Shown one piece after another: positions 1 through 60,175 of a stretch of DNA of 60,175 nt. Within the stretch, counting starts at the first letter, position 1. The number at the start of each line of letters is the position of its first letter. Source of the DNA: a virus; IMG/VR virus record IMGVR_UViG_3300044613_002805, positions 1 through 60,175 of that record; one strand, given 5' to 3'. A program made the translations under genes and the position numbers. The notes under the pieces were generated by a model, which searched no databases, had not been told where the DNA came from, and was given only the letters and a program-made list of their open reading frames with translations.

Positions 1-206
1 GCAATACCGATTAGCCATGCCCAAAGAATTAGTTTTTGATCTACCTGAATCTTTGGGGCACGTTTTGATTCTTGAAGCTCATAGCGCTGTCTCTTTTGAT
101 CCTCAATCTTTTCTTTAGTGATTTTGGTAGGGTCATTTCTATCTGCAAGCTCTTGCATCTTTTGACGTCTTCTAGGGCTAATTCTGCCCCATGCATTTAT
201 ACTCAT
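1..206 (-). CDS. Unidentified protein, N-terminal part, cut by the left edge
   Basis: An open frame reads leftward from an ATG at 206 and leaves the window without a stop after 68 codons. The visible part is basic and Arg/Lys/Gln-rich (starts MSINAWGRISPRRRQKMQ), with a charged stretch around residues 15-50, then a hydrophobic run (LILWAWLIGI) that may begin a membrane segment. I do not recognise a family. The next gene also reads leftward and starts 22 bases before this one would be transcribed, so the two may share a transcript. Confidence 0.5.
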   Translation of the reverse strand, partial: MSINAWGRISPRRRQKMQELADRNDPTKITKEKIEDQKRQRYELQESKRAPKIQVDQKLILWAWLIGI

Positions 207-227
207 AACACTCTATTTTAACATAGT

Positions 228-896
228 TTAGTATCTATGTGTCTCGTAAAAGCCTCTAATGCCAATAAAGCATGGTAAAACATAGCGTACTGGGCCTGGT
301 CCTGGAGCATTGGTCCCATGCAGGTATTCCTCATGGGTTGGAAATATGGCTAAAGTTTTTGCTTTAGGCTTTACTTCAATGCCACGATCAGGAAAGATTA
401 GTTCTCCATCGGTATAATCATCATTTAAATACATGATTGCAGCATATACAAGGGATGGGTCCGTATGATTGTCAACGTGTACAATGAGCTCTGCACCCTC
501 ATACTGCCTTTGAATGGCATCAATCCCATTAAATGTTAATTCAGGAATGATTTCTACAATCTTCGATGCTCGCTCATTAATTGGAGATATCAGGCTTTGG
601 TCAGACACGTAAAGGTTTTTATCTTTCCATCTGTGGGTAATCTCAAGCTTACCGCTTTCAACAAGCTCGTCCAAATCATCATGTCCAAATTTTGTTTTAG
701 CAAAAGATTTAAGGCCCTCCATGTAATAGACTGACCAATCCTCTTCGCTGGCAGAATTTGCTATGTCTAAAAATGTCTTAACTTCTTCATCTGTCAAAAA
801 GTCTTTGACTAAGAATATCTCAGTATCTATTTCATCTACAGAGTAGCCAAGATCAAGAAATCTTTGCTTAGTTAGATTCTGAAGCTCATGTCTCAT
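228..896 (-). CDS. 2OG-Fe(II) oxygenase, prolyl-4-hydroxylase-like (paralogue of the gene at 39788)
   Basis: This 222-residue protein carries the double-stranded beta-helix signature of 2-oxoglutarate/Fe(II) dioxygenases: iron ligands H140 and D142 (VHVDNHTDP), distal H193 (YLHGT) and the 2OG-binding R204 (VRYVLP). The family oxidises a substrate while turning 2-oxoglutarate into succinate; prolyl hydroxylases are the closest group by motif. I chose ATG 896 because a TATAAT box (903-908) ends 6 bases before it, as in a leaderless transcript. A GTG at 911 would lie upstream of that transcript. It is a clear paralogue of 39788-40447, sharing KxEIT, NHTDPS-type and RYVL segments and the HRY/NRY end, yet sits about 39 kb away. 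The substrate is unknown. Confidence 0.88.
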   Translation of the reverse strand: MRHELQNLTKQRFLDLGYSVDEIDTEIFLVKDFLTDEEVKTFLDIANSASEEDWSVYYMEGLKSFAKTKFGHDDLDELVESGKLEITHRWKDKNLYVSDQSLISPINERASKIVEIIPELTFNGIDAIQRQYEGAELIVHVDNHTDPSLVYAAIMYLNDDYTDGELIFPDRGIEVKPKAKTLAIFPTHEEYLHGTNAPGPGPVRYVLPCFIGIRGFYETHRY

Positions 897-902
897 AGAT
901 AT

Positions 903-908
903 ATTATA
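903..908 (-). promoter_or_regulatory. -10 box for a leaderless start
   Basis: TATAAT on the minus strand lies 6 bases before ATG 896 with no ribosome-binding site between, which fits transcription starting at the start codon. Confidence 0.6.
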
Positions 909-920
909 CACGCCAGGAAG

Positions 921-1142
921 CTATGCTGCCAGCTGGCTAACCTTGTCTGGATTAAAGCCAGACCAGGCATCTGTGTCTGTTATGACAACGGGAGCTGCCT
1001 TGAATCCCATGCTTAAAATCTTTTCTAGTGCCGTATCATCTTTTGTGATGTCTACAGTGTCATATTTAACACCTAGGCGGTCCATAAGTCTTTTTGTTGC
1101 ATCACACTGCACACAAGAGGGCTTTACATATACTATTGTCAT
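921..1142 (-). CDS. nrdH: NrdH-like glutaredoxin / thioredoxin-fold redoxin
   Basis: The 73-residue protein has the size and layout of NrdH redoxins: a beta strand (MTIVYVKP), the redox motif CVQC at residues 10-13, the cis-Pro region KAAPVV near residue 50 and the closing SGFNPDKV typical of NrdH. NrdH proteins reduce class Ib ribonucleotide reductase, so the likely role is supplying deoxynucleotides; no nrdE/F gene is visible here. ATG 1142 is preceded by AGGAGA at good spacing. It is transcribed leftward, upstream of the oxygenase at 228. Confidence 0.85.
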   Translation of the reverse strand: MTIVYVKPSCVQCDATKRLMDRLGVKYDTVDITKDDTALEKILSMGFKAAPVVITDTDAWSGFNPDKVSQLAA

Positions 1143-1173
1143 GGGATTCTCCTAATTTTATTATAAGTATAAG

Positions 1174-1214
1174 CCCAGCTGACCCATTCATTTCCCGTTC
1201 CCAAGCCAGCTGGG
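1174..1214 (-). terminator. Inverted repeat between two leftward genes (possible terminator or leader hairpin)
   Basis: CCCAGCTG (1174-1181) and CAGCTGGG (1207-1214) form a perfect 8-bp stem with a 25-base loop. It lies just after the stop of the gene at 1243 and upstream of the redoxin gene. No clear U-run follows. A minus-strand TATAAT at 1223-1228 would start transcription close to the hairpin, so it could be a leader structure instead. Confidence 0.4.
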
Positions 1215-1242
1215 TTAAAACAATTATACCAAACTATAACAA

Positions 1243-1512
1243 TTAATCATAGATGTCTGGCGATATTAAATCTGACAAAGAGTTAAACCCCGTGTCTTCA
1301 ACGTTTAGAATAGACAATAAAAGAGAAAATGTTTCTTCAACAAACTCATTAATAATCTTATTTCTTTCTACAACCCCGTTAGCCACGAGGTAGGCAACTG
1401 GAAGCCCCAGGTCGTTATATTCTACAAAGTCTAAAAAAATGTCAGCCTCTCTATGGTTCATCCAAAGATCGGCTAAAATCTCAGCTTTAATGTTAAACGG
1501 CGTTTCTGGCAA
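1243..1512 (-). CDS. Unknown small acidic protein, paralogue of the gene at 7016
   Basis: This 89-residue protein has no family I can name. It is clearly related to the protein at 7016-7297: both share LA-LWM, FxEYxDLGxPxxY, NGVV and VEDTGFxSLxDL. I chose the TTG at 1512 because AAGGAG lies 5 bases upstream; the GTG at 1518 would have no space for a ribosome site. It is driven by a TTGACA-N17-TATAAT promoter at 1530-1558. Two copies of an otherwise unknown family in one early region suggest a useful, perhaps host-facing, role (inference). Confidence 0.7.
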   Translation of the reverse strand: MPETPFNIKAEILADLWMNHREADIFLDFVEYNDLGLPVAYLVANGVVERNKIINEFVEETFSLLLSILNVEDTGFNSLSDLISPDIYD

Positions 1513-1529
1513 TGGCACTCCTTGCTACA

Positions 1530-1558
1530 ATTATATCAAAAATAATGCTATCTGTCAA
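1530..1558 (-). promoter_or_regulatory. Sigma70-type promoter, leftward
   Basis: On the minus strand TTGACA (1553-1558) and TATAAT (1530-1535) are separated by exactly 17 bases, upstream of the gene ending at 1243. Confidence 0.75.
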
Positions 1559-1560
1559 TA

Positions 1561-1581
1561 ATCAATAACTAACTTATTGAT
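1561..1581. promoter_or_regulatory. Palindrome between divergent promoters (candidate operator)
   Basis: ATCAATAA (1561-1568) and TTATTGAT (1574-1581) form a perfect 8-bp inverted repeat with a 5-base centre. It lies between the leftward promoter at 1530-1558 and the rightward one at 1600-1628, an ideal place for a dimeric regulator to control both. Confidence 0.5.
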
Positions 1582-1599
1582 CATAAATAAAATATGTTG

Positions 1600-1628
1600 T
1601 TGACATGCAGCTGGCCATGAGCTATAAT
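1600..1628 (+). promoter_or_regulatory. Sigma70-type promoter, rightward
   Basis: TTGACA (1600-1605), a 17-base spacer and TATAAT (1623-1628) are consensus-perfect. The promoter would drive the rightward operon 1667-3041. Confidence 0.8.
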
Positions 1629-1666
1629 TAAGACATAAAATATAGGATAAATGTTAGAGGATAATT

Positions 1667-2161
1667 TTGCAAACCTTTCTTACTTCAAAAAACTTTAATG
1701 ACATAGCAAAGACGCTAGACTCTCGAAGGTTAAACAAACAGATACTAGAAACTTACCAGATACTAAAAGTTCTTTCTAGTGACGATCCCAAGGCTGGCTG
1801 GAGAAATCATCCAGCAGTTCGAATGTGGCGTGGTTCTGAGCATGTTCTTTTTACCTACGCCAAGGCTATGGTTGCTGAGGCCAAAAGACGTGGGATTAAA
1901 ACCGATAAGAACGAGGAGAACCTGGCAGTTCTTAGGTCATCAAAGAAATCCCTGTGGGGAAGCCAGTTTCCAGAGTGGTTGCAGAACCCAGAATTTAGTG
2001 ATAGAATCATAACAACGCATAGGGCAAACCTTTACAGGAAGGACCCAGAATATTACTACTCGTTCAAGATCGCAACCATGAGCAAGGATAACAAGCCATG
2101 CTGCGAAACCTGTAGCTATTTTTGGGTAACGCATGTAAACAAAGAGCCATTAGTAGCATAG
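1667..2161 (+). CDS. Pyrimidine-dimer DNA glycosylase / endonuclease V-like protein
   Basis: The 164-residue protein matches the layout of the Pyr_excise family (T4 endonuclease V relatives and the actinobacterial MSMEG_6728-type proteins): an N-terminal MQTFL, then LDSRRLNKQ-x-ETYQIL, and the hallmark GWRNHPAVRMWRG around residues 44-56. T4 endonuclease V removes UV-induced pyrimidine dimers, so a role in repairing UV damage is likely, useful to a phage in sunlit water. A C-terminal CCETC pair is not part of the T4 enzyme. The start is TTG, preceded by AGAGGAT, downstream of a strong promoter at 1600-1628. It leads an operon of small genes. Confidence 0.75.
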   Translation: MQTFLTSKNFNDIAKTLDSRRLNKQILETYQILKVLSSDDPKAGWRNHPAVRMWRGSEHVLFTYAKAMVAEAKRRGIKTDKNEENLAVLRSSKKSLWGSQFPEWLQNPEFSDRIITTHRANLYRKDPEYYYSFKIATMSKDNKPCCETCSYFWVTHVNKEPLVA

Positions 2162-2169
2162 GAGATTAA

Positions 2170-2343
2170 GTGGATATTGAATCAGAAGTAGTTAAGTTTG
2201 CCGCTTTAGATTTACAAAAATGGATGGCAAGCGTCGGAAGAGAAACAACCGAAAGTGCCGTCACCTCTTGGCAGCAGGGGTACATTGCAGGTGTTCAACG
2301 TGCAATTAGCATTAGAGAAACATCTGAGGTTGAGGAGCTCTAA
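2170..2343 (+). CDS. Unknown 57-residue protein
   Basis: A GTG at 2170 with GGAGA four bases upstream opens a 57-residue frame that ends in VEEL at 2343, two bases before the next gene. Residues such as WQQGYIAGVQRA look like an amphipathic helix found in many short phage early proteins. No family recognised. Tight packing between two coding genes supports it as real. Confidence 0.6.
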   Translation: MDIESEVVKFAALDLQKWMASVGRETTESAVTSWQQGYIAGVQRAISIRETSEVEEL

Positions 2344-2345
2344 GA

Positions 2346-2687
2346 ATGAAACCTACAAAAGTAAAAGTGGGAAGTCAGATATTTAAGATTGACTTCCGTG
2401 ATCCAAAAAATGACGGAATGTTGAATGATGGAACAAATGGCTATACTTTGGATATGGGGAATCTTATTGTTGTTTCTAGTGCACTTAGCCGTAGCAAGCA
2501 ACAGGTCACGCTGTTGCACGAAATTCTGCATGCAATGAGAATGGTCTTTGAAAACGTAATGCCAAAGCCAGAAGCTGACTTTGAAGAATGGGAGCACTAC
2601 TTCATTGGGGTTTATGAAAATGCTATCCTTATGGTTCTTCGTGATAACCCAGACATAGTTGAGTGGTTAGAAGAGGAAGACTTTTAG
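2346..2687 (+). CDS. Small HExxH-motif protein, possible zinc metalloprotease-like
   Basis: The 113-residue protein contains HEILH near residues 58-62, the metal-binding core of zincin-type peptidases, followed about 20 residues later by acidic residues (EADFEEWEH) that could supply a third ligand. Phages often encode short HExxH proteins of unknown target. The rest is not recognisable, and the short length leaves protease activity unproven. The ATG follows the previous stop by two bases, so it is translated as part of the 1667-3041 operon. Confidence 0.65.
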   Translation: MKPTKVKVGSQIFKIDFRDPKNDGMLNDGTNGYTLDMGNLIVVSSALSRSKQQVTLLHEILHAMRMVFENVMPKPEADFEEWEHYFIGVYENAILMVLRDNPDIVEWLEEEDF

Positions 2688-2698
2688 TCTAAGAAGCC

Positions 2699-2893
2699 AT
2701 GGGTATGTTTGAGTATAGCGTTCAGCTTTCTAGTGCAAGCTCTCCAGAAGATATGAAGTTTGTTGCTGATGCTTTTAAGGCGGGACAGAAAAAGAAGCAA
2801 GACGAAATATGGTCTAAGCTACAGGAGCTATCTCCAGGCTATAATAACGTCTACATTAGCAAAGAAGAGCTAAACAGGATTATTTATGAATGA
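2699..2893 (+). CDS. Unknown 64-residue protein
   Basis: A short, helix-rich, Lys-rich protein (AGQKKKQDEIWSKL) with no recognised family. The ATG at 2699 is preceded by a weak AAGAAG. Its final codons overlap the next start at 2886 by eight bases, typical of translational coupling. It has a pattern (AGxxxxRDEI-like) shared by several small phage proteins in this window, such as 3836 and 4443, which also have A-G-x-x-x-E-R/Q-D-x-I. Confidence 0.6.
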   Translation: MGMFEYSVQLSSASSPEDMKFVADAFKAGQKKKQDEIWSKLQELSPGYNNVYISKEELNRIIYE

Positions 2894-3041
2894 TATCTTC
2901 CAAGAGCTGGAGGTGATCAAAAGAGCCCTAGATAGGCTAGAGATGGGCTTGGCTATGAATGCTGAGGCTATAGAGACTATTGAAATGGATATAAGGTTTC
3001 TGGAAGTAGAGCTTGACAATCAATTACTAAATAACGATTAA
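2886..3041 (+). CDS. Unknown 51-residue coiled-coil-like protein
   Basis: ATG 2886 overlaps the previous gene by eight bases and gives a 51-residue, Leu/Glu-rich helix (ELEVIKRALDRLEMGL...) with heptad-like spacing, ending at TAA 3041. It is the last gene of the 1667-3041 operon. The frame stays open for another 60 codons beyond the stop (see findings). Confidence 0.55.
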   Translation: MNDIFQELEVIKRALDRLEMGLAMNAEAIETIEMDIRFLEVELDNQLLNND

Positions 3042-3161
3042 GTCTTTTTTGAACAGCTAAGACACCTTATTGGAAACCTTGGAATTATTCCATTTGAAAT
3101 TCTACTAGGCTCTGTGGCTGGTTGTCCACAGGAGACACAAAGAATAGGGGCCATAAGATTA
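3042..3161. other. Intergenic segment with a small hairpin
   Basis: No gene is supported here. CTGTGG...CCACAG (about 3112-3131) can form a 6-bp stem with an 8-base loop between converging genes and may act as a weak bidirectional terminator. The plus strand is open in the frame of the preceding gene. Confidence 0.3.
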
Positions 3162-3344
3162 TTATATCTGTGGTTTTTCTTCTTTAACTTTGGGAATCAG
3201 CTTATCCCATCTACCATGCTCTGACCCCTGATATGCAACACCAGTCTCTCTGTCTATAAGTAGCCACTTATTTGGAGACTTAGTGTGTACGGTTAGGGTA
3301 ACTGGAGACTCAAGCTCCTCAAATTCGTGTTGTGTTCTTGACAT
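3162..3344 (-). CDS. Unknown 60-residue protein
   Basis: A short protein with a segment WLLIDRETGVAYQG followed by GRW, which I associate with a widespread group of unknown actinophage proteins (WxLID-x-x-TGxxYxG). No function is known. ATG 3344 lies 8 bases after a minus-strand TATAAT (3353-3358), and no ribosome-binding site is present, so the mRNA is probably leaderless. Confidence 0.65.
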   Translation of the reverse strand: MSRTQHEFEELESPVTLTVHTKSPNKWLLIDRETGVAYQGSEHGRWDKLIPKVKEEKPQI

Positions 3345-3361
3345 AGTTTTTTATTATACCA

Positions 3362-3556
3362 TCAGTCTTGTTTTTCCCAGTTGTATATCCATCCCTGAAA
3401 ATTAAAACAAACAGTGCAGATTTGATCAAGAATTGTTGACTTGCCCAAAACCTTTACCAGGTCTTCGTAAACATGCTGGCCATCTGGGCATGGGTCTTTA
3501 ATTCTAGAGGTGATATATGCCACCTTTTCTTGTGGCGTCAAGTGAGACAGGTCCAT
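3362..3556 (-). CDS. Unknown 64-residue protein
   Basis: Contains one CxxC pair close to a second Cys (CPDGQHVYEDL and ICTVCF), suggesting possible metal binding, but no family is recognised. ATG 3556 is 6 bases from a minus-strand TAAAAT (3563-3568), again a leaderless arrangement. It is transcribed towards the gene at 3162. Confidence 0.6.
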   Translation of the reverse strand: MDLSHLTPQEKVAYITSRIKDPCPDGQHVYEDLVKVLGKSTILDQICTVCFNFQGWIYNWEKQD

Positions 3557-3584
3557 GTATCAATTTTACCAGATTCCTGCGGTA

Positions 3585-3613
3585 TTGACATTTATCTGCC
3601 AATGTTGTAAAAT
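3585..3613 (+). promoter_or_regulatory. Sigma70-type promoter, rightward
   Basis: TTGACA (3585-3590), 17 bases, TAAAAT (3608-3613). It would drive the overlapping gene run 3640-4925 and possibly the tRNA. Confidence 0.7.
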
Positions 3614-3639
3614 ATCTAAGTAAGTATAAAAGGAGCCCT

Positions 3640-3849
3640 GTGTTTGTAACAGCTAAACGTGATACATATATTAATCTTATGAGTGATATAGATGTAGAAA
3701 CGCCTATATCGGAGGGAACGTGGATGTTCCTTATCACATCTGATAAGCAAACCAAATACCTAGAGCCAGACGAGATTTGCGTCTACCTGCCTGGCATGGG
3801 AGTAAACTTTACCTATAAGGGAGACTGGGTAGAGCATGGGGCTAACTGA
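3640..3849 (+). CDS. Unknown 69-residue protein
   Basis: A GTG start with AGGAG four bases upstream gives a beta-rich 69-residue protein (GTWMFLITSDKQTKYL) of unknown family. It is the first gene of a tightly overlapping rightward operon; its end overlaps the next start by 14 bases. Confidence 0.6.
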   Translation: MFVTAKRDTYINLMSDIDVETPISEGTWMFLITSDKQTKYLEPDEICVYLPGMGVNFTYKGDWVEHGAN

Positions 3850-4033
3850 TTACACTATTAGTGACAAGAAGTATTGGAACGCTGGCAGAGATTATGAGCG
3901 TGAGCGTATCATTAAATTGTTAGAGCCTCTTGCCGAACATAGAGACTGTGAGCTGGGCTGTTATCCAGAAGACTGCTCTGCACCTAGTTATGCATATGCC
4001 ATTGAACTAATCAAAGGAGAGACAGATGAGTAA
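3836..4033 (+). CDS. Unknown 65-residue protein
   Basis: The protein has the helix AGRDYERERIIKLLEPL followed by a Cys pair (CELGCYPEDC) and an alanine-rich tail. The A-G-x-x-x-E-R-x-R-I-I pattern is common in small unknown phage proteins that look like half of a helical hairpin. Possible Zn binding through three Cys. Overlaps both neighbours. Confidence 0.6.
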   Translation: MGLTDYTISDKKYWNAGRDYERERIIKLLEPLAEHRDCELGCYPEDCSAPSYAYAIELIKGETDE

Positions 4034-4235
4034 GTGGATTAAGATTGAAAAGAGTAGCTGGGGCCTATCAGGAAGCATTGTGCTATTTAATAGTATATGT
4101 TTCTATGCTGGTAGAACAGATCACTGGGGCATTGGTGCAAACATTAACTTATATGATAGATCATTCACATTTGAGATACTAAACCTTTACATGGGCATAG
4201 AGTTCTGGCATTCAGAGGGAGAGCAGAATGGCTAA
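4026..4235 (+). CDS. Unknown 69-residue protein
   Basis: A beta-rich protein (WGIGANINLYDRSFTFEILNLY) beginning at ATG 4026 inside the previous gene's last codons. The pattern resembles short unknown phage proteins whose core reads as W-x-x-G-x-x-x-x-L-Y-x-R-x-x-x-I-x-x-L; no function is known. Confidence 0.6.
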   Translation: MSKWIKIEKSSWGLSGSIVLFNSICFYAGRTDHWGIGANINLYDRSFTFEILNLYMGIEFWHSEGEQNG

Positions 4236-4446
4236 GATGGCAAGCCTACACGCAGAAGGCTACACAGACAAAGACTTGCAAGACAGGCTAAAGAAGAAAT
4301 GGATTAACTATCGCAAACACGGTCCACACAAGTATGAGCCAAATAAGTTCTTCGGATTTGTTATTGATGTTCACCCAAAGTATAAGGGAATAAATATTTA
4401 TTTGGGCAGATATGTTTATTCGTTTTGGAGAGGCTATAAGAAGTGA
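4228..4446 (+). CDS. Unknown 72-residue basic protein
   Basis: A Lys/Tyr-rich protein (YTDKDLQDRLKKKWINYRKHGPHKYEPN) that could bind nucleic acid by charge alone. ATG 4228 overlaps the previous gene by eight bases. No family recognised. Confidence 0.55.
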   Translation: MAKMASLHAEGYTDKDLQDRLKKKWINYRKHGPHKYEPNKFFGFVIDVHPKYKGINIYLGRYVYSFWRGYKK

Positions 4447-4649
4447 GGGATATGCTGGATCCTGCCAAGCTGACTCCAGAGCAGCTATACAGGCTTCAGT
4501 CTGATACCTGGGCCCAGGGAGCAAAATATGAGCAAGATAGAATTATTGAAATTTTGCATGTAGAAACGGGGCACAATGGTAAGACCCACTACGAAGGAAT
4601 GGCCTGCCGAATTTGCGATATAATTGTACTAATTAGGGGAGAAGATTAA
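4443..4649 (+). CDS. Unknown 68-residue protein
   Basis: A GTG at 4443 overlaps the previous stop by four bases (GTGA). The protein contains the helix AQGAKYEQDRIIEIL, like that in the gene at 3836, then a single CRIC pair. A GTG start is required for coupling; the ATG at codon 4 is an alternative. Confidence 0.5.
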   Translation: MRDMLDPAKLTPEQLYRLQSDTWAQGAKYEQDRIIEILHVETGHNGKTHYEGMACRICDIIVLIRGED

Positions 4650-4925
4650 ATGAGCTTTGAAAGATTTAGTACATCAGACATCTATATGTTTGAGCATGTA
4701 GATGGATTTATTGAGTGCTGTGGATGTTGGCTAAGTGGCCTTGGGTTATCTATAGAGGCCGACGACTTTTTCGCTAGCTTTAGCACACCACGCAATGCGC
4801 TGGCACACCTAGACAAGCACGAACAGGCAGGGCACGATATTGGACATGCTCGTAAAAGGATTATAGAAGAGTATCCTGATTTAGATATTGTCATAAAGCC
4901 CTGGGATGGTAGCTCAGCGGGTTAG
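4650..4925 (+). CDS. Unknown 91-residue Cys-containing protein whose end overlaps a tRNA gene
   Basis: Begins at ATG 4650 directly after the previous stop. Residues 23-26 (CCGCW region) and FxSFxTPRNALAHLDKHxxAGHDIG suggest a metal site, perhaps Cys2His2-like, as the HLDKHxxAGH part resembles known small phage proteins that pair Cys with these His. The last eight codons lie inside the tRNA gene that starts at 4903, so the stop is set by tRNA sequence. Confidence 0.6.
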   Translation: MSFERFSTSDIYMFEHVDGFIECCGCWLSGLGLSIEADDFFASFSTPRNALAHLDKHEQAGHDIGHARKRIIEEYPDLDIVIKPWDGSSAG

Positions 4926-4976
4926 AGCAACGGACTCATAATCCGTCGGTCCTGGGTTCAAGTCCCAGTCATCCTA
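4903..4976 (+). tRNA. tRNA with anticodon CAT (Met, or Ile2 if the C is lysidinylated)
   Basis: A complete cloverleaf folds: acceptor GGGATGG/TCATCCT, D-stem GCTC/GAGC, anticodon stem ACGGA/TCCGT with loop CTCATAA (anticodon CAT at 4937-4939), T-stem CTGGG/CCCAG with TTCAAGT loop. The discriminator is A and the 3' CCA is not fully encoded. Both elongator Met and Ile2 tRNAs carry CTCATAA, so I cannot assign it. It is the only tRNA seen in the window. Confidence 0.9.
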
Positions 4977-5025
4977 CAATTAAAGTTCGGGCGCAAAAAG
5001 CTCGGCGGTAAATAAGAGATCACAA

Positions 5026-5040
5026 CAAGACTCCGTCTTG
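5026..5040. promoter_or_regulatory. Inverted repeat overlapping a -35 box (candidate operator or tRNA terminator stem)
   Basis: CAAGAC-TCC-GTCTTG is a perfect 6-bp inverted repeat. Its right arm contributes the first bases of TTGACA at 5038, so a protein or hairpin here would affect the promoter. It also lies shortly after the tRNA and could end that transcript, though no T-run follows. Confidence 0.45.
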
Positions 5041-5066
5041 ACATTCTCTACCATTCCCTGTATACT
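5038..5066 (+). promoter_or_regulatory. Consensus sigma70 promoter, rightward
   Basis: TTGACA (5038-5043), a 17-base spacer and TATACT (5061-5066), upstream of the small membrane protein at 5105. Confidence 0.8.
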
Positions 5067-5104
5067 TTCATTAAAAGAACAATAACTTTCACTTAAGGAA
5101 AACA

Positions 5105-5206
5105 ATGGACCAATTTATGAGAGATATCCTAGGGGCTGCCTGGGCATACTATGTAGCCTTTGGAATCCTATTTGCTTGGTGGCTACTTTATAAGGTAACG
5201 AAATGA
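5105..5206 (+). CDS. 33-residue single-pass membrane peptide
   Basis: ATG 5105 (with AAGGAA upstream) encodes a 33-residue peptide dominated by one hydrophobic span (ILGAAWAYYVAFGILFAW) and a short Lys tail, so it is almost certainly inserted in the membrane. Its TGA overlaps the next ATG by four bases. No family recognised; it might act on the host membrane early in infection (inference). Confidence 0.65.
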   Translation: MDQFMRDILGAAWAYYVAFGILFAWWLLYKVTK

Positions 5207-5415
5207 TCAACTACGAACACGGAATGCTAGTCCTAAATTCAGCTATGTCTAAGTCAGATGCAAAGGCAATTAATGACTTTCTAGAGAAGGTAAAGAGGGA
5301 CGAGAGACAGCGTATTCTTAATGAAATAAATAGTCTAGAAGAGCAGTCTCATAGGACAAGGACACCCCTCTATCAGGAGACCATCTTTTCCCACCTGAAG
5401 GACATCCTGGTATAA
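5203..5415 (+). CDS. Unknown 70-residue protein
   Basis: Coupled to the membrane peptide by an ATGA overlap. It contains a helix typical of small phage proteins in this window (FLEKVKRDERQRILNEINSL). No function is recognised. Transcribed from the promoter at 5038-5066. Confidence 0.6.
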   Translation: MINYEHGMLVLNSAMSKSDAKAINDFLEKVKRDERQRILNEINSLEEQSHRTRTPLYQETIFSHLKDILV

Positions 5416-5416
5416 T
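5411..5416 (+). promoter_or_regulatory. -10 box for a leaderless start
   Basis: TATAAT lies 7 bases before ATG 5424, inside the end of the preceding gene; no ribosome-binding site is present. Confidence 0.6.
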
Positions 5417-5423
5417 AGACTTC

Positions 5424-6011
5424 ATGGAAAACGTATACAGGGTCAAAGACTTCCTCCTCCCAGAAGAGCTAGAGACTATCCACTACTTGCTAACTGACGA
5501 AGAAGAGTGGACATCCAGGTCAGAGAAAAAGGAAGACCCAACTCTAGGTAGGATAATGTATGCGGTATTTCTTCCGAACTCAATGCTAGAGTCTATCAAG
5601 ATGAGAGTTGAGCTTCTAGTGGGAAGACCACTACAACCAATGTCTGGCATGTTTGTGGACTATGAGGCTAAGTATGGTCAGCCTAACCTGCCACCACATT
5701 ATGATGGTGATACCAATGACCTAATCATTGACTACCAATACAAGTCCAATACGACATGGGGTCTTGGGGTAGACAAGGAAGTCTTCGAGATGGAAGACAA
5801 TGAGGCTATCATATTTAACCCCAACGAGTATCCACACTGGAGACCACATAAAACCTTTAAAGAAGGAGAGTTCGTCACAATGATCTTCTTTAGGTTTCCA
5901 GATGCCACAGGTGAGGTAGACTATTCGCACATGCGGTATAGCCAGGATGACCCTATCTTTGATGAAGTACGTAAGATAAGAGATGCTGGAATCTCCGACG
6001 GTATCGAATAA
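5424..6011 (+). CDS. 2OG-Fe(II) oxygenase-like protein
   Basis: The 195-residue protein shows H92 and D94 (PHYDGD) and a distal H138 or H142 (YPHWRPH), fitting the iron triad of 2OG oxygenases. The usual Arg/Lys in the next strand is not obvious: the matching segment reads EFVTMIFFRF, so the 2OG anchor may be R157 or K144. This makes it the most divergent of the fourteen oxygenases here. A leaderless start at ATG 5424 is supported by TATAAT 7 bases upstream. The substrate is unknown. Confidence 0.75.
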   Translation: MENVYRVKDFLLPEELETIHYLLTDEEEWTSRSEKKEDPTLGRIMYAVFLPNSMLESIKMRVELLVGRPLQPMSGMFVDYEAKYGQPNLPPHYDGDTNDLIIDYQYKSNTTWGLGVDKEVFEMEDNEAIIFNPNEYPHWRPHKTFKEGEFVTMIFFRFPDATGEVDYSHMRYSQDDPIFDEVRKIRDAGISDGIE

Positions 6012-6047
6012 GCAAACCTCCACCCCCTATATAAATACATAATAAGT

Positions 6048-6053
6048 TATACT
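6048..6053 (+). promoter_or_regulatory. -10 box for a leaderless start
   Basis: TATACT ends 7 bases before ATG 6061. Confidence 0.55.
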
Positions 6054-6060
6054 TATACGT

Positions 6061-6174
6061 ATGGATAATACGTATTTGTTAGTATGTTCTTTGGTGGGAT
6101 CTTTCCTATTGGCAGCTGTGGTTTTGGTGCTATTTGAGCTAGATGAAACCAAGAAAAGACGTAATCGAAGATAA
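6061..6174 (+). CDS. 37-residue single-pass membrane peptide
   Basis: A short frame with one long hydrophobic span (LLVCSLVGSFLLAAVVLVLF) and a strongly basic tail (KKRRNRR) that predicts an inside C-terminus. TATACT 7 bases upstream of the ATG and no ribosome site suggest a leaderless message. The role is unknown; holin-like or host-membrane effects are possible, but nothing links it to lysis. Confidence 0.55.
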   Translation: MDNTYLLVCSLVGSFLLAAVVLVLFELDETKKRRNRR

Positions 6175-6565
6175 CCCCATATCCGTCTTACGAAGGTTTG
6201 AATACCCCGTCAGAATCCATTCTAGGGCTATTTAGAGTATGTTTTGGACATGGTTTTAGACTAAAAGATCTTACTGTTTATTAAGTTTAATAGAGTTAAA
6301 GTGGAGTGATATGGAGGATAGTGGAGAATGGAGCACATATTAACTTAAACTCGTAATCATTTCAAACCCCAAACCCCTATACCCCCAAACCCCTATATCA
6401 TAATATCCGTCAAATGTCAAGCATTTTTTATACAAAATATGGCCATAAAAATATAAAAAACTAAACCATTTTAAATGAAATCTGGCCAAAAAGATTTAAA
6501 AGGTTTTATATTTCAGGGAAAAATAATTGTTCTTCGTAATGTTATTTATATAGGGGGGAAGGGGG
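6175..6565. other. 391-bp AT-rich non-coding segment
   Basis: I see no gene here. It holds two tandem direct repeats at 6367-6397, two TCGTAA boxes (6351 and 6534), the second preceded by TTTCAGGGAAA, and long A/T runs (about 6420-6540). The make-up (AT-rich, short direct repeats, between small operons) would fit a replication origin or a regulatory hub, but nothing proves either. Confidence 0.45.
6367..6397. repeat. Two tandem 15-bp direct repeats (iteron-like)
   Basis: CCCCAAACCCCTATA occurs at 6367-6381 and again at 6383-6397, one base apart. Only two copies are visible, so an iteron role is a guess. Confidence 0.6.
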
Positions 6566-6760
6566 TTATTCTTTGATGCCTTCGGCATTATCATTATCAG
6601 TCTTGATAGACTCTTCAGCCCGAGGCACAAAGAAAGGAAACATAAACCTTATAGCTCTAGTAAATACATTAACGACTATAATACCAGCATCAGAATATCC
6701 CTGATCAATCTTCCTGGCTTCTTCTGGATGAAAGACTCTTAGATAGTTTCTTGGACTCAT
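6566..6760 (-). CDS. Unknown 64-residue protein, possibly membrane-associated
   Basis: A basic N-terminus is followed by a hydrophobic and aromatic stretch (AGIIVVNVFTRAIRFMFPFF) that could lie in or on the membrane, then an acidic tail. TATACT (6767-6772) is 6 bases before ATG 6760, matching the leaderless pattern. No family recognised. Confidence 0.5.
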   Translation of the reverse strand: MSPRNYLRVFHPEEARKIDQGYSDAGIIVVNVFTRAIRFMFPFFVPRAEESIKTDNDNAEGIKE

Positions 6761-6909
6761 GTATAAAGTATATCATGTTTGGTAAGACTTCTAAAAATAC
6801 CCAAACCCTTATAGCCAAATATTTCAGCGATTTTTTTGATCTGATCGTAATATGTTTATTTAAATAAGGTTTGAGGTTTGGATAGGCATCGATCAAATTT
6901 CAGGGAAAT

Positions 6910-6939
6910 ATTATATACCATCGTAATAAGGTTTGTCAA
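6910..6939 (-). promoter_or_regulatory. Leftward promoter with a TTACGA box in the spacer
   Basis: On the minus strand TTGACA (6934-6939) is followed after 18 bases by TATAAT (6910-6915). The spacer contains TTACGA, the same box found upstream of many leftward genes, so a bound factor there could repress this promoter. Confidence 0.55.
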
Positions 6940-6983
6940 TAGTGGTTTTATAACATTTTGATAAAGGTACTCGGGCCTACCCC

Positions 6984-7002
6984 CCTGATAACCAGGATCA
7001 GG
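6984..7002 (-). terminator. Hairpin after the gene at 7016 (possible terminator)
   Basis: CCTGAT and ATCAGG form a 6-bp stem with a 7-base loop, 14 bases past the stop on the minus strand, followed by G/C-rich sequence rather than a U-run. Confidence 0.35.
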
Positions 7003-7015
7003 AAGTTAGACTAGA

Positions 7016-7297
7016 TTACTTTTGATTCTTCTGCTCAGCTGTGTCAAGCAAATCGTTCAGGCTCTCAAACCCTGTGTCCTCAACGGCAAGAAGTTTGAGT
7101 AGCAAATCAAATGTGCTTTCGATAAGTTTCTCTGCGTGAACAGTTGAATCCACAACTCCGTTGTCCAGAGCATAGGAAAGGGGAAAGCCCAAATCAGCAT
7201 ACTCAAACAATTCGGCAAATGCTTCGTCATCACGATAGTCCATCCAAAGTTCTGCTAGGACTTCTATCTGTGTTCTATACTCTGTCGTGTCTGCCAT
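7016..7297 (-). CDS. Unknown acidic protein, paralogue of the gene at 1243
   Basis: I start this at ATG 7297 (93 residues, MADTTEY...), which has GGGAGAG upstream; a longer frame from 7336 would overlap the previous gene far more. It shares LAELWMDYR, FEYADLGFPLSY, NGVV and VEDTGFESLNDLL with the gene at 1243-1512. Family unknown. It overlaps the end of the gene at 7275 by 23 bases and is transcribed with it. Confidence 0.7.
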   Translation of the reverse strand: MADTTEYRTQIEVLAELWMDYRDDEAFAELFEYADLGFPLSYALDNGVVDSTVHAEKLIESTFDLLLKLLAVEDTGFESLNDLLDTAEQKNQK

Positions 7298-7469
7298 ACC
7301 TACTCTCCCATTCTTCATCAGCGGCTTCCGCCACAATCATCAGTCGTCTGTAATTGCTACTTGGTTCTTCTCTTGCCACATACAAGCCAACCCTATCTAA
7401 GTTTAGCCTATGGTCAGAGAGAAGTCCAGTGATTTTTACTGCGACCTTTTCCTCATCACTCATTCTCAA
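7275..7469 (-). CDS. Unknown 64-residue protein
   Basis: The upstream part of the open frame overlaps the GATAAT -10 box, so translation must begin later. TTG 7469 has AGGAGA 9 bases upstream; ATG 7463 two codons later is the alternative. The protein has a basic and acidic mix (GLYVAREEPSSNYRRLMIVAEAADEEWESRYGR) with no recognised family. Confidence 0.55.
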   Translation of the reverse strand: MRMSDEEKVAVKITGLLSDHRLNLDRVGLYVAREEPSSNYRRLMIVAEAADEEWESRYGRHDRV

Positions 7470-7490
7470 TCTGGTTATTCTCCTATGTGT

Positions 7491-7519
7491 ATTATCCCAC
7501 AAATTGGTGGGGGTGTCAA
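7491..7519 (-). promoter_or_regulatory. Sigma70-type promoter, leftward
   Basis: Minus-strand TTGACA (7514-7519), 17 bases, GATAAT (7491-7496), upstream of the genes at 7275 and 7016. The -35 lies inside a 14-bp inverted repeat. Confidence 0.7.
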
Positions 7520-7549
7520 GACTGAAAGTAGGAAAAGTCTTGACACCCC
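7510..7549. promoter_or_regulatory. Perfect 14-bp inverted repeat carrying TTGACA in each arm
   Basis: GGGGTGTCAAGACT (7510-7523) and AGTCTTGACACCCC (7536-7549) are perfect inverted copies with a 12-base centre. The left arm contains the -35 box of the promoter at 7491-7519. It could be an operator, a hairpin terminator for the operon above, or both. Confidence 0.6.
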
Positions 7550-7550
7550 T

Positions 7551-7615
7551 TGAGATACGCTAGCTACCCCTAACTGTCGTATCTCACATGATGCGGAGCT
7601 CAGCTCAACGCATCA
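7551..7615 (-). terminator. Two tandem hairpins after the operon 8924-7628
   Basis: TGAGATACG/CGTATCTCA (7551-7559 and 7578-7586) and TGATGCG/CGCATCA (7589-7595 and 7609-7615) form two stems directly after the stop of the gene at 7628. No U-run follows, so termination is plausible but not proven. Confidence 0.4.
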
Positions 7616-7627
7616 ATCCTTATTTAA

Positions 7628-7990
7628 TTATGGACCTACGTCCTCTACGTACTTAGGCAGGCGATCGAAATATTCCTTCAGCCTATCGGACATCCTATCC
7701 CAATAGTCTAACCTAAATCCCTCCAGGCCGTACCAGACGTCTTGTTCGTCTTTGAAGTACGATTCCCTGTTTAGGCCTAGGTGCCTAATCTCTTCAGCTG
7801 TCAGATGCAACGGCTCATCCCATTCCTCGTGGCCACGGTCGTTAACAATGTAGACATGAATCTTCCAGTTACTTGGGTCAAAGTAGTACTCATCTGATAT
7901 GTCGTCGTACTCTTCAGGCATGTAGATGTTAAGGTCATAGTCAATAAGAGTCTTGTTTCTGTTCTTGTTTCTATACATAGTTTGTGACAT
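7628..7990 (-). CDS. Unknown 120-residue acidic protein
   Basis: Very rich in Asp, Glu and Tyr (PEEYDDISDEYYFDPSNW). ATG 7990 is chosen because GAAGGG lies 7 bases upstream; ATG 7996 would be only one base from it. It overlaps the end of the gene at 7971. Acidic, aromatic small proteins are typical of phage early regions and sometimes mimic DNA, but that is speculation here. Confidence 0.6.
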   Translation of the reverse strand: MSQTMYRNKNRNKTLIDYDLNIYMPEEYDDISDEYYFDPSNWKIHVYIVNDRGHEEWDEPLHLTAEEIRHLGLNRESYFKDEQDVWYGLEGFRLDYWDRMSDRLKEYFDRLPKYVEDVGP

Positions 7991-8381
7991 ATCCATACCC
8001 TTCGCACTCTACACAGCTTGGGTCCCCATACTCATCGTTGCGGGTTGCCATGACATCTTCGTCTTCGCTGTAACACTTACACTCTTCTTCTACTGATAGA
8101 AGGACATAGTCATCTTCGTTGGTCCAAGGTACCTCAGTGATGTAGTAACCAATCCTGTTTACAAAGTGATAGCCTGCGCAAATAAGGTCAGACATGTCTC
8201 CCTGTAGGTAGGTCCAGATACGGTTAGGCTCAACAGACTGAACATACTCCAGCTCTTCGCCATAGGTCTCAAACATCTGCTGGTCTGGGTCAGAAACAAG
8301 ATGGTTTTTGATTGGCTTGTACTTATCAGCCCACTCATTCCAGCCCTGATACTCTGTGTACTGCGGTTCTACTTTTGTCAT
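7971..8381 (-). CDS. Unknown 136-residue protein with a Cys cluster
   Basis: Starts at ATG 8381, 8 bases after AGGAG. The protein has a C-terminal pattern ECKCY...CVECEGYGYV, resembling a small Zn ribbon or DnaJ-type CxxCxGxG half-repeat. The N-terminal half is aromatic and acidic. No family recognised. Part of a three-gene leftward operon from 8924. Confidence 0.6.
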   Translation of the reverse strand: MTKVEPQYTEYQGWNEWADKYKPIKNHLVSDPDQQMFETYGEELEYVQSVEPNRIWTYLQGDMSDLICAGYHFVNRIGYYITEVPWTNEDDYVLLSVEEECKCYSEDEDVMATRNDEYGDPSCVECEGYGYVTNYV

Positions 8382-8399
8382 TTCCATTGCTCCTACTTT

Positions 8400-8924
8400 C
8401 TAAAAATGGAAGTCCACAGGAACAAGATACCAGCTATCTGCTCCTTTGTCAATACTTTCACGCATATATTTTCTGCTGGTGCTATCGTTATCAATGTCAA
8501 AGAAGTAAGACTGATAGTCCCATACACCCATGCATAGGTCATACAGCTTCTTAATAGGGTATAGCTCCATACCAGCCTTGAAGTGGTCAAACTCAAAGTC
8601 TTGAAGGCTGTCTAATAGTTCTGTTAGATTTATCTTACGTGCCTGAGCCTCATACTCTGATAGCTCCTGCTGCCTGTATTTGTGAGCGGTATCTAGGTAT
8701 TCCTCAAACTTAGGGTCAGACTGATGAACTACATCACCCTGATAGTTATCGTTATACTGATTGTCTTCTCCAGAGGCCCAACGTCCTCCGCCTGTTATGA
8801 ACCAGTCATACCAAGTGTTGTAGTTGTCTCCGCTACCTAGCTGTTCCTCAAGATAGTTTTTGACAGAGTTGAATGCATGGCTGGTGTCATCTGCTTTTGT
8901 TGCAATGTATTGTATTACGTGCAT
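8400..8924 (-). CDS. Conserved phage protein of unknown function
   Basis: This 174-residue protein contains WYDWFITGGGRW, a motif I associate with a group of phage proteins of unknown role found in actinophages and others. The rest is Asp/Tyr-rich. It is the first gene of the operon 8924-7628, behind a TTGACA-N17-GACAAT promoter. No catalytic residues can be named. Confidence 0.65.
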   Translation of the reverse strand: MHVIQYIATKADDTSHAFNSVKNYLEEQLGSGDNYNTWYDWFITGGGRWASGEDNQYNDNYQGDVVHQSDPKFEEYLDTAHKYRQQELSEYEAQARKINLTELLDSLQDFEFDHFKAGMELYPIKKLYDLCMGVWDYQSYFFDIDNDSTSRKYMRESIDKGADSWYLVPVDFHF

Positions 8925-8953
8925 TGGGGTTATACTTTCTCTAGGGTAAAACT

Positions 8954-8982
8954 ATTGTCTCAAATTTCTGGGGTTTTGTCAA
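8954..8982 (-). promoter_or_regulatory. Sigma70-type promoter, leftward
   Basis: Minus-strand TTGACA (8977-8982), 17 bases, GACAAT (8954-8959). Unlike the promoters to its right it lacks the ATGTC element. Confidence 0.6.
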
Positions 8983-8990
8983 GAGGGTTC

Positions 8991-9095
8991 TTAAACTTTT
9001 TTTCCACGGTATAGATCCACGCCAAGGCCTTTGTTGACCTTCTTGCCACACCAGGTGCAAGCGCCATAGCTATAGTAGTGTACGTGCTTTGCCAT
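8991..9095 (-). CDS. 34-residue CxxC peptide
   Basis: ATG 9095 overlaps the previous stop (TAATG). The peptide contains a single CTWC pair (GACTWCGKK), resembling one knuckle of a Zn ribbon, and a basic tail. It could bind Zn as a dimer or be a fragment of a larger fold. Found by reading below the usual length cut-off. Confidence 0.5.
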   Translation of the reverse strand: MAKHVHYYSYGACTWCGKKVNKGLGVDLYRGKKV

Positions 9096-9265
9096 TACTG
9101 TTCCTCAATCCATGTCTCGCCTGTGTAATTATATGAGTTAACATCATATGCATACTCCCATGTATCTTCATCCTCAGCCAGCTCCAGTGCCTGGTCTTCT
9201 GAATCAGCCTCAACTGTAATCTCTTCCCAGTTGGTGTACTCTCGTTGTATTTTATAGAGGGGCAT
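9095..9265 (-). CDS. DpnD/PcfM-like small protein
   Basis: The 56-residue protein has the layout of short DpnD/PcfM-type domains: MPLYKIQREY (strand), E-x-x-V-E-A-D-S-E-D-Q-A-L-E-L-A (strand plus helix) and an acidic end. Similar short proteins are encoded at 10524 and 11196. Their function is unknown. The promoter at 9285 is of the ATGTC class; AAAGGAAAGTAG precedes the ATG. Confidence 0.6.
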   Translation of the reverse strand: MPLYKIQREYTNWEEITVEADSEDQALELAEDEDTWEYAYDVNSYNYTGETWIEEQ

Positions 9266-9278
9266 CTACTTTCCTTTC

Positions 9279-9674
9279 TTAATGATTATACGCCAACCCA
9301 CTGACATTTTGTGGGGTGTCCTTTACCTGGTGGTACCATAAGCTGTAGTTGTTCTCTAGCCTATCCCCAAAGGTATTTATAAAACTTGCTAGATCTACCA
9401 TCTCATCTGACAAACAGGATAGTAATTCATCTTCTGTGATGTAGTACGTAGGGTTGCTGTATCCAATGTAGCCACCTACAAGGTACTTGTTGTCGTCATT
9501 CTTCCACCATCCAACGCCTTCATGGCATACGGTAGCTAAACCTTTTGGGGTATTGACAACAACCATTGATTCACCTTCAGGTCTTGAATCAGATCCAACC
9601 TCAACAGCCTTCCAATACAACAGCTTGGTTAGCTTATCAGTATCAATTTTATTTACCATGACAGATTGTCTCAT
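9279..9674 (-). CDS. Unknown 131-residue protein
   Basis: A protein with no recognised family. It shows strands such as SMVVVNTPKGLATVCHEGVGWWKND and a Leu-rich helix. ATG 9674 has AAGGAA at good spacing and the strong ATGTC promoter at 9699. The end of the gene contains the promoter for the next gene. Confidence 0.6.
   Translation of the reverse strand: MRQSVMVNKIDTDKLTKLLYWKAVEVGSDSRPEGESMVVVNTPKGLATVCHEGVGWWKNDDNKYLVGGYIGYSNPTYYITEDELLSCLSDEMVDLASFINTFGDRLENNYSLWYHQVKDTPQNVSGLAYNH
9285..9313 (-). promoter_or_regulatory. ATGTC-class promoter for the gene at 9095
   Basis: Minus strand: ATGTCAGTGGG begins 17 bases before TATAAT (9285-9290). It lies inside the end of the gene at 9279. Confidence 0.65.
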
Positions 9675-9698
9675 TGGGTTTCCTTCCTACTAGCTATT

Positions 9699-9727
9699 AC
9701 TATACACTAACCCTACGACATTGTCAA
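9699..9727 (-). promoter_or_regulatory. ATGTC-class promoter for the gene at 9279
   Basis: Minus strand: TTGACA (9722-9727) directly followed by ATGTCGTAGGG, 17-base spacer, TATAGT (9699-9704). Confidence 0.75.
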
Positions 9728-9799
9728 TAGATCTGGGAAAATTTTTCAAAGGATCGTAAAGGTTTTTTGGGGTTAAACAGTTTATATTAAGATGGCCCG

Positions 9800-9813
9800 A
9801 GGCCGTAAGGCCT
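9800..9813 (-). terminator. GC-rich hairpin after the operon 11381-9817
   Basis: AGGCC-GTAA-GGCCT forms a 5-bp stem just past the stop at 9817; it overlaps a GGCCCGAG octamer (9794-9801). No U-run. Confidence 0.35.
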
Positions 9814-9816
9814 GGA

Positions 9817-10029
9817 TTACTCCAGACCCCACTCCTCTGTAAAGTTATCAAGCTCAATGTGACGAACTTTGTCGTCATCTCCAGCAAGGATAGCCTCAAC
9901 ATAGTCAAGCCTGTCCATAGAAGACATGTCCTCTAGGTTAGACCACTGCTGTTCGTTGAGGGCATTGAAGTCAAACTCCAACACAAGGGAAGAGCCATTG
10001 TATTCACCATCGTTAGTTACCCAAGCCAT
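9817..10029 (-). CDS. Unknown 70-residue acidic protein
   Basis: An Asp/Glu-rich protein (FDFNALNEQQWSNLEDMSSMDRLDYVEAILAGDDDKVRHIEL) with a possible helix-turn pair but no recognised family. ATG 10029 follows AGAGGA. Last gene of an eight-gene leftward operon. Confidence 0.6.
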   Translation of the reverse strand: MAWVTNDGEYNGSSLVLEFDFNALNEQQWSNLEDMSSMDRLDYVEAILAGDDDKVRHIELDNFTEEWGLE

Positions 10030-10206
10030 TTATTCGTCCTCTTCTTGTATTCTGATAGATGCCAATAGTATACCCAGTACCTGTCGTGGTGTCAAGATGT
10101 CCATCGCAGGATTGTCCATAGCTTTTGTTATTGTTCTTTCTACATAAGCAAGGGTATCAACCATACCCTGCTCATAGCCAATCTGTTCCATCTCTGATAC
10201 AGCCAT
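10030..10206 (-). CDS. Unknown 58-residue helical protein
   Basis: The frame MAVSEMEQIGYEQG...IRIQEEDE is helix-rich, with the pattern GYEQGMVDTLAYVERTI seen in many small phage proteins. It ends just before the start at 10029 and begins overlapping the stop of the gene at 10206, so it is well supported as an operon member. Confidence 0.6.
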   Translation of the reverse strand: MAVSEMEQIGYEQGMVDTLAYVERTITKAMDNPAMDILTPRQVLGILLASIRIQEEDE

Positions 10207-10346
10207 TACTTATCTGTCTCCTTGTAGTATGTGTACTTATCTGGATTCTCTTTTTCTGCTATCCACTCCACAGCGTCTTTCTTTGTAACAAAGACAATCG
10301 GAACGTGTTCTCCATCTTTCTCAACAGTCCAAATCTTGCTATACAT
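10206..10346 (-). CDS. Unknown 46-residue protein
   Basis: The frame MYSKIWTVEKDGEHVPIVFVTKKDAVEWIAE shows two strands and a helix, like a minimal DpnD/PcfM-type fold. Stop and start codons overlap with both neighbours by one base. Confidence 0.6.
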   Translation of the reverse strand: MYSKIWTVEKDGEHVPIVFVTKKDAVEWIAEKENPDKYTYYKETDK

Positions 10347-10534
10347 TAGCAGTCTCCATTCTGCGGGATAAGAACTTCTGGAACACCCATCATTCTTAGG
10401 ACAGACTGGCTTCTACCAATGATGCCATCAAGGTAGTCGCCATAGGAATCGTTGATGTCAAGAGACTCTCTCTCAGGCATTAGCTCTTGAATGTCTTTAG
10501 TAAGATACTCAATGATTTCTTCATTAGTTTTCAA
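10346..10534 (-). CDS. Unknown 62-residue protein
   Basis: I start at TTG 10534 because GGGAGG lies 6 bases upstream, inside the end of the previous gene; the longer frame from 10567 lacks a ribosome site. The protein has a helical N-terminus (NEEIIEYLTKDIQEL) and ends MMGVPEVLIPQNGDC. No family recognised. Confidence 0.5.
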   Translation of the reverse strand: MKTNEEIIEYLTKDIQELMPERESLDINDSYGDYLDGIIGRSQSVLRMMGVPEVLIPQNGDC

Positions 10535-10658
10535 GAGTTGCCTCCCAGCTTCCGTCAGGTAATTCAAAGTGTATCTCTATCGCTTGGTCAATAGCTTCTT
10601 CTTCGTCAAGAGCTTCTACCACATACTCAGCGGTATAAGTAACTACATACTTTTTCAT
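10524..10658 (-). CDS. DpnD/PcfM-like 44-residue protein
   Basis: The peptide MKKYVVTYTAEYVVEALDEEEAIDQAIE has the strand-strand-helix pattern of the small proteins at 9095 and 11196. The function of these is unknown. An ATGTC-class promoter sits inside the preceding gene, so it may be transcribed separately as well as from the operon promoter. Confidence 0.6.
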   Translation of the reverse strand: MKKYVVTYTAEYVVEALDEEEAIDQAIEIHFELPDGSWEATLEN

Positions 10659-10662
10659 AGGA

Positions 10663-10803
10663 CTACTCACAGTCAACTAGCCTTTCTAATTCTTCATCAG
10701 GGATAGAGTCTATTTTAGCAAGAGCCTCTGACATTATGTCTGCTAGCAAAGTCTCAAACTCATTCTTGTCAGTCTTGTTTATGAACTGAGTCCACTCTTT
10801 CAT
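10663..10803 (-). CDS. Unknown 46-residue acidic helical protein
   Basis: The peptide MKEWTQFINKTDKNEFETLLADIMSEALAK...LVDCE overlaps the previous stop by four bases (ATGA). No family recognised. Confidence 0.6.
   Translation of the reverse strand: MKEWTQFINKTDKNEFETLLADIMSEALAKIDSIPDEELERLVDCE
10712..10740 (-). promoter_or_regulatory. Internal ATGTC-class promoter
   Basis: Minus strand: ATGTCAGAGGC begins 17 bases before TAAAAT (10712-10717), inside the coding sequence of the gene at 10663 and upstream of that at 10524. Confidence 0.5.
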
Positions 10804-11195
10804 TCGTCTTCGTCCTCTCCAAAGAATTGTCCAATAACAGTAATAAACTTGTCAGTCTCGTCGTCATCAGTAAATACAGCGTCAATGAATCTGAGACTAC
10901 AAGAATCTTCATACCAAGAAAAGACTAGGTCTTTCATGGCAGCAGGTGTATCACTAATAGTCTTGTCATAACCATAGCCAACCATCTTCTCAGTCTGCTT
11001 GGCGTCCATGTTTAGATAGATTTTGTGACAACCATCAAACGATACTGAATCTGCTTGGTATAGCATTTCGTCTAGAGTTGTTTCCTGGTTTCCCTCACAC
11101 AAACGACAAAAAGGATTACAGTCAAAAGAACCATTGTGATTGGGGCATTCAACAGGGGCATTCATAGTATCCACTATAACACTAGGGTAGGACAT
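10800..11195 (-). CDS. Unknown 131-residue protein with an N-terminal Cys cluster
   Basis: Residues 17-33 hold four Cys (ECPNHNGSFDC...CRLC), a likely Zn site, followed by an acidic domain ending in GEDEDE. No family recognised. GAGGA precedes ATG 11195 inside the previous gene's end. Confidence 0.6.
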   Translation of the reverse strand: MSYPSVIVDTMNAPVECPNHNGSFDCNPFCRLCEGNQETTLDEMLYQADSVSFDGCHKIYLNMDAKQTEKMVGYGYDKTISDTPAAMKDLVFSWYEDSCSLRFIDAVFTDDDETDKFITVIGQFFGEDEDE

Positions 11196-11381
11196 TTATT
11201 CCTCGTCTTCCTCGTCATCCTCAATTTCCTCAACGTCAATGTCATAAACACCATCATAGGTTATTTCATTGTCCATTGAATCACCCCAGCTAGTCCAAGC
11301 TAGGTCTTCTGCTGCCTCTTTAGATTCTGCTTCAATTTCTCCAGCAAAGTCAATACGCATCTTTACATAGTATTTGGGCAT
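11196..11381 (-). CDS. DpnD/PcfM-like 61-residue protein
   Basis: MPKYYVKMRIDFAGEIEAESKEAAEDLAW shows the strand-strand-helix pattern of short DpnD/PcfM-type domains; the rest is a very acidic tail (DVEEIEDDEEDEE). First gene of the operon 11381-9817, behind an ATGTC-class promoter and the leader AGAAAGTAGACAA-ATG shared with other genes of this block. Confidence 0.6.
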   Translation of the reverse strand: MPKYYVKMRIDFAGEIEAESKEAAEDLAWTSWGDSMDNEITYDGVYDIDVEEIEDDEEDEE

Positions 11382-11408
11382 TTGTCTACTTTCTTTTAGG
11401 GTAGTTAC

Positions 11409-11437
11409 ATTATAGTGGTTGCCTCTGACATTATCAA
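11409..11437 (-). promoter_or_regulatory. ATGTC-class promoter for the operon 11381-9817
   Basis: Minus strand: TTGATA (11432-11437), then ATGTCAGAGG, 17-base spacer, TATAAT (11409-11414). A TTTCCCAGAAA...TTACGA element lies just upstream. Confidence 0.75.
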
Positions 11438-11574
11438 GATTTCTGGGAAATTATTTACCACTTCGTAATTGGTATTTTTTATTAACTAATTTTACTTTAG
11501 GCGCTCGGCCCGAAAATTGCGATCTTGTCAAGTGTGAATGGAGGGCAGTTTTTGGTCATGCCCAGGACTTTTGG

Positions 11575-12576
11575 TTAGCTGTTAGCCAAGACCAACTGAA
11601 GCAGTCTGTTTTTTTCTGCGGTAGTCACAGGGTCAAAACCAGAAGCAGCTGCTAGAATAGATTCGTTAGAGCCACCTCTAGCAGTGCGATACCAGTCTAG
11701 TCTCTCAGTTAGAGCATTGAAAGCACCCCAAGCAGTTCCAGCAATCATTCCGTTAGTTGAACCAACATAGATACTCTGAAGAATGTCTGTTTTGTTTTCC
11801 CACTTCTTGACAGCACCTTTGGTATCTTTGTCTGGCTTTGGGTAAGCCAGCTCAACAATCTTGTCAAACTGAGCCTTAGTCAATTCTTTTTCAATCATAG
11901 ACTGAGCAAGCTTGTCAAACTCATCAAGATACTTATTAGCAAGACCAAGAGCCTCACGAGCCTGAGCAACTTTGCCTGAAGCGGTTTGGGTGTGGCGAAT
12001 CTTGAAAGACTGCTTGACACCTCTGTTGCCTTTACCAAGAGCAAGGTTTAGAGTGTTAGCACATACAACACGAACAGGTGTGATAGAAGCCTGAATAGCA
12101 ACTGAGCCGTCGTGGCTAGTGTTGATTAGCAAATAAGACTTCACAACATCTGAAACGCCGTTAGGGTCAAGAACTGTTTCACGCTCAAGAGCAAGAGAAC
12201 CGAAAACCTGTCTGCCGTTCTTGATAGAACCAGCAGTCTCCCAGCGACCGCCGTCCAGCAGGGCATCACCAAAATCAAACAAGTCTTCATTCTGAAGAAC
12301 ATTGTATCTTTCACCAACAACGCCAAGAACATCATTCTGTTGCTTGTTGAATGGGTTAGTTCTAGTCACGAAGAAATAATTCTTGTCACTCTCAAAACCA
12401 TTTGGAATTGCTACATCTTCCAAGCGAACATTCCAGTTGTCAAGGTGTGCGAGTTTCAACATCTTGTTAGTTGAGACTTCCTCATTGAAAACTGTGCCTA
12501 GCTGGTGCCAAGCTGGCTCACGAAAAGAAGCAAAAGCGGTTTCGCCTGTTGCGGACTGTTCTAGCAAATGTGCCAT
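11575..12576 (-). CDS. DUF932 family protein (phage/plasmid-like protein TIGR03299 type)
   Basis: This 333-residue protein has the marks of the DUF932/TIGR03299 family: an N-terminal FREPAWHQLGTVF, then YFFVTRTNPFN, VGERYNVLQNEDLFDF, and PVRVVCANTLNLAL, with a C-terminal GTAWGAFNALTERLDWYR. The family is common in phages and plasmids of many bacteria and its function is not settled. Length is normal for the group. It is monocistronic, with its own ATGTC-class promoter and the leader AATAGAAAGTAGAAAA-ATG. Confidence 0.88.
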   Translation of the reverse strand: MAHLLEQSATGETAFASFREPAWHQLGTVFNEEVSTNKMLKLAHLDNWNVRLEDVAIPNGFESDKNYFFVTRTNPFNKQQNDVLGVVGERYNVLQNEDLFDFGDALLDGGRWETAGSIKNGRQVFGSLALERETVLDPNGVSDVVKSYLLINTSHDGSVAIQASITPVRVVCANTLNLALGKGNRGVKQSFKIRHTQTASGKVAQAREALGLANKYLDEFDKLAQSMIEKELTKAQFDKIVELAYPKPDKDTKGAVKKWENKTDILQSIYVGSTNGMIAGTAWGAFNALTERLDWYRTARGGSNESILAAASGFDPVTTAEKNRLLQLVLANS

Positions 12577-12622
12577 TTTTCTACTTTCTATTAGGGTTAT
12601 TAGTTATTTGTTTGTTGAGACT

Positions 12623-12651
12623 ATTTTACAGCCACCCTCTGACATTGTCAA
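12623..12651 (-). promoter_or_regulatory. ATGTC-class promoter for the DUF932 gene
   Basis: Minus strand: TTGACA (12646-12651) overlapping into ATGTCAGAGGG, 17-base spacer, TAAAAT (12623-12628). Confidence 0.75.
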
Positions 12652-12725
12652 GAATCTGGGGCAAAATAATTAGACTTCTTAAAATAACAATTTGGTAACG
12701 GCGGCCCGAGCCAAAAACGGGAAGA

Positions 12726-12780
12726 TCCCCCTGGCTTCAGCTTTGGGTGATCAGATCACGCAGTATTTGTGCCAAGGGGA
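12726..12780 (-). ncRNA. Structured non-coding segment after the gene at 12817
   Basis: TCCCC/GGGGA and GGC/GCC pair across a central GTGAT-CAG-ATCAC hairpin (12747-12759), giving a long stem with one 2x2 internal loop. It lies just past the stop at 12817 and may be a 3'-end structure or a small RNA. No promoter of its own is obvious. Confidence 0.3.
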
Positions 12781-12816
12781 GAGCAGTTTAGCGACTTGCT
12801 CAGGTCGTTTCCCTAA

Positions 12817-13263
12817 TTAGATTAGGTCAATCACAGCAGAGTAAGAACTTGCTGATACTTCCTCTTGAGAGGTCATCTTTAGAATACGCAGGTTCTTCTC
12901 TAGGATTTCCTTGCGTGTGGTGTAGTCCCTACCAAAGTAGGTCTTCTCATTTGGTCTTGCTGGCTCTTCTGGCTTCTTTGGGAAACCAAGACCCTCAGTA
13001 TCAAAATCAACAGATACAGAGTTGCGGTAGTTGTTGGTTGATACACGAATTAGAGAGTTGTGGTCTGTGCCAACATTGTTTGGGTCTTGTAGTGCCTTTA
13101 CAGCATAAGCAATAAGGTCTTTCTCATACTGCTTGATGTCTGCTTCATACTTCTTACGCAATCCAGAATACGCCTCAATGTCTGCGTCAATCTTAGCGAT
13201 AGACTGCTCAATGTCTGCGATTAGTTTGCTTGTTGGAACTTTTACGGACAGGGTTCTAGCCAT
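12817..13263 (-). CDS. Unknown 148-residue coiled-coil protein
   Basis: Residues 10-55 form a Lys/Glu/Ile heptad helix (SKLIADIEQSIAKIDADIEAY), followed by a segment TDHNSLIRVSTNNYRNSVSVDF and a short Pro-rich linker. I recall similar unknown proteins in actinophages but cannot name a family. Monocistronic with an ATGTC-class promoter and the AATAGAAAGTAGAAACAA leader. Confidence 0.65.
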   Translation of the reverse strand: MARTLSVKVPTSKLIADIEQSIAKIDADIEAYSGLRKKYEADIKQYEKDLIAYAVKALQDPNNVGTDHNSLIRVSTNNYRNSVSVDFDTEGLGFPKKPEEPARPNEKTYFGRDYTTRKEILEKNLRILKMTSQEEVSASSYSAVIDLI

Positions 13264-13293
13264 TTGTTTCTACTTTCTATTTGGGGTAATTAC

Positions 13294-13322
13294 ATTATAG
13301 GGGCAGGGTCAGACATTTTAGG
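13294..13322 (-). promoter_or_regulatory. ATGTC-class promoter for the gene at 12817
   Basis: Minus strand: ATGTCTGACCC begins 17 bases before TATAAT (13294-13299); the -35 position reads CCTAAA rather than TTGACA. Confidence 0.6.
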
Positions 13323-13324
13323 AG

Positions 13325-13361
13325 AGGGGGTAGCGAAAGGATAAATAACTCTACCCCCTCA
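13325..13361 (-). terminator. Strong hairpin after the gene at 13372
   Basis: GAGGGGGTAG (13325-13334) and CTACCCCCTC (13352-13361) form a perfect 10-bp stem with a 17-base loop, between the stop of the 51-residue protein and the next promoter. Confidence 0.6.
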
Positions 13362-13371
13362 AACTAATTTA

Positions 13372-13527
13372 TTACTTGATAGTAGTCCAGCGAGGCTGCC
13401 CATTTACATCAAGACGGACACGGAAAGTTCCAGTCTTGTTTGCGACAACTTCCTGAACAATCCCAGAAACGCCTGATTTCTGAGTAGTGTATTGTGAGCC
13501 AACAACGGGGGCAATTACATTTGCCAT
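13372..13527 (-). CDS. Unknown 51-residue beta-rich protein
   Basis: The frame MANVIAPVVGSQYTTQKSGVSG...VRLDVNGQPRWTTIK reads like a small SH3-like barrel (G-x-V-Q-E-V-V-x-N-K-x-G-T-x-R-V-R-L-D). Function unknown. It is a single-gene unit with its own promoter and a hairpin after the stop. The stop coordinate may be off by one base. Confidence 0.6.
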   Translation of the reverse strand: MANVIAPVVGSQYTTQKSGVSGIVQEVVANKTGTFRVRLDVNGQPRWTTIK

Positions 13528-13595
13528 TTTGCTTCCTTTCACCTAGTCTTTCCACTAGGATTTTTCTATTTAGTAGTCGTTTTTGCTACTCCTAA

Positions 13596-13624
13596 ATTAT
13601 AGGGCATACCTCCGACATTATCAA
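13596..13624 (-). promoter_or_regulatory. ATGTC-class promoter for the gene at 13372
   Basis: Minus strand: TTGATA (13619-13624), ATGTCGGAGG, 17-base spacer, TATAAT (13596-13601). Confidence 0.75.
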
Positions 13625-13711
13625 GAGCCACGCCCAAGTTATTTATAACAATTCAGGGGAAAAATTGTTATAATCGTAAACTTGACAAACGCCTAGTTTT
13701 GGGGCCGAGCA

Positions 13712-13746
13712 GATCCCCGCCAGTTTGTCAAGCTGGCAGGGTATCT
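13712..13746 (-). terminator. Hairpin after the gene at 13749
   Basis: GCCAG (13719-13723) and CTGGC (13733-13737) pair, extended by CCC/GGG with one mismatch, within a few bases of the stop codon. Confidence 0.4.
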
Positions 13747-13748
13747 TG

Positions 13749-14312
13749 TTAGGCTAAAGCCTCAGACTTTTGATACTGATAGACTCCACACTTTGCTCTT
13801 TCAAGATAGTCATCTTCACCCGTGTAAAGAATCTGCTCAAAAGATAAAGTATAAACATCTTCATCATTGTCATTTTCGTAGCGATTGTATCTAGTTGTGA
13901 AAGTGTTGTCATCTAAGTTGATTGTATAAACACCTTCACAGAATAGTCTGTCATCTTTGAACTCTAGGTCCAAAAATAGTGGGACTGATTCAGTTGCGTT
14001 AGCAATAATCTCAAGGATACCAGCACCAGTATCTCTGGTTAGACTTGGATACATCTTGTTGAACTCATCACCCTGTTCCATAGTCATCATTCCACGCTCA
14101 TCAGAATACTTGCTTACAATAGCTTTGTATTCGTCATCACTTGGAACATAGACTAGGGCAAGATTTTTCTTTAGGTTGTCAATGTTTTCTTGACTGCGTA
14201 GAAACTTGAACGCTGTGATACCCTGACCGCTTGGGTAGTGGTCCCATTGACCATACTGGCTAACAACAATTTCACCATTGTAAACTACTTCTGTGATTCC
14301 TCTAGTTCCCAT
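13749..14312 (-). CDS. Conserved phage protein of the MGTRG family, unknown function
   Basis: The 187-residue protein opens MGTRGITEVVYNGEIV and continues QYGQWDHYPSGQG, a signature I recognise from a widespread group of phage and bacterial proteins of unknown role. The middle and end are acidic with several strands. Length fits the group. It has its own ATGTC-class promoter and the leader AAAAAGAAAGTAGAGT-ATG. Confidence 0.75.
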   Translation of the reverse strand: MGTRGITEVVYNGEIVVSQYGQWDHYPSGQGITAFKFLRSQENIDNLKKNLALVYVPSDDEYKAIVSKYSDERGMMTMEQGDEFNKMYPSLTRDTGAGILEIIANATESVPLFLDLEFKDDRLFCEGVYTINLDDNTFTTRYNRYENDNDEDVYTLSFEQILYTGEDDYLERAKCGVYQYQKSEALA

Positions 14313-14338
14313 ACTCTACTTTCTTTTTAGGTAGTATT

Positions 14339-14367
14339 ACTATACATCATACCTAGGACATTTTTGA
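14339..14367 (-). promoter_or_regulatory. ATGTC-class promoter for the gene at 13749
   Basis: Minus strand: ATGTCCTAGG begins 17 bases before TATAGT (14339-14344); the -35 position is TCAAAA. Confidence 0.6.
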
Positions 14368-14509
14368 GACGTGTCGTAAACTTGTTACCATTTTGTTATA
14401 AAGCGGCTCGGGCCGAAATGTGGCCAGTTTATCGTCGTGGCCAGGACGCCAGGGACCTAAGAAAGGATATAACAAGATCCCTAGGTTAACATGCCCCTAT
14501 AGCATGATT

Positions 14510-14581
14510 CTATTTTCTATTATTAGAAACTAGTAGCAGGGCCATGAGAAATAAAATCAATAGAATGTAGAAAGTGTCCAT
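14510..14581 (-). CDS. 23-residue membrane peptide
   Basis: The frame from ATG 14581 encodes MDTFYILLILFLMALLLV plus a short NNRK tail, one transmembrane helix. TAAAAT lies 5 bases before the ATG on the minus strand, consistent with a leaderless mRNA. Very short, so it could be spurious, but the clean hydrophobic span and placed -10 box support it. Confidence 0.4.
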   Translation of the reverse strand: MDTFYILLILFLMALLLVSNNRK

Positions 14582-14602
14582 GATATATTTTACCTCATCC
14601 CC

Positions 14603-15322
14603 TTACTTTTTACTAGCGCTAAACAAAATGTCATTACGTGCAAAAACACACTGTCCGCAAGTAACGCAGGCGGAACCCTTGTCACTGATTAGCGGAAGTT
14701 TCTTCGCATTCTCAGGGCAAGGAATTGCAGACTTAGGCGTGATAGACAACATCCGCTCTTTACCCATTGCAAAATTTTGAGCAAGGTATGCAAGCTTAAC
14801 GCCATTGGCTTTCTTCAACTCACTAGCCAGCTGCCAGTTATCATCATCAGTTGAGAAGTACAGTGATAAGTTAGAAACATCGCTAAGGATAGGTACCGCA
14901 AAGTCTGAACGGGTGTATACCCAGAATTGAATGGAAGGGAATGCAAGGATTACATTCTTCCAAGCGTGAGTATAAGTCTCATTGAAGAAGTCACCGTCCC
15001 AGTGAATTCGAAACAGCTTTTCTGCATTGCGCTTGTTACAGTCTTTATCAAACTCATCTATCATTTGGAACAATAGCGCTTCCATTTCCAATTGGTCTGC
15101 ATTACGTAGCAGGTCCCAATTGGTTAGAAGGACGTCCTTGACGCCTTTATAGATTTTCTCTAGTTTACCCGCATAGCAGATTTTCTCGCATACACTAGTT
15201 GCTCCAGGGCAGGAAAACGCTTTACCAGACGGAAGCCCAAAGGTGTTAGCAATAGTGGGCGACTTACCATTCGGAGATACCGCATTTGTAACCTTTCTAT
15301 CTTTTGAACGTATTAGGGGCAT
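14603..15322 (-). CDS. GP88-domain-like Cys-rich phage protein
   Basis: The 239-residue protein has two Cys clusters, SCPGATSVCEKICYAG near residues 37-51 and PCPENAKK...ACVTCGQC near the C-terminus, with a central HWDGDFF and YTRSDF. This fits the GP88-type family of actinophage proteins (CPGA-x-x-C-x-x-x-CYA). The family's activity is unknown; the Cys pattern suggests a metal or Fe-S site. It is led by an ATGTC-class promoter. Confidence 0.65.
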   Translation of the reverse strand: MPLIRSKDRKVTNAVSPNGKSPTIANTFGLPSGKAFSCPGATSVCEKICYAGKLEKIYKGVKDVLLTNWDLLRNADQLEMEALLFQMIDEFDKDCNKRNAEKLFRIHWDGDFFNETYTHAWKNVILAFPSIQFWVYTRSDFAVPILSDVSNLSLYFSTDDDNWQLASELKKANGVKLAYLAQNFAMGKERMLSITPKSAIPCPENAKKLPLISDKGSACVTCGQCVFARNDILFSASKK

Positions 15323-15341
15323 AGGGGTCCTTTCTTAGATA

Positions 15342-15370
15342 ATTATACAGACTACGTCTGACATTTATTC
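15342..15370 (-). promoter_or_regulatory. ATGTC-class promoter for the gene at 14603
   Basis: Minus strand: ATGTCAGACG begins 17 bases before TATAAT (15342-15347), overlapping the end of the gene at 15365. Confidence 0.65.
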
Positions 15371-15667
15371 TATTTCAGGTAGCCAAGCGTCAAGGTGAGC
15401 GTGTTCAACTAGGGCCCAAGCGGGAGCCTTGTCTGAGCCATCACGCCATCTAATTTGGAACGGCTCTCCATTACGGTCTACGCCATCAATTGGCAATTGG
15501 ATTAGTCTGTTGTAGTCCTCTTCCCAATAAGCGTCAATAGCCTCTATACATGGTTGTATCATTGAGCTAGGAATTGGTGGATAGTGATTACCCTTCAAGT
15601 GCCACGCCAAGGCAGTTTCAATATCAACATCCATTTGAGCGAATTCGCTTGCTTGTAAGCTTCCCAT
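15365..15667 (-). CDS. Conserved actinophage-type protein of unknown function
   Basis: The 100-residue protein includes ALAWHLKGNHYPPIP and ACIEAI-type sequence (MIQPCIEAIDAYWEED) and then an aromatic, acidic C-terminus. I recall this AWHLxxNHYPPxP pattern from actinophages and actinobacterial genomes, without a known role. Start and stop overlap the upstream gene by one base. Confidence 0.65.
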   Translation of the reverse strand: MGSLQASEFAQMDVDIETALAWHLKGNHYPPIPSSMIQPCIEAIDAYWEEDYNRLIQLPIDGVDRNGEPFQIRWRDGSDKAPAWALVEHAHLDAWLPEIE

Positions 15668-15798
15668 TACTTTACCAACTTTCTTGCTGAGGGGTGTCCA
15701 ACTCTAATAGCATAACATGAGGCACAGACATTTATTGTTCTGTATTCGAATAAGTGTCTAGTTAGCTTATTACAGTCCCAACAGTTATAATTACTCAT
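15667..15798 (-). CDS. 43-residue Zn-ribbon-like protein
   Basis: Two CxxC knuckles, CWDC and CASC, are 18 residues apart, the spacing of a compact Zn ribbon. The start overlaps the previous gene by eight bases and the stop overlaps the next start (TAATG). Confidence 0.65.
   Translation of the reverse strand: MSNYNCWDCNKLTRHLFEYRTINVCASCYAIRVGHPSARKLVK
15709..15737 (-). promoter_or_regulatory. ATGTC-class promoter inside the Zn-ribbon gene
   Basis: Minus strand: ATGTCTGTGCC begins 17 bases before TATGCT (15709-15714). It falls within coding sequence, so it is a weaker case. Confidence 0.4.
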
Positions 15799-15955
15799 CT
15801 GCCTTACTTTCTCTAATAGCCTTAGTATTGTTAGACTGACGACTTCCCTTGTATTTTTCTGGTGTAGAAACTAGGTGAGGAGCTTTTAGTAAGTTGCGGA
15901 ATAGTTCTTTACTTTCCGCCTTGCGTCTTGATTCATTAGCTTTTCCTAGTTTCAT
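15791..15955 (-). CDS. 54-residue basic protein
   Basis: A Lys/Arg/Ser-rich helical peptide (KANESRRKAESKELFRNLLKAP) that might bind nucleic acid. ATG 15955 is 6 bases from TATAAT, so this ATGTC-class promoter also gives a leaderless mRNA. First gene of a three-gene unit. Confidence 0.6.
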   Translation of the reverse strand: MKLGKANESRRKAESKELFRNLLKAPHLVSTPEKYKGSRQSNNTKAIRESKADE

Positions 15956-15961
15956 AGCTTT

Positions 15962-15990
15962 ATTATACATCTACCCTCTGACATTTATTG
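15962..15990 (-). promoter_or_regulatory. ATGTC-class promoter, leaderless
   Basis: Minus strand: ATGTCAGAGGG, 17-base spacer, TATAAT (15962-15967), then 6 bases to ATG 15955. Confidence 0.7.
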
Positions 15991-16094
15991 GGAGATTTTC
16001 TGGGAGTGTCGTAAAAATATTCGTAAACAAATTGGGGCCCGATCTGATCCAGGGCTCGGCCGCCACCCTGACACTTTGTCAAGGCGACACGCCG

Positions 16095-16214
16095 TTAGAA
16101 CGGGGGCTGAAAAAAGTCTTTGGCTTTGCGGTATCCAATGCCGTGAGCAATTACATACACAACAGCAACCAAAATCAAATCAACCATTAGATTGAATCCG
16201 TTATAGAAAATCAT
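16095..16214 (-). CDS. 39-residue single-pass membrane peptide
   Basis: One hydrophobic span (MVDLILVAVVYVIAHGIGY) and a basic tail. It starts one base after the stop of the upstream gene, and an ATGTC-type element (16240-16268) lies upstream as well. Confidence 0.55.
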   Translation of the reverse strand: MIFYNGFNLMVDLILVAVVYVIAHGIGYRKAKDFFQPPF

Positions 16215-16331
16215 TTAGTTATCCTCTCTAGTTGTAAAAAGACTACCAACACCTTCAGACATTTTATCTTCTGAGAGCATTAGGTCAATTTGGAAAATTA
16301 GGGTTTCTAGTTCTTCTACTGACAGACTCAC
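16215..16331 (-). CDS. 38-residue acidic helical peptide
   Basis: GTG 16331 overlaps the previous TGA by four bases. The peptide is Leu/Glu-rich (SVEELETLIFQIDLMLSED) with no recognised family. Confidence 0.5.
   Translation of the reverse strand: MSLSVEELETLIFQIDLMLSEDKMSEGVGSLFTTREDN
16240..16268 (-). promoter_or_regulatory. ATGTC-class promoter inside the gene at 16215
   Basis: Minus strand: ATGTCTGAAGG begins 17 bases before TAGTCT (16240-16245), upstream of the membrane peptide at 16095. Confidence 0.4.
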
Positions 16332-16498
16332 TTGTCGCCCTCCCACTCTAGGATTAGTTCTGCGATACGCTTAGCATCTTCTAGTGGCACATTAGGCATT
16401 AGGTATCCAACCATTCTGGCATAAGGGTATTGAGCCTTAGTCTTTAGAACCTCTAGTGCTGAGTCTAGTAGTTCGTGTGATTCTCTGTTGTAAGCCAT
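16328..16498 (-). CDS. Unknown 56-residue helical protein
   Basis: MAYNRESHELLDSALEVLKTKAQYPYARMVGYLMPNVPLEDAKRIAELIL has two helices around a YLMPNVP turn. The leader GAAAGGATAAATAA-ATG is shared with genes at 17227 and 17472. No function known. Confidence 0.6.
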   Translation of the reverse strand: MAYNRESHELLDSALEVLKTKAQYPYARMVGYLMPNVPLEDAKRIAELILEWEGDK

Positions 16499-16521
16499 TT
16501 ATTTATCCTTTCGTTTTTACA

Positions 16522-16550
16522 AATCTAGCATAGGGGTCTGACATTATTGC
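16522..16550 (-). promoter_or_regulatory. ATGTC-class promoter for the gene at 16328
   Basis: Minus strand: ATGTCAGACCC begins 17 bases before TAGATT (16522-16527). Confidence 0.55.
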
Positions 16551-16723
16551 CAGATTAGGTTTTGTCCATAGATAGACATTGGTTGGCGGTATTCCTCTGG
16601 GAAATCCTCACCCAAGTAAGCCTCTGCCTCTTTTAGTGGCATTAGACCCTTGTAGTCATCACACTCAAAACAAACATAGTCATTGACTAGGTTCATACAA
16701 AATACGCAAATCTGTTCAGTCAT
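16544..16723 (-). CDS. 59-residue Zn-ribbon-like protein
   Basis: Knuckles CVFC (residues 6-9) and CFEC (18-21) are followed by an acidic, Tyr-rich tail (GEDFPEEYRQPM). Looks like a one-domain Zn ribbon. The stop overlaps the next promoter (TAATGTC). Confidence 0.65.
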   Translation of the reverse strand: MTEQICVFCMNLVNDYVCFECDDYKGLMPLKEAEAYLGEDFPEEYRQPMSIYGQNLIWQ

Positions 16724-16727
16724 TTAT

Positions 16728-16913
16728 TTAGTTTCCTTTCGTTGATAGTTCTAACTTAGCATAACCCTCAGACATTTTCTTGGGCAACACGCTGTAGTGA
16801 TAGGGCAGGTGGTTTGCGTCCCACTGCTTGCGGTCTAGGTAGTAGCTAGTGCTTGTTTCTTGGACATAGCCACAGCCTTTACATTCAGTTTTACGCCACA
16901 TTCTTCTACTCAT
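16728..16913 (-). CDS. 61-residue CxxC protein
   Basis: A single CKGCGYV knuckle near the N-terminus, then an aromatic stretch (YYLDRKQWDANHLPYHYSVLP). AAGGA precedes ATG 16913. Possible half Zn ribbon using His as other ligands. No family recognised. Confidence 0.55.
   Translation of the reverse strand: MSRRMWRKTECKGCGYVQETSTSYYLDRKQWDANHLPYHYSVLPKKMSEGYAKLELSTKGN
16753..16781 (-). promoter_or_regulatory. ATGTC-class promoter for the gene at 16544
   Basis: Minus strand: ATGTCTGAGGG begins 17 bases before TAAGTT (16753-16758). Confidence 0.55.
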
Positions 16914-16938
16914 TTATTCCTTCTTTCTAACTACTAAA

Positions 16939-16967
16939 AACCTATCACGACCCTACGACATTTTGGG
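16939..16967 (-). promoter_or_regulatory. ATGTC-class promoter for the gene at 16728
   Basis: Minus strand: ATGTCGTAGGG begins 17 bases before TAGGTT (16939-16944). Confidence 0.55.
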
Positions 16968-17128
16968 GACATTTAGGGGTGTGTCGTGATACTTGTTATC
17001 ATTTTGTTATAATTCTGGGAGATCTAGATCTAGTGTCTTAACTTAATTAGGACTACTAGATATTGGGGGGCCCGAGCCCAGATGGGCGACATTGTCAATA
17101 CGACACGCCGTGTTTTAGAAAACTTTTG

Positions 17129-17224
17129 CTATTCGCTGGGGGTAGCGATAGCAGTCTCCAAAGCTACAATAGAACCAATAGCGTTATCAAACTCTTCCCA
17201 AGTTTCAAAGGTTAGGGTTATCAC
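17129..17224 (-). CDS. 31-residue peptide
   Basis: GTG 17224 with GAGGAG 9 bases upstream opens a 31-residue frame (VITLTFETWEEFDNAIGSIVALETA). It follows the gene at 17227 directly. Short and without a family, so the case rests on the ribosome site and spacing. Confidence 0.4.
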   Translation of the reverse strand: MITLTFETWEEFDNAIGSIVALETAIATPSE

Positions 17225-17226
17225 AA

Positions 17227-17427
17227 TTACCAACTCCTCTTAGTTCCAAGTGATTTTGCTACTTTGATTAGACCTTCTACCTCTTTGATAGTTTCCCAAC
17301 TAGGGTCATCACTAATTGAGATTAGCAAGTCTATTTGTTCTTCTACTGCCTGAAGGTTTAGCAGGTTTACCTTAGCGTAGCGTGTTAGGCTATCTACTGG
17401 CTGGTAGTATTTGTTTTGGTATCTCAT
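17227..17427 (-). CDS. Unknown 66-residue protein
   Basis: Starts MRYQNKYYQPVDSL and continues as a helical, acidic chain. GAAAGGATAAATAA precedes the ATG. Its last codons hold the ribosome site for the 31-residue peptide. Confidence 0.6.
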   Translation of the reverse strand: MRYQNKYYQPVDSLTRYAKVNLLNLQAVEEQIDLLISISDDPSWETIKEVEGLIKVAKSLGTKRSW

Positions 17428-17448
17428 TTATTTATCCTTTCTATTTAG

Positions 17449-17477
17449 ATACTAGCATAACCCTACGACATTTATGC
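17449..17477 (-). promoter_or_regulatory. ATGTC-class promoter for the gene at 17227
   Basis: Minus strand: ATGTCGTAGGG begins 17 bases before TAGTAT (17449-17454). Confidence 0.6.
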
Positions 17478-17711
17478 GTTAGGACACACCTCAGAATCAC
17501 GATAAGAGTTCACAAACTTACCAGGGGCGTATTCTGTTAGAGAGTGAATAGAGTGAACCCAAGAACCCTTTAGGCTTGAGTTGGTGACGCTCTCACCACA
17601 CTCGCTACAAGTTCCGAACCATAGGCGGTTGTCCTTGCGGTATCCGTCCTCTGGGTTGATTACAGAAAAGTTAGAACCAATTCCGTTCTTTCTAATTTCC
17701 ATTATGTTCAT
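17472..17711 (-). CDS. 79-residue Cys-containing protein
   Basis: A CSEC knuckle at residues 35-38 and a third Cys near the end (SEVCPNA) suggest a metal site. The N-terminus MNIMEIRKNGIGSNFSVINP precedes it. Could start at Met4. The leader GAAAGGATAAATAA is shared with neighbours. Last leftward gene of the block. Confidence 0.6.
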   Translation of the reverse strand: MNIMEIRKNGIGSNFSVINPEDGYRKDNRLWFGTCSECGESVTNSSLKGSWVHSIHSLTEYAPGKFVNSYRDSEVCPNA

Positions 17712-17736
17712 TTATTTATCCTTTCTAACTACTTAT

Positions 17737-17765
17737 ACATTAGCACCACCCTACGACATTTTAGG
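17737..17765 (-). promoter_or_regulatory. ATGTC-class promoter for the gene at 17472
   Basis: Minus strand: ATGTCGTAGGG begins 17 bases before TAATGT (17737-17742). Confidence 0.55.
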
Positions 17766-17893
17766 GGAGACACGCCGTAGTGTCTTATAACATTTTTATA
17801 ACATGGGTCGTACGGGGTGTGGTGTGCGCTCTAGTAATTTGGTGTTTTTTAGCGTGATCGTGTATCGTACATATTTAAAAAATATTCAGATTT

Positions 17894-18649
17894 TTATGAA
17901 TTTAGGTTTTTCCTATATTCTGAAATAGAATTATTGAGGGCAACAAAGTCTTCATACAAACTGGTGGAATGTCCAAACTCTGTGTGAATATACATGAAGA
18001 TAAAGTATTTATCTCCTTCTCTTACTTCATATGCCATATGGGGCTCTGTGGTTTTAAATATCAAAGCACTTCCAGCTGCAGGCTTTAGAGTTATATTTGC
18101 TTCTGTAAACTCTATCTCTCCACCTTCATAGTTATCTGTTAGATAAAAAAGAACGGTATAGTCCATGGTGCTTCCTGGATCTTGATCATTCTTATCAATA
18201 TGAGTGCCTATAGAGCCACCAGTATTATATTTTTTCAGGGTATAGTTTTTAGAGACATAATCTAGCTTCTTGTGTCCAGTCTTCTCATACCAAATATCTA
18301 GGACCTTTAGATATGGTTCGTGAATTAAATGAATAACTGGATTTGCTATCTTGTGGGCATAGTCTCCAAGATCATCTTCTGGAAGTGGCCACACCCTATA
18401 ATTGTTAGTAGCTGATATGTTCCAATCAAATAGCTTTTGCTTTCCTTTGGGGGCATCATGATAGTTAACCTGCCATACACCATCTTCATCCTGGTACGGA
18501 ACACCGTCATACCAATCTCTCCAAGCTGGAATAACAGGATGAACTTGGGTATCTGAATCGAATCTCTCTATAGCATCGACAAAGTCCTGGGCACGTTCAA
18601 AGACATTTTCGATATATAGAATATCCTTAGAAAGATCTTTTACTATCAT
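17894..18649 (-). CDS. 2OG-Fe(II) oxygenase, prolyl-hydroxylase-like
   Basis: A 251-residue enzyme with H150 and D152 (THIDKND), distal H204 (EPHMAYEV) and K214 in the strand GDKYFIF where other copies have Arg. The core strand YTVLFYLTDNYEGGEIEF is typical of P4H-type enzymes. It begins at ATG 18649, 8 bases from a TATTAT box, and shares an overlapping divergent promoter with the 25-residue Cys-rich peptide. It is isolated from the main oxygenase array. Confidence 0.88.
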   Translation of the reverse strand: MIVKDLSKDILYIENVFERAQDFVDAIERFDSDTQVHPVIPAWRDWYDGVPYQDEDGVWQVNYHDAPKGKQKLFDWNISATNNYRVWPLPEDDLGDYAHKIANPVIHLIHEPYLKVLDIWYEKTGHKKLDYVSKNYTLKKYNTGGSIGTHIDKNDQDPGSTMDYTVLFYLTDNYEGGEIEFTEANITLKPAAGSALIFKTTEPHMAYEVREGDKYFIFMYIHTEFGHSTSLYEDFVALNNSISEYRKNLNS

Positions 18650-18651
18650 AG

Positions 18652-18663
18652 ATTATAATAATA
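18652..18663. promoter_or_regulatory. Overlapping divergent -10 boxes with leaderless starts on both sides
   Basis: TATAAT on the plus strand (18654-18659) lies 6 bases before ATG 18666; on the minus strand TATTAT (18658-18663) lies 8 bases before ATG 18649. Only one polymerase could bind at a time. Confidence 0.5.
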
Positions 18664-18665
18664 TC

Positions 18666-18743
18666 ATGTTGATTATTAAGCACAAGATGGCATGTGGCTG
18701 TAATGACAAGTGTCCTTGCAAGACTCCACAGAATCCATCTTAA
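18666..18743 (+). CDS. 25-residue Cys-rich peptide
   Basis: The frame MLIIKHKMACGCNDKCPCKT... contains four Cys in nine residues (CGCNDKCPC), a pattern that could bind a metal ion or Fe-S cluster. TATAAT is placed 6 bases upstream of the ATG. Too short for firm support, but the cluster and placed promoter are unlikely together by chance. Confidence 0.45.
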   Translation: MLIIKHKMACGCNDKCPCKTPQNPS

Positions 18744-18749
18744 TAAGAA

Positions 18750-18944
18750 TTACTGAATAACTCCATCTTCGACGAGGGTATCATAAATCTCGCCTTGGAT
18801 TGTATACAACTGTGGCCTAACCTGTGCAACCATTTCCTCAATCTGAGTCTCTGGTAGACCAGCACCCTGAATAGCCTGTAGGTTAAACGCTTCTGCGATT
18901 TCAACCATCTTCTGTACAACTTCTTCTCTAGTCACTTTTACCAC
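18750..18944 (-). CDS. Unknown 64-residue helical protein
   Basis: A helical acidic chain (VVQKMVEIAEAFNLQAIQGAGLPETQIEEMVAQV) with no named family. The start overlaps the end of the Zn-binding gene at 18938 by seven bases, so the two are coupled. Confidence 0.6.
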   Translation of the reverse strand: MVKVTREEVVQKMVEIAEAFNLQAIQGAGLPETQIEEMVAQVRPQLYTIQGEIYDTLVEDGVIQ

Positions 18945-19138
18945 CTATCTATTGGACATTTAGCTTGTTTTAGCGTACTTTTTAGTTTCATGAAGCACCC
19001 ACATTGTTTGCACTTAACTAGGCGCTTATTAAACCAGGGACATTGATTACAGATACTGAGCCTGTACTCGATAAGCTCTTTATCGCTCCTAGGCTGATTA
19101 GGATCGAAAAGGTCTATAAATCGTACATCATCAGACAT
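18938..19138 (-). CDS. Small Zn-finger protein, paralogue of the gene at 25734
   Basis: Starting at ATG 19138 (AAGGTGG 5 bases upstream) the protein has 66 residues. Its C-terminal half reads R-x-x-I-C-x-x-C-P-W...CKQCGCFMKLKSTL...CPIDRW: two Cys pairs plus a single Cys, a Zn-binding pattern known in phage proteins near tail and capsid genes. The protein at 25734 shares C-x-x-C-G-C-F-M-x-x-K-x-T. Function unknown. Confidence 0.7.
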   Translation of the reverse strand: MSDDVRFIDLFDPNQPRSDKELIEYRLSICNQCPWFNKRLVKCKQCGCFMKLKSTLKQAKCPIDRW

Positions 19139-19231
19139 ATAACCCACCTTGTTTAAATATTATAGCATGTCAGGCTTTTTAGTGCAAGTAACCATATTAC
19201 AGGGTTTTACTGTATAGTGGTTATGGTATCT

Positions 19232-19870
19232 CTATATACCGCCGAAATCTCGCTCCGACAAAAATCGCTGATATTGCTTGACTTCACTGGCCCTGCCATA
19301 AAACAAAACCAGCGTATATCTTTTACCTGCGGTTACTTCGAAGACTTCATGTGGGTGATCAATATCGCCCCGAAAGAAAACCATCTTCCCAGCTTCTGGC
19401 GTTACCCTGATCTTTTGATTTGGAAATTCGATTTGACCGCCTTCGTAATCTACTCCCGAAGTATTCAAATATACTAGTGCCGAGAACTCAAGATTATCCA
19501 GCGCTTCATTATTATCGTCCCACGGAGTTCCATCCAGCATCACGCTATCGCAATGAAGTCCGTTGAACCCACCTTCGGCAACCTCTGCAAAAATCGAACT
19601 TGCAACCACAGCCTCTACATTATAAAATTTGCTGATCTCTTTTGCGACATCATTTACTATTTCCGTAAAAAGAGTTGCAGCGTCTAGCGACTCTTCGTTG
19701 TCGATAATTGGCTTACCGTCATAAATATTAAAGAGAGCTTTTGTCGGATCTTCGTACTGAGCTTCAGACATCCCGATACGATCACTCTTTACCAGGTAAG
19801 GGGACAAGCCATCAATTATTATTTTTGCTTGTTCGCCTGAAATGTAGTTATCGAATATTTGAACTGACAT
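19232..19870 (-). CDS. 2OG-Fe(II) oxygenase, prolyl-hydroxylase-like
   Basis: The 212-residue protein has H106 and D108 (LHCDSV), distal H174 (HPHEVFEV) and R184 (GKRYTLVLF), with the P4H-type strand FSALVYLNTSG...GGQIEFPNQKIRVTPEAG. AGGAGGG precedes ATG 19870 at good spacing, unlike the leaderless copies. Its base composition reads richer in CG and ATC/GCG codons than its neighbours, which may point to separate acquisition. Confidence 0.87.
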   Translation of the reverse strand: MSVQIFDNYISGEQAKIIIDGLSPYLVKSDRIGMSEAQYEDPTKALFNIYDGKPIIDNEESLDAATLFTEIVNDVAKEISKFYNVEAVVASSIFAEVAEGGFNGLHCDSVMLDGTPWDDNNEALDNLEFSALVYLNTSGVDYEGGQIEFPNQKIRVTPEAGKMVFFRGDIDHPHEVFEVTAGKRYTLVLFYGRASEVKQYQRFLSERDFGGI

Positions 19871-19920
19871 GAACCCTCCTAAATAAATTATAACATGAGC
19901 AAAAATGTTAAAAAAAACAA

Positions 19921-19926
19921 TATAAT
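19921..19926 (+). promoter_or_regulatory. -10 box for a leaderless start
   Basis: TATAAT is 7 bases before ATG 19934. Confidence 0.6.
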
Positions 19927-19933
19927 TATAGAT

Positions 19934-20269
19934 ATGACCCTTGTTGAATGGCTAGAAAACTACGTACCCCTAACTGTCGGTATCCTAACCCTGATTACGC
20001 TGGCGTCCTCAATAGCCTACCAGGTTCACAAGAAATTTACTGTCTACATTAAAGACGAGATCACAAGTGTGGCCAAGGAACTAAGGCCTAATGGAGGTTC
20101 AAGCATAAAGGACCAGGTTAGCAGAATGGAAAAAGACCACGAAGATCTAAGAAAAGACATTAAAAAAATTAACCAAGAAGTAACGGATCTAAAAAAAGAT
20201 AGTTATAGATTAGAAGAAAAAATTGATAAGCTTTTTGAAGCACTTCTAAATCATTTTGACAAAAAGTAG
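19934..20269 (+). CDS. DUF2746-like membrane/coiled-coil protein, candidate holin
   Basis: A single transmembrane helix (VPLTVGILTLITLASSIAY, residues 11-29) is followed by ELRPNGGSSIKDQVSRME, the hallmark of DUF2746-type actinophage proteins, then a long Lys/Glu coiled coil to the C-terminus. Such proteins often sit in lysis cassettes and are candidate holins. I chose ATG 19934 over the in-frame ATG 19895 because TATAAT lies 7 bases before it. The lytic enzymes are 6 kb away on the other strand. Confidence 0.65.
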   Translation: MTLVEWLENYVPLTVGILTLITLASSIAYQVHKKFTVYIKDEITSVAKELRPNGGSSIKDQVSRMEKDHEDLRKDIKKINQEVTDLKKDSYRLEEKIDKLFEALLNHFDKK

Positions 20270-20457
20270 AAAACCGATTATTATATATTAATTATTAATA
20301 TATACTTAATATTTATATATTATATATATTTATATATATTATATATATAAGATTATAACAGAAACAAACGATATTTTCTATTACGTTTTTATAAAGATTT
20401 CATAACAATTTGGTAACTACTATATATAGTGTTTTTTATGCCAATGTTATCTATATG
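20270..20457. other. Extremely AT-rich non-coding segment
   Basis: No gene is visible. From about 20278 to 20352 the sequence is nearly pure A/T (alternating TATATA and ATTAAT), followed by moderately AT-rich sequence. It separates the early and structural halves and may be an easily melted or bent region. Confidence 0.6.
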
Positions 20458-20463
20458 TTATAA
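20458..20463 (+). promoter_or_regulatory. -10 box directly in front of a hairpin
   Basis: TATAAT would start transcription near 20470, just before the hairpin at 20473, so the RNA would begin with that structure. Confidence 0.4.
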
Positions 20464-20472
20464 TTTAACTAA

Positions 20473-20523
20473 CTAGCATTCAGGCTGTTCTTCATACCCA
20501 CCATCCTGGATGCTAGTTCTTTT
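20473..20523 (+). terminator. 12-bp hairpin plus T-rich tail: terminator or attenuator
   Basis: CTAGCATTCAGG (20473-20484) pairs with CCTGGATGCTAG (20505-20516) with one G-U pair; the loop is 20 bases and TTCTTTT follows. It fits a Rho-independent terminator ending about 10 bases past a -10 box, so a very short RNA would be made. Confidence 0.5.
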
Positions 20524-20532
20524 ATATGGGGG

Positions 20533-20538
20533 TATAAT
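20533..20538 (+). promoter_or_regulatory. -10 box for a leaderless start
   Basis: TATAAT is 9 bases before ATG 20548, the first gene of the structural block. Confidence 0.5.
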
Positions 20539-20547
20539 AATAGTATT

Positions 20548-20931
20548 ATGAGTCTTTGTGTCCCTGAAATTTTTGGTGCTGACCCAGCCAATATTACCTG
20601 GCAGGTCGTAAGAGGAGATAGTGCCTCTATTAGAGTAGAGTTCCTAGAAGATGACGAAGTCACTAAGTTTGACACTTCTTCTTGGTCTTTTGCTGCAACC
20701 GCCTATGACATCAGAGGAGACTTCCTGGATGAACTGGAAGTCGATGTCCATGCTGGATATGTAAATATTATTGTTTCTTCAGAAGTAACAGCATTTTGGG
20801 GATCTGGATTCACTAAAACTGTAGCAGAGCTCCCATTTGACTTGCAGGTGACACTAGAGGACAACTCCATCTGGACACCACTTATCGGAACTATCAAAGT
20901 TCTAAGTGATGTAACTACGGGGTCCTTATAA
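20548..20931 (+). CDS. Minor tail/baseplate protein, W-x-x-x-RGD paralogue family (copy 1)
   Basis: A 127-residue beta-sandwich-like protein containing ITWQVVRGDSASIRVEF at residues 16-32. The pattern W/Y-x-x-x-R-G-D followed by an alternating strand recurs in the genes at 21753 and 27204, so this is a small paralogue family of tail accessory proteins. First gene of the rightward fibre block. The function is a guess from position. Confidence 0.6.
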   Translation: MSLCVPEIFGADPANITWQVVRGDSASIRVEFLEDDEVTKFDTSSWSFAATAYDIRGDFLDELEVDVHAGYVNIIVSSEVTAFWGSGFTKTVAELPFDLQVTLEDNSIWTPLIGTIKVLSDVTTGSL

Positions 20932-21017
20932 TGCCAGTTGTAAGAGTAAGTAATACCCCTAAAGATCTACCCTCAGTAATTAAGGTTGGCGGAAAGTCTT
21001 TTCCAGTTAAAAAATAA
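20931..21017 (+). CDS. 28-residue basic peptide
   Basis: ATG 20931 overlaps the previous stop (TAATG), and the frame ends PVKK just before the next gene. The peptide MPVVRVSNTPKDLPSVIKVGGKSFPVKK is basic and beta-prone. Coupling supports translation. Confidence 0.5.
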   Translation: MPVVRVSNTPKDLPSVIKVGGKSFPVKK

Positions 21018-21027
21018 GGAGCTGTAA

Positions 21028-21735
21028 TTGGCACTATCTAAAAATATGTCATTTCCAGTAGAGTCTAAGAATAGATATGCTGAGCTAGTTCAAAATACCT
21101 CAGCTCCAAGGCAAGAAAACTTTATATCTATTCCTGGACCAGCGGGACCAAGAGGAGAGCAGGGGCCAAAGGGAGAAGTTGGTCCCAAGGGTGAAAGAGG
21201 TCCAAAAGGCGAAGATGGAAAGCCAGGCCTGAATGGCAAAGATGGAAAAGATGGCAGTCCATTTATCCTTAAAAACAACCAAAACCCAGGATTTGCAAAA
21301 TATTACGACTCTGGCAAAAAGACTTATCGTTTAGGGGCAGACCAGGGTGATGAGGGGTGGGTCAAGGTTTCTGTTGATGTCGACAGATTTATAGAAGACT
21401 ATCTGCCAGATGGCAGCGGAACGCTATACAACAAGAATTCTAAGCTAATAAACCTAAAAGGCCTAAATATAGGCTCTATTGTCAGGGTTGTATATGAATT
21501 TGAGGTCGAGAGCCTTGTCCCAAATACAGAGCTTTGGTGCAGATCAACTATGGATGAGCAGGAGCAGTCGACCTTTTTGGCAAGCTTTAAGTATCCCCAC
21601 ACATATAGCGTCTCAACAGAACATGCCATGATCATTGAAAAAATGATCGAAAGACAAAACGGAATCTTTACTGAAATTCGGTCAGATTATGACTGCCTAT
21701 TAAAGATTAAAAGTTTTACTGTTTATGTAATGTAG
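21028..21735 (+). CDS. Tail-fibre protein with a collagen-like domain
   Basis: A 235-residue protein with ten or more G-X-Y triplets at about residues 36-75 (GPAGPRGEQGPKGEVG and on), a collagen-like trimeric stalk, then a globular C-terminus rich in strands (DEGWVKVSVDVD). Start TTG 21028 after GGAGCTG. Collagen-like phage fibres are known in many siphoviruses. Its Pro and Lys in the Y positions are exactly where collagen prolyl and lysyl hydroxylases act, of interest given the nearby oxygenases. Confidence 0.8.
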   Translation: MALSKNMSFPVESKNRYAELVQNTSAPRQENFISIPGPAGPRGEQGPKGEVGPKGERGPKGEDGKPGLNGKDGKDGSPFILKNNQNPGFAKYYDSGKKTYRLGADQGDEGWVKVSVDVDRFIEDYLPDGSGTLYNKNSKLINLKGLNIGSIVRVVYEFEVESLVPNTELWCRSTMDEQEQSTFLASFKYPHTYSVSTEHAMIIEKMIERQNGIFTEIRSDYDCLLKIKSFTVYVM

Positions 21736-21740
21736 CATGC

Positions 21741-21746
21741 TATAAT
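21741..21746 (+). promoter_or_regulatory. -10 box for a leaderless start
   Basis: TATAAT is 6 bases before ATG 21753. Confidence 0.6.
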
Positions 21747-21752
21747 AATCCT

Positions 21753-22124
21753 ATGGCATTTCCAGCTAATTTTAATATTAACTACTACCGTGGTGACACG
21801 TACGAGTTTAAGATCTACCCGAAGCTAACCAATGGGCAAAGCTTTAGCCTAGAAGGCTATGACAGAATTAATGGTGTTAAATTTACTATCTCTACTGAGA
21901 GAGGTATTGATGGTCGACCAACCAAGGTAGAGGCTTATGCCGAAATCTCTCTAGACAGAACGCATATTACTTGTGCGATAAGACCAGACGATGGCGATGC
22001 ACTAGATGCAACAAGAGAGTATGTCTATGACGTTGAAATCAACAAAACAGATTCGCCATACAACAAAGTCTTTACACTCCTTACTGGAAACCTATCAATA
22101 ACAGATCAAGTAACTGGGGCATAA
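21753..22124 (+). CDS. Minor tail/baseplate protein, RGD paralogue family (copy 2)
   Basis: A 123-residue protein with FNINYYRGDTYEFKIYP near the start, homologous in layout to the genes at 20548 and 27204. Likely a beta-sandwich attached to the tail tip. Leaderless start. Confidence 0.6.
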   Translation: MAFPANFNINYYRGDTYEFKIYPKLTNGQSFSLEGYDRINGVKFTISTERGIDGRPTKVEAYAEISLDRTHITCAIRPDDGDALDATREYVYDVEINKTDSPYNKVFTLLTGNLSITDQVTGA

Positions 22125-22127
22125 AAC

Positions 22128-22880
22128 ATGGTAGATGTTGTATTTTCTAATGACCAGTTGTCAGTTCTAGGAGGGCCATCAGAACTAAACCTGTCTCTAG
22201 ACTTCGGCCCACCTGGCTCAAGAGGAACCTATATCTTTACTGGTGATGGAAAGCCAACTGATGATAATGTCACCATTCTTTCTGCATCGCTTCCAGCACA
22301 GTCAACACCACAAATTTTTGATTTCTATATTAATCTAAAGCCATCAGATAATGAATATCTATTTTTGTATCAGTACCAAAATGTAAATGGTGTTGCAACC
22401 TGGGAAAGAATTTTAAGGCTAATTCCAAATACAGCAATTGCCAATATTGACGTTGAGTTTTTGAATGGCCAAGCAGTTAGAACAGTAAATGAGCAGAAGC
22501 TGCCAGGACTAATTTTCCCATTGAACGACTTCTTCTCTATAGATGAATTAGGAATCCTAGATTCTGCTAATTTTAACGTTCAGTATAGTATTCTTGCAAA
22601 AAACGACCCAGAGCTTTTTGATCCAATAAACAACCCATCAGGTCTCGGTATCGTAAATAATCCAATATCTAGCTCTGTAACTCTTGGACCAATTCTTGCT
22701 AACGAAGTTCAGGGTACGGTATTTCTTCCAGTACTTATTAGCGCATTAGAGTCAACTGTTATAATTGACCCAGAAACAACGCTACCCGTAGTTTCTTGGC
22801 AGCCCCTTACTGGCATTAGATCTTTGAATATTGCGGTAACTGCAAATATTGGAAACACTTCAGAGCAAGATTCCCAATAA
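22128..22880 (+). CDS. Putative tail-fibre/receptor-binding protein
   Basis: A 250-residue, strand-rich protein with a short GPPGSRG collagen-like piece at residues 27-33, then no recognised domain. Its place between fibre genes and the Asn/Ser/Thr-rich make-up suggest a fibre part. It is three bases after the previous gene, so translation is coupled. Confidence 0.6.
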   Translation: MVDVVFSNDQLSVLGGPSELNLSLDFGPPGSRGTYIFTGDGKPTDDNVTILSASLPAQSTPQIFDFYINLKPSDNEYLFLYQYQNVNGVATWERILRLIPNTAIANIDVEFLNGQAVRTVNEQKLPGLIFPLNDFFSIDELGILDSANFNVQYSILAKNDPELFDPINNPSGLGIVNNPISSSVTLGPILANEVQGTVFLPVLISALESTVIIDPETTLPVVSWQPLTGIRSLNIAVTANIGNTSEQDSQ

Positions 22881-22929
22881 CAATGTTTTAATAGTATTAT
22901 GATACAATAGTCGTGGAGACTACATAACT

Positions 22930-23808
22930 ATGCCAGAATCAATAGGATCGATATTTTCGACTCAGATACCAAGTCTTACTGAAAATGCAAATATTCAGGA
23001 TGCCTTGAAGATTTTTCACTATGGGACAAAAACCGTTCCAACCAATATCTCACAGCTAGCTCCAGCATCTGTTGCTGGGCATCTGCAGGCAGCAAATGTA
23101 AGGCTTACAGCGCTAGAGCAACTAGGAATTGGCTCTGTCTATTCTCCAAATGAGCCTTCAAGCAAGGCAGACGGTGCTATTTGGGTAGATGCAACCTCAA
23201 ATGCACCAATATATGAAAACTTTTTTGTAGCATATTATCAAGAATCTCAGCCATCAGCTCAAGAGAATGGCCTTTTATGGGTAAATAGCGTAACAAAAGC
23301 AATTAAAGTTTATGACGAAGCGGACGAGACCTGGAAAACAGTGGCCTCTGGATCTTCTTCATCCGCAGGAGCAGTTAACGTAGTAGATCTTACTGGTCAA
23401 TCAATCAGCATTGTTGGACTTGACTCAGCAACAGCGACTGGCCTAGGTATAGCTCCAATTTTTGGGTATCAAAATTCAGGAGCGCTTGTTCCTCTAGCTC
23501 CAGCAATTACTACGACAAAGGATAATTCAAAAGTAGAGGTTTCTTTTGTTTTTGGAAAAGCTCTTCAGTCAGCTCAGGGAAATATTGGCCTAAGAAGATT
23601 TATTAACTCAGGGCAATCACCAACACTTCTCGGATCATTTTACTTCGATGGAGCTTCTGTGCCACAGATACACTACATTGATAGCGTAACCGTACCAGAA
23701 GGATCTTTGCTAACCTATGTTCTTGAAAATTTGTCATCAGAGACGATAACTTTTGACGGGCAGTCGGCTAGTTACACTATTCAGGCAGTAGCAAAGGAGA
23801 TTGCGTAA
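22930..23808 (+). CDS. Tail-fibre protein
   Basis: A 292-residue protein with two W-V-x-x-(T/S) repeats (DGAIWVDATSNAP and ENGLLWVNSVTKAI), a pattern common in phage fibre proteins, followed by a strand-rich C-terminal half. GGAGA lies about 11 bases before ATG 22930. One-base overlap with the next gene. Confidence 0.65.
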   Translation: MPESIGSIFSTQIPSLTENANIQDALKIFHYGTKTVPTNISQLAPASVAGHLQAANVRLTALEQLGIGSVYSPNEPSSKADGAIWVDATSNAPIYENFFVAYYQESQPSAQENGLLWVNSVTKAIKVYDEADETWKTVASGSSSSAGAVNVVDLTGQSISIVGLDSATATGLGIAPIFGYQNSGALVPLAPAITTTKDNSKVEVSFVFGKALQSAQGNIGLRRFINSGQSPTLLGSFYFDGASVPQIHYIDSVTVPEGSLLTYVLENLSSETITFDGQSASYTIQAVAKEIA

Positions 23809-24443
23809 TGTCTAACATTAGTTCAGTTGGAAAGCTTGGTTATATCTATAACGAAGAAACAGATACCTGGTTCCCAATAGCTGGTTCTGTAGACACAGCC
23901 CAAGATTTTAACTGGAGCGGCAGCCACACTTTTGCAAATTCCCTTTCTGTATCTGGTGGACTAATTTCTAGGTTAGGGGTAAATAATTTTGATAACCCCG
24001 CACAAAGAGATTCCCTTATTCCTTCTCCTCAAAATGGAGCAATCTCTTTTTTAAGAAACAACGCATCTGGAAATGCCCTAAACCAGCTTCAGTATTACTT
24101 TAATGGATCCTGGAGGCTTTATGGTGACAACGCAAGCCTGCTAGAAAAAACATCAAACTTTACACTGTCCTCATCAGACGCTGGAAGAACAATAGAAATC
24201 AATATTTCAACAAATAATACAGTTACGATACCAACAAACGCACAAGATCCCATTCCAGTAGGAACTCAGTTTGGATTTATTCAAGCTGGAACTGGACAAA
24301 CTTCCTTTGCCCCATCAAATGCTCAAACGGTCATTATTCTAAGTAAGCTTGGAAACAGAAAAATTTCATCAAGATTTTCTCAGGCTGTGCTAATCAAAAA
24401 GGCAGAGAACACCTGGTATCTAATTGGAGATTTGACTGCATAG
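23808..24443 (+). CDS. Tail-fibre tip protein
   Basis: The 211-residue protein ends in a domain (residues about 110-211) with DAGRTIEINISTNNTVTIPTNA...W-x-L-I-G-D-L-T-A that also closes the long fibre at 31119 (DLDLRDGIVEMNSSSATTFTIPTNA...WIVYGDLKA). This shared C-terminal module is widely seen in phage fibres and may cap a trimer. Confidence 0.7.
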   Translation: MSNISSVGKLGYIYNEETDTWFPIAGSVDTAQDFNWSGSHTFANSLSVSGGLISRLGVNNFDNPAQRDSLIPSPQNGAISFLRNNASGNALNQLQYYFNGSWRLYGDNASLLEKTSNFTLSSSDAGRTIEINISTNNTVTIPTNAQDPIPVGTQFGFIQAGTGQTSFAPSNAQTVIILSKLGNRKISSRFSQAVLIKKAENTWYLIGDLTA

Positions 24444-24452
24444 GGGTAGGAG

Positions 24453-25472
24453 ATGCTAGGACTTCTATCTAAACTTGGTTCATCAAAAGGTATGGTTGTT
24501 ATGCCAGACCTTTATGGGCTTACCAGGGAGGAAGCTAAGAGCGCATTAGCATCTTCAAACCTCGTATTTGTTGGTGAAACATCAACAACTTCAACAACCA
24601 ATAGCGCCCTTGACAACAAAGTTGTTGCCCAATCTGTAGATGCTGGAACATTAATAAGTTATGAGACAGAGATAAGTTTCATTTTCTTATCTTATATATC
24701 CCCACCACAGCCATCAGTAATTTTAATAAATACAATAGACGGGTCTTGCGCTAATACTGGACAATTTACAACATCAACGTTTTGTAGCGGAACTACTTTA
24801 ATTATTACAGAGACATACTCAAGAGAAAGAACTGTAACATATCAGTATAGCGATGGCTCAAGCTCTACACAAATTCAGGCATGTTCCCCAACTACTACAA
24901 CTCAAAGCGTTGCCCTTTCTGCACAATGTGGTTATGTAGCACCAGCCCCAACGTGCACTGCTAATTGTGGTTCATATACTTGGTCAGCCTGCTCTGGCGG
25001 TACTCAAACAGGAACAAGGCAGTGTACAAGAAGCGATTGCAGTGTTGTTACAGAAACAACAACAAGATCTTGTTGCACAACAGGATGCGGTTCGTATACT
25101 TGGTCAGATTGCTCTGGAGGACAGCAATCTGGAACTAGGACATGCACCAGATCTGATTGCACTACATACAAAGAAACAGATTCTAGATGTTGCGGTGAAA
25201 CGGTTTATGGGCCATGGAGTTCTTGTGTTGGCGGTTATCAGGATAGGTCTATGACGACATATTCATCAGACTGTTCTTCAACTTCAAGAATTCAGACAAG
25301 GGGATGCTCTAGTCCAGCCCCTACCCCACCATTTTTCCCACCGTTTTTCCCTCCCTTCTTCCCACCATTTTTCCCACCGTTTTTTCCTAGATTCGGTCCA
25401 TTCTTCCCACCATTCTTCCCATTCTTCCCATTCTTCCCTAGATTCTCAACAGGCTGTCCACCACGTTGCTAA
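24453..25472 (+). CDS. PASTA plus thrombospondin-like surface protein with Phe-Pro stalk
   Basis: A 339-residue mosaic. Residues about 15-80 match a PASTA domain (VMPDLYGLTREEAKSALASSNL...VVAQSVDAGT), a fold that binds peptidoglycan/beta-lactams. Then come three Cys-rich repeats, CGSYTWSACSGGTQTGTRQC and similar, like thrombospondin type-1 modules. The end is a Pro/Phe tract (about residues 285-329, repeated FFPPFFPP) closing in STGCPPRC. This combination suggests a host-cell-wall binding appendage. The C-terminus CPPRC is shared with the protein at 33699. Confidence 0.75.
   Translation: MLGLLSKLGSSKGMVVMPDLYGLTREEAKSALASSNLVFVGETSTTSTTNSALDNKVVAQSVDAGTLISYETEISFIFLSYISPPQPSVILINTIDGSCANTGQFTTSTFCSGTTLIITETYSRERTVTYQYSDGSSSTQIQACSPTTTTQSVALSAQCGYVAPAPTCTANCGSYTWSACSGGTQTGTRQCTRSDCSVVTETTTRSCCTTGCGSYTWSDCSGGQQSGTRTCTRSDCTTYKETDSRCCGETVYGPWSSCVGGYQDRSMTTYSSDCSSTSRIQTRGCSSPAPTPPFFPPFFPPFFPPFFPPFFPRFGPFFPPFFPFFPFFPRFSTGCPPRC
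25321..25445 (+). repeat. Pyrimidine tract encoding Phe-Pro repeats (copy 1)
   Basis: About 120 bases of nearly unbroken TTC/TTT/CCA/CCG codons, coding FFP units. Such long polypyrimidine stretches can form triplex DNA and are prone to length change. Confidence 0.7.
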
Positions 25473-25488
25473 ATGTTGGCAGGAATGA

Positions 25489-25494
25489 TATAAT
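25489..25494 (+). promoter_or_regulatory. -10 box for a leaderless start (with -35-like TTGCTA)
   Basis: TTGCTA (25466-25471), 17 bases, TATAAT (25489-25494), then 7 bases to ATG 25502. Confidence 0.6.
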
Positions 25495-25501
25495 TTATTT
25501 T

Positions 25502-25741
25502 ATGACAGATAAAATCTTTGCATTTGCCGTAAATGGTGAAATCTTTCACACAATGAGAATTCCAGAAGAACCAACTTTTGAGCCAGTTATTGCTGGAATG
25601 CGTTCTTCTCCTGAGATTATAGAGGTAACTCAGTTTGAAGACATTTCTCCTTCCTGGAGAATAATTGATGGTGTCTTATATAAGCCAGCAATTAATCCGC
25701 ACCAGCACGATGAGGGGCCAGGGTACGAACTAGATGACTAA
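25502..25741 (+). CDS. Unknown 79-residue protein
   Basis: I use ATG 25502, 7 bases past TATAAT, rather than an earlier TTG. The protein starts MTDKIFAFAVNGEIFHTMRIP and has a YxPAINPHQH end with two His; no family recognised. It overlaps the next gene by eight bases. Confidence 0.55.
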   Translation: MTDKIFAFAVNGEIFHTMRIPEEPTFEPVIAGMRSSPEIIEVTQFEDISPSWRIIDGVLYKPAINPHQHDEGPGYELDD

Positions 25742-25982
25742 AACGCCGTGGGAGCAGTGGAAAGAAAACCTGGGAGAGACTAGGCCATGGGACCTAGTTA
25801 ATCCAAAGACCAAATATGTCTCTAAGGAGATTGCTCAGGCAAGATATGATATTTGTAAAATCTGCCCAGAGTTAATTCAAACAACAAAAACTTGTAAGAA
25901 GTGCGGATGCTTCATGAGGGCAAAAACAACTATTGCTCACGCAGAGTGTCCACTACACAAGTGGGAAAAAGAAGAAGTTTAG
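25734..25982 (+). CDS. Small Zn-finger protein, paralogue of the gene at 18938
   Basis: An 82-residue protein with Cys pairs CKIC and CKKCGCFMRAKTTI, then CPLHKW, matching the gene at 18938. Four Cys plus His suggest a Zn site. Function unknown; its place beside fibre and lysis genes differs from its paralogue's early location. Confidence 0.7.
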   Translation: MTKTPWEQWKENLGETRPWDLVNPKTKYVSKEIAQARYDICKICPELIQTTKTCKKCGCFMRAKTTIAHAECPLHKWEKEEV

Positions 25983-26479
25983 CTATTTACTTTTGACTCT
26001 GCAAGATCTCTTGTTGTCCATGCAGACCAGTTTTTGCCACCATTAGACATTTTGTATGCAATAGATGCATTAATTACTGGATTGAAAAGATCTTCGTTTG
26101 AAGATAGGCCATACTTTTTCCTACGGCTTTCTCCAAGTGAACCGCTCATGTTAATTTGAAATAGCCCATAGCAGTTACTAGACCTGTTTAGTGCCATCGG
26201 TCTAAAAGTAGATTCATAATAAACAATTGCAATAGCCATATCTATATTGCTGTCATCAAAACCAGCTATTCTAAGAATTTTTTCAAGTTCTTTTTTTGAT
26301 AGCTGACTGCTTCTGTCAATTTTAGCCTTTACAATTTCGTAACTACCACGCTCAAATGATACGTTGTTGTTATTAGAAACCTTTAGCGATTGTGAGTCGG
26401 TAGATAGGTGAGGCTCCCCTAATGACATAGATGCCGATATGGCAATTCCAGCCACTAATCCTAGCAATATTATTTTCAC
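25979..26479 (-). CDS. Secreted lytic transglycosylase (SLT/lysozyme-like)
   Basis: A 166-residue protein with an N-terminal signal sequence (MKIILLGLVAGIAISASMS) and a soluble lytic transglycosylase-type domain: catalytic Glu in VYYESTFRP, then NCYGLFQINM and a conserved NPVINASIAYKM. It would cut glycan strands of the cell wall. It overlaps the NlpC/P60 gene by four bases, forming a two-gene lysis operon. It also overlaps the end of the rightward Zn-finger gene by four bases. Confidence 0.8.
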   Translation of the reverse strand: MKIILLGLVAGIAISASMSLGEPHLSTDSQSLKVSNNNNVSFERGSYEIVKAKIDRSSQLSKKELEKILRIAGFDDSNIDMAIAIVYYESTFRPMALNRSSNCYGLFQINMSGSLGESRRKKYGLSSNEDLFNPVINASIAYKMSNGGKNWSAWTTRDLAESKVNS

Positions 26480-27096
26480 TGCGTCTCAACAATTCTTACA
26501 AAATGAACATGACTTCTATCAAACCAGCTATCAGTAATTTCTGATATTGCTGTTACCGTTCCAGGTTCTCTAGAGTGGATAATTTTTCCATCACCAATAT
26601 AGATTCCAACATGGAAATATTTTTTGGAACTAAAGTGCTTAAAGGCAACTATATCTCCTATTGCTGGTTCTTTAACACGAATTCCAGATTTGGCTTGTTT
26701 AGTTGCTGAGTGCTCAAGCTCAATTCCAAGACCCTTGTAGAACCATTTAACCAGTCCAGAGCAGTCCCAGCCACCAGGGGTAGACCCAGAAAAAACATAC
26801 CAAGTTTTTCCAACATAGTTAGAAAGCTCTTTGGTTCTTTTACTAATAGCTACCCGATTTTCAATAATTGCTCTATTCTTGGCCTTCTGGGCCTCTCTTT
26901 TTTCTATTCGTTCTTTGACAGCTTTTTCTAACAGGGTAACTCTGTCTTCTTTGCCCAAGAGGGCATTTAGGCTATTTGGCGCAGCCTTTGATTCATAAAA
27001 AATTGCAGACGAGACAACACGCTCTTCTGCAGTAGTTGCTGAGGAGCAACCAAGCAAAACTAATACTGATCCTACTATTGCAATTTTTTTATTCAA
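26476..27096 (-). CDS. NlpC/P60 peptidase with lipoprotein signal
   Basis: The 206-residue protein has a lipobox (VLVLLGCSS, Cys17), a charged helical region (about residues 55-95) and a C-terminal NlpC/P60 domain with Cys in WDCSGLVKWFY and His in FHVGIYIG, the usual Cys-His catalytic pair. Such enzymes cut peptide bridges in peptidoglycan. A lipobox on a phage lysis enzyme is unusual and would anchor it outside the membrane, making cell lysis holin-independent. ATG 27096 follows AGGAGGTG. Confidence 0.82.
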   Translation of the reverse strand: MNKKIAIVGSVLVLLGCSSATTAEERVVSSAIFYESKAAPNSLNALLGKEDRVTLLEKAVKERIEKREAQKAKNRAIIENRVAISKRTKELSNYVGKTWYVFSGSTPGGWDCSGLVKWFYKGLGIELEHSATKQAKSGIRVKEPAIGDIVAFKHFSSKKYFHVGIYIGDGKIIHSREPGTVTAISEITDSWFDRSHVHFVRIVETQ

Positions 27097-27117
27097 ATTG
27101 CACCTCCTAAAGGAAAA

Positions 27118-27136
27118 AGACCTTGTTTAAGGGTCT
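27118..27136 (-). terminator. Leader hairpin plus U-run: attenuator candidate
   Basis: On the minus strand, AGACC (27136-27132) pairs with GGTCT (27122-27118), followed by four to five T. It lies between the promoter at 27146-27175 and ATG 27096, a place where it would stop transcription unless antiterminated. Confidence 0.45.
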
Positions 27137-27145
27137 CGTTCTAAA

Positions 27146-27175
27146 AGTATACCACTATTTGGGTAAAACTGTCAA
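27146..27175 (-). promoter_or_regulatory. Sigma70-type promoter for the lysis operon
   Basis: Minus strand: TTGACA (27170-27175), 18 bases, TATACT (27146-27151). Transcription would start near 27139. Confidence 0.65.
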
Positions 27176-27191
27176 GATTATTTAATTATGT

Positions 27192-27197
27192 TATAAT
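27192..27197 (+). promoter_or_regulatory. -10 box for a leaderless start
   Basis: TATAAT is 6 bases before ATG 27204, divergent from the lysis promoter. Confidence 0.6.
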
Positions 27198-27203
27198 TTA
27201 TTT

Positions 27204-27614
27204 ATGGCCGTATCAAGAAGTTCTTCTAGGTTTGTCGATGTCGGAAACAAGCCACCATTCGTATCTTGGACCTTTGTAAGAGGGGATACTGCTGCATTTC
27301 GGGTATTTGCTGTTGATGATGCTAAGCAGCCATTAGTTATCCAAGACTGGTCAATTGATATGAAAATTAAGAGACCTAATACTTCATTGTCATTAGGAGA
27401 TATCTCTGATGACGCTACACTAATAATGAATCTTACTCCAAGCGTTACCCCAGACGACGGCCCAGGAGAATTTACAGTATCAATTACAGCTGATCAGTCT
27501 CAGGTTTTAGAAACAGGCGACATTTTTGACATTCAGCTATCGTTGCCACAAGACGCAAAAGTCTGGACAGTTGCCCAGGGTAGCGTTATTGTGCTAGAGG
27601 ATGTAACTGACTAG
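27204..27614 (+). CDS. Minor tail/baseplate protein, RGD paralogue family (copy 3)
   Basis: A 136-residue protein with FVSWTFVRGDTAAFRVFAV at residues 18-36, like the copies at 20548 and 21753. It resumes the rightward fibre block after the lysis genes. Its stop overlaps the next GTG start. Confidence 0.6.
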   Translation: MAVSRSSSRFVDVGNKPPFVSWTFVRGDTAAFRVFAVDDAKQPLVIQDWSIDMKIKRPNTSLSLGDISDDATLIMNLTPSVTPDDGPGEFTVSITADQSQVLETGDIFDIQLSLPQDAKVWTVAQGSVIVLEDVTD

Positions 27615-27838
27615 TGGCAAAAGCAACCATAAAGATTGTTGAACCAGAAAAGGTTAGAAAGATCTACGAGGTTGGAAGTTTTAGATCTAAGATATCTTAT
27701 GGTTCTGGACGAGTAAAGATTTTAGATGAGTTACCATTTCGAGTAAGATTTACATCAATTCAGATTCCTGGATTTTCAAATAACAATGTTCCAGGAATTG
27801 GCGTACAAATTATCGGTTATAGCAACTATATTCTCTGA
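27614..27838 (+). CDS. Small tail protein, conserved type
   Basis: A 74-residue protein with FRVRFTSIQIPGFSNNNVPGIGVQIIGYSNYIL, a tail I recall from actinophage genomes (FxVRFxxIxIxGYxxxNVPxIGIxVIGxxNYIL). The GTG start overlaps the preceding stop. Confidence 0.65.
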   Translation: MAKATIKIVEPEKVRKIYEVGSFRSKISYGSGRVKILDELPFRVRFTSIQIPGFSNNNVPGIGVQIIGYSNYIL

Positions 27839-27855
27839 TTTTTAAAAAAGCTATT

Positions 27856-27861
27856 TATAAT
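27856..27861 (+). promoter_or_regulatory. -10 box for a leaderless start
   Basis: TATAAT is 7 bases before ATG 27869. Confidence 0.6.
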
Positions 27862-27868
27862 AATAATC

Positions 27869-28315
27869 ATGGCAAGAGTAACTATCCCCTATGTAAAATC
27901 CAGATACGAAACTGGAGACAGGCCTAGCCAGGCAGACTACGAAGATCTAATTGACACCGTTGCTGGTCAGGCTACTGACCTAGGAACATTTGGAAACAAT
28001 GAGAATGAGATTTTTGGTATTGAAAATCCAACAATCATCGATACTTTTGATGCAACTCAGTGGAGAATGGTCAAGTACATTGTTTCTATATCAAAGACCA
28101 CACAGGGGGACAACCTCTTCTACGCCACAGAACTTACTTTATTGGTTGACGGACAGAATGTCTCTGTTAACGAATATGGAACAATAGACAACGATGGGAA
28201 TATGGGCACCATTACTGTCTCTAGAGCTGGAAATACAGTTGCACTAACTGTTACCCCAGATTCAGCTATTAAGCCAGTCACTGTACGATTCGCTCGTATG
28301 GGACTTAAGGCATAA
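27869..28315 (+). CDS. Tail-fibre domain protein
   Basis: The 148-residue protein ends in a beta-rich domain of about 90 residues (WRMVKYIVSISKTT...VTVRFARMGLKA) that is also the C-terminal domain of the 752-residue fibre directly downstream (YRSAKFLVKVAHGS...STIKVMGTLLV). A single-domain copy may act as a separate cap or adaptor. Leaderless start. Confidence 0.6.
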   Translation: MARVTIPYVKSRYETGDRPSQADYEDLIDTVAGQATDLGTFGNNENEIFGIENPTIIDTFDATQWRMVKYIVSISKTTQGDNLFYATELTLLVDGQNVSVNEYGTIDNDGNMGTITVSRAGNTVALTVTPDSAIKPVTVRFARMGLKA

Positions 28316-28334
28316 CTAAAAGGAGATATATAAA

Positions 28335-30593
28335 ATGGCAACAGTCGTAAAAGACTTTAAGATTAAGTCTGGACTAGTAGTCGAAGGTGCTAATGCAACC
28401 GTTGGTGGCTACGATGTTTTGACTAAAAAGGAAGATGATCAAGATTACATTATTGATCTCATTGGCGGTACCGCTACACCAGATAACACACCAAGCACAG
28501 TTGTAAAGCGTGATGCCTCTGGTAACTTTGCTGCTGGAACAATTACAGCAGATCTAGCTGGTGACGTTACTGGTAATGCAGATACAGCAACAGCACTTGA
28601 AACTGCTCGTACCATTGAGCTAACTGGTGATGTTACTGGTGAAGTATTGTTTGATGGTACATCAAATGTTCAGATTCAAGCTGTAATCGATGGCGATTTT
28701 GCTACTGATGCAGAGGTTGCTACCGCTAAGGGCGAAGCAATTGATGCTGCGGAAGCCTATACCGACACTGAGCTTGGAACACACAACTCTGCTACAACTG
28801 GGGTACACGGTGTAACTGGAGCTGTTGTTGGCACTAGCGATTCTCAGACACTTACAAACAAGACACTGGGAGCTGGAACCAACCTTTCAGTAGCTCTAGA
28901 CATGAACGGTAACAAGATTGAAGATCTTGGAACACCTACTGCTGGTACAGATGCTACAACTAAGAACTATGTAGACGCTGGAGATACCGCAACTCTTGGT
29001 TCCGCCAACTCCTACACAGATGACGAAATTACTGCACTAGACACTTCTCTAAAGGCTTATGCAGACCAGGCAGAGTCAGATGCAATTAGCTCAGCAGCTT
29101 CAGCTGCAGCAGCTCTATATGCACCACTTGCTGGAGCAACCTTCACTGGTGATGTTATTCTTCCTGGAGACCCTACCCAGGCACTTGGTGCAGCTACAAA
29201 GCAGTACGTAGACGCAGTTGCAGAGGGACTACACGTTCACGCATCTGCTGTTGCTGCAACAACTGCAAACGTAGATCTTGCAACAGGTGGCTTGCTAACA
29301 ATTGATGGCGTAGGTCTGAACGAAGATGAGCGTGTTCTTGTTAAGGATCAGTCAAATGCTACTCAGAATGGTATCTATCTAGCCAAGCCTGGTGCTTGGG
29401 TACGTGCAGATGATTACAACTCTGCTGCAGAAATTCAGGGTGGTGACTTTACCTTCGTAACTGGAGGTAACACTTACGCAAGTACTGGATGGGTTCAGAC
29501 AAATACTGTGACTACTCTAGGCACATCCACAATTAACTTCGACCAGTTCTCTGGTGCTGGTGAGTATGTTGCAGGTACTGGTCTAGTCCTAAATGGAAAC
29601 TCGTTTGCAATTGACGACACCGTTACAGCAACTAAGTCTTATGTTGACGGAGAAATCTCAGACCTAGACGCTGCTGCTCAGGGGTATGCAGCCGATGCAG
29701 AAGTTGATGCAAAGGCATACACAGATCAGCGTGAAAATGCGATTACAACCGCCTACCAGGGCTATGCAGATAATGCAGAAGCTGATGCAAAGCTCTACAC
29801 AGATCAGGAAATTTCTGCTCTAAACACTGATGACATCGAAGAAGGCCTTACTAACGAATACTTCACAGATGCTCGTGCAAAAGGATCTGCTGCAGATCTT
29901 TTGGTAAATGCCAATAAGACAAACATTACCATTACTGGAAATGAAGATGGTCTAACCATTACTGCAGAAAATGGTGTTGCAGATTCTAATACTGACGATC
30001 TTGTGGAAGGACTTACAAACAAGTACTTTACTCCAGAACGAGCAGTTTCGGCTATTGCAGACGTAATCAACGGTGGAACTCAGACAAACATCTCTGTATC
30101 CTACAACAGTGGATCAAACAAAATTGACTTTGTTGCAGAAAATGGAGTAGCTGATTCTACAACCAATGATCTTGCTGAAGGCACTGGTCCAAATGCAAAC
30201 CTATACTTTACTGACGCTCGTGCAGTAGCAGCTCTTGAAGCAGTAGTTCCAAACTTTGATGAAATTGATATCAATTCAATTGCCACTCAGGTTGCAGCAG
30301 CTTCTTCTGGAGATGCCGCCCAAAGCGTTGTTGCCTACAGCTTTGCAGCTGCAGACTACAGATCAGCAAAGTTCCTAGTAAAGGTTGCACACGGATCACA
30401 CACTGAGGTATCAGAGGTTCTCTTGACCCTTGACTCTTCAGACAACATTGCGATTACAGAGTACGCTGTTGTTGGAACTAATGGCTCTGCGTCAGCAATT
30501 ACTGCTGATGTAAGCAACGGTAACGTAAGGCTTCTTGTTACCCCAACAAATAACGGCTCAACAATCAAGGTAATGGGAACATTACTGGTATAA
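28335..30593 (+). CDS. Long tail-fibre protein with repeats
   Basis: A 752-residue fibre with repeated modules: DTTAL-type linkers, TATKQYVDA-x-A and SYVDGEI joints, then three L(T/A)EG...YFTDARA-type repeats (residues about 500-640), common in marine and cyanophage fibres. Residues about 275-440 (ALGAATKQYVD...SGAGEYVAGTGL) are duplicated in the fibre at 31119. It likely forms an elongated trimer for host attachment. AAAGGAGA lies before ATG 28335. Confidence 0.8.
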   Translation: MATVVKDFKIKSGLVVEGANATVGGYDVLTKKEDDQDYIIDLIGGTATPDNTPSTVVKRDASGNFAAGTITADLAGDVTGNADTATALETARTIELTGDVTGEVLFDGTSNVQIQAVIDGDFATDAEVATAKGEAIDAAEAYTDTELGTHNSATTGVHGVTGAVVGTSDSQTLTNKTLGAGTNLSVALDMNGNKIEDLGTPTAGTDATTKNYVDAGDTATLGSANSYTDDEITALDTSLKAYADQAESDAISSAASAAAALYAPLAGATFTGDVILPGDPTQALGAATKQYVDAVAEGLHVHASAVAATTANVDLATGGLLTIDGVGLNEDERVLVKDQSNATQNGIYLAKPGAWVRADDYNSAAEIQGGDFTFVTGGNTYASTGWVQTNTVTTLGTSTINFDQFSGAGEYVAGTGLVLNGNSFAIDDTVTATKSYVDGEISDLDAAAQGYAADAEVDAKAYTDQRENAITTAYQGYADNAEADAKLYTDQEISALNTDDIEEGLTNEYFTDARAKGSAADLLVNANKTNITITGNEDGLTITAENGVADSNTDDLVEGLTNKYFTPERAVSAIADVINGGTQTNISVSYNSGSNKIDFVAENGVADSTTNDLAEGTGPNANLYFTDARAVAALEAVVPNFDEIDINSIATQVAAASSGDAAQSVVAYSFAAADYRSAKFLVKVAHGSHTEVSEVLLTLDSSDNIAITEYAVVGTNGSASAITADVSNGNVRLLVTPTNNGSTIKVMGTLLV

Positions 30594-30618
30594 CTATTAA
30601 AAAACAGGGAGTAGTAGG

Positions 30619-31074
30619 ATGACCGCAGTAAATAAAGACTTTAAAGTCAAACACGGAATTCAAGTAGCTGGTGACGGTTTATTTGGTGGACGTGTTTCTG
30701 CGGCCAGCCCTACTCTGCCTGGACATTTAGCTACAAAAGAGTACGTAGACTCTATTTCTGGCAATATGCAATCTGGCTCTATGCCACCAGAAAATCCTTC
30801 AAATGGATTGCTATGGTTTGACACTATTGTTGAAAGAGTAAATATTTTTTATGAGGGCACTTGGAGAACAATTGCAACAATCGACGATACCCTCAATATC
30901 CCAGATCACATTCATGACACATCTATTGATGGAAATGGATTGATCGTAACTAGATTTGTTGATGCTGGTACATTTAACCAGCCTCAAGGAACCGCAGCCG
31001 ATGGTGGATCACCAAACACTATTGACTGGGCAGATACTTATAATGGTGGCATAGCAGTAGACAATTTTAATTAA
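30619..31074 (+). CDS. Tail-fibre protein
   Basis: A 151-residue protein starting MTAVNKDFKVKHGIQVAG, like the start of the fibre at 28335 (ATVVKDFKIKSGLVVEG), with the G-H-L-A-T-K-E-Y-V-D joint and a GLLWFDTIVERV motif. A shortened fibre or chaperone-like part. Confidence 0.65.
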   Translation: MTAVNKDFKVKHGIQVAGDGLFGGRVSAASPTLPGHLATKEYVDSISGNMQSGSMPPENPSNGLLWFDTIVERVNIFYEGTWRTIATIDDTLNIPDHIHDTSIDGNGLIVTRFVDAGTFNQPQGTAADGGSPNTIDWADTYNGGIAVDNFN

Positions 31075-31083
31075 AATTGTATG

Positions 31084-31089
31084 TATAAT
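31084..31089 (+). promoter_or_regulatory. -10 box
   Basis: TATAAT with GAGGAG and a 29-base leader before ATG 31119. Confidence 0.5.
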
Positions 31090-31118
31090 TTAACATAAGC
31101 TTAAACGAGGAGTTCTTT

Positions 31119-33602
31119 ATGGCTATTAGAATGCAGCAGCGTCGTGGTACCGCAGAACAGTGGACGGATGCTAATCCAGTACTAGGACCTGGTGAAATCG
31201 GTTTTGAAATCGATACAAATTCATTTAAGATTGGTGATGGCGTTGCAACTTGGAGCCAGCTAGACTACTTCCAAAACGAAACAACCCTTGGCGGATCTAT
31301 CGATGACTACATTCCGCTAACCCAGAGGGCAGCAGCTAATGGTGTTGCAACTCTTGATGGCAACGGTCAGGTACCAGCTAGCCAGCTTGCATATGTTGAC
31401 CAGGCTGTTCAGGATGTAATTGGCCTTGCTCCAGAAGATCTAAACACTCTTTCAGAGCTAGCAGACGCCATTGGCGACGACCCTAACTTTTTTACAAATA
31501 TTCAGCAAAGCGTTGAGGATGCAGTAACAGAGTCCAAAGACTATACTGATACTCAGCTAGGAGACTACGCACGTGGAGACGGAGCAGTATTTACTGGCTC
31601 TGTTATTCTTAATGCAAACCCAACTCAAGCTCTTGAGGCTGCCACTAAAGAATATGTTGATGGTGTAGCTTCCAACCTTCACATTCACGAGTCTGTAGCT
31701 GCCGCTACAACTGGAAATATTCTCATTTCTTCTGGATCTAATATTCCAAGCATTGATGGTGTTACAACCTTTGATGGCATGAGAATTCTTGTAAAGGATC
31801 AAACAGATCCCTCACAAAATGGTATCTTTGTTCTTCAGTCCATGGGCGGAACAAACTATTCAACCAATAGAGCACCAGACTACAACTCACCTGCAGAAAT
31901 CGATGCTGGCGACTTTGTGTTTGTGTCTGGCGGAACCGTTAATGGAAGTACTGGATGGGTTCAGACCGCCACCGTTGGAGCTATCGGAACTGACCCTATT
32001 GAGTTTACCCAGTTCTCTGGTGCAGGGACATACATTGCTGGACTAGGAATAACCCTTAATGGCAATACTTTTGCTGCTGATACAGGCGTTCTGGCAACCA
32101 AGTCTTATGTAGACAATGAGATAGGTACACTAACAACAGATACCCAGGAAAATATTGCCAATACCCAGGAAAACATTGACAATCTTGAGGTTACCGTACA
32201 AGGTTTGGCATCATCACTACAGACAGTTGAGACAAATACTAATACTCAAATCTCATCTATAGAGACCGATCTTGGATCACTGACCACAGCTGTTTCATCA
32301 AACACGTCTGATATTTCAAATCTTACTGATGACTTGAGCACTGTTCAGGGAACATTAACAACTGCAACTAATAATATTTCAACTCTTGAATCAGAGCTAG
32401 ATGCTGCAGTTACCAATATCTCCAACCTTACAACTACAGTGTCCGATAATGAGACTGCCCTTAACAATCTAAGCACTACTGTTACTGGTCACGGCTCAGA
32501 CATAGATACAATTGTCTCGACTCTTGGAAGTACAACAGGAACTGAAATTGGATACTTGACTGGAGTTACTTCATCAATTCAGGGACAAATTGACGCAAAG
32601 CTAGACTCTGGAATTGCATCTACAACATATGCCCCAATAAACAGCCCAAGCTTTTCGGGCACTGTTGTTCTTCCATCAGACACCTCTATTGGAAACCTAT
32701 CTTCTACAGAGCTAGGATATCTGGCCACTGTAACTTCAAATGTTCAAGACCAGCTAGATGAAAAGGCACCTAGCAATGCCCCTACTCTAAATAGCCCAAC
32801 CTTTACTGGAACGCCTACTGGTCTAACCCCAGGAATGGTTGGCCTAGGAAATGTTGACAACACAGCCGACATTGATAAGCCAGTATCAACTGCAACTCAG
32901 GCAGCTTTGGACTTAAAGGCAGATCTTTCGGGAGCTACTTTTAGCGGAAATATCATAGTAGATGGAGACTTAACTGTAAATGGTACAAACTTCTCGGCAT
33001 CTGCAACAAGCATCACAATTGAAGATAACCTAGTTCAGCTTGCTCACGAGAATGCAGCAAATACAGTAGACCTCGGTCTTGTAGTTGGCTACAATGATGG
33101 TTCTGCAAAACACGCAGGTATCGTTCGTGACGTATCTGATAACCGCTGGAAGCTATTTAAAGGTGTAACTACTGAGCCAGCAACAACAGTAGACTTTTCT
33201 GAGGGTAGCTTAGATGACCTTGAAGTTAACAACCTAAAAGCAGTAGGCGTTGTCTTTGCAGATGGTACTCAGACTAAGGCAGGTGTTCCATCACTTACCG
33301 AGTTTGTAGAGAAAACTTCAAGCTATACTCTAGATGACCTAGACCTAAGAGATGGAATTGTAGAGATGAATTCATCTTCAGCAACCACATTTACGATTCC
33401 AACAAACGCTGCCCTGGCTTGGCCAGTAGGTGCGTCTATGGACATTCTTGGAACTGGTACAGGTGAGGTTACAATTGCTGGTGCTAACGGTGTTACTGTA
33501 AACTCAACACCAGGCCTTAAGCTTAGAACACAGTGGTCATCTGCAACGATTCTAAAGCGTTCAGAGAACAGCTGGATTGTTTATGGAGACCTAAAGGCCT
33601 AA
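31119..33602 (+). CDS. Long tail-fibre protein with Mtd-N-type head
   Basis: The 827-residue protein begins MAIRMQQRRGTAEQWTDANP and continues ELGIPGEIGFEIDT-type (GPGEIGFEIDTNSFKIGDG), the N-terminal domain first seen in major tropism determinants. Then a module shared with the 752-residue fibre, a long heptad coiled coil (residues about 340-470) and a C-terminal domain shared with the gene at 23808. A structural fibre of this mixed design probably forms a trimer at the tail tip. Confidence 0.85.
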   Translation: MAIRMQQRRGTAEQWTDANPVLGPGEIGFEIDTNSFKIGDGVATWSQLDYFQNETTLGGSIDDYIPLTQRAAANGVATLDGNGQVPASQLAYVDQAVQDVIGLAPEDLNTLSELADAIGDDPNFFTNIQQSVEDAVTESKDYTDTQLGDYARGDGAVFTGSVILNANPTQALEAATKEYVDGVASNLHIHESVAAATTGNILISSGSNIPSIDGVTTFDGMRILVKDQTDPSQNGIFVLQSMGGTNYSTNRAPDYNSPAEIDAGDFVFVSGGTVNGSTGWVQTATVGAIGTDPIEFTQFSGAGTYIAGLGITLNGNTFAADTGVLATKSYVDNEIGTLTTDTQENIANTQENIDNLEVTVQGLASSLQTVETNTNTQISSIETDLGSLTTAVSSNTSDISNLTDDLSTVQGTLTTATNNISTLESELDAAVTNISNLTTTVSDNETALNNLSTTVTGHGSDIDTIVSTLGSTTGTEIGYLTGVTSSIQGQIDAKLDSGIASTTYAPINSPSFSGTVVLPSDTSIGNLSSTELGYLATVTSNVQDQLDEKAPSNAPTLNSPTFTGTPTGLTPGMVGLGNVDNTADIDKPVSTATQAALDLKADLSGATFSGNIIVDGDLTVNGTNFSASATSITIEDNLVQLAHENAANTVDLGLVVGYNDGSAKHAGIVRDVSDNRWKLFKGVTTEPATTVDFSEGSLDDLEVNNLKAVGVVFADGTQTKAGVPSLTEFVEKTSSYTLDDLDLRDGIVEMNSSSATTFTIPTNAALAWPVGASMDILGTGTGEVTIAGANGVTVNSTPGLKLRTQWSSATILKRSENSWIVYGDLKA

Positions 33603-33613
33603 AAACAATTAAG

Positions 33614-33652
33614 ATCCTATATTTAATGGCAAACACCTAAATATGGGATTTT
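33614..33652 (+). terminator. Terminator after the 827-residue fibre
   Basis: ATCCTATATTTA (33614-33625) pairs with TAAATATGGGAT (33638-33649) with one G-U pair; the loop is 12 bases and T residues follow. Confidence 0.6.
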
Positions 33653-33663
33653 AAAAAATACAT

Positions 33664-33669
33664 TATAAT
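33664..33669 (+). promoter_or_regulatory. -10 box
   Basis: TATAAT followed by a leader with AAGGAGA before ATG 33699, directly after the terminator. Confidence 0.55.
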
Positions 33670-33698
33670 TAAAGAGTCTTTAAAGAAGGAGAGTCTAC

Positions 33699-34586
33699 AT
33701 GGCAAAGAAAGAAGCTGGCGGAAGATCGTCACAACAGAATGACTTTTTAGAGCCAAAAGCTCCTATCAATGTTTCTGCAACTGACGTAGGAACAAACAGA
33801 CCGTTTAACGACGGTGCCGCCTCTGTTTCTTTTGAGCTTCCAGTAGAATCTCCTGCTGCAACTTCTTACACAGTTACCGCCACAGCCTCTGGTCAGACCA
33901 CAAGAACTGCTACAGGTTCTTCTTCCCCAATTACAGTTACAGGCCTTTCTTCTAATATTTCTTATTCAATTAGTGTTACTGCCACCAATGCTGCTGGAAC
34001 TTCTCCAGCATCTTCTTCTGTTAGCGTTACTGCTACTACCGTTCCAGCAAAGCCATCAGCACCAACCGCTACTGCACAGGTAGACCAGGATAGCGTTAGC
34101 TGGACAGAGCCAAATAACGGAGGAAAGGCAATTACTTCCTATTTCTGGGAAAGTAATGACAACAAGAGTGGCTCTACTACAAGCACTTCTGTTACTGTTC
34201 AGCAGGAAGGTTCAACCTCTCAGTCTTACCGTGTTCGTGCAACAAATGCTAACGGAGACGGAGAGTTTTCTGATTATTCTGGTCAAGTTACAACTACCCC
34301 ACCATTCTTCCCGCCATTTTTCCCACCGTTCTTCCCATTCTTCCCGTTCTTCCCTCCGTTCTTCCCACCGTTCTTCCCACCATTCTTCCCACCGTTCTTC
34401 CCATTCTTCCCACCGTTCTTCCCACCATTCTTCCCGTTCTTCCCGTTCTTCCCACCATTCTTCCCACCGTTCTTCCCATTCTTCCCACCGTTCTTCCCAC
34501 CATTCTTCCCTAGATTTGGCCCATTCTTCCCACCGTTCTTCCCATTCTTCCCAAGATTTGTTGGCGGATGTCCACCTCGCTGCTAA
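33699..34586 (+). CDS. Fibronectin-III plus Phe-Pro stalk surface protein
   Basis: A 295-residue protein. Two fibronectin type III domains (residues about 20-110 and 112-200; SYTVTATASGQTT, VTGLSSNISYSISVTATNAAG) precede a long tract of about 24 FFP/FFPP units (residues 200-285) and a C-terminus VGGCPPRC, shared with the protein at 24453. Fn3 domains are common on phage surfaces; the Phe-Pro tract is not known to me. The end is marked by a terminator and a new promoter. It is followed directly by the oxygenase array. Confidence 0.8.
   Translation: MAKKEAGGRSSQQNDFLEPKAPINVSATDVGTNRPFNDGAASVSFELPVESPAATSYTVTATASGQTTRTATGSSSPITVTGLSSNISYSISVTATNAAGTSPASSSVSVTATTVPAKPSAPTATAQVDQDSVSWTEPNNGGKAITSYFWESNDNKSGSTTSTSVTVQQEGSTSQSYRVRATNANGDGEFSDYSGQVTTTPPFFPPFFPPFFPFFPFFPPFFPPFFPPFFPPFFPFFPPFFPPFFPFFPFFPPFFPPFFPFFPPFFPPFFPRFGPFFPPFFPFFPRFVGGCPPRC
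34294..34555 (+). repeat. Pyrimidine tract encoding Phe-Pro repeats (copy 2, longest)
   Basis: About 260 bases made almost only of TTCTTC and CCACCG-like codons, with period near 12 (FFPP) and 9 (FFP). The antisense frame also stays open, an artefact of the repeat. Confidence 0.75.
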
Positions 34587-34606
34587 TCTAGAGTAGAAAT
34601 AGAAGG

Positions 34607-34642
34607 CTGCAAGTCAAAACTGGCTTGCAGTTTTTCTATTTT
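34607..34642 (+). terminator. Strong Rho-independent terminator
   Basis: CTGCAAG (34607-34613) and CTTGCAG (34624-34630) pair, followed by TTTTTCTATTTT; flanking AAATAGAA/TTCTATTT can extend the stem. Confidence 0.75.
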
Positions 34643-34653
34643 GATGGCTATGA

Positions 34654-34659
34654 TATAAT
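34654..34659 (+). promoter_or_regulatory. -10 box for a leaderless start: promoter of the oxygenase array
   Basis: TATAAT is 6 bases before ATG 34666, directly after the terminator. Confidence 0.6.
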
Positions 34660-34665
34660 TGCTAT

Positions 34666-35424
34666 ATGGAACAGCAAAAACTAGTAAATCCTTGGCTTAC
34701 CAAAGATAGATCTGAAACATATTCAAACAGAATGCCAGACAGGACTACTGTCCGTGGGGTATCAGTGTCAAATCCAGCACTTGGAATAAACATTTACAAT
34801 AACGCCATTTCTTTAAATGACTGTAAAAGCATTATAGAAACTCTAGAATCAAAGCTTACAAATAGCACAAGCAGCGTCTATAAGTGGCACGGAGCCATGG
34901 TGACAGAGTCAGATGCAGTTCTTTCTGATGCAAGGGATTGCGTAGACTTTAAGATTAATACAACTGCGTATGGCCCAAGAAATCCAGAAAACTCAGAACT
35001 TTATGATATGCATGAAAAAGCTTTTCAGGCAATTCACCCAAACGTTCAAGACTATGGTGAATACTGGGGCGTAGGAATATCTTATTACGAGGCCTTTAAC
35101 TTTGTTAAATATGAGGGTGCAGGAAAACACTTTAACATACACGCAGATCATGGCCCAGCATATGTAACAACTGTCTCAGTTGTAGCATACCTAAATGATG
35201 ACTATGAAGGTGGGGAGCTGTACTTTCCAAGATTTGATTTAACAATTAAACCGAAGCCAGGAGATATTGCGGTATTCCCATCTACATATATTTATGAACA
35301 TGCCTCATTGCCAATGAAAAGTGGCACAAAGTATTCCGTTGTAGTTATGACAGACTATAACGATCGTGGTGGTCTAAGATATCACCCGTATAGACAAGAA
35401 GATCCTAATAAGATAACTTACTGA
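34666..35424 (+). CDS. 2OG-Fe(II) oxygenase (array member 1)
   Basis: The 252-residue enzyme has H159 and D161 (IHADHGPA), distal H212 (YEHASLP) and K222 in TKYSVVVM, Lys instead of Arg for 2OG. It keeps AYLNDDYEGGELYFP, the P4H-type strand pair. An N-terminal arm of about 70 residues is unique. It is the first gene of the array, close relative of the next gene. The likely reaction is hydroxylation of Pro, Lys or a small molecule; the substrate is unknown. Confidence 0.88.
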   Translation: MEQQKLVNPWLTKDRSETYSNRMPDRTTVRGVSVSNPALGINIYNNAISLNDCKSIIETLESKLTNSTSSVYKWHGAMVTESDAVLSDARDCVDFKINTTAYGPRNPENSELYDMHEKAFQAIHPNVQDYGEYWGVGISYYEAFNFVKYEGAGKHFNIHADHGPAYVTTVSVVAYLNDDYEGGELYFPRFDLTIKPKPGDIAVFPSTYIYEHASLPMKSGTKYSVVVMTDYNDRGGLRYHPYRQEDPNKITY

Positions 35425-35434
35425 TTGGTGGAAA

Positions 35435-36139
35435 ATGGAAAACGTCGAAGACATTGCTAAAAGAATTAACGAGTACTACACGATTAACGAACAAACCTGG
35501 TCATCTGTAGAGGAGCTGTCACCTGGTATATTTGTTTACCACGATGTGCTTCCTACAGACATGAATATCATAAATAGGCTTGAAGAAGTTCTAGACGATA
35601 AGACAAACTATTATAACTATATGGAAGCAATGGTGGGGTATGGCACTAAGATGCCAGAATACCGTGACTGTTGGGATTTCAAGTATAAGAAAACAGATAT
35701 TATGCATGATCCGTCTCCAGCATCTCAAAAGCTCCAGCAGTTGTGGCAAGATGTTTATGACAAAGAAATCGCAGCAGTAAAAGATTACTCAAGACGGTTT
35801 AATGTTGGAGAGCTTCGTTACTGGGAAGCAATGAACTTCGTAAAGTATGGTCCAGGACAGCACTTTCAAGAGCATTCTGACAATGGATATTCCTATAACT
35901 GTGTTGTCTCTTTAGTTGCGTACCCAAATGACAACTACACTGGCGGGGAGTTAGAGTTTAGGCTACAGGGTCTAAAGGTAAAGCCAAGAGCTGGAGATCT
36001 TTTTATCTTCCCATCCAACTATATGTATCCTCACAAGTCATTGCCAGTAGAATCTGGAATAAAGCACTCTATTGTAACAATGCTGGATTATTCAGATAAG
36101 TATCATAATCCAAAGTTCTACCAAGAGACAGGTTCCTGA
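35435..36139 (+). CDS. 2OG-Fe(II) oxygenase (array member 2)
   Basis: A 234-residue paralogue of the preceding gene: H147, D149 (EHSDNGYS), distal H200 (YPHKSLPVESG) and K210 (IKHSIVTM), with LxxYPNDNYTGGELEF. It shares SLPxxSGxKxS with 34666. Its ATG at 35435 follows that gene's stop by 10 bases and its stop overlaps the next start (TGATG). Confidence 0.88.
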   Translation: MENVEDIAKRINEYYTINEQTWSSVEELSPGIFVYHDVLPTDMNIINRLEEVLDDKTNYYNYMEAMVGYGTKMPEYRDCWDFKYKKTDIMHDPSPASQKLQQLWQDVYDKEIAAVKDYSRRFNVGELRYWEAMNFVKYGPGQHFQEHSDNGYSYNCVVSLVAYPNDNYTGGELEFRLQGLKVKPRAGDLFIFPSNYMYPHKSLPVESGIKHSIVTMLDYSDKYHNPKFYQETGS

Positions 36140-36858
36140 TGCCAAAAGTCACAGCCTACACTGGTGGCCACCACGGAAACATAGATCAGCTACCACTACA
36201 CCGTGACTGGATGGATATTACTTTTGATAGACACGCATATCAGTGCTTTCCAATCTCCTTATCAAATAGACTTGGCTGGGGAATTTCCTATCCAGAAGAT
36301 ATCACGTTTATTTGGGACGGGATTAATGATTCTACAGGGGATCACGTAAAGGTTTTGTCTGGGTCTCAGTGGGCACATCCAAATCGTGGTAACAGGACCA
36401 TCAGTTTTTATACTGACCTGACCTTTGTAAAAGAAAATAACGAAAACCTAACTCTTTTAACTATGCCAGTTCCTAATCAGTTTATTAGAGGAGCTCAGTG
36501 TATGACTACGCTTATAAGCACATCTGTTTTACTAGGAGATCTCCCGATTGCTTGGATGATAACAGAACCAAATATTGAAATAACGATACCAGCAAATACT
36601 CCGATTGCCTCTATTTTGCCAATATCTCTCACCGACATTCAGTCACACGAGCTAGAGGTTCGGAATGGAAGGCCAGATTATGAAGATCTTAAATGGCAAG
36701 AAAACATGAGAGACCGTGGTACAGCCAGCCAAGAGAAAAACTCTAAGGGAGAGTGGACACACTTTTACAGAGATGCCGTTGATCACAATGGAAATTCTGC
36801 AGGAAATCACGAAGCTAAAAAGATTCTTATGAAAGTTATAAATAATGCCAAAAATTAA
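36139..36858 (+). CDS. DUF6065-like protein
   Basis: The 239-residue protein shows the layout I associate with DUF6065: a start RDWMDITFDRHAYQCFPISLSNRLGW, ISYPEDITFIWDG, a FYTDLTF strand and ITIPANTPIASILP near residue 150. The function is unknown; relatives occur near 2OG oxygenases in phages and bacteria (from memory, unchecked). It sits between oxygenases and overlaps the next gene by 14 bases, so it is clearly part of the pathway. DUF6065 assignment is tentative. Confidence 0.6.
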   Translation: MPKVTAYTGGHHGNIDQLPLHRDWMDITFDRHAYQCFPISLSNRLGWGISYPEDITFIWDGINDSTGDHVKVLSGSQWAHPNRGNRTISFYTDLTFVKENNENLTLLTMPVPNQFIRGAQCMTTLISTSVLLGDLPIAWMITEPNIEITIPANTPIASILPISLTDIQSHELEVRNGRPDYEDLKWQENMRDRGTASQEKNSKGEWTHFYRDAVDHNGNSAGNHEAKKILMKVINNAKN

Positions 36859-37570
36859 ATTTTTAGCAAACAGGGGATGGCTATCTGGAAAAGATCCATC
36901 AACGCCAGAGCCAGTATCTAAGAGTCTGCCAGAATGGTACACGTCTGCGGATAGGTTCTACAAGGGCCCAGATGGAACAAGTTTTATTGGGGCGGATGGC
37001 GGAAAGGTTCCAACCTGGAAGGCTTGTCCAGCAATATATGACATTTTTATTACTGGCTATGTATACAGAACTCCATGCGACATTGAGTTCTTCCTTGACA
37101 GCAAGAATGAGATTTCAGCCAAGGTTTTAGATCCTAAATACTCTGACTTTATTCAGTTTAGAGATCCAATGCCTCAGTTTGAGCATCCAAAGGGATATTA
37201 CAAGAAGCATTTTGCCTGGTACCCAGATTGGGCTGTAGCTACACCAAAAGGCTATAGCGTACTATATTCTCAGCCATTCGGTAGGTATGACTTACCGTTT
37301 ATGACAACAAGTGGAATTGTAGACAACGACAAGGTGAATCTGCCAGGAACCTTCCCATTCTTTATACAAGAAGGGTGGACTGGCGTAATTCCAGCGGGAA
37401 CGCCATATTCTCAGATGATACCATTTAAGAGAGAAGATTGGGAGTCTGAATACGAGTTTGACTCTGGCCTTTCTATAATGAAAAAGAACATGGAAAACTC
37501 AAAGAAATATCGAGTTCCTAGCGGTGGTGTATACTTGAAAGAGGTCTGGGAAAGACGAAAGTATGAATAA
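36845..37570 (+). CDS. Conserved phage protein related to the DUF6065-like gene
   Basis: A 241-residue protein with ACPAIYDIFITGYVYRTPCDIEF near residue 60 and the strong motif FFIQEGWTGVIPAGTPYSQMIPFKREDW near residues 180-205. I recall the second motif from T4-like cyanophage and other phage proteins of unknown function. It may share a fold with its neighbour (both end in an ...PAxTPxxxxxP loop). It belongs to the same transcription unit. Confidence 0.6.
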   Translation: MPKIKFLANRGWLSGKDPSTPEPVSKSLPEWYTSADRFYKGPDGTSFIGADGGKVPTWKACPAIYDIFITGYVYRTPCDIEFFLDSKNEISAKVLDPKYSDFIQFRDPMPQFEHPKGYYKKHFAWYPDWAVATPKGYSVLYSQPFGRYDLPFMTTSGIVDNDKVNLPGTFPFFIQEGWTGVIPAGTPYSQMIPFKREDWESEYEFDSGLSIMKKNMENSKKYRVPSGGVYLKEVWERRKYE

Positions 37571-37584
37571 CAAGGAGACTTATA

Positions 37585-38259
37585 ATGGAAAACTTAACTA
37601 ACAATCATATTGTTGATCGGGTTTCAATTACCCCATCAGGATTTTTTGGGTCATCCCCAGAAAACATTGTTACCCTGGAAGACTTTATGACTGATGAGGA
37701 GCTGACAGCTCTAAATGACTTCATCAGAAGCAACGAAAACTGGGATCAGACAGAAACCCATTATAACGAAAACGGAACTGTCATTTATGATGCTGGATAT
37801 TGGGACAATCGTGTAGCAACCTATCCGACTATTCAAAAAACAAATCCAGAAATTCCTGTGATTATTGAAGGAATGGTCGCAAGATTAAAAATAGAGGTAG
37901 ATAAGTTCTTTGGCGTAGACGCTCTTCCTACTAGCCCAGCAATGGTCAGATGGCTTCCAGGCCAACTACAGATGCCACACGCAGATAAAGAGCTTCACAC
38001 GGGACCAGACGCAGGTAAGCCAAATGACTTCCCGTATTACGACATTGCAGGTCTTTTCTACATTAACGATGATTACGAGGGCGGAGAGCTGTATTTTCCA
38101 AACCAAGATATTAGGTTCAAGCCTAAGAGGGGTGCCGCATACTTTTTCCCTGGAGATATGAATTATATTCATGGAGTATCAGAGATTATCTCTGGAATTA
38201 GATATACTGTACCGTTCTTTTGGACCATTCTTTCTCATAAAGAAAAAGAATCTGAGTAA
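37585..38259 (+). CDS. 2OG-Fe(II) oxygenase (array member 3)
   Basis: The 224-residue protein has H132, D134 (PHADKELH), distal H196 (YIHGVSEI) and R206 (IRYTVPFFW), with LFYINDDYEGGELYFPNQDIRFKP. GGAGA precedes ATG 37585. It is a standard P4H-type oxygenase. The next gene begins two bases after its stop. Confidence 0.9.
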   Translation: MENLTNNHIVDRVSITPSGFFGSSPENIVTLEDFMTDEELTALNDFIRSNENWDQTETHYNENGTVIYDAGYWDNRVATYPTIQKTNPEIPVIIEGMVARLKIEVDKFFGVDALPTSPAMVRWLPGQLQMPHADKELHTGPDAGKPNDFPYYDIAGLFYINDDYEGGELYFPNQDIRFKPKRGAAYFFPGDMNYIHGVSEIISGIRYTVPFFWTILSHKEKESE

Positions 38260-38260
38260 A

Positions 38261-38989
38261 ATGCATGGAACAAGCTATATTACCTATATAGATGTTCCAA
38301 ACATAAATGGGACTGCTGGAGTTGACCAAAACAAGGTTATAGAAGTCTTAGACTTTTTAGATAAAGATACTTGCAACAGCTTAATTAATTATATAGATGC
38401 TAACTCGGAAAGATGGAATCATTTTGCCTCATATGAGTATCGACTTGGCAAGTCTCCAAAGCCAGATTTAAGTTTTGAACTATTTGGCCTACCATCAGAT
38501 TTTATAGGTAGGCTAGTCAAAGATATCAAGCAGATGACATCTTCTGTTTTTCTAAAGGAAATCTCTTTAAACACAATCCATGCACAAAGATTTGGCAAAG
38601 GCGGATCTGGCTCGGTACATTCTGATAACACCAATGAGGATGGGTCGGATAGTCATTATGAAATTAATAAGTATGCAGCAATTATCTATCTAAATGACCA
38701 ATATTCTGGTGGAGAGATATATTTTCCAGAACATGACCTGAGCATTAAGCCAAGGGCTGGATCCATGCTTCTTTTTCCAGGAGGAAAGGAAAATCTCCAC
38801 GGCGTAAATGAAATTGTTTCTGGATATCGGCACACAATCATATCTTTTTGGGATTTTGCTGAGTCAAAATACTCAGAAGAACGAGAGTTGTGGAGAGCAG
38901 ATAGCATGAAAAAATGGTCTGATTCTTGGCAGGTAGAGTGGGAAAAAGAATGGAAGTCTAGATGGGCTCTCTTAAATTTCATTGATTAA
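38261..38989 (+). CDS. 2OG-Fe(II) oxygenase (array member 4)
   Basis: I start at ATG 38261, two bases past the previous stop, not at the longer frame from 38171 that overlaps it. The 242-residue protein has H120, D122 (VHSDNTNEDG), distal H180 (NLHGVNEI) and R190 (YRHTIISFW). The C-terminus is Trp-rich (WADSMKKWSDSWQVEWEKEWKSRW), probably a helical tail for binding. Confidence 0.88.
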   Translation: MHGTSYITYIDVPNINGTAGVDQNKVIEVLDFLDKDTCNSLINYIDANSERWNHFASYEYRLGKSPKPDLSFELFGLPSDFIGRLVKDIKQMTSSVFLKEISLNTIHAQRFGKGGSGSVHSDNTNEDGSDSHYEINKYAAIIYLNDQYSGGEIYFPEHDLSIKPRAGSMLLFPGGKENLHGVNEIVSGYRHTIISFWDFAESKYSEERELWRADSMKKWSDSWQVEWEKEWKSRWALLNFID

Positions 38990-39010
38990 TTAGGCTTTTC
39001 CACCATCTGC

Positions 39011-39016
39011 TATAAT
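39011..39016 (+). promoter_or_regulatory. -10 box inside the oxygenase array
   Basis: TATAAT with a 23-base leader holding AAGGAG before ATG 39040, so the array has at least a second entry point. Confidence 0.5.
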
Positions 39017-39039
39017 ATATTTAAAAGGAGTGCTTAAAC

Positions 39040-39786
39040 ATGAACTTGGCCAATAAAAATAGGATTACTAATGATATAGTCCTTTATGAGAATTTTCTAA
39101 CCCCAGAAGAGTCTCAAAAAATTATAAAGATTTTAGACAAGGTTGCTGAAACTGGCAAAATTACATGGATGCCTATATCATTCTATGAGTCTTATTCTTC
39201 TGTTTTGCCACAAGATGGCGATCAGGAGATTCTAGACGAGGGCCTTGATTCTGATATTTTTTCAAAAATTAAGCAGGGAATTATTGAAGCCGTAGCGTCT
39301 GTTCATGACCTAGATCCAAAAACAATTGTTCAGATTGGGTACCACACACAAAAGTGGGAACCAGGGGCATATGCAAGAGTTCATTCTGATAATACAGACG
39401 AACACGGAAACTCTGGGCCGTTTACTAGAAGCAGATACGCAGCATTCCTTTATCTAAATGATGATTTTGGTGGAGGACTTCTAAGGTTTCCATCGCAAGA
39501 TATAGAAATTAAGCCAAAGGTTGGAATGCTTGCAGCATTTGACGGTGGCTTTAACAATATGCATGAGGTTACCTTGATTGAGTCAGGTGTTAGGTATACA
39601 ATTGGATCTTTCTGGGACGACCGTGAAGAAGATGCATACCCTCAAGAGCTGAGAGACGCCTGGGCCGAAGAAATGAAAAAGATTAGAGATGGCCAGGAGC
39701 TGGAAAGAAAAGAGTGGCAGGATCTATTGAAAGAAGGATACAAAATAGACATGCACGGAAATAAGTATAAGGTAGAAGACCTATAA
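39040..39786 (+). CDS. 2OG-Fe(II) oxygenase (array member 5)
   Basis: The 248-residue protein has H115, D117 (RVHSDNTDEHG), distal H175 (MHEVTLIESG) and R185 (VRYTIGSFW). The strand FLYLNDDFGGGLLRFPSQDIEIKP is a clear P4H core. A charged helical tail follows, as in the gene at 38261. Both share HSDNT and W-D-x-R, so they are close paralogues. Confidence 0.9.
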   Translation: MNLANKNRITNDIVLYENFLTPEESQKIIKILDKVAETGKITWMPISFYESYSSVLPQDGDQEILDEGLDSDIFSKIKQGIIEAVASVHDLDPKTIVQIGYHTQKWEPGAYARVHSDNTDEHGNSGPFTRSRYAAFLYLNDDFGGGLLRFPSQDIEIKPKVGMLAAFDGGFNNMHEVTLIESGVRYTIGSFWDDREEDAYPQELRDAWAEEMKKIRDGQELERKEWQDLLKEGYKIDMHGNKYKVEDL

Positions 39787-39787
39787 A

Positions 39788-40447
39788 ATGATTACGTCGT
39801 TAAAAGAAGTATTGAAGAGCAATGGTGTCCATTTTGAAGAGCTAACAGATGAGCTCTTATCTATCGATAACTTCTTGACAGACGAAGAGCTAGACTTTCT
39901 TTGGAGCAAGATTAATGCAGCCTCCCAGTCAGACTGGGAAATTGAATATATGTCAAACCTAAAAAATTTTTGTCTAGAAAAGTTTGGAAGAGAAGACGTA
40001 GACAATCTTGTTGCTGAAGGAAAGTTTGAAATTACCCAGAACTGGGTAGATAAAAATCTTAACATAAGTAAATACCCAGAATATAACATTTTTTATGAAA
40101 GACTCGCCTCGATGGTCAGAGAATCCGATGACTCACTAGAGCTTAGCGGACTCGCAACAATCCAAAGAATGCAGCCAGAGGTTGAGCTAAAGTCTCATAC
40201 TGATCAACATACAGACCCATCTATTAGATACGCAGCTATTGTATACATTAATGACGACTATAACGATGGCGAGTTGTTCTTTAAAAACTTAGGCCTAAAG
40301 CTAAGGCCAAAGCCAAAATGCTTGTTAATTTTTCCAGGTAACGAAAAGTATGAGCATGGAGTAGAATTTGTTTCAGAAGGCCCAATTAGATATGTCCTAG
40401 TGGGCTTTATAAAAGAGGTTGGACACTATCAAAGGAATAGGTACTAA
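39788..40447 (+). CDS. 2OG-Fe(II) oxygenase (array member 6; paralogue of 228)
   Basis: The 219-residue protein has H137, D139 (SHTDQHTDPS), distal H190 (YEHGVEFV) and R201 (IRYVLVGF). It is the closest relative in the window of the enzyme at 228-896: the same FLTDEE start, KFEIT, HTDPS and RY-end. Both have an N-terminal helix with KFG(R/H)(E/D)D. Its ATG follows the previous stop by one base. Confidence 0.9.
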   Translation: MITSLKEVLKSNGVHFEELTDELLSIDNFLTDEELDFLWSKINAASQSDWEIEYMSNLKNFCLEKFGREDVDNLVAEGKFEITQNWVDKNLNISKYPEYNIFYERLASMVRESDDSLELSGLATIQRMQPEVELKSHTDQHTDPSIRYAAIVYINDDYNDGELFFKNLGLKLRPKPKCLLIFPGNEKYEHGVEFVSEGPIRYVLVGFIKEVGHYQRNRY

Positions 40448-40448
40448 T

Positions 40449-41150
40449 ATGAAAAAGCAAGTATTGCATGAAAAGGTTTTCTACTATGAAGATGCCGTTG
40501 AAAACTTCAAAGAGGTTATGGATACAATTAAAGAGTTGGATGAAATAGGTGCATCAGAGGGAAATCCATTATGGCAAGATTGGACATCTTCAAACGATAA
40601 GTCCTTTATATATGGAGAAACTCAGTCATTTGATCTTAATCAGATTAGGCATATGGAAGAGCCATATAGAAGTAAGTCTGAGTTTATCTATATAAGTATC
40701 ATGAAGTCTCTTTACAATGTTTGCAAAGACTATGCTTCGTCAATTGGAGATACCGATGAGCCACGGCTATTTCCAGTTTTCAACATTAAGAAGTACAACA
40801 CTGGTGCCGCAATGGGGGCACACTATGATCAGCTTGATGGAGACAAGACTCTGAGATATTCGTTAGTCATGTATCTAAATGAAGTTCCCGAGGGTGGAGA
40901 AATATCATTTAAATTATCGGACTATGAAGATCACCACCAAGTGGTTAGCCCAGATCTAGACTATGATGTTGCAGTAAAAAATAATCAAATAGACTTCGGG
41001 GTAAAGCCAAGTGCTGGAAGTGTTATTATTTTCCCATCTTCTGCCCCATACTACCATATCGCTCACACAGTCAAGTCTGGTGTTAAGTACATGATTCCTA
41101 GCCACTGGATTCACAATGACATGGACATGAGGGATGGTTGCAGTGTATAA
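40449..41150 (+). CDS. 2OG-Fe(II) oxygenase (array member 7)
   Basis: ATG 40449 is chosen because it follows the previous stop; the longer frame from 40419 overlaps it. The 233-residue protein has H125, D127 (GAHYDQLDGD), distal H206 (YYHIAHTVKSG) and K213 (VKYMIPSHW). An insert (about residues 156-182) is unique to this copy. The end overlaps the next gene by 17 bases. Confidence 0.88.
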   Translation: MKKQVLHEKVFYYEDAVENFKEVMDTIKELDEIGASEGNPLWQDWTSSNDKSFIYGETQSFDLNQIRHMEEPYRSKSEFIYISIMKSLYNVCKDYASSIGDTDEPRLFPVFNIKKYNTGAAMGAHYDQLDGDKTLRYSLVMYLNEVPEGGEISFKLSDYEDHHQVVSPDLDYDVAVKNNQIDFGVKPSAGSVIIFPSSAPYYHIAHTVKSGVKYMIPSHWIHNDMDMRDGCSV

Positions 41151-41991
41151 CTTTGATATTGAAAAAATACAGGACACTGTCTGGGTATTTAAGAAGGCTA
41201 TTAAAAATCCGCAAGACTTCATTGACTATTTTGAGAAAAATAAAGAGTGGAAAGACTGGTATACCTTTGGAAAGCATGCGGAAGGCACTCAGTTTGCCGT
41301 TAAGTTTCAAAATTTTCCAACTATAGAGGAGTGGGAGTATGAAAAAGATCACAACCCACTAGACTTTACAAGAGATGGGTATTTTGAAAATGAGATTAAC
41401 GATCTTTTCTACAATGCTACAAAACTTTATGTAGAGGCAAACGACGTTTCTCTTGACAACTGGGTTTATGAAGGCTGGAACATTGCAAAATACGAAGAAA
41501 AACCAGACAGTCCGCTAGAGTACGCCATGGTGCATCATACAGATTTTCAGAGAGAGTTTGCATACAATCCTGGATCTAAGTTTGGGGTAACTGCTGTATT
41601 TTACCTAAATGATGATTATGAAGGCGGAGATGTTATGTTTAGGTTCCTAGACGAAAACGATACATCTATAATCAAAGAAGACTATACCTATAAGCCGCAG
41701 GCTGGAGACATTGTTGTATTTATGTCTGGACACCCACACTATCACGGTGTAAAGAAGGTTTCTAAGGGTGAAAAATATATAGTTAGAACTTATTGGAGAT
41801 ACCTTTACGAGGGGCATCCTCTTTGGCTAAAGCTTCAAGAGAAATATGGGCCAGATATCTGGAAGCAACTAGAAGATGAGAGGCTAAAGTTTAATAGAAA
41901 TAGCGACAACATCAAGATGGTCAACAACATCCCATTCTGGGTTGAATTTGAAGAATATTATAAAAAAGAGATAGAGTCTTTAAATCTATGA
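41134..41991 (+). CDS. 2OG-Fe(II) oxygenase (array member 8)
   Basis: The 285-residue enzyme is the largest of the set: H135, D137 (VHHTDFQRE), distal H204 (PHYHGVKKV) and K214 (EKYIVRTYW), with VFYLNDDYEGGDVMF. A C-terminal Trp/Lys-rich helix (EGHPLWLKLQEKYGPDIWKQLEDERL) is added. ATG 41134 lies inside the previous gene. Confidence 0.88.
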   Translation: MVAVYNFDIEKIQDTVWVFKKAIKNPQDFIDYFEKNKEWKDWYTFGKHAEGTQFAVKFQNFPTIEEWEYEKDHNPLDFTRDGYFENEINDLFYNATKLYVEANDVSLDNWVYEGWNIAKYEEKPDSPLEYAMVHHTDFQREFAYNPGSKFGVTAVFYLNDDYEGGDVMFRFLDENDTSIIKEDYTYKPQAGDIVVFMSGHPHYHGVKKVSKGEKYIVRTYWRYLYEGHPLWLKLQEKYGPDIWKQLEDERLKFNRNSDNIKMVNNIPFWVEFEEYYKKEIESLNL

Positions 41992-42656
41992 AAACGGCCA
42001 TTGTTACTGGATCAAGCAAAGGCGTAGGGCTGGCCACAGTCAAGCTTCTTGCTGAGAATGGTTATCGGGTTATCGCTGTGTCCAGAGACTTGTCAAGGGT
42101 CTCAGAATTGGCATCTGAAAATATTGAGGTCTATAAGCTAGATATTACTCAGCCAAAAGAGATAAAAGAATTCTTTGAAAAGTATAAAGACATAACCCTA
42201 GATCTTCTTGTCAATAATGCTGGCGGTGGATCAAGCCCAACCAGCATCATTAATGAAACAATGGATAACTTCAGGGTTGCCTATGACATAAACGTTTCTG
42301 GTCCAATGTACCTATCTCAGCTTTTTGTTCCATGCTTAAAAAAATCGGACTCCCCGACAATTATTTTTGTGACATCTCTTTCTGGAAAGGTGCCATTTAG
42401 AGGAGGCGGTAACTATACCAATGCAAAAAGAGGCATGATGGCTTTGGTCGACACCATGAGAATGGAGTTTCCACAGTACGGTATTAAGGTTACAGAGATA
42501 TGCCCAGGAACAATAGATACACAGGTTGAGAAAAAAGATAACGCTCTAACGGCAGAAGACATGGCGGAAGCTATCAGATGGGTGTCCTCTTTGCCAAAAC
42601 ACTTCAACATAAATCACCTGGAAGTAAGCAATATTTTTAACAGTAAGTATATGTGA
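41988..42656 (+). CDS. Short-chain dehydrogenase/reductase (SDR)
   Basis: The 222-residue protein has the nucleotide-binding TGSSKGVG (residues 7-14), NNAG (76-79), a Ser near 130, and the catalytic Tyr143-x-x-x-Lys147 (YTNAK). SDRs oxidise or reduce alcohol/carbonyl groups using NAD(P). Its position between oxygenases suggests it acts on a hydroxylated product, such as turning an alcohol into a ketone (inference). Coupled to both neighbours. Confidence 0.88.
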   Translation: MKTAIVTGSSKGVGLATVKLLAENGYRVIAVSRDLSRVSELASENIEVYKLDITQPKEIKEFFEKYKDITLDLLVNNAGGGSSPTSIINETMDNFRVAYDINVSGPMYLSQLFVPCLKKSDSPTIIFVTSLSGKVPFRGGGNYTNAKRGMMALVDTMRMEFPQYGIKVTEICPGTIDTQVEKKDNALTAEDMAEAIRWVSSLPKHFNINHLEVSNIFNSKYM

Positions 42657-42660
42657 TAGC

Positions 42661-43227
42661 ATGGAGATTAACAAATTACACGAAGATGTTTATGAGATTA
42701 ACAACTTTCTTTCTGGAGAAGAGTTCCAAGAAGTCCTTAATGTCATAAATGCACTTAGCGAAAAAGACTGGTTTTCCGAAGACACGGCACAAGACAAAGA
42801 TTTTGCAGATTTTTGGTACGGGAAAAACCTAGAGTTTAAAACAGACAACATTTTTAAAGAAATTAATAATAAAATGGAGTCACTATTTGAGTCCTACCAC
42901 TACTACCCATCTAATCTTCTTTTGCAAAGGTACAAGATAGGTGACTTTATTCAGCCACATACTGATCAGTGGAATCCAGATTTGCCATACTATATCGGAT
43001 ATGGTTTTTGCTTATATTATAATGACGACTATGAGGGCGGAGAGCTAGAATATCCAGAGCTGGGTATAACTGTTAAGCCAAAAGCAAATTCTCTGTACAT
43101 TCATGGCGGACACATAAGGCACGGATCAAAGCCAGTATTAAATGATAAAATAAGATACTTTTCAACTGTTTTTGTAAGGGGAACAGACGAGAAACCAACA
43201 AGACTAAAAGGAGATTTGTTTAAATGA
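42661..43227 (+). CDS. 2OG-Fe(II) oxygenase (array member 9)
   Basis: The shortest member, 188 residues, with H100, D102 (PHTDQWNPD), distal H154 (IRHGSKPV) and R165 (IRYFSTVF), and YYNDDYEGGELEYPELGITVKP. It lacks an N-terminal extension. Its stop overlaps the next start by four bases. Confidence 0.88.
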   Translation: MEINKLHEDVYEINNFLSGEEFQEVLNVINALSEKDWFSEDTAQDKDFADFWYGKNLEFKTDNIFKEINNKMESLFESYHYYPSNLLLQRYKIGDFIQPHTDQWNPDLPYYIGYGFCLYYNDDYEGGELEYPELGITVKPKANSLYIHGGHIRHGSKPVLNDKIRYFSTVFVRGTDEKPTRLKGDLFK

Positions 43228-43805
43228 CACACCAGATAACACAGCAAGAGCACTTTATTCTAGAAATCTTAAAAAAGAAGAAAAATGGGTACTATGTTGA
43301 GCTAGGAGCAGCACACTATAGCGAAGGAAATAATACCTACCTATTAGAGCAAGATTATGACTGGAAGGGTGTGTCTTTTGAAATTATAGACTCTATGCGA
43401 GAAGAGTTTAACTTAAATAGAATGAATCCCTGCATGGGGGATGCCCTATCGTTTAACTATATTGAATACTTTGAAAAAAATGAGTTCCCAAAGCAGATAG
43501 ACTATCTTCAACTAGATATTGATGCAGGATATGATTTCGCTGGGAGACCAGTAGGAAATAGTCACTGGACACTACAGGGACTTGTCGCTGTGCCCCTAAA
43601 TACTTATAGATTTAGCATTATTACGTTTGAGCATGACGCAAACATGTACTGGAAAAACAGTACAATTAGAGATGCTCAAAGAGAAATCCTAGATTCTTTT
43701 GGATATTCTTTGGTACACAGGTCATTTCACGAAGACTGGTGGGTAGATCCAAACGTAATTGGTCATGGGGAATACCGAGACTTCTTACACTGGCAAACAC
43801 TCTAG
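43224..43805 (+). CDS. Class I methyltransferase-like protein, FkbM-type
   Basis: The 193-residue protein shows the Rossmann methyltransferase pattern: motif I GYYVELGAAHYSEGNN (residues 21-36), then GVSFEI (strand 2), a DAL step and DYLQLDIDAG (strand 4). FkbM-type enzymes methylate hydroxyls on sugars or small molecules. With the oxygenases and the SDR next to it, it could cap hydroxyl groups (inference). SAM binding is expected, not shown. Confidence 0.65.
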   Translation: MTHQITQQEHFILEILKKKKNGYYVELGAAHYSEGNNTYLLEQDYDWKGVSFEIIDSMREEFNLNRMNPCMGDALSFNYIEYFEKNEFPKQIDYLQLDIDAGYDFAGRPVGNSHWTLQGLVAVPLNTYRFSIITFEHDANMYWKNSTIRDAQREILDSFGYSLVHRSFHEDWWVDPNVIGHGEYRDFLHWQTL

Positions 43806-43833
43806 CTTATTGCAGGGCATCTTGGCAATCTGG

Positions 43834-43839
43834 TATAAT
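43834..43839 (+). promoter_or_regulatory. -10 box
   Basis: TATAAT with a 32-base leader holding AGGAG before GTG 43872. Confidence 0.5.
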
Positions 43840-43871
43840 AAATATATTCAGCACTTGCAAAAGGAGTATAT

Positions 43872-44567
43872 GTGGACTATCAAGAAGCACTTGACAAATA
43901 TCTGGTAAGCCAGGTATCTATTTATCCACCATTTTTCTCTCCACTATGGATTAAGACCTCTAACTTTAATCCTAAGATATATGCTGAAAACATTTTTTAT
44001 TATGAAAATGTTGTTTTTCATCCAGATCAAGTTTTAGCTGCGATAGAAGAATCAGAAATAATCATAAAGGATACTGATGCCATTGGAAAGTGGCAGCCAT
44101 GGGTGGGTAAGGACGACATAGTCTTGCCAGACGGAAGGAATAGCGATTACGTATTTGGAGAGACAAAGACTACAAATCCCAAAAAGTATTTGACTAGTTC
44201 TCCAGCCGTACAGTTTGCTTTTGGACAAATTAAGAATTCTTTGACATTTACTACAGACCACTATGCGTCTTTGCTGGGAATAGATCCAGGAAAGATGTCA
44301 ACAATTATGATAAGCAAATACTTTACTGGAGCAGAACTAGGGCTTCATACCGACTCATATAGGGACAATGCCTATCTATCAGCTGTCCTGTATTTAAATG
44401 ATGACTATGAAGGCGGAGAAATCGTTTTCCCTAATCAGGATGTAAAGATTAAACCTTCGGCTGGAAGCATTATTGTCTTCCCATCGCTAGAGCCATTTTT
44501 CCATGAGTCTTTAAAGGTCACTTCTGGAGAGAAATATATGTGCTCTGTGTTCCTTTTTAAGGACTAA
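43872..44567 (+). CDS. 2OG-Fe(II) oxygenase (array member 10)
   Basis: The 231-residue protein has H159, D161 (LHTDSYRD), distal H211 (FFHESLKV) and K221 (EKYMCSVF), with VLYLNDDYEGGEIVFPNQDVKIKP. It starts at GTG 43872, five bases after AGGAG. Last oxygenase, directly before the fibre gene at 44597. Confidence 0.9.
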   Translation: MDYQEALDKYLVSQVSIYPPFFSPLWIKTSNFNPKIYAENIFYYENVVFHPDQVLAAIEESEIIIKDTDAIGKWQPWVGKDDIVLPDGRNSDYVFGETKTTNPKKYLTSSPAVQFAFGQIKNSLTFTTDHYASLLGIDPGKMSTIMISKYFTGAELGLHTDSYRDNAYLSAVLYLNDDYEGGEIVFPNQDVKIKPSAGSIIVFPSLEPFFHESLKVTSGEKYMCSVFLFKD

Positions 44568-44584
44568 TTCCTAAATCTGTGTGG

Positions 44585-44590
44585 TAAAAT
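44585..44590 (+). promoter_or_regulatory. -10 box for a leaderless start
   Basis: TAAAAT is 6 bases before ATG 44597. Confidence 0.55.
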
Positions 44591-44596
44591 AGTCCT

Positions 44597-45595
44597 ATGT
44601 CATTTGTTAGAGTCCAGCTGCGAAGAGGTTTTGCCGAAGAGTGGGAAGAGGGTAACCCAATCCTTGCCCCAGGAGAAATTGGTGTAGAGCAGGATAGCGG
44701 AAAGTTTAAGCTCGGTAACGGTATCGATGCTTGGCTAGATCTACCATATGCGCAAGCAACGGCATACGACATTGCTGTTGAAAATGGATTTACTGGAACA
44801 GAACAGCAGTGGCTAGACTCTCTAGCAACAAACTTGTCGATTGCATCTGTTCAAACCATTGACCATGAGGATCCAGCCCAGGTTATTCTTGGAGGAACTC
44901 ATCCAAACAGAACGCTTACTTTTTTAATTCCAAAAGGCCAGCCAGGTCCCACAGGTGCAACAGGTGCTCAGGGGCCTAGGGGTGAAGCTGGAGCAGCTGG
45001 ACCGACTACCATTACCTGGCAAGGCGTATGGAGTCCAGCAGTCGATTATGGTATAAACGATGCTGTCTATCACGACGGATTTTCTTGGTTCTCTGCAGTA
45101 GATCCAAATGTCGGACATGAGCCAGATGAGACATCGTCATTTTGGTACAAAGTTAACCTAAATGTTATTGGAGAAGAGGGGCCCCAAGGACCTGCTGGAC
45201 CTGCTGGACCAGGCGTAGATAATTTTTCAGAACTTGGAGATGTAGACGTTGTTTCTGTTCAAAATGGAGACAGCATTATTTATGACTCTGCAACACAAAA
45301 GTGGGTTCCAGGAGCACCAGCTTCAAATCTTAATGACCTTTCAGATGTAAATATTACGACGGTAGCTAATAACGATTCTCTTATTTATAACTCATCAACA
45401 CAGACCTGGCAAGCTGGAACAACCCCAAGATCTCTTGCTAGCCTATCTGATGTAAACGCAACTTCTCCGCAAGATGGTCATATTTTGATGTATAACTCTG
45501 GGAACGCAAAGTGGGAAACAGGAATGAGAATTTTTGTGCAGCCCCCAACGCAGACTCCGTCTAATGCAACAAATGGTGATCTCTGGATTTGGTAG
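44597..45595 (+). CDS. Tail fibre with Mtd-N-type head and collagen-like segments
   Basis: A 332-residue protein. Residues 1-50 (MSFVRVQLRRGFAEEWEEGNP...GEIGVEQDSGKFKLGNG) match the Mtd-N-type domain at 31119. Two collagen-like runs follow: GPTGATGAQGPRGEAG near residues 115-135 and GPQGPAGPAGPG near 195-206, then three SLSDVN-type repeats (ELGDVDVV, DLSDVNIT, SLSDVNAT). A fibre that could be a substrate for the neighbouring oxygenases. Confidence 0.8.
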   Translation: MSFVRVQLRRGFAEEWEEGNPILAPGEIGVEQDSGKFKLGNGIDAWLDLPYAQATAYDIAVENGFTGTEQQWLDSLATNLSIASVQTIDHEDPAQVILGGTHPNRTLTFLIPKGQPGPTGATGAQGPRGEAGAAGPTTITWQGVWSPAVDYGINDAVYHDGFSWFSAVDPNVGHEPDETSSFWYKVNLNVIGEEGPQGPAGPAGPGVDNFSELGDVDVVSVQNGDSIIYDSATQKWVPGAPASNLNDLSDVNITTVANNDSLIYNSSTQTWQAGTTPRSLASLSDVNATSPQDGHILMYNSGNAKWETGMRIFVQPPTQTPSNATNGDLWIW

Positions 45596-45606
45596 GAGCT
45601 ATCTAG

Positions 45607-46497
45607 ATGGCAAGCTCTTCATTTTCCAATAGACCACAGCACGTTTTACGACTTACTGTTAGTCAAAGCAACCTAACTGACACAACGGTAGATGTTACCT
45701 GGACCGCAAGGGTTACTACTAGCGGAAATGTTAATACACCATTCGGTACTGGAACGGCAAACCCATCTCAAAGTCCAACTACAACATACGTTAGTGGTAC
45801 AACTAACGCACAGTATAACGTCCCGTACGACTATAGATCTCCAAACCAAAACTATACAATAGAACTGGGAAGCGGAACTAGAAGGGTAAACCGTGGCTCT
45901 GGAAACTATAGCTTCAATATTACCGTCTCCCTTGGATCTCTTATTGGTAGCGCATCAGTTTCGGAACCATACACGGCACCATCCCTTCCTGGACCATTCT
46001 TTCCACCGTTCTTCCCTCCATTCTTTCCTCCGTTCTTCCCTCCATTCTTTCCACCATTCTTTCCACCATTTTTCCCATTCTTCCCGACCTTTATACCGTC
46101 ACCATCTTGGATAACCAATTCAGACTTAGGGGCAGTTAGAAATAATATTTCAGTATCAATACAGCTAGAGGCGGCTCATGCTACATCCTATTCAATTGTC
46201 AATGGAGAGCTTCCAGTCGGACTAGCTATGTCTTCTTCTGGACTAATCTTTGGAGCTCCAAGCTCTACAAAGCAAGGGTTGTCATTTACAGTAAGCGCTA
46301 CTGGACAGACTGCTCCATCAACTGAAAGAACGTTTAACATACAGATTCTTCCAGGTGGAAAGAGAATGGATGATTCGATGACATTTGTTCCGCTGACGCT
46401 TATTAAGAGATATGACTCTTCGACACAGCAATGGATCGATGTGGAGTTTATATCAAGAAATCAGGGTGAAGATGATTGGTCTGGTCAGACCTCTTGA
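45607..46497 (+). CDS. Surface protein with Phe-Pro stalk and putative-Ig (He_PIG) domain
   Basis: A 296-residue protein: an N-terminal strand-rich domain (residues 1-125), a shorter FFPPFFPP tract (about residues 130-160) and a C-terminal domain with AHATSYSIVNGELPVGLAMSSSGLIFGAP, the mark of He_PIG repeats. Here the Phe-Pro stalk is internal, unlike at 24453 and 33699 where it is terminal. It is coded by the second fibre block. Confidence 0.75.
   Translation: MASSSFSNRPQHVLRLTVSQSNLTDTTVDVTWTARVTTSGNVNTPFGTGTANPSQSPTTTYVSGTTNAQYNVPYDYRSPNQNYTIELGSGTRRVNRGSGNYSFNITVSLGSLIGSASVSEPYTAPSLPGPFFPPFFPPFFPPFFPPFFPPFFPPFFPFFPTFIPSPSWITNSDLGAVRNNISVSIQLEAAHATSYSIVNGELPVGLAMSSSGLIFGAPSSTKQGLSFTVSATGQTAPSTERTFNIQILPGGKRMDDSMTFVPLTLIKRYDSSTQQWIDVEFISRNQGEDDWSGQTS
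45990..46090 (+). repeat. Pyrimidine tract encoding Phe-Pro repeats (copy 3)
   Basis: About 100 bases of TTC/TTT and CCA/CCG codons giving FFPP units, shorter than the other two. Confidence 0.7.
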
Positions 46498-46523
46498 TAT
46501 GATAAACTATGACAAGGTGAAAA

Positions 46524-49500
46524 ATGACTACTCCCTCTAATCTGTATGCAGAAAAGGTTTTTGCAGAACACCCGATATCGCTTTGGCCACTTGATGATCG
46601 GGTGGACTACGTCTCTCTCATATCTGAAAATCAAAGAAACATCAATAGCGAATTTTGGCAGGTATCTGGGGCATCTTCTGTAGGAAATGAGGTAGTTTTT
46701 GGAACACCTTTTCCAGATAGCATAACTTCAAAGATTGCTGGAGAATTCGTAGAATCAGAGCAAATAGAGTCTTTTTCCATAGATTGCCTTAGCTCAAACA
46801 TATTTAGATTTAGTCAGCTAAATCAAGACATGGGCACGGTTTCTATTGGCACCTATGTTTTTTCTAAAAGCCTGTATGTAAATTCGTATCAAATCGGATA
46901 CGCCTATTGGCCAGATGGTCAGGCTGCCCCAACAATAGTTTCAAAAAAATTCGCAAGCACAATCTCCAACCAATGGGTATTTATTTCGGACACATTTCAG
47001 ATACCGCAAGAGCTACAGAATACAGACATTCGGCTATTTTTGAGCATCGAGTACATAAATGCTGGAAATCAAGACTCTGACTATGAATTTTTTGTAAATG
47101 GAATAACTGTCGGGCAGTGGTCGGAAGAGTTTAACGCCACATCTCTTGGTATAGAGCCAGATCCTATTCCAACAGATATTGTTTCTAGTGTTGGAGATAC
47201 TGATGTTCTTGTAAGTCAGGCAAGGTCATATGGGCTACAGGATGCGTCTGGTTATTATTTTGTACAAGACAAAAAAATCTTAGCAAAAAATCACGGTGTA
47301 CCGCTGGTCTTTGGATCTGACAATGTCACAAGGATTTATCCAAGGCCAAACTCAAAGCCATCACTTATTCTTCCAGGTTTTGGATTTTTAAATGACTGGG
47401 GAAGGTATCAAGAGGCAACCCTAGAAATGTGGTTGCGAGTAGACTCTCAAGCCACTTCTGCAAAAAGAATTTTTGGGCCAGTTTCTTCGGAAGACGGAGT
47501 TTACCTAGATGGGCCATTTGTAAAGATAAAGATTGGTCCAAATTCTGCATCTCACTATTTGGGGGAATGGTTTAGACCAATTTTACTAAACTTAAGGATT
47601 AAGCCAAACCTCGCTTCTCTTCTTATAAATGGAGAAGAGGTGATATCAATGCAGATTGACATGCCAAGCATTCAGCTACCAGAGCAGTTAGACTCTAATG
47701 GAAAAAGCCAGGACTGGATTGGTTTCTATGCCTATGACGATGTCAGGCTGGTAGAAGTAGACTGTGTCTCTATTTATCCGTACTGGGTTTCGGATATCGT
47801 TGCAAAAAGAAGATGGGCATACGGACAGGCTGTAGAGATTCCAGAAAACGCAAACACCTCGTTCGGCGGAACAACCGTAGCTATAGATTACTCTGTTGCT
47901 GACTATACAAATAACTATACGTATCCAGAGTTTGGAAAGTTTGCGCAGGGCATTGTTGAAAACCTAGATGTGTCAAGAAACACTATTGAGCTGCCATCTT
48001 ACGTTATCCCAGAAATAAGATTCCTGGAACCAACAGATAACATCCAGAGCTGGTATGCCGAGCAGGATGAGCTTCAGGATGATGGTAGGCCATTCTTTAC
48101 CTTTGAGGGCAAAGAGTCTTTTATGTTTATTGACAAGATTAACTTTATGCAACAAAAGACAAGCGCTATTTATGGAATTTTTAGTATTGAAGAGTACTCT
48201 ACATCAGAACAGATTTTATTTAAGATAGAAAATGTAAATAATAGCAATTACTTTTCAGTTTCCATTATTGGAGATCGAATAAACTATAATCTTTTTTATA
48301 ATGGAAATCTAGAAAGACTATACTCAGACTCAATTATTGATGCAACCAGCATCTTTGCGGGAATTAATTTAGATGGTTTAGTCAGAGCCTTTGGTGGAAA
48401 TGTCTCTGCGTTTTTTGGCAATAGGTCACAGCTAAGGATTTATATTGTTGGAGATTCAGACTTTTCAAAAACATTTCAGGGCAAAATCTACAAGATTGGA
48501 TTCTGTACTACAAACAACTTTAAAAAGCTCAGCTCTTTGTTTACGTTTTCGACACAGCCAGAAATTCCAGAAATCTGGGATGTTGGAGACTCCTACTTTG
48601 GAAACGATCCAGCATTCTGGAACATGGTAATCGACGCTGGTAGGGTTGATTCTTTTCAGAATGACGGAGACAGCACTCAGCAAATATATGACCACGTCGC
48701 AAGCTATACCTTGAGGCCAATCTATAAATTTGGAGAGTACTCTCTTGATATTTCTGTGTCATCAAGCTGGCAAGACTACTTGCCACTAAACTATTTTGCT
48801 CAATTTGTTGACGACAGCTTTGGCAATAAGTACTATGACTTAGACTTCTTACAGTTTAACTCAAGCGTCCCAGCGCTGCCTGGCATGGGAAATCTAGTGT
48901 CCGATACTAAGCAGTATTCGATTAGACAGTACATAACCTTTCAATTTTTAAGAAATGGTGCAAACGCAAATCTAGAAAGCTTTACTCAAACTGTGTCTCC
49001 AGTAAATGGAGTCATCGATGCTGGAAACTCATTAGACTGGATAAACACAAAGTATTTGGTAGAAAACGGAACCATTATTTATCCACCCTCATCGGCTTCT
49101 GTGTCAAGTCTAGCAATTGTTACCCATATAGAAATAGAAGCAGAGGGAATTTCTGCTAACCCAATAAAGATCAGAAGGCTGGAGTATGCCTCCCAGGCTA
49201 TTAACGAAATCTCTCCAAACTTTATAGGTACCAAATTCGGCACTAAGATTATCCCATATAAGAAGTACGGAAGCTACTTTGACTATGTTTCTAGGAATCC
49301 ATTTAGGATTTACAAGGGGACAACTCCGCATCTTTACCTTACAAAGGACAGCGGAATCCAAAAGGTAGGCTCAGACTCTGCTCTAGTTGATAGGGGCCTA
49401 ATTCTACAGATTAATCAAAACCTGGCAGAATCCTATAAGGTTTTTGCTATGCAAATGTTTATAAGGTTCCCAGACAGCGAATTCTCCCAAACGCCTCGTC

Positions 49501-50096
49501 TGATCTTTGAAGTTCAGGGCAAGGAGGATTTTATTAAGTTCTTTGCCGTTGCTAGCGATGCAAGCGGAAGGCGTGGAAGACTTTACGGGATTAATGCTAA
49601 AACTGGAACAATTGAAAACGGGCTATTATTCTATATAAATGGGAAAAAGGTAAGAGACGCAGTAATTGATGCACAAGACTGGGCAGTAATTGGTATCAAT
49701 TTTGCAAGAATTCTTGATTTTGATAATTATCCTGGAGCAATTCGAATACTTTCTGGTGCAATTATTAACAATGTCTCTCATTATCAGTCTACAAGCTTGC
49801 AAGAAATACAGAGACAGCTGTACAGGCCATGGTTCAGAGTTAGGCAAATCGGGCTACAAGAAGATGGCCAAAGTCTAAATTGGGTATATTGGCAGGGTGG
49901 GTTTACCTGGAACGGCGTACTTGTTGCCAATGAAGTCAAGCTATTTGGGTTCGATCCGTCAGATGTTTATAAAAGATACACTGGAACTAATAAATTTATA
50001 ATTGATGATGAAGTCAATAGTAGTGTTTTCCGTGGATACGGCTATTCTGTCTATAGAAATGTAGAATGGAACTCTTCTGTCATAAAACCACTTTAA
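46524..50096 (+). CDS. 1190-residue minor tail protein, LamG-like type
   Basis: The protein begins NLYAEKVFAEHPISLWPLDD, the start of a class of large actinophage tail proteins with concanavalin/LamG-type beta-sandwich domains (ALW-x-L-D-D). The remaining 1100 residues are Asn/Asp/Ser-rich and strand-forming, probably several such domains (W-x-x-x-F-x-x-x-R-I-x-x at several places). It probably binds surface sugars at the tail tip. AAGGTGA precedes ATG 46524. Confidence 0.75.
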   Translation: MTTPSNLYAEKVFAEHPISLWPLDDRVDYVSLISENQRNINSEFWQVSGASSVGNEVVFGTPFPDSITSKIAGEFVESEQIESFSIDCLSSNIFRFSQLNQDMGTVSIGTYVFSKSLYVNSYQIGYAYWPDGQAAPTIVSKKFASTISNQWVFISDTFQIPQELQNTDIRLFLSIEYINAGNQDSDYEFFVNGITVGQWSEEFNATSLGIEPDPIPTDIVSSVGDTDVLVSQARSYGLQDASGYYFVQDKKILAKNHGVPLVFGSDNVTRIYPRPNSKPSLILPGFGFLNDWGRYQEATLEMWLRVDSQATSAKRIFGPVSSEDGVYLDGPFVKIKIGPNSASHYLGEWFRPILLNLRIKPNLASLLINGEEVISMQIDMPSIQLPEQLDSNGKSQDWIGFYAYDDVRLVEVDCVSIYPYWVSDIVAKRRWAYGQAVEIPENANTSFGGTTVAIDYSVADYTNNYTYPEFGKFAQGIVENLDVSRNTIELPSYVIPEIRFLEPTDNIQSWYAEQDELQDDGRPFFTFEGKESFMFIDKINFMQQKTSAIYGIFSIEEYSTSEQILFKIENVNNSNYFSVSIIGDRINYNLFYNGNLERLYSDSIIDATSIFAGINLDGLVRAFGGNVSAFFGNRSQLRIYIVGDSDFSKTFQGKIYKIGFCTTNNFKKLSSLFTFSTQPEIPEIWDVGDSYFGNDPAFWNMVIDAGRVDSFQNDGDSTQQIYDHVASYTLRPIYKFGEYSLDISVSSSWQDYLPLNYFAQFVDDSFGNKYYDLDFLQFNSSVPALPGMGNLVSDTKQYSIRQYITFQFLRNGANANLESFTQTVSPVNGVIDAGNSLDWINTKYLVENGTIIYPPSSASVSSLAIVTHIEIEAEGISANPIKIRRLEYASQAINEISPNFIGTKFGTKIIPYKKYGSYFDYVSRNPFRIYKGTTPHLYLTKDSGIQKVGSDSALVDRGLILQINQNLAESYKVFAMQMFIRFPDSEFSQTPRLIFEVQGKEDFIKFFAVASDASGRRGRLYGINAKTGTIENGLLFYINGKKVRDAVIDAQDWAVIGINFARILDFDNYPGAIRILSGAIINNVSHYQSTSLQEIQRQLYRPWFRVRQIGLQEDGQSLNWVYWQGGFTWNGVLVANEVKLFGFDPSDVYKRYTGTNKFIIDDEVNSSVFRGYGYSVYRNVEWNSSVIKPL

Positions 50097-50101
50097 TATG
50101 G

Positions 50102-50107
50102 TATACT
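50102..50107 (+). promoter_or_regulatory. -10 box for a leaderless start
   Basis: TATACT is 7 bases before ATG 50115, and shows that the upstream in-frame GTG 50109 is not the start. Confidence 0.6.
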
Positions 50108-50114
50108 AGTGGCT

Positions 50115-50486
50115 ATGGAAGATAAATTTGCTGACGCTATTGGTAAAGCTAAGGTAACTCTTGTTGATCAAACTGGGTATGCTTGGGGCGTATATGTCTG
50201 GAAAAAGGCTAATGGAAAGTGGTTCACTGATGGTAGCGGAAACGTTTTAAACGTTCCAGCAAACAAGGGTGATGAAAACCAAATCGCAAAACTCAAGGCA
50301 GCTGCTGCCCATTATGGCGAGCCAGACGGATCTCCAGTATTTTTCCCAGGAACAGCAAGAATCACAGACGAAGAGTATAGTGAACAGATTGACCGAATGA
50401 AGCAGGGCCTAATTCCTTCTATGAATGACCTCGGCGCAGTTATGGCAGCTAAGAAGACTCTAGAACTATACGGAGATGAAGATTAA
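50115..50486 (+). CDS. Unknown protein upstream of the portal gene
   Basis: A 123-residue protein starting MEDKFADAIGKAKVTLVDQTGYAWGVYVWKK, with no family I can name. It starts the head-gene block, and its last base overlaps the portal start. Position suggests a packaging- or portal-related role, but terminase is not recognisable in it. Confidence 0.6.
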   Translation: MEDKFADAIGKAKVTLVDQTGYAWGVYVWKKANGKWFTDGSGNVLNVPANKGDENQIAKLKAAAAHYGEPDGSPVFFPGTARITDEEYSEQIDRMKQGLIPSMNDLGAVMAAKKTLELYGDED

Positions 50487-52081
50487 TGTCAGACTATATT
50501 AATGCTAGGCTTGACGAAGGCCAGTTAGAGGATGACCTGTTTAAAAAGCAGGATCCTTTTAACAAGTCCTGGTCAGACCTAAGAACCCTGTCTGGAATCA
50601 ACAATAATTTTAAGAGAAGGAATGACAGAAACGTATCAAAGTCTTCTCAGATCTCAGACTCATATCGTGAATCCGCTAAGGCTGTCAGCTCTGGTCTTAA
50701 TGGTGCCAAGTCAAAGGAGATTAATCCAGGCGAGGTTTTTAGAAACGGGTACGGCATGTTTGACGTCATCACCCCTCCATGGAATCTCTATGAGCTGGCA
50801 AACTACTATGACACATCTTTTGCAAATCACGCAGCAATTGATGCTAAGGTAGAGAATATCGTAGGTCTTGGATATGACTTCGATATTTCTGCAAGAACCC
50901 TTCTTAGGCTAGAGGACAATTCGGATGACTCTTCTGTAACAAGAGCCAGAAAGCGAATTGAGCGAGCAAAGATTGAAATGCGTGACTGGCTGGAAAAGCT
51001 AAATGACACCGAGTCATTTACCCAAACGCTTACAAAGTTTTATACTGACGTCCAGGCAACTGGTAACGGCTACCTAGAAGTTGCAAGAACCGTTACTGGA
51101 GAGATTGGTTATGTTGGACACATCCCATCTACAACTGTTAGAGTTAGACGACTAAAAGATGGGTATGTTCAGATTATTGGAAACAAGGTAGTTTACTTTA
51201 GAAACTTCGGAGCTAAGAATCCAAATCCAATCACAGATGATCCAAGACCGAACGAGATTATTCACTATAAGGAATACTCTCCACTAAATACATTCTATGG
51301 TGTTCCAGATATTATGTCTGCCATTGGCTCCCTACACGGAGATCAGCTAGCCTCCCAGTACAACATAGATTACTTTGGAAACAAGGCTGTCCCTAGATAT
51401 GTCATTACACTAAAGGGTGCAAAGCTATCTTCTGAAGCTGAAGACAAGATGTTTAGATTCCTTCAGACTGGATTAAAGGGTCAAAACCACAGAACTCTTT
51501 ACATACCTCTGCCTGGTGATACTGACCAGAACAAGGTTGAGTTTAAGATGGAGCCAATTGAAAACGGTGTCCAAGAAGCATCGTTCAAGGAATATAGAAT
51601 TCAGAATAGGGATGACATTCTGGTTGCCCACCAGGTCCCTCTTTCTAAGATTGGAGGAGGAGACTCCTCTGCCATAGCTGCTGCCATTGCTCAGGATAGA
51701 ACATTTAAAGAGCAGGTATCCAGACCAGCCCAGAGAAACCTAGAAAAGGTTATCAATCGAATCGTAAAAGAAAAGACAGATATCCTTGAGTTTAAGTTTA
51801 ATGAGCTGACCCTAACAGATGAGATTGCTCAATCTCAGATTATCGAAAGATACGTAAAGACACAGGTTATGACTCCAAACGAAGCTAGAGAGGCCCTAGG
51901 TCTTCCTCAGCACCCAGAAGGAGACAAGTTCTTTGTGATGTCGCCCAGACAGGCCACGGATGCTAGGGCAAACCTAGCTGGAAACAGGCAGAGAGATGCG
52001 CAGAGGACGAATAATCAATCAGATGGAGAGGCTACCATCTCTGGCAGGAACCCTGCTGGAGAAGGAAGATCCTCAGAATAA
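50486..52081 (+). CDS. Portal protein
   Basis: The 531-residue protein fits HK97/PBSX-type portals by length, order and pattern: GYGMFDVITPPWNLYELANYYDTS, VEDIVGLGYDF-like (VENIVGLGYDF), TGNGYLEVARTVTGEIGYVGHIP, YKEYSPLNTFYGVPDIMSA, FGNKAVPRYVI, and a helical C-terminus. It forms the dodecameric ring through which DNA enters the head. It precedes the protease and capsid genes as usual. The gene before it is not a terminase. Confidence 0.9.
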   Translation: MSDYINARLDEGQLEDDLFKKQDPFNKSWSDLRTLSGINNNFKRRNDRNVSKSSQISDSYRESAKAVSSGLNGAKSKEINPGEVFRNGYGMFDVITPPWNLYELANYYDTSFANHAAIDAKVENIVGLGYDFDISARTLLRLEDNSDDSSVTRARKRIERAKIEMRDWLEKLNDTESFTQTLTKFYTDVQATGNGYLEVARTVTGEIGYVGHIPSTTVRVRRLKDGYVQIIGNKVVYFRNFGAKNPNPITDDPRPNEIIHYKEYSPLNTFYGVPDIMSAIGSLHGDQLASQYNIDYFGNKAVPRYVITLKGAKLSSEAEDKMFRFLQTGLKGQNHRTLYIPLPGDTDQNKVEFKMEPIENGVQEASFKEYRIQNRDDILVAHQVPLSKIGGGDSSAIAAAIAQDRTFKEQVSRPAQRNLEKVINRIVKEKTDILEFKFNELTLTDEIAQSQIIERYVKTQVMTPNEAREALGLPQHPEGDKFFVMSPRQATDARANLAGNRQRDAQRTNNQSDGEATISGRNPAGEGRSSE

Positions 52082-52131
52082 CTGATTCTTTTATGTATGT
52101 TATAATATTGTAATAACTGAAAAAAAGACAG

Positions 52132-52137
52132 TATAAT
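52132..52137 (+). promoter_or_regulatory. -10 box for a leaderless start
   Basis: TATAAT is 8 bases before ATG 52146. Confidence 0.5.
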
Positions 52138-52145
52138 TAACTAAT

Positions 52146-53492
52146 ATGACTATAGTCAAGGCATATTGGGATCGAGAAGGTGACAGTCTACGTCTCTCGA
52201 TGCCCTTCAGCAAGGTAGACCAGGAACGTCGCATCGTTTCTGGATTTGCCACACTCGATAACGTTGATAAGCAGTCGGATATCGTAACAACAGAGGCAAG
52301 CCTAAAAGCTTTCCAAAAGTTCCGTGGTAATATCCGTGAAATGCACCAGCCAACAGCAGTAGGCAAAATGGTATCCTTCAAAGAAGATCGATACTTTGAC
52401 CCACAGTCAAAGAAGTTTTATAGTGGCGTCTATGTGTCTGCTTATGTTTCAAAAGGTGCCCAAGACACCTGGGAAAAAGTTCTTGATGGTACGCTCTCTG
52501 GATTCTCAATTGGTGGAAAAATGAACAAGTGGGATGACGCATATGACTCAAAGGCAGACATGCAGATTAGGGTCATTAAGGATTATGATTTAGTAGAGCT
52601 CTCTTTAGTCGACAACCCAGCAAATCAGTTTGCAAACATTCTCTCTATTGAAAAGGTAGATGGAGTAGATGTTATTAAGGGTGAACAGTTCGCAACAGAG
52701 CTAGAAAATGTGTTTTTTGATAGTGAGTCTGGCCTAGTGCTATTGTCTAACAATGACAACGAGATTAGCCCCATCTCTGGCCAGCCACTAGAAAATATCG
52801 GTTTCGTTGAAAAGAATGACAGCGAAAAAACAGATATGATAAAGTTCTTAGTTGATAGTGCTAAAGGCATTAATACTTCTAAGATTATGAAGGAGGCAAG
52901 TCCTATGAATGAAACAACAGAAAATGTCGTTGAAGAGACTGTAGAAAAGTCAGACGACGTTGTTGCAGAAACACAGGTCGCTCCAGAGGCAGATGCCGAA
53001 GCCAACTCGGTTGTAAAGTCTGACTCAGCAAAAGACGAAGAGTCTCCAAAGGCTGAGAAGATGGACGACGAGGAAAAGGAAGAAGAGGATGACTCTTATC
53101 CAAAGAAGGGCGACGGTGAAGCTAAAAAGTCCGATGAGTCTGAAGTAACAAAGTCAGATGAAATGATTGAGGCAGTTGCCGAAATTAAAGATGGTCTTGC
53201 ATCAGCCTTTAGCGATCTAGCGTCTACTATCAAGTCTCTTGGAGACCAGGTAGCAGAGCTACAGAAATCCCTTGGTACAGTTTCTAATGAGGTAAAAGCT
53301 GTTTCACAAGAAGTGAAAGAAGCCAAGCAGGATTTTAATGAGTTTGGAAAGAGAGTAGACGCTGTTGAGGCAGACACCGCTTTCCGTAAATCTGGCGATC
53401 TAGGCGAGATCGTTCAGGAAACTCAACCAGAACAGGTTGAGAAATCCCTATGGGGCGGACGTTTCCTCAAAACTGCCGACTTATTTAAATAA
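52146..53492 (+). CDS. Prohead protease fused to a scaffold-like tail
   Basis: The N-terminal 190 residues match HK97-type prohead protease (peptidase S78): RLSMPFSKVDQERRIVSGFA, catalytic His67 in REMHQPTAVGK, catalytic Ser121 in GTLSGFSIGG and YDLVELSLVDNPAN. Residues about 255-400 are very acidic and helical (EEKEEEDDSYPKKGDGEAKK, then coiled coil), as in scaffolding proteins. A protease-scaffold fusion is known in some siphoviruses. The major capsid gene follows. Confidence 0.88.
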   Translation: MTIVKAYWDREGDSLRLSMPFSKVDQERRIVSGFATLDNVDKQSDIVTTEASLKAFQKFRGNIREMHQPTAVGKMVSFKEDRYFDPQSKKFYSGVYVSAYVSKGAQDTWEKVLDGTLSGFSIGGKMNKWDDAYDSKADMQIRVIKDYDLVELSLVDNPANQFANILSIEKVDGVDVIKGEQFATELENVFFDSESGLVLLSNNDNEISPISGQPLENIGFVEKNDSEKTDMIKFLVDSAKGINTSKIMKEASPMNETTENVVEETVEKSDDVVAETQVAPEADAEANSVVKSDSAKDEESPKAEKMDDEEKEEEDDSYPKKGDGEAKKSDESEVTKSDEMIEAVAEIKDGLASAFSDLASTIKSLGDQVAELQKSLGTVSNEVKAVSQEVKEAKQDFNEFGKRVDAVEADTAFRKSGDLGEIVQETQPEQVEKSLWGGRFLKTADLFK

Positions 53493-53517
53493 GAAAAATC
53501 ACTTAGGAGGTGACAAT

Positions 53518-54645
53518 ATGTCGGAAGAGATTATCAAAAATCAGCCAGGTGAAGCTGGCGAACTAGGAGGAACTACTCCTGGTACTTTCCAAGGCCAAGG
53601 TGCTTTCGCATCAGGTGGTATTGGTGGTGTAACTGATCCAGGTGCTAGCACACTGGGCAACATCCCAAACGCTGAATTCGGAGTGACCAGTGGTCCAAAT
53701 GCCGTCAATCCTTCGGGTGAGGCAGCTAGTGGAATTCTGCGTCCAGAGCAGGCACGTCGTTTTATCGATTATGTTTGGGACGCAACTGTTCTCGCCAAGG
53801 ATGGTCGCCGTGTTACTATGCGAGCTAACACAATGGAACTTGAAAAAGTTAACGTTGGTGAGCGTGTAATTCGTGCAGCCGCCCAGGCTGTTGGTGACTA
53901 CACCAACGCTGGCGCCCAGTTTAGCAAGGTCGAATTGACTACAAAGAAGATTCGTCTTGACTGGGAAGTTTCTGCCGAGGCGCTTGAAGACAACGTAGAG
54001 GGTGCAGCTCTTGAAGACCACCTTGTACGTCTAATGACCAACGCATTTGCTAACGATCTAGAAGACCTAGCAATCAATGGTACTGGAACTGGCAATGACC
54101 CATTCCTTTCCATCATGAACGGTTTCGTTAACCGTGTCAAGACTGGAGATGCACATGAGTCAGTTGTTACAGTATCAAACAATGCATGGACTCCAGAAGT
54201 AATGCAGAACATTATCCTAGCTATGCCACGTAAGTACCGTGCACTTAAGAACAACCTTAAGTTCTACGCTGGTACTGACGCATTCCAGGGTATTGTTAAG
54301 AACAATGGTACTCTAGCTGATGCTATCGCAGAAGCTTTCGGTTCCGCAGCAAACACTGAGCGCAATGCACAGTCTTACCTAGATGGCGTAGGCCAGACAT
54401 TTGGTGGTGCTCGCACTACCCGTGTTCTAGGTATTGATGTTCAGGAAGTTCCTTACTACCCAGCTGGATATGTCGACTTGACTTTCCCAGCTAACCGTGT
54501 TTGGGGATTCCAGCGAGACATCACTGTAAACCGTGAGTACAAGCCAAAGAAGGACACCATTGAGTACACCGTATTCGTACGTTTCGGTATTCAGTGGGAG
54601 GAAGAGGATGCAGTTGCTTACGCAGATGCAGCTTCGGACAACTAA
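53518..54645 (+). CDS. Major capsid protein, HK97 fold
   Basis: I start at ATG 53518, after TAGGAGGTGAC; the longer frame overlaps the protease. The 375-residue protein has a Gly-rich N-terminal arm and then a P-domain/A-domain pattern (LRPEQARRFIDYVWDATVLAKDGRRVTMR, KVELTTKKIRLDWEVSAEALEDN, AMPRKYRALKNNLKFYAG). Codon use shifts to CGT and GGT-rich, as expected for the most abundant protein. A strong hairpin follows the stop. Confidence 0.9.
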   Translation: MSEEIIKNQPGEAGELGGTTPGTFQGQGAFASGGIGGVTDPGASTLGNIPNAEFGVTSGPNAVNPSGEAASGILRPEQARRFIDYVWDATVLAKDGRRVTMRANTMELEKVNVGERVIRAAAQAVGDYTNAGAQFSKVELTTKKIRLDWEVSAEALEDNVEGAALEDHLVRLMTNAFANDLEDLAINGTGTGNDPFLSIMNGFVNRVKTGDAHESVVTVSNNAWTPEVMQNIILAMPRKYRALKNNLKFYAGTDAFQGIVKNNGTLADAIAEAFGSAANTERNAQSYLDGVGQTFGGARTTRVLGIDVQEVPYYPAGYVDLTFPANRVWGFQRDITVNREYKPKKDTIEYTVFVRFGIQWEEEDAVAYADAASDN

Positions 54646-54664
54646 TCTTTAGTTATCCTTTTTC

Positions 54665-54700
54665 GGGGCAGAGGCTAAATGCCTCTGCCCCATCTTATTA
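54665..54700 (+). terminator. Strong terminator after the major capsid gene
   Basis: GGGGCAGAGGC (54665-54675) and GCCTCTGCCCC (54681-54691) form a perfect 11-bp stem with a 5-base loop; ATCTTATT follows, so the U-run is weak. Confidence 0.75.
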
Positions 54701-54706
54701 ATCTGT

Positions 54707-54712
54707 TATAAT
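54707..54712 (+). promoter_or_regulatory. -10 box
   Basis: TATAAT with a leader holding AAGGAGG before TTG 54736. Confidence 0.5.
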
Positions 54713-54735
54713 TAATCTATATTAAGGAGGATATT

Positions 54736-55212
54736 TTGTCAGAAAATATTAACAACGAAAACTCGCTGCCAGAAACTCTTAATGATGTTCAGGAAGAAGC
54801 GGTAGCAGAAGCTACAGTAGTTGACTCAAATCCAGAAGAAGCTCCAGCACCAGTTGCTGAGCCAGAAGTTGCCAAGGCAGAAGAAACCGAATCTAGCGCC
54901 CAGGCTGACGAAAATAACGTAATCTCTTCACCAAAGAGAACTCGTACAAACACAGAGTCTTCAGCGACATCTGTTCAGGACAACGTTATTGCGTCTTCTG
55001 TTAAGGAGAAGAAGTCATCTAAGGCTGATTCCTCATCTAAGGAAGAAAAGGTTGCCGTACACTCGACAAAGAACGTTGCCTGGACTGGTGTTGGCAAGGT
55101 TTATCGTGGATACAACATTGTTTCTAAGGATGCTGCTGAGAAGTGGCTAACTAGATCACACATTAGACTTGCGACTCCAGAAGAGATCGCAGCGGAGTTT
55201 AACAACAAATAA
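54736..55212 (+). CDS. Head-associated protein with acidic, Ser-rich arm
   Basis: A 158-residue protein. Residues 1-105 are low-complexity (Glu, Ala, Ser, Lys); the last 50 residues (STKNVAWTGVGKVYRGYNIVSKDAAEKWLTRSHIRLATPEEI) form a conserved small domain found beside capsid genes of actinophages. Start TTG after AAGGAGG. Its role may be capsid decoration; not sure. Confidence 0.6.
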   Translation: MSENINNENSLPETLNDVQEEAVAEATVVDSNPEEAPAPVAEPEVAKAEETESSAQADENNVISSPKRTRTNTESSATSVQDNVIASSVKEKKSSKADSSSKEEKVAVHSTKNVAWTGVGKVYRGYNIVSKDAAEKWLTRSHIRLATPEEIAAEFNNK

Positions 55213-56096
55213 TGGAAATTCTAAGAGTACCGCCATATCAGACTAATGCCGTAATCGTGGTTGGCTCACCAGCCACGGTATACAATTACACATTAACTGA
55301 TATGGTGGATAACTCTGTTTCCATCGGAGTAGCTCTCTCTGGTAATGACTCTAAAGTGTCTATAGAGCTTCCATCAAAGTATGACAATACATACCTAATT
55401 GAAATAGATGGAGAAGAGCACTTTTTTGAAGTAGTAAGACCTTATGTTGATCCTAACACTAAGGGCAAGACAGCTTCGGAAATAGCTGAATACTACAAGA
55501 ACGAAGAGCTTGCAAGAGCTATTATTGATTCTATCGTAGAAGGCGGATTCTACTATAGAAAGAAGATTTCCCAGATTACTGGTCTGGGAGCAGACTACCT
55601 TCCTGTATGGGATAAGGTTCAGAAACTATTAAGGCTTACAGAAAATGGACTTGAAGTCTTTAATTCAGAAGCAGAGAGCACCCAGGAAATAACCTATGGC
55701 TTGTCAGAAGATAAGACCGCTATAACAATATTTTACTCTGGAGAAATCAACAAGGCTGAGGGTGCCCCAAATGTGCTTCCAGCTACAAGATCAGATTTGC
55801 TAGACCTGGTATACGGATACCGTGGCTTTCCAAAAGGCTATGACTATATAGCAACCCTGGAAGTGGGATACAAGACCATTCCTTCAGATATTGTTAGGGC
55901 AACCGAACTTCTTATAGAAGATATTTCTTGCGGAAAGCTTGAATATTACAAGAGGTATATAGCTGATTACAATACTGACCAGTTTAAGATTAAGTTTGAT
56001 CAATCCATCTTTGGGCCGTATGGAACTGGCAATCTTCTTGTAGACAAGATTTTGTCAAAATACAGAAAAGATATTGACATGATTGGGGTACTATGA
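55212..56096 (+). CDS. Head-tail connector (adaptor-like)
   Basis: The 294-residue protein begins with a beta-rich domain (VVGSPATVYNYTLTDMVDNSVS) and ends with a helical part (ATRSDLLDLVYGYRGFPKGYDY, IVRATELLIEDISCGK) like the adaptor (gp6-like) proteins that follow the capsid gene. ATG 55212 overlaps the previous stop. Name by position. Confidence 0.6.
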   Translation: MEILRVPPYQTNAVIVVGSPATVYNYTLTDMVDNSVSIGVALSGNDSKVSIELPSKYDNTYLIEIDGEEHFFEVVRPYVDPNTKGKTASEIAEYYKNEELARAIIDSIVEGGFYYRKKISQITGLGADYLPVWDKVQKLLRLTENGLEVFNSEAESTQEITYGLSEDKTAITIFYSGEINKAEGAPNVLPATRSDLLDLVYGYRGFPKGYDYIATLEVGYKTIPSDIVRATELLIEDISCGKLEYYKRYIADYNTDQFKIKFDQSIFGPYGTGNLLVDKILSKYRKDIDMIGVL

Positions 56097-56097
56097 T

Positions 56098-56544
56098 ATG
56101 GACTGCAACACTAATGACTACATGTTCCCTATGGCAGCAGACATCTACTATCCTATAGTTGAACAAGGCGCACTAGGCAACGTAAAGAAAAACTGGATAT
56201 TAGACAAGTCCGTCGCTATCAGCGTAAATCCAGCTGGCGCAGCATTCAAAGAAGAAGTTGTTCCTAATATTAATATAACAAAAGACACACTGCTAGTTGG
56301 CAGGGTAAAGAAGGATATCAGAGTTTCTTCTCGTAATGATAACAATGCAATAACAAACGTGATTATTACAAACATTCGGGACAGATCCTGCAACGAGATT
56401 TATTTGGAGACTTCTGGAATAAGAAACGGAAAGTCTACTATCTTTGAGATTGCAACCCAAGAGCCCTTTGTAGGCCCATTTGGAGATATAGAGTACTACA
56501 AGATTATTCTTAGACGTTCTGAGAATCAGGCGGCAGATATCTAA
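56098..56544 (+). CDS. Head-closure (stopper-like) protein
   Basis: I start at ATG 56098, one base past the previous stop; a TTG at 56083 would overlap it. The 148-residue beta-rich protein (VSSRNDNNAITNVIITNIRDRSC) takes the position of the head-closure protein in siphovirus gene order. No sequence signature is decisive. Confidence 0.55.
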   Translation: MDCNTNDYMFPMAADIYYPIVEQGALGNVKKNWILDKSVAISVNPAGAAFKEEVVPNINITKDTLLVGRVKKDIRVSSRNDNNAITNVIITNIRDRSCNEIYLETSGIRNGKSTIFEIATQEPFVGPFGDIEYYKIILRRSENQAADI

Positions 56545-57206
56545 TGCTTAGACTAACAATAGACGACAGGCAGTTTAATAGAGATATTAAGAACATCATT
56601 GAGTACAGCAAAGGCTTTTTTGAAGGAGTCAAGCAAGGAGTCCCAGACTTTTTGCGTGGCCTGGGCTACTCGGTTGTTGAAGACCTAAAGTCATACATAG
56701 ACTCAAATGCTAGGGTATCCCCACAGCTTCTTCACCACGTATATGAGTGGAACCAGACTGGTTCGCCAGCAGCAAGACTATTCGATATTGATTACCTTGT
56801 ATCTGGAAACACTATTGGGTTTCTTTCATCATTTAAACAGTCTCAGTCGATCAAGGACGGATCTCGTGTTCCATTCTTTGATAAGGCAAGAATTATGGAA
56901 AACGGAATTCCAGTTACGATTGTCCCCAAAAAGAGGGTCCTAGCATTTGAAGATAATGGAGAGCAGGTCTTTACATCAAAGCCAGTAGTTGTCACAAACC
57001 CAGGAGGCAACGTTGCTGGGGAGTATGAGAAAGTTTTTAACTCATTTTTTAAAAGCTACTTTACGCAGGCATATCTTCAGTCTGCTGGTATACTAGCTTA
57101 TCTAAATAATCCAACAGATTTCAGGGCTGGAATGTCAAAGCGTGGCGGTAGGTCTAGTGGAACAGCTGTTGGAAGAAACTGGATTGCAAAGGCAGGTAAA
57201 TTATAA
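56544..57206 (+). CDS. Neck / tail-completion protein, gp10-like
   Basis: The 220-residue protein has a long helix (SKGFFEGVKQGVPDFLRGLGYSVVEDLKSYI), VSPQLLHHVYEW, a beta section and RGGRSSGTAVGRNWIA at the end. This fits HK97 gp10-like neck proteins by position and helix-strand layout. It overlaps both neighbours by one base. Confidence 0.6.
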   Translation: MLRLTIDDRQFNRDIKNIIEYSKGFFEGVKQGVPDFLRGLGYSVVEDLKSYIDSNARVSPQLLHHVYEWNQTGSPAARLFDIDYLVSGNTIGFLSSFKQSQSIKDGSRVPFFDKARIMENGIPVTIVPKKRVLAFEDNGEQVFTSKPVVVTNPGGNVAGEYEKVFNSFFKSYFTQAYLQSAGILAYLNNPTDFRAGMSKRGGRSSGTAVGRNWIAKAGKL

Positions 57207-57811
57207 TGGCTATCTCGTATCCACCAATATTTATTAATGACTATCTTTCTGAGAAGATTCAGCAAGATAACAGGTTTGCATTTAATTTACCATTCTTTCC
57301 AGTTGCCCCATCAGACATAGACCAACTCACTGAATTTTTTCCAGAAGGAATGTACGCAGTTTATGACAGAATGTTTAAAATGCGAAGGAAGCCTTTTCCA
57401 CACATAAAAGACGAACAGCTATTGTATTATTTTTATAAAATATCTGGAGATCCAGAAAAGCTTATAGAAACCTCTCAGCTGGTATCAGATATCCTAGACC
57501 GTGGAGACGAATCAGCACAAGACCTAAACTCATGGATTTCCTCTAAGATCGTCAACGGGGTATATAGCAAAAGCAATGGTGACGGAACATTTAAAGAGTT
57601 TCTTCCAGTATACTTCCATGATATTAAAATTTATCAGCTAGAAGAGACAAGGGACATTGTCGATTTTGGCACAGCCAGAACCTATGCTGGAAACAAGATA
57701 ATTATTGATTATTGCTACCACACAAAGGGCTACCCACACCAGGTTACCCAAGATGGAGGTTATATTGGACTTGGCAATTCCTCCTATAATTCCACTACCA
57801 TAAAAGACTGA
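57206..57811 (+). CDS. Tail terminator protein
   Basis: A 201-residue protein with a segment typical of tail-terminator genes (YAVYDRMFKMRRKPFPHIKDEQLLYYFYKISGD) and LEETRDIVDFGTARTYAGNKIIIDYCYH. It directly precedes the major tail gene, as in most siphoviruses. Assignment by order. Confidence 0.65.
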   Translation: MAISYPPIFINDYLSEKIQQDNRFAFNLPFFPVAPSDIDQLTEFFPEGMYAVYDRMFKMRRKPFPHIKDEQLLYYFYKISGDPEKLIETSQLVSDILDRGDESAQDLNSWISSKIVNGVYSKSNGDGTFKEFLPVYFHDIKIYQLEETRDIVDFGTARTYAGNKIIIDYCYHTKGYPHQVTQDGGYIGLGNSSYNSTTIKD

Positions 57812-57816
57812 TATAA
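57811..57816 (+). promoter_or_regulatory. -10 box
   Basis: TATAAT upstream of the major tail gene, with a 56-base leader including AGAGGTGA. Confidence 0.5.
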
Positions 57817-57871
57817 TATTCTTGAGGAAACATCGCCCACTTATTCCATATAGAAAAAAGAGGTGAAAATT

Positions 57872-58504
57872 ATGGCATATACACGTGGTAATAGCTCACA
57901 GATTATCGTCGGTGCAGCAGCTCTCTTTACATACGAAGAGGGTACGCTAGCCGAGGGTGATCTACCAGCATACGTTGACAACGTGTCCTACAAGGACACT
58001 TTGACTGGAACCCAGCAGGCTCCAACGGACTTCCGTAACGTCGGTTACACAATGAACGGTCTAGAGATCGTCTTCCAGCCAGACTTCGGTGAAGTTCAGG
58101 TTGACCAGGTTCTAGACGTTGCCAAGCTGTACAAGCAGGGTATGCAGGTAAACCTAAATACTACATTCGCTGAAGCCACTCTAGAGAATCTTCTATTTGC
58201 AGTTGCAGGTAAGGATGATGATCTAACTTCTGTTTCTGGCAACCCAACAATGAACCTGTCCGCAGGTGACATTGGTGAGTGTCCAGTAGAGCGTGGTCTT
58301 GTTGCAGTTGGTCCAGGTACTGGAGATTGTGCAGCATCTGATCAGATTGAGCGTGTTTACGTAGCTTACCGTGCACTTTCTATCGAGAGTGTTACAGTAG
58401 GTGCCAAGCGTGACGAAGCAACAATGTTCGAGGTATCGTTCCGTCTGCTTCCAAACGACAGCGCATCCTACGGTAAGATTGTAGACCGTACAATCCCAGC
58501 CTAA
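57872..58504 (+). CDS. Major tail protein
   Basis: I use ATG 57872, preceded by AGAGGTGA; an earlier GTG at 57863 sits in the ribosome site. The 210-residue protein has a tail-tube pattern: DNVSYKDTLTGTQQAPTDFRNVGYTMNGLEIVFQPDFGEV, and a conserved closing IESVTVGAKRDEATMFEVSFRLLPND. Its codons favour CGT, GGT and AAG like the capsid gene. A terminator follows. Confidence 0.85.
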   Translation: MAYTRGNSSQIIVGAAALFTYEEGTLAEGDLPAYVDNVSYKDTLTGTQQAPTDFRNVGYTMNGLEIVFQPDFGEVQVDQVLDVAKLYKQGMQVNLNTTFAEATLENLLFAVAGKDDDLTSVSGNPTMNLSAGDIGECPVERGLVAVGPGTGDCAASDQIERVYVAYRALSIESVTVGAKRDEATMFEVSFRLLPNDSASYGKIVDRTIPA

Positions 58505-58527
58505 TCAGCTAAAATATAACTTAATAG

Positions 58528-58565
58528 AACTGCCCTGGCATTTGCTTGCTGGGGCAGTTTGCTTT
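58528..58565 (+). terminator. Terminator after the major tail gene
   Basis: AACTGCCC (58528-58535) and GGGCAGTT (58552-58559) form an 8-bp stem with further inner pairing, followed by TGCTTTT. Confidence 0.7.
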
Positions 58566-58568
58566 TGG

Positions 58569-58574
58569 TATACT
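58569..58574 (+). promoter_or_regulatory. -10 box for a leaderless start
   Basis: TATACT is 6 bases before ATG 58581. Confidence 0.6.
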
Positions 58575-58580
58575 ATATAG

Positions 58581-59276
58581 ATGCCTAATAAAGTCTATGA
58601 TTCTTCAACAATAAGTCTTGTTGATGGCACTGAGGTATTCCTTACACCGCTAAAGATTAAATATCTTAGAGAATTTATGCAGGTTTTTGAAACAATTGAC
58701 TCTGCAAAGGGGGAGGACGAAAGTATAGCGATATTGCTAGATTGTGCAAGAATCTCTATGAAGCAATACTTTCCATCCCTTAAGACAATAGAAGATGTTG
58801 AAGATAACATAGACATTAAGGCTCTTTATAAGGTTTTAGAGGTCGCTGCTGGCATTAAGATTAATGAAGACTCCTCTGAAACGGTAAAGGATCAAGCAAC
58901 AGAAAGCTCTCCAAAGTGGAGTGAGATGGACCTAGTAGCTTTAGAGTCTGAGGTTTTTCTTTTGGGCATATGGAAAGACTATGATGAGTTAGAGTCATCA
59001 CTTTCTATGCCAGAACTAACCACTACTTTGAATGCAAAAAGAGAGTCTGATTATCGTGAGAAAAAATTTCTAGCAGCAATGCAAGGCGTAGACCTTGATA
59101 AGCAAACAGGAAAAGACCAGGATAATGCCTGGGAAAAGATGAAGGCAAAAGTCTTCAGTAAGGGCAAAACATCTAATCCAAATGATATAACAGCGCTTCA
59201 GGGGCATGCTGCTCAGAAAGCTGGATTTGGTATTGGAATGGGCCTTGGATATGAAGATTTAACCAAAAAATCGTAG
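58581..59276 (+). CDS. Long tail-assembly chaperone (gpG plus gpT-like in one frame)
   Basis: The 231-residue protein starts with the short chaperone domain (VDGTEVFLTPLKIKYLREFMQVFETI...ILLDCARISMKQYFPSL) and continues, after a linker, with the T-type region known from frameshifted actinophage chaperones (DLVALESEVFLLGIWKDYDELESSLSMPELTTTL...DYREKKFLAAMQGVDLD). Normally the T region needs a programmed frameshift; here it is fused in frame. Confidence 0.85.
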   Translation: MPNKVYDSSTISLVDGTEVFLTPLKIKYLREFMQVFETIDSAKGEDESIAILLDCARISMKQYFPSLKTIEDVEDNIDIKALYKVLEVAAGIKINEDSSETVKDQATESSPKWSEMDLVALESEVFLLGIWKDYDELESSLSMPELTTTLNAKRESDYREKKFLAAMQGVDLDKQTGKDQDNAWEKMKAKVFSKGKTSNPNDITALQGHAAQKAGFGIGMGLGYEDLTKKS

Positions 59277-59286
59277 TCCTGTATGC

Positions 59287-59292
59287 TATAAT
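59287..59292 (+). promoter_or_regulatory. -10 box
   Basis: TATAAT with a 29-base leader holding GGGAGGA before ATG 59322. Confidence 0.5.
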
Positions 59293-59321
59293 AAAAGCAT
59301 CCAAAGAAATCGGGAGGAATA

Positions 59322-59648
59322 ATGACCGTTACAATAAACGGAGAAAAAGTTATTAAGCTAATTAGCGGAGAAGAGATTGCCGTTAGGCCACTAAAGATCT
59401 CACTACTTCGTAGCTTTATGAAGAAATTTGCTGAAATCGCAAAGGTAGCAGATGACAATGACAAGTCTATGGACGTCCTCATGTCTTGTGTTCAGATTGC
59501 GATGAAGCAGTACAAGCCAGAACTTGCAGAAGATTTGGCAAAGCTAGAGGAAAGTTTGGACCTTCCAACAGTATACAAGATTGTAGAAGAGGCTTCTGGA
59601 ATCAATCTTGGTGATACTGCTTTGATGGGAGCCATTCCTACCAGCTAG
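59322..59648 (+). CDS. Short tail-assembly chaperone (gpG-like)
   Basis: The 108-residue protein is a paralogue of the first half of the preceding chaperone: VIKLISGEEIAVRPLKISLLRSFMKKFAEI and LMSCVQIAMKQYKPELAEDL align with VDGTEVFLTPLKIKYLREFMQVFETI and LLDCARISMKQYFPSL. It stops without a T region. It has its own promoter and GGGAGGA. The tape measure gene follows. Confidence 0.85.
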   Translation: MTVTINGEKVIKLISGEEIAVRPLKISLLRSFMKKFAEIAKVADDNDKSMDVLMSCVQIAMKQYKPELAEDLAKLEESLDLPTVYKIVEEASGINLGDTALMGAIPTS

Positions 59649-59670
59649 CCTACAGGAGTAAATTAGGTTA

Positions 59671-60175
59671 ATGGCTGATATAGAATCCAATATTAGATTT
59701 GGAGTAGACACTTCAGATGCCATCGCATCTATCAAGATGCTTCAGGCACAAGTATCAGCCTTCCAAAAGCAGATGGCCTCGTCATCGGCTGCCAATGCAG
59801 AATCTGCACGGAAGCTGAGACGGGGTCTTCTCGATGACCTGAATGCAACAGGCCAATGGTCTGCATCAATCAAAACAATCAAGAGTACTTCTGACTCTTT
59901 TACAAATGCCCTAGAGAAAAACAAGCTCTCTATGGGAGAGTACTTTAAATATGGTGCCTCTCAGGTTGGCGGATTTAGAAATATATTCACCAAAGAATTT
60001 AATACAATCGAGAAGGTTGCACGTGAGCGTGTCAAAGACCTGCAGACTCAATACATTGGTCTTGGAAGAGATGCCAATGGCGCACTAAAATCAATTGCTG
60101 TTAGACCGCTAAGACTAGACATGGAAAGTCTTGCAACGCAGACAGCTATGAATGCTCAGCGTCAACAGGTTTTTA
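59671..60175 (+). CDS. Tape measure protein, N-terminal part, cut by the right edge
   Basis: From ATG 59671 the frame stays open to the window end (168 codons). The sequence MADIESNIRFGVDTSDAIASIKMLQAQVSAFQKQMASSSAAN is typical of tape-measure starts, with helical Ala/Gln/Lys-rich sequence. Its position after the chaperones supports this. The length sets tail length in such phages but cannot be seen here. Confidence 0.85.
   Translation, partial: MADIESNIRFGVDTSDAIASIKMLQAQVSAFQKQMASSSAANAESARKLRRGLLDDLNATGQWSASIKTIKSTSDSFTNALEKNKLSMGEYFKYGASQVGGFRNIFTKEFNTIEKVARERVKDLQTQYIGLGRDANGALKSIAVRPLRLDMESLATQTAMNAQRQQVF

Follow-up and report, generated by a model that had tools for sequence, protein, structure and literature searches.

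On what would a phage use ten divergent prolyl 4-hydroxylase (P4H)-type oxygenases encoded side by side? The question is raised by positions 34666-44567 of the IMG/VR virus record IMGVR_UViG_3300044613_002805, which derives from a freshwater-type phage and of which the whole 60,175-nt stretch (the window) was analyzed. Phage 2-oxoglutarate (2OG) oxygenases have previously been interpreted as DNA-repair or metabolic genes (PMC3037559), and according to a recent survey viral use of prolyl 4-hydroxylase "remains cryptic" (PMC9301287). The array, followed by three oxygenase genes outside it, reads:

34666-35424, +, oxygenase O1, P4H-type (PF13640 5.6e-12; best PDB match Bacillus anthracis-type P4H)
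35435-36139, +, oxygenase O2 (PF13640 2.1e-13; core, 136 loci)
36139-36858, +, DUF6065 protein (PF19541 1.4e-23)
36845-37570, +, phrog_7084 protein (phrog_7084 match; distant relative of the DUF6065 gene)
37585-38259, +, oxygenase O3 (PF13640 2.8e-6; core, 146 loci)
38261-38989, +, oxygenase O4 (PF13640 1.5e-10)
39040-39786, +, oxygenase O5 (PF13640 2.2e-8)
39788-40447, +, oxygenase O6 (PF13640 3.3e-8; 43% identity to the 228-911 oxygenase)
40449-41150, +, oxygenase O7 (PF13640 1.1e-9)
41134-41991, +, oxygenase O8 (PF13640 2.4e-11)
41988-42656, +, short-chain dehydrogenase/reductase, SDR (PF00106 8.8e-42)
42661-43227, +, oxygenase O9 (PF13640 2.7e-6)
43224-43805, +, 193-aa protein (VELG motif; resembles a methyltransferase by eye only)
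43872-44567, +, oxygenase O10 (PF13640 1.3e-12)
17894-18649, -, oxygenase outside the array (PF13640, E 9.1e-16)
19232-19870, -, oxygenase outside the array (PF13640, E 1.4e-14)
228-911, -, oxygenase outside the array, O6 paralogue (PF13640, E 2.4e-9)

All 13 oxygenases of the window exceed the Pfam cutoff for the 2OG-Fe(II) family PF13640 (28.6-51.5 bits for the ten of the array, cutoff 27). Alignment places the HxD motif, the distal His and the Arg/Lys in 13/13, with H159, D161 and H212 invariant among the ten, whereas pairwise identity among the 13 is mostly 16-30% and at most 43%. The SDR carries TGSSKGVG and YTNAK, conforming to TGxxxGxG and YxxxK, and neighboring genes of the array are -17 to +66 bp apart, 98.9% of it being coding. 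The original prediction of ten distinct P4H-type oxygenases with intact catalytic residues, joined by an SDR and packed with overlapping or near-overlapping starts, is thus borne out. Its remark that such density is exceptional must be tempered: relatives carry up to 11 oxygenases, and in the isolate S-SCSM1 a 9-kb region around two tail-fibre genes holds seven. On the left, where it placed a terminator and promoter, there are a terminator-like hairpin and an extended -10 box:

34602-34635, +, terminator-like hairpin 3' of the repeat gene (among 51 homologous intergenic regions, 33 have a hairpin)
34651-34659, +, extended -10 box TGATATAAT, separated by 6 nt from the ATG at 34666

In 12 of the 51 homologous regions a -10-like box precedes the start by 3-12 nt, and an array transcript from the extended box would possibly be leaderless.

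Beside the array lie genes for fibre-locus proteins that contain long (P)PFF repeats, a key feature missing from the earlier description. They are given here with the neighboring fibre gene and a third repeat protein of the window:

33699-34586, +, fn3-domain protein with 14 C-terminal PPFF units and the end ...RFVGGCPPRC; orthologue upstream of the array in relatives
44597-45595, +, fibre protein with an Mtd_N domain (PF18454 1.9e-9) and short collagen-like Gly-X-Y stretches
45607-46497, +, second PPFF protein, internal repeat of 6 PPFF units
24453-25472, +, third PPFF protein, with a PASTA domain, Cys/Trp repeats, a C-terminal PPFF repeat and a GCPPRC end

The repeat takes the form PP-x-F or P-x-F, x being mostly Phe, and the prolines of the FF linkers are invariant, both as double PP (716/716) and as single P (364/364). 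The repeat Pro codons are mixed (CCA 1386, CCG 683, CCT 302, CCC 36), indicating that the constraint acts on the protein and ruling out an explanation of the repeat at the DNA level. Fusions of the repeat to S74 fibre-chaperone-like ends also occur, one scanned member having PF13884. A bacterial origin was rejected, as the pattern has only nine matches in 84,980 genomes; three of these encode an extended repeat (MAG contigs), two of them with a same-strand oxygenase. Among isolated phages the PPFF protein has no tblastn match, which is weak evidence since the low-complexity filter masks the repeat, and the string 'PPFFPPFF' was not found in the literature searched, a body largely excluding subscription journals.

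Across viral sequences, repeat and oxygenase are found together in hundreds of fragments. When loci are selected solely by a PPFFx3 DNA pattern, they hold 3.15 oxygenases per 10 kb, compared to 0.21 at portal-matched relatives, 0.09 at collagen-like GPx x5 loci and 0.00 at scrambled (PF)x6 loci. Fisher tests give 2e-30 against collagen-like and 2e-19 against portal loci, although the loci are phylogenetically related and their nearest oxygenases form few clusters (18 at 60% identity, 15 of them same-strand and downstream; 6 at 40%, 4 of them; 2 at 30%, 1 of them), so that the effective sample is smaller than these P-values imply. An oxygenase lies within the fetched stretch at 88/119 repeat loci and elsewhere in the record, by PF13640, for 20 of the remaining 31, bringing the total to 108/119; the 11 records without one are all contigs under 39 kb. 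The association is directional: the nearest oxygenase is on the strand of the repeat in 65/79 cases and downstream in 65/65 of those, and the median gap from repeat to nearest oxygenase is 147 bp. Conversely, a P-x-F repeat lies within 6 kb upstream in 48 of 52 oxygenase-selected loci having upstream sequence. One locus, L577, has an oxygenase and no recognized repeat. Only 2 of 28 long portal-clade records carry oxygenase arrays (of 10 and 9), and the repeat is present in both.

This co-occurrence supports the earlier suggestion that the flanking fibres are targets and narrows it to the (P)PFF proteins: those at 33699-34586, proposed to be the main substrate, and 45607-46497 are supported, and that at 24453-25472 is probably a further one. 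The array is, in our judgment, quite likely a fibre-maturation operon whose enzymes would hydroxylate prolines within the (P)PFF repeats, a predicted chemistry. Late in infection, a presumed timing, the phage would make fibre or adhesin proteins carrying a stiff repeat of proline and aromatic residues, and the P4H-type enzymes encoded downstream would hydroxylate repeat prolines before assembly into the virion, using Fe(II), O2 and 2-oxoglutarate. The oxygenases may divide repeat positions or oxidation grades among themselves. DUF6065 and phrog_7084 regularly accompany the core hydroxylases and may act as subunits that hold the substrate or form a scaffold, and the SDR and other accessory enzymes may add further decoration in some lineages. 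The number of enzymes, ten for one repeat, counts against this reading.

It is rather unlikely that the oxygenases act on other fibre proteins (collagen-like, Mtd_N) or on host surface glycans, with the PPFF gene a mere neighbor in a tail-fibre island. Such a role would be consistent with the Mtd_N and collagen-like fibre genes flanking the array and with the GlcNAc transferase, epimerase and carbamoyltransferase families near the loci of some relatives, but the low oxygenase density at true collagen-like loci, below even that of portal-matched ones, removes collagen-like repeats as a general oxygenase partner, and Mtd-type genes are matched in only 28/119 repeat loci, DUF6065 in 58 (0/80 portal loci). 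The collagen-like stretch of 44597-45595, which scores below cutoff, is another possible substrate and as such counts against fibre maturation through the PPFF repeat.

The SDR inside the operon, and the PhyH, TauD and radical SAM-SPASM families that accompany the epimerase and GlcNAc transferase near some relatives' loci, might instead point to enzymes that synthesize or alter a small molecule or a sugar for attachment to the fibre, leaving the polypeptide itself unhydroxylated. This is improbable, as the ten-enzyme profile has peptidyl hydroxylases as its closest sequence relatives and the SDR (24 searched loci) and 43224 gene (14) are accessory and outside the core, in contrast to O2 and O3. 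Nor could the 43224 gene be confirmed as the FkbM-like methyltransferase it was taken for: it has no PF05050 match even at E<=10 and none in Pfam, NCBIfam or PDB. With the methyltransferase unconfirmed and both genes accessory, the proposed order of hydroxylation, oxidation and methylation is left without support. A by-eye reading of the long N-terminal part of L079:5522-7057 as a glycosyltransferase was also dropped, as Pfam found an oxygenase only. DUF6065 and phrog_7084, by comparison, are members of the conserved core. Of the two genes originally called DUF6065-like, 36139-36858 is a DUF6065 (PF19541, 84.1 bits, cutoff 26.6), whereas 36845-37570 has no Pfam match at E<=1 and only a weak profile-profile kinship to it (hhalign E 6.7e-5, probability 64%). 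The top fold matches of both AlphaFold models are all dUTPase/dCTP deaminase, with weak Foldseek values (DUF6065, pLDDT 86, dUTPase-like, E 0.02; phrog_7084, dUTPase/dCTP-deaminase-like, E 2e-3), a tentative likeness.

Against the PDB, the ten-enzyme profile finds bacterial P4H (3e-16), P3H1, Chlorella-virus P4H, PHD2 and LH3, and these relatives are peptidyl-prolyl and lysyl hydroxylases. The best match is the Bacillus anthracis-type P4H (3itq, 5hv0), a cellular, single enzyme linked with collagen-like peptides. The PBCV-1 prolyl 4-hydroxylase (PDB 5c5t, 1.5e-9) is likewise a viral P4H-type enzyme; this algal giant virus is not known to have a fibre-linked oxygenase array. A 1999 paper, as referenced in PMC9301287 and PMC7019647, characterized the PBCV-1 enzyme and its peptide substrates; despite this P4H, hydroxyproline was not found in PBCV-1 virions according to an unpublished analysis cited in PMC7019647, which counts against the fibre-maturation reading. 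The likeness to Chlamydomonas P4H (2jig, 1.7e-7) and plant/algal hydroxyproline-rich glycoproteins, in which P4H acts on proline-rich structural repeats, is one of logic only, the repeat being Pro-Phe here and Ser-Hyp or Ala-Hyp there.

Marine cyanophage 2OG-Fe(II) oxygenases (PHROG 61, Kyanoviridae) share the superfamily, with 24-33% identity to the array enzymes among the matches listed. One of the two S-SCSM1 tail-fibre genes has a long Pro/Arg-rich insertion, but the PPFF repeat is absent from the genes examined, unlike at the array locus; nothing in the phage collection matches DUF6065. Under the roles proposed for cyanophages (PMC3037559), the oxygenases would act on DNA bases, in DNA repair or on the host 2-oxoglutarate pool. 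This is very improbable here: no nucleobase oxygenase is among the PDB sequence relatives at E<=1e-3, disfavoring the DNA bases named in the original prediction, and the linkage is tight with the fibre repeat, not with replication genes. Judged by the portal protein, the nearest isolates are the Stanwilliamsviridae Streptomyces phages (e.g., Yaboi; 47% identity), which have the portal-protease-capsid order in common with this phage, but Yaboi has no annotated oxygenase in its first 50 kb.

The order PPFF-O1-O2-DUF6065-phrog_7084-O3... is conserved, and the core remains together when shuffled. The least credible explanation, that ten tandem paralogues of a single superfamily are a by-product of gene duplication, mostly redundant or decaying, is already contradicted for most copies (the fastest-evolving, O4, O8 and O10, may be exceptions) by the catalytic residues retained in all ten, by paralogue identities mostly below 30%, by an orthologue-by-orthologue order maintained at 55-97% identity in near relatives, and by dN/dS of 0.01-0.16 (against L209), which places every gene with measurable dS under purifying selection.

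What is new here is a specific repetitive substrate candidate tied to phage oxygenases by genome context, in many phages and with controls, through which the substrate question of phage oxygenases becomes testable. If the fibre-maturation reading is true, DUF6065 would gain a context, and phages would offer a new structural polymer of proline and aromatic residues along with a diverse hydroxylase set presumably differing in site specificity. We see about even chances that, in a large group of uncultured phages, part of the virion is a Pro-Pro-Phe-Phe polymer matured by their own line of several to eleven oxygenases with DUF6065 and phrog_7084. This would be the phage equivalent of collagen or hydroxyproline-rich glycoprotein biosynthesis, in which the substrate motif would be new and the chemistry possibly so (3-hydroxy, 4-hydroxy or dihydroxyproline, beta-hydroxyphenylalanine).

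The window spans 60,175 bases of an uncultured virus. The array at 34,666-44,567 comprises fourteen plus-strand genes separated by gaps of -17 to +66 bp (98.9% coding), ten of which (O1-O10, numbered from left to right) encode P4H-type 2OG-Fe(II) oxygenases that exceed the Pfam cutoff. All ten keep the HxD motif, the distal His and the Arg/Lys in an alignment, with identities below 30% between most of them. The array described in the original prediction is real, and the SDR within it (41988-42656) is genuine. Of the two genes called DUF6065-like, only the first belongs to that family, the second being a distant relative, and the FkbM-like identity of the 193-residue product of 43224-43805 found no support in any library searched. 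Candidates for the terminator and promoter proposed at the left end were both located. The repeats in genes near the array, built of Pro-Pro-Phe-Phe-type (PPFF) tandem units, had been overlooked.

Features of the window:
24453-25472: PPFF repeat at the end of the protein
33699-34586, immediately left of the array: fn3 domain, then fourteen PPFF units and a GCPPRC end
45607-46497: internal block of PPFF repeat
Left boundary of the array: terminator-like hairpin, then an extended -10 box six bases 5' of the O1 ATG
36139-36858, plus strand: DUF6065 protein, by family match
36845-37570, plus strand: phrog_7084 member, distant relative of the DUF6065 protein
At 228, 17894 and 19232, minus strand: three more oxygenases, outside the array

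The hairpin and -10 box fit a separate transcript, and the array may thus have its own, perhaps leaderless, message. All three PPFF genes neighbor tail-fibre genes (Mtd_N, collagen-like). In relatives, the repeat precedes an S74-like chaperone end (confirmed by Pfam in one member) or a Hint-like segment, which fits a fibre protein. The Hint/intein-type-like segment (DTLI...AKDIKIGD) directly follows the repeats in L014, L033, L041, L051, L062, L069 and L074, indicating that some repeat proteins may be self-processed. In the 24453-25472 protein, the PPFF tail is preceded by a PASTA domain and by Cys/Trp repeats resembling those of thrombospondin.

Viral loci retrieved solely by a DNA pattern for PPFFPPFFPPFF were scanned with an HMM built from the thirteen window oxygenases. 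The 119 repeat loci among the matches listed total 999 kb and hold 315 oxygenases (3.15 per 10 kb; 88/119 loci positive), compared with 0.21 per 10 kb in relatives of the window portal, 0.09 in GPx x5 collagen-like loci and 0.00 in scrambled (PF)x6 loci; this HMM is biased towards kin of the enzymes it was built from, although scanning entire records with Pfam PF13640 gives a concordant result, and the shared ancestry of the repeat loci means that Fisher values overstate independence. Of the 31 listed loci whose retrieved stretch lacks an oxygenase, 20 encode PF13640 at another place in the record. Among the matches listed, the nearest oxygenase shares the strand of the repeat in 65/79 loci, in each of which it lies downstream, and the median gap across all 79 is 147 bp. 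Clustering of these enzymes gives 18 groups at 60% identity (15 of them same-strand and downstream), 6 at 40% (4) and 2 at 30% (1). Conversely, a P-x-F repeat lies upstream in 48 of the 52 oxygenase-profile loci with at least 1.5 kb of upstream sequence; L582 has a variant repeat. The strict repeat is found in 64/80 loci retrieved with O2; among the other 16, a variant form is seen in seven, and the majority of the remainder begin close to the oxygenase. Within the portal clade, arrays occur in only 2/28 long records (10 and 9 oxygenases), both with the repeat.

Relatives with identities as low as ~55% preserve the gene order PPFF-O1-O2-DUF6065-phrog_7084-O3-(O4)-O5-O6-O7-O8-SDR-O9-43224. In a second lineage the arrangement is O1-phrog_7084-O2-DUF6065-O3, indicating that the core (O1, O2, O3, DUF6065, phrog_7084; 117-146 loci) is kept together despite shuffling; the accessory genes (O4-O10, SDR, 43224) occur in 14-49 loci. 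DUF6065 is present in 58 of the 119 listed repeat loci, 80/80 O2 loci and 0/80 portal loci. Against the related locus L209, dN/dS is 0.01-0.16 for genes with measurable dS. Models of the DUF6065 and phrog_7084 proteins (pLDDT 86 and 89) weakly resemble the dUTPase fold, read as a borrowed beta-fold; that they act as a scaffold or hold the substrate is conjecture. The haloarchaeal tailed viruses HSTV-2 and HCTV-7 (Hafunaviridae; L515, L517) carry phrog_7084 homologues flanked on one side by the tail-adhesin module and on the other by genes for thymidylate synthase or ribonucleotide reductase. Oxygenase ORFs of >350 residues with long extensions occur in L079 (5522-7057), L101, L178, L092, L114, L060 and L087; Pfam identifies nothing but the oxygenase in the first.

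DNA bases, offered as an alternative target, lose ground, as no nucleobase oxygenase is among the PDB matches of the ten-oxygenase profile. These are bacterial P4H (3e-16), P3H1, Chlorella-virus P4H, Chlamydomonas P4H, PHD2, LH3 and PKHD-type hydroxylases. The proposal that fibres are the target is strengthened by the repeat-oxygenase association and sharpened to the Pro-Phe repeat as the likely substrate, for which hydroxylation is predicted. In 156 distinct repeat proteins, FF pairs are separated by PP in 716/716 cases and by P in 364/364. The unit is variable at its third residue (F 1916, Y 266, S 37, R 28, H 19, W 11). Proline is the invariant residue on which array-type oxygenases could act. 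Third codon bases vary freely, indicating that selection acts on the protein. A cysteine-bearing variant (PFFPNFCPAFCP) lies upstream of the same cassette in L264, L265, L268 and L276-L278. PYF/PFF/PHF repeats with same-strand oxygenases also occur in L290 and L292, two contigs from bacterial MAGs (Verrucomicrobiales and Gammaproteobacteria by label) that are probably of phage origin. A literature search for the PPFF repeat found no paper.

The window portal is closest (47%) to Streptomyces phages of Stanwilliamsviridae, making an actinobacterial host plausible, and the phage is presumably of freshwater type. Viral use of P4H has been termed cryptic in a Baltic virome paper (PMC9301287); a P4H has been characterised from PBCV-1, whose virions nonetheless reportedly lack hydroxyproline (references of PMC7019647). 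Related oxygenases are present in isolated cyanophages. In Synechococcus phage S-SCSM2R (L516, PQ898602.1), several 2OG oxygenases share an island with glycosyltransferases, a radical SAM maturase and an amidinotransferase. In Synechococcus phage S-SCSM1 (L512, MK867354.2 207793-228263), seven annotated 2OG-Fe(II) oxygenases surround two tail-fibre genes, one of which encodes the short tail fibre (L512:6087-7352), with a long insertion rich in Pro and Arg (RQPRNFRQPR...). This suggests that the oxygenase-fibre idea applies beyond PPFF repeats, and S-SCSM1 offers a cultured model for the fibre-hydroxylation hypothesis.

Follow-up and report, generated by a model that had tools for sequence, protein, structure and literature searches.

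A fused long and a separate short tail assembly chaperone gene in a phage lineage with frameshifting close relatives

Known chaperone systems and the layout of the locus

The frameshift that yields G and GT is a textbook example of recoding, retained across long-tailed phages. In phage lambda, a -1 frameshift yields the tail assembly chaperones gpG and gpGT, two products that share G and of which the long one carries T (Xu, Hendrix and Duda 2004; PMC5009743). Lambda requires a G:GT ratio of about 30:1; this ratio is crucial (PMC5009743), and the frameshift is kept on its account. A different arrangement has been described for some T4-like phages, which have a short chaperone gene and a fused long one instead of frameshifting (Vladimirov, Gautam and Davidson 2022, Virology 566:9, as cited in PMC10885494). 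The nearest cultured relatives of the virus studied here are ~130 kb Streptomyces phages of the Stanwilliamsviridae; a few Rhodococcus phages are more distant kin. In both groups a single G gene is followed by T in a different frame, and in Yaboi, Phredrick and Francesca the long chaperone is annotated as a two-piece join, the way a frameshift is written.

The window that we analysed is a 60,175-nt metagenomic fragment (GC content 41%) of the virus record IMGVR_UViG_3300044613_002805, and all features of the locus lie on its plus strand. A gene resembling that of the major tail protein (57863..58504; "protein with Ig domain", phrog_2175, 1.3e-32) probably starts at an ATG three codons in, behind GAGG; its counterpart in the Streptomyces relatives is annotated as the major tail protein. 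It is followed by GT (58581..59276), a 231-aa long chaperone in which G and T are fused in one frame: residues 1-100 match phrog_10504 (3.6e-21) and residues 130-197 match phrog_10474 (5e-17). The T domain (58914..59276) is a homologue of the T ORF that the Stanwilliamsviridae have in the -1 frame, with 42% identity to Gilson T in the alignment, and the G–T junction (58854..58913) is where the slippery heptamer lies in frameshifting relatives. The next gene, G2 (59322..59648), encodes a short chaperone of 108 aa that matches phrog_10504 (4.7e-20), has no T part and aligns with the G half of GT at 38% identity across 89 residues (E 6e-19). The first-pass annotation had described the first gene as a G+T fusion in one frame and the second as a paralogue of the G half only; both descriptions, and the exact coordinates, were borne out. 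Downstream, the 5′ part of a tape-measure-like gene (59671..60174) runs off the window; this ORF has no family match and owes its name to the position of the tape measure in the Streptomyces relatives. GT and G2 therefore sit between a major-tail-protein-like gene and an ORF in the tape-measure position.

The identification of GT and G2 as chaperones follows from homologues annotated as tail assembly chaperone, from the position of the genes and from short and long predicted products that share an N-terminal domain. Neither protein matched a chaperone family in Pfam or NCBIfam, a profile search of solved structures with both gave no relevant match, and Foldseek against the PDB returned nothing under E 0.001. 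The predicted folds (mean pLDDT 74.7 for GT and 70.7 for G2) lend weak support. Most of the viral proteins with a name that they match are chaperones, among them A0A6J5QVP5 ("Tail assembly chaperone", 7.8e-5), N15 GT (E 0.011) and Enterococcus EfaCPT1 (0.021). The HK97 chaperone (2ob9) came second in the VIA list with a Z of 4.2, too low to carry weight alone. By analogy with lambda, G would bind the tape measure and T the tail tube.

The locus resembles the lambda type in its place between tail tube and tape-measure-like genes and in having two products that share G, the long one with T, but it comprises two genes with separate start signals and has neither a recurring junction heptamer nor a -1 frame T ORF. 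The Stanwilliamsviridae (Gilson, Yaboi, Karimac, Phredrick) have homologous G and T domains, at 36-46% identity, and the same neighbours; they differ in that their G is single and has a Shine-Dalgarno, and that their T, entered at CCCAAAY or CCCGGAA, lies in the -1 frame. As far as the T4-like two-gene chaperones are described in the citing paper, they too pair a separate short gene with a longer fusion of short and downstream parts, for which no frameshift is needed. Those phages are myoviruses, likened here by description, whereas the GT/G2 lineage sits beside frameshifting close relatives and has distinct conserved start signals at each gene. Presumably the two arrangements arose independently. 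Two-gene chaperones are thus already known as a kind; what is new is that this lineage is a separate one, that it has close relatives which frameshift, and that its two genes carry conserved start signals of contrasting kinds.

Recurrence of the layout and loss of the slippery site

To see how widely the layout recurs, we assembled a first set of 164 loci, consisting of at least 160 IMG/VR loci from two scans, two cultured phages and two views of the window. The fusion and the short G were found together in 156 of them; the other eight were the two cultured single-G phages, five loci cut at the end of the stretch and one locus (L147) with a broken frame. A further scan, seeded with the Gilson T domain, added closer single-G relatives. 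Each scan supplied its best 80 matches, and all IMG/VR locus counts are to be read as "at least". After deduplication there were at least 122 unique loci with fusion and short G and at least 62 with single G and T, the latter including cultured Streptomyces phages and one Rhodococcus phage. Each of 16 records of 53-124 kb contained exactly two G domains.

The layout of fusion plus short G is therefore real and conserved, since its presence in 156 of 164 loci, and in at least 122 unique ones, is not the product of chance or of faulty assembly. An assembly error or wrong gene calls might be suspected in a metagenomic fragment, and one of the 160 IMG/VR loci, L147, does have a 1-nt break in G1 at a contig end; this explanation is refuted by the agreement of at least 122 unique loci from many metagenomes, and its probability is negligible. 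We also considered L147 as an evolutionary intermediate (broken G1, T and G2) and rejected it: the 1-nt break lies inside the G domain at the contig end, no slippery site was seen at the break, and the locus is close to the intact L143. We treat the break as a sequencing or assembly fault. A search of genome contigs found no relative and hence no host link; we infer the host of the window virus from its relatives, which infect Streptomyces and Rhodococcus.

Every one of the 62 single-G loci has T in the -1 frame, and the two frames overlap by 22-94 nt. The junction heptamer is C CCA AAN or C CCG GAA in 61 of them (CCCAAAC 33, CCCAAAT 15, CCCAAAA 1, CCCGGAA 12), and the exception, Rhodococcus phage Francesca, has G GGA AAA at the same place. 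CCCAAAN is of the canonical X XXY YYZ type, from which CCCGGAA departs.

None of this is retained in the fusion lineage. In GT, T continues in the frame of G1 instead of forming an overlapping -1 frame ORF, and no conserved in-frame slippery heptamer was found at the end of G in the 122 GT or the 122 G2 genes. CCCAAAN is absent from the junction of all 122 fusions, occurs in six of them away from it, and is absent from all 122 short genes. The junctions of 88 representatives of the fusion contain no more than a sporadic scatter of in-frame XXXYYYZ heptamers, 16 altogether: TTTAAAT is the commonest with six, AAAAAAG occurs three times, and five further kinds occur once or twice. As a separate way of producing T, we considered an internal start for T alone, at the methionine at residue 116 of GT, and rejected it because this residue is not conserved (SGLDL, WENLDL).

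Could the G–T linker of GT nevertheless still yield a short form, through a frameshift or transcriptional slippage that has gone unrecognised, with G2 as an extra, specialised chaperone? The sporadic heptamers in some junctions, together with other XXXYYYZ sites elsewhere in the gene, would offer places for such recoding, and the divergence of G1 and G2 to about 42% identity in one phage would fit a specialised G2. Yet no single column of the junction shows the same slippery heptamer in more than a few of the 88 fusions; counted by alignment column, the most frequent heptamers fall in the T half and reach at most 16 of 88. The junction is 38 to 49 codons long, its longest homopolymer is six or fewer in 86 of 88 fusions, and the ancestral slippery site is gone from all fusions. 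We regard continued recoding in GT as very unlikely.

Trees of the two domains place the loss of frameshifting in a single lineage. In the T-domain tree (127 rows, a quick search on few columns, rooted on Francesca), all 78 fusion rows form one clade (SH-aLRT 98) nested among the frameshifting rows. In the G-domain tree (205 rows), G1 (SH-aLRT 89), G2 (99) and single G each fall on one side of a branch, and rooting on Francesca makes G1 plus G2 one clade. The trees rest on 106-119 columns with long branches flagged, and we read from them these splits and not the finer branching order. On the simplest history, the gene apparently duplicated once and the frameshift was lost once.

Both copies are under purifying selection, at unequal rates: median pairwise dN/dS is 0.044 for G2, 0.099 for the G half of GT and 0.070 for the T half, and mean clade depth is 0.57 for G2 against 1.03 for G1. 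The strong constraint on G2 argues that it is translated and needed. With an identity of only about 40% to G1, G2 may have a role of its own and may not be a plain replacement. A further reading goes as far as to see two distinct chaperones today, which might, for instance, serve separate stretches of a very long tape measure; the ratio would then not be what the duplication is for. The single split and the unequal rates are compatible with it, but the lineage in which the second copy arose is also the one that lost the slippery site and the -1 T frame, which is what is expected if that copy took over the supply of the short form. We consider such a division of labour unlikely, if somewhat less so than continued recoding in GT.

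We conclude that the two genes very probably make the long (GT) and the short (G) chaperone without recoding, duplication and separate start signals having replaced the -1 frameshift. It had been proposed from the window's letters that duplication supplies the short form in place of frameshifting. This holds up at the sequence level against the wider set: the slippery-site search that might have overturned it yielded nothing conserved at the junctions or in the short genes, the phylogeny of the N-terminal domains points to a single duplication (a branch sets each copy apart) and to one replacement of the frameshift in a single clade, and the layout recurs in at least 122 loci. In the history we propose, the ancestor would have frameshifted at CCCAAAY and its chaperone gene would have been duplicated; the first copy would then have lost the slippery site and joined G and T in one frame, and the second would have lost both T and the slippery site.

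Start signals of the two genes

The start signals of GT and G2 are conserved and of different kinds. A terminator-like hairpin with a T-run stands 5′ of GT in 86 of 88 representatives, against 2.7% in shuffles; in the window it has 14 pairs and a T-rich tail (58527..58560) and lies between the major tail protein gene and the fusion. It is followed by an extended -10 element (TGGTATACT, 58566..58574) whose hexamer ends 6 nt 5′ of the ATG. The motif TGnTATA(A/C)T, with the hexamer ending exactly 6 nt before the ATG, occurs 5′ of GT in 93 of 106 loci, a count that admits a few related hexamers; among the 88 representatives, 42 have TATACT as the hexamer and 29 have TATAAT. In a wider set of 119 GT genes, every one starts with ATG, none has a Shine-Dalgarno and 100 carry the leaderless signature.

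These features match the leaderless pattern of actinobacteria, in which a Shine-Dalgarno is missing and TANNNT begins about 12 nt before the start codon (Zheng 2011, PMC3160421): the -10 box of GT in the window lies at -12 and is not accompanied by a Shine-Dalgarno. The GT mRNA is accordingly predicted to be leaderless. GT differs from the actinobacterial genes, as predicted from sequence, in having an extended TG motif, in belonging to a phage and in lying directly behind a terminator. The strict signature (TGnTATAMT ending 6 nt before ATG) marks 5 of the 2058 ATGs in the window, all of them ORF starts; besides that of GT, the ORF starts with the signature are at 21753, 27204 and 34666 on the plus strand and at 6760 on the minus strand. 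This suggests a virus genome with leaderless and Shine-Dalgarno genes mixed throughout; because the signature stands at other window genes, the leaderless start would be a general trait of the genome and not a device specific to GT.

G2, which lies 28-80 nt from GT, has a promoter-like element and a ribosome-binding site of its own. The extended -10 was found in 103 of 106 loci, where 0.7 would be expected from shuffles, and its hexamer is TATAAT in 84 of 88. The window has the consensus TGnTATAAT (TGCTATAAT, 59284..59292), followed by the Shine-Dalgarno GGGAGGA (59312..59318). Across 122 loci, a -10 lies at -20 to -55 in all and a Shine-Dalgarno-like motif is present in 121. That G2 is expressed is thus probable, given a dN/dS of about 0.04, the Shine-Dalgarno in 121 of 122 loci and a near-consensus extended -10 in 85 of 88, a prediction drawn from selection and start signals. 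A sigma-70 scan requiring both hexamers found sites no commoner than in shuffles, and the promoters here would be of the extended -10 kind. The separate promoters of the earlier reading stand as conserved sequence signals at both genes, the promoters themselves being predicted.

The single G of the frameshifting relatives has a Shine-Dalgarno in 61 of 62 loci, a -10 at -20 to -55 in 61 of 62 and the leaderless signature in none of 62. Since this start resembles that of G2, it is G2 that would have kept the ancestral kind of start and GT that would have changed. The automatic choice of start for the single G fell on TTG in 36 of 62 loci (L176 and L181 are examples); GT and G2 of the duplicated lineage have ATG starts throughout.

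These signals suggest how the two proteins could be made in unequal amounts. The terminator would end transcription of the major tail protein gene, and the extended -10 promoter directly behind it would start a separate, leaderless GT mRNA. G2 would be made from the internal consensus promoter with its strong Shine-Dalgarno and also by read-through of the GT transcript, because no terminator was found between GT and G2 in the 88 representatives. Terminator, promoters, read-through and Shine-Dalgarno would all favour the short protein over the long one, in line with the ratio that the chaperones need, so that promoters and ribosome sites together may set the short:long ratio. In mycobacteria, leaderless mRNAs have lower predicted transcript production and no systematic difference in protein per mRNA from leadered ones (PMC7148126). 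Leaderlessness alone therefore need not lower GT, and the promoter may matter more.

The ratio might instead be set after transcription. G2 would then be the only working short chaperone, stability or translation of one common transcript would fix the proportions, and the internal promoter-like site would be minor. The gap of 28-80 nt and the missing terminator would let one transcript span GT and G2, and the Shine-Dalgarno by itself could favour G2. An extended -10 retained in nearly all loci, far above the shuffle expectation and with TATAAT in 84 of 88, is however hard to explain without selection for a promoter. We hold this post-transcriptional setting of the ratio to be doubtful, although it carries more weight than the other alternatives raised above. 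We favour, with some reserve, the reading that the lineage swapped recoding for control of transcription and initiation, with an insulated, leaderless long gene behind a weaker promoter and a leadered short gene behind a consensus promoter, and that the ratio, not frameshifting, is what selection acts on.

The lineage amounts to a natural experiment, with close relatives that do and do not frameshift and an ancestral heptamer that is gone where the gene was duplicated, through which the reasons for keeping recoding can be tested directly. It is also a warning to annotators and to frameshift predictors that two chaperone genes need not imply a missed frameshift; a missed frameshift has been presumed for 342 SEA-PHAGES genomes (PMC10885494).

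Other genes of the window

Upstream of the tail genes, about a dozen consecutive genes of 190-285 aa occupy 34666-44567, and eight of the ten tested match the Pfam 2OG-Fe(II) oxygenase family (PF13640). Several share YLNDDYEGGE...KP.AG motifs, and one gene of the array (36139-36858) matches DUF6065. Such a tandem array is unusual in a phage. Just upstream of the head genes, the gene at 46524-50096 (1190 aa) had no match in PHROG, in Pfam or by tblastn against a phage collection. The oxygenase array is flanked by two genes, at 31119-33602 (827 aa) and 44597-45595 (332 aa), whose products have an N-terminal Mtd_N (major tropism determinant) domain and are likely to be receptor-binding proteins.
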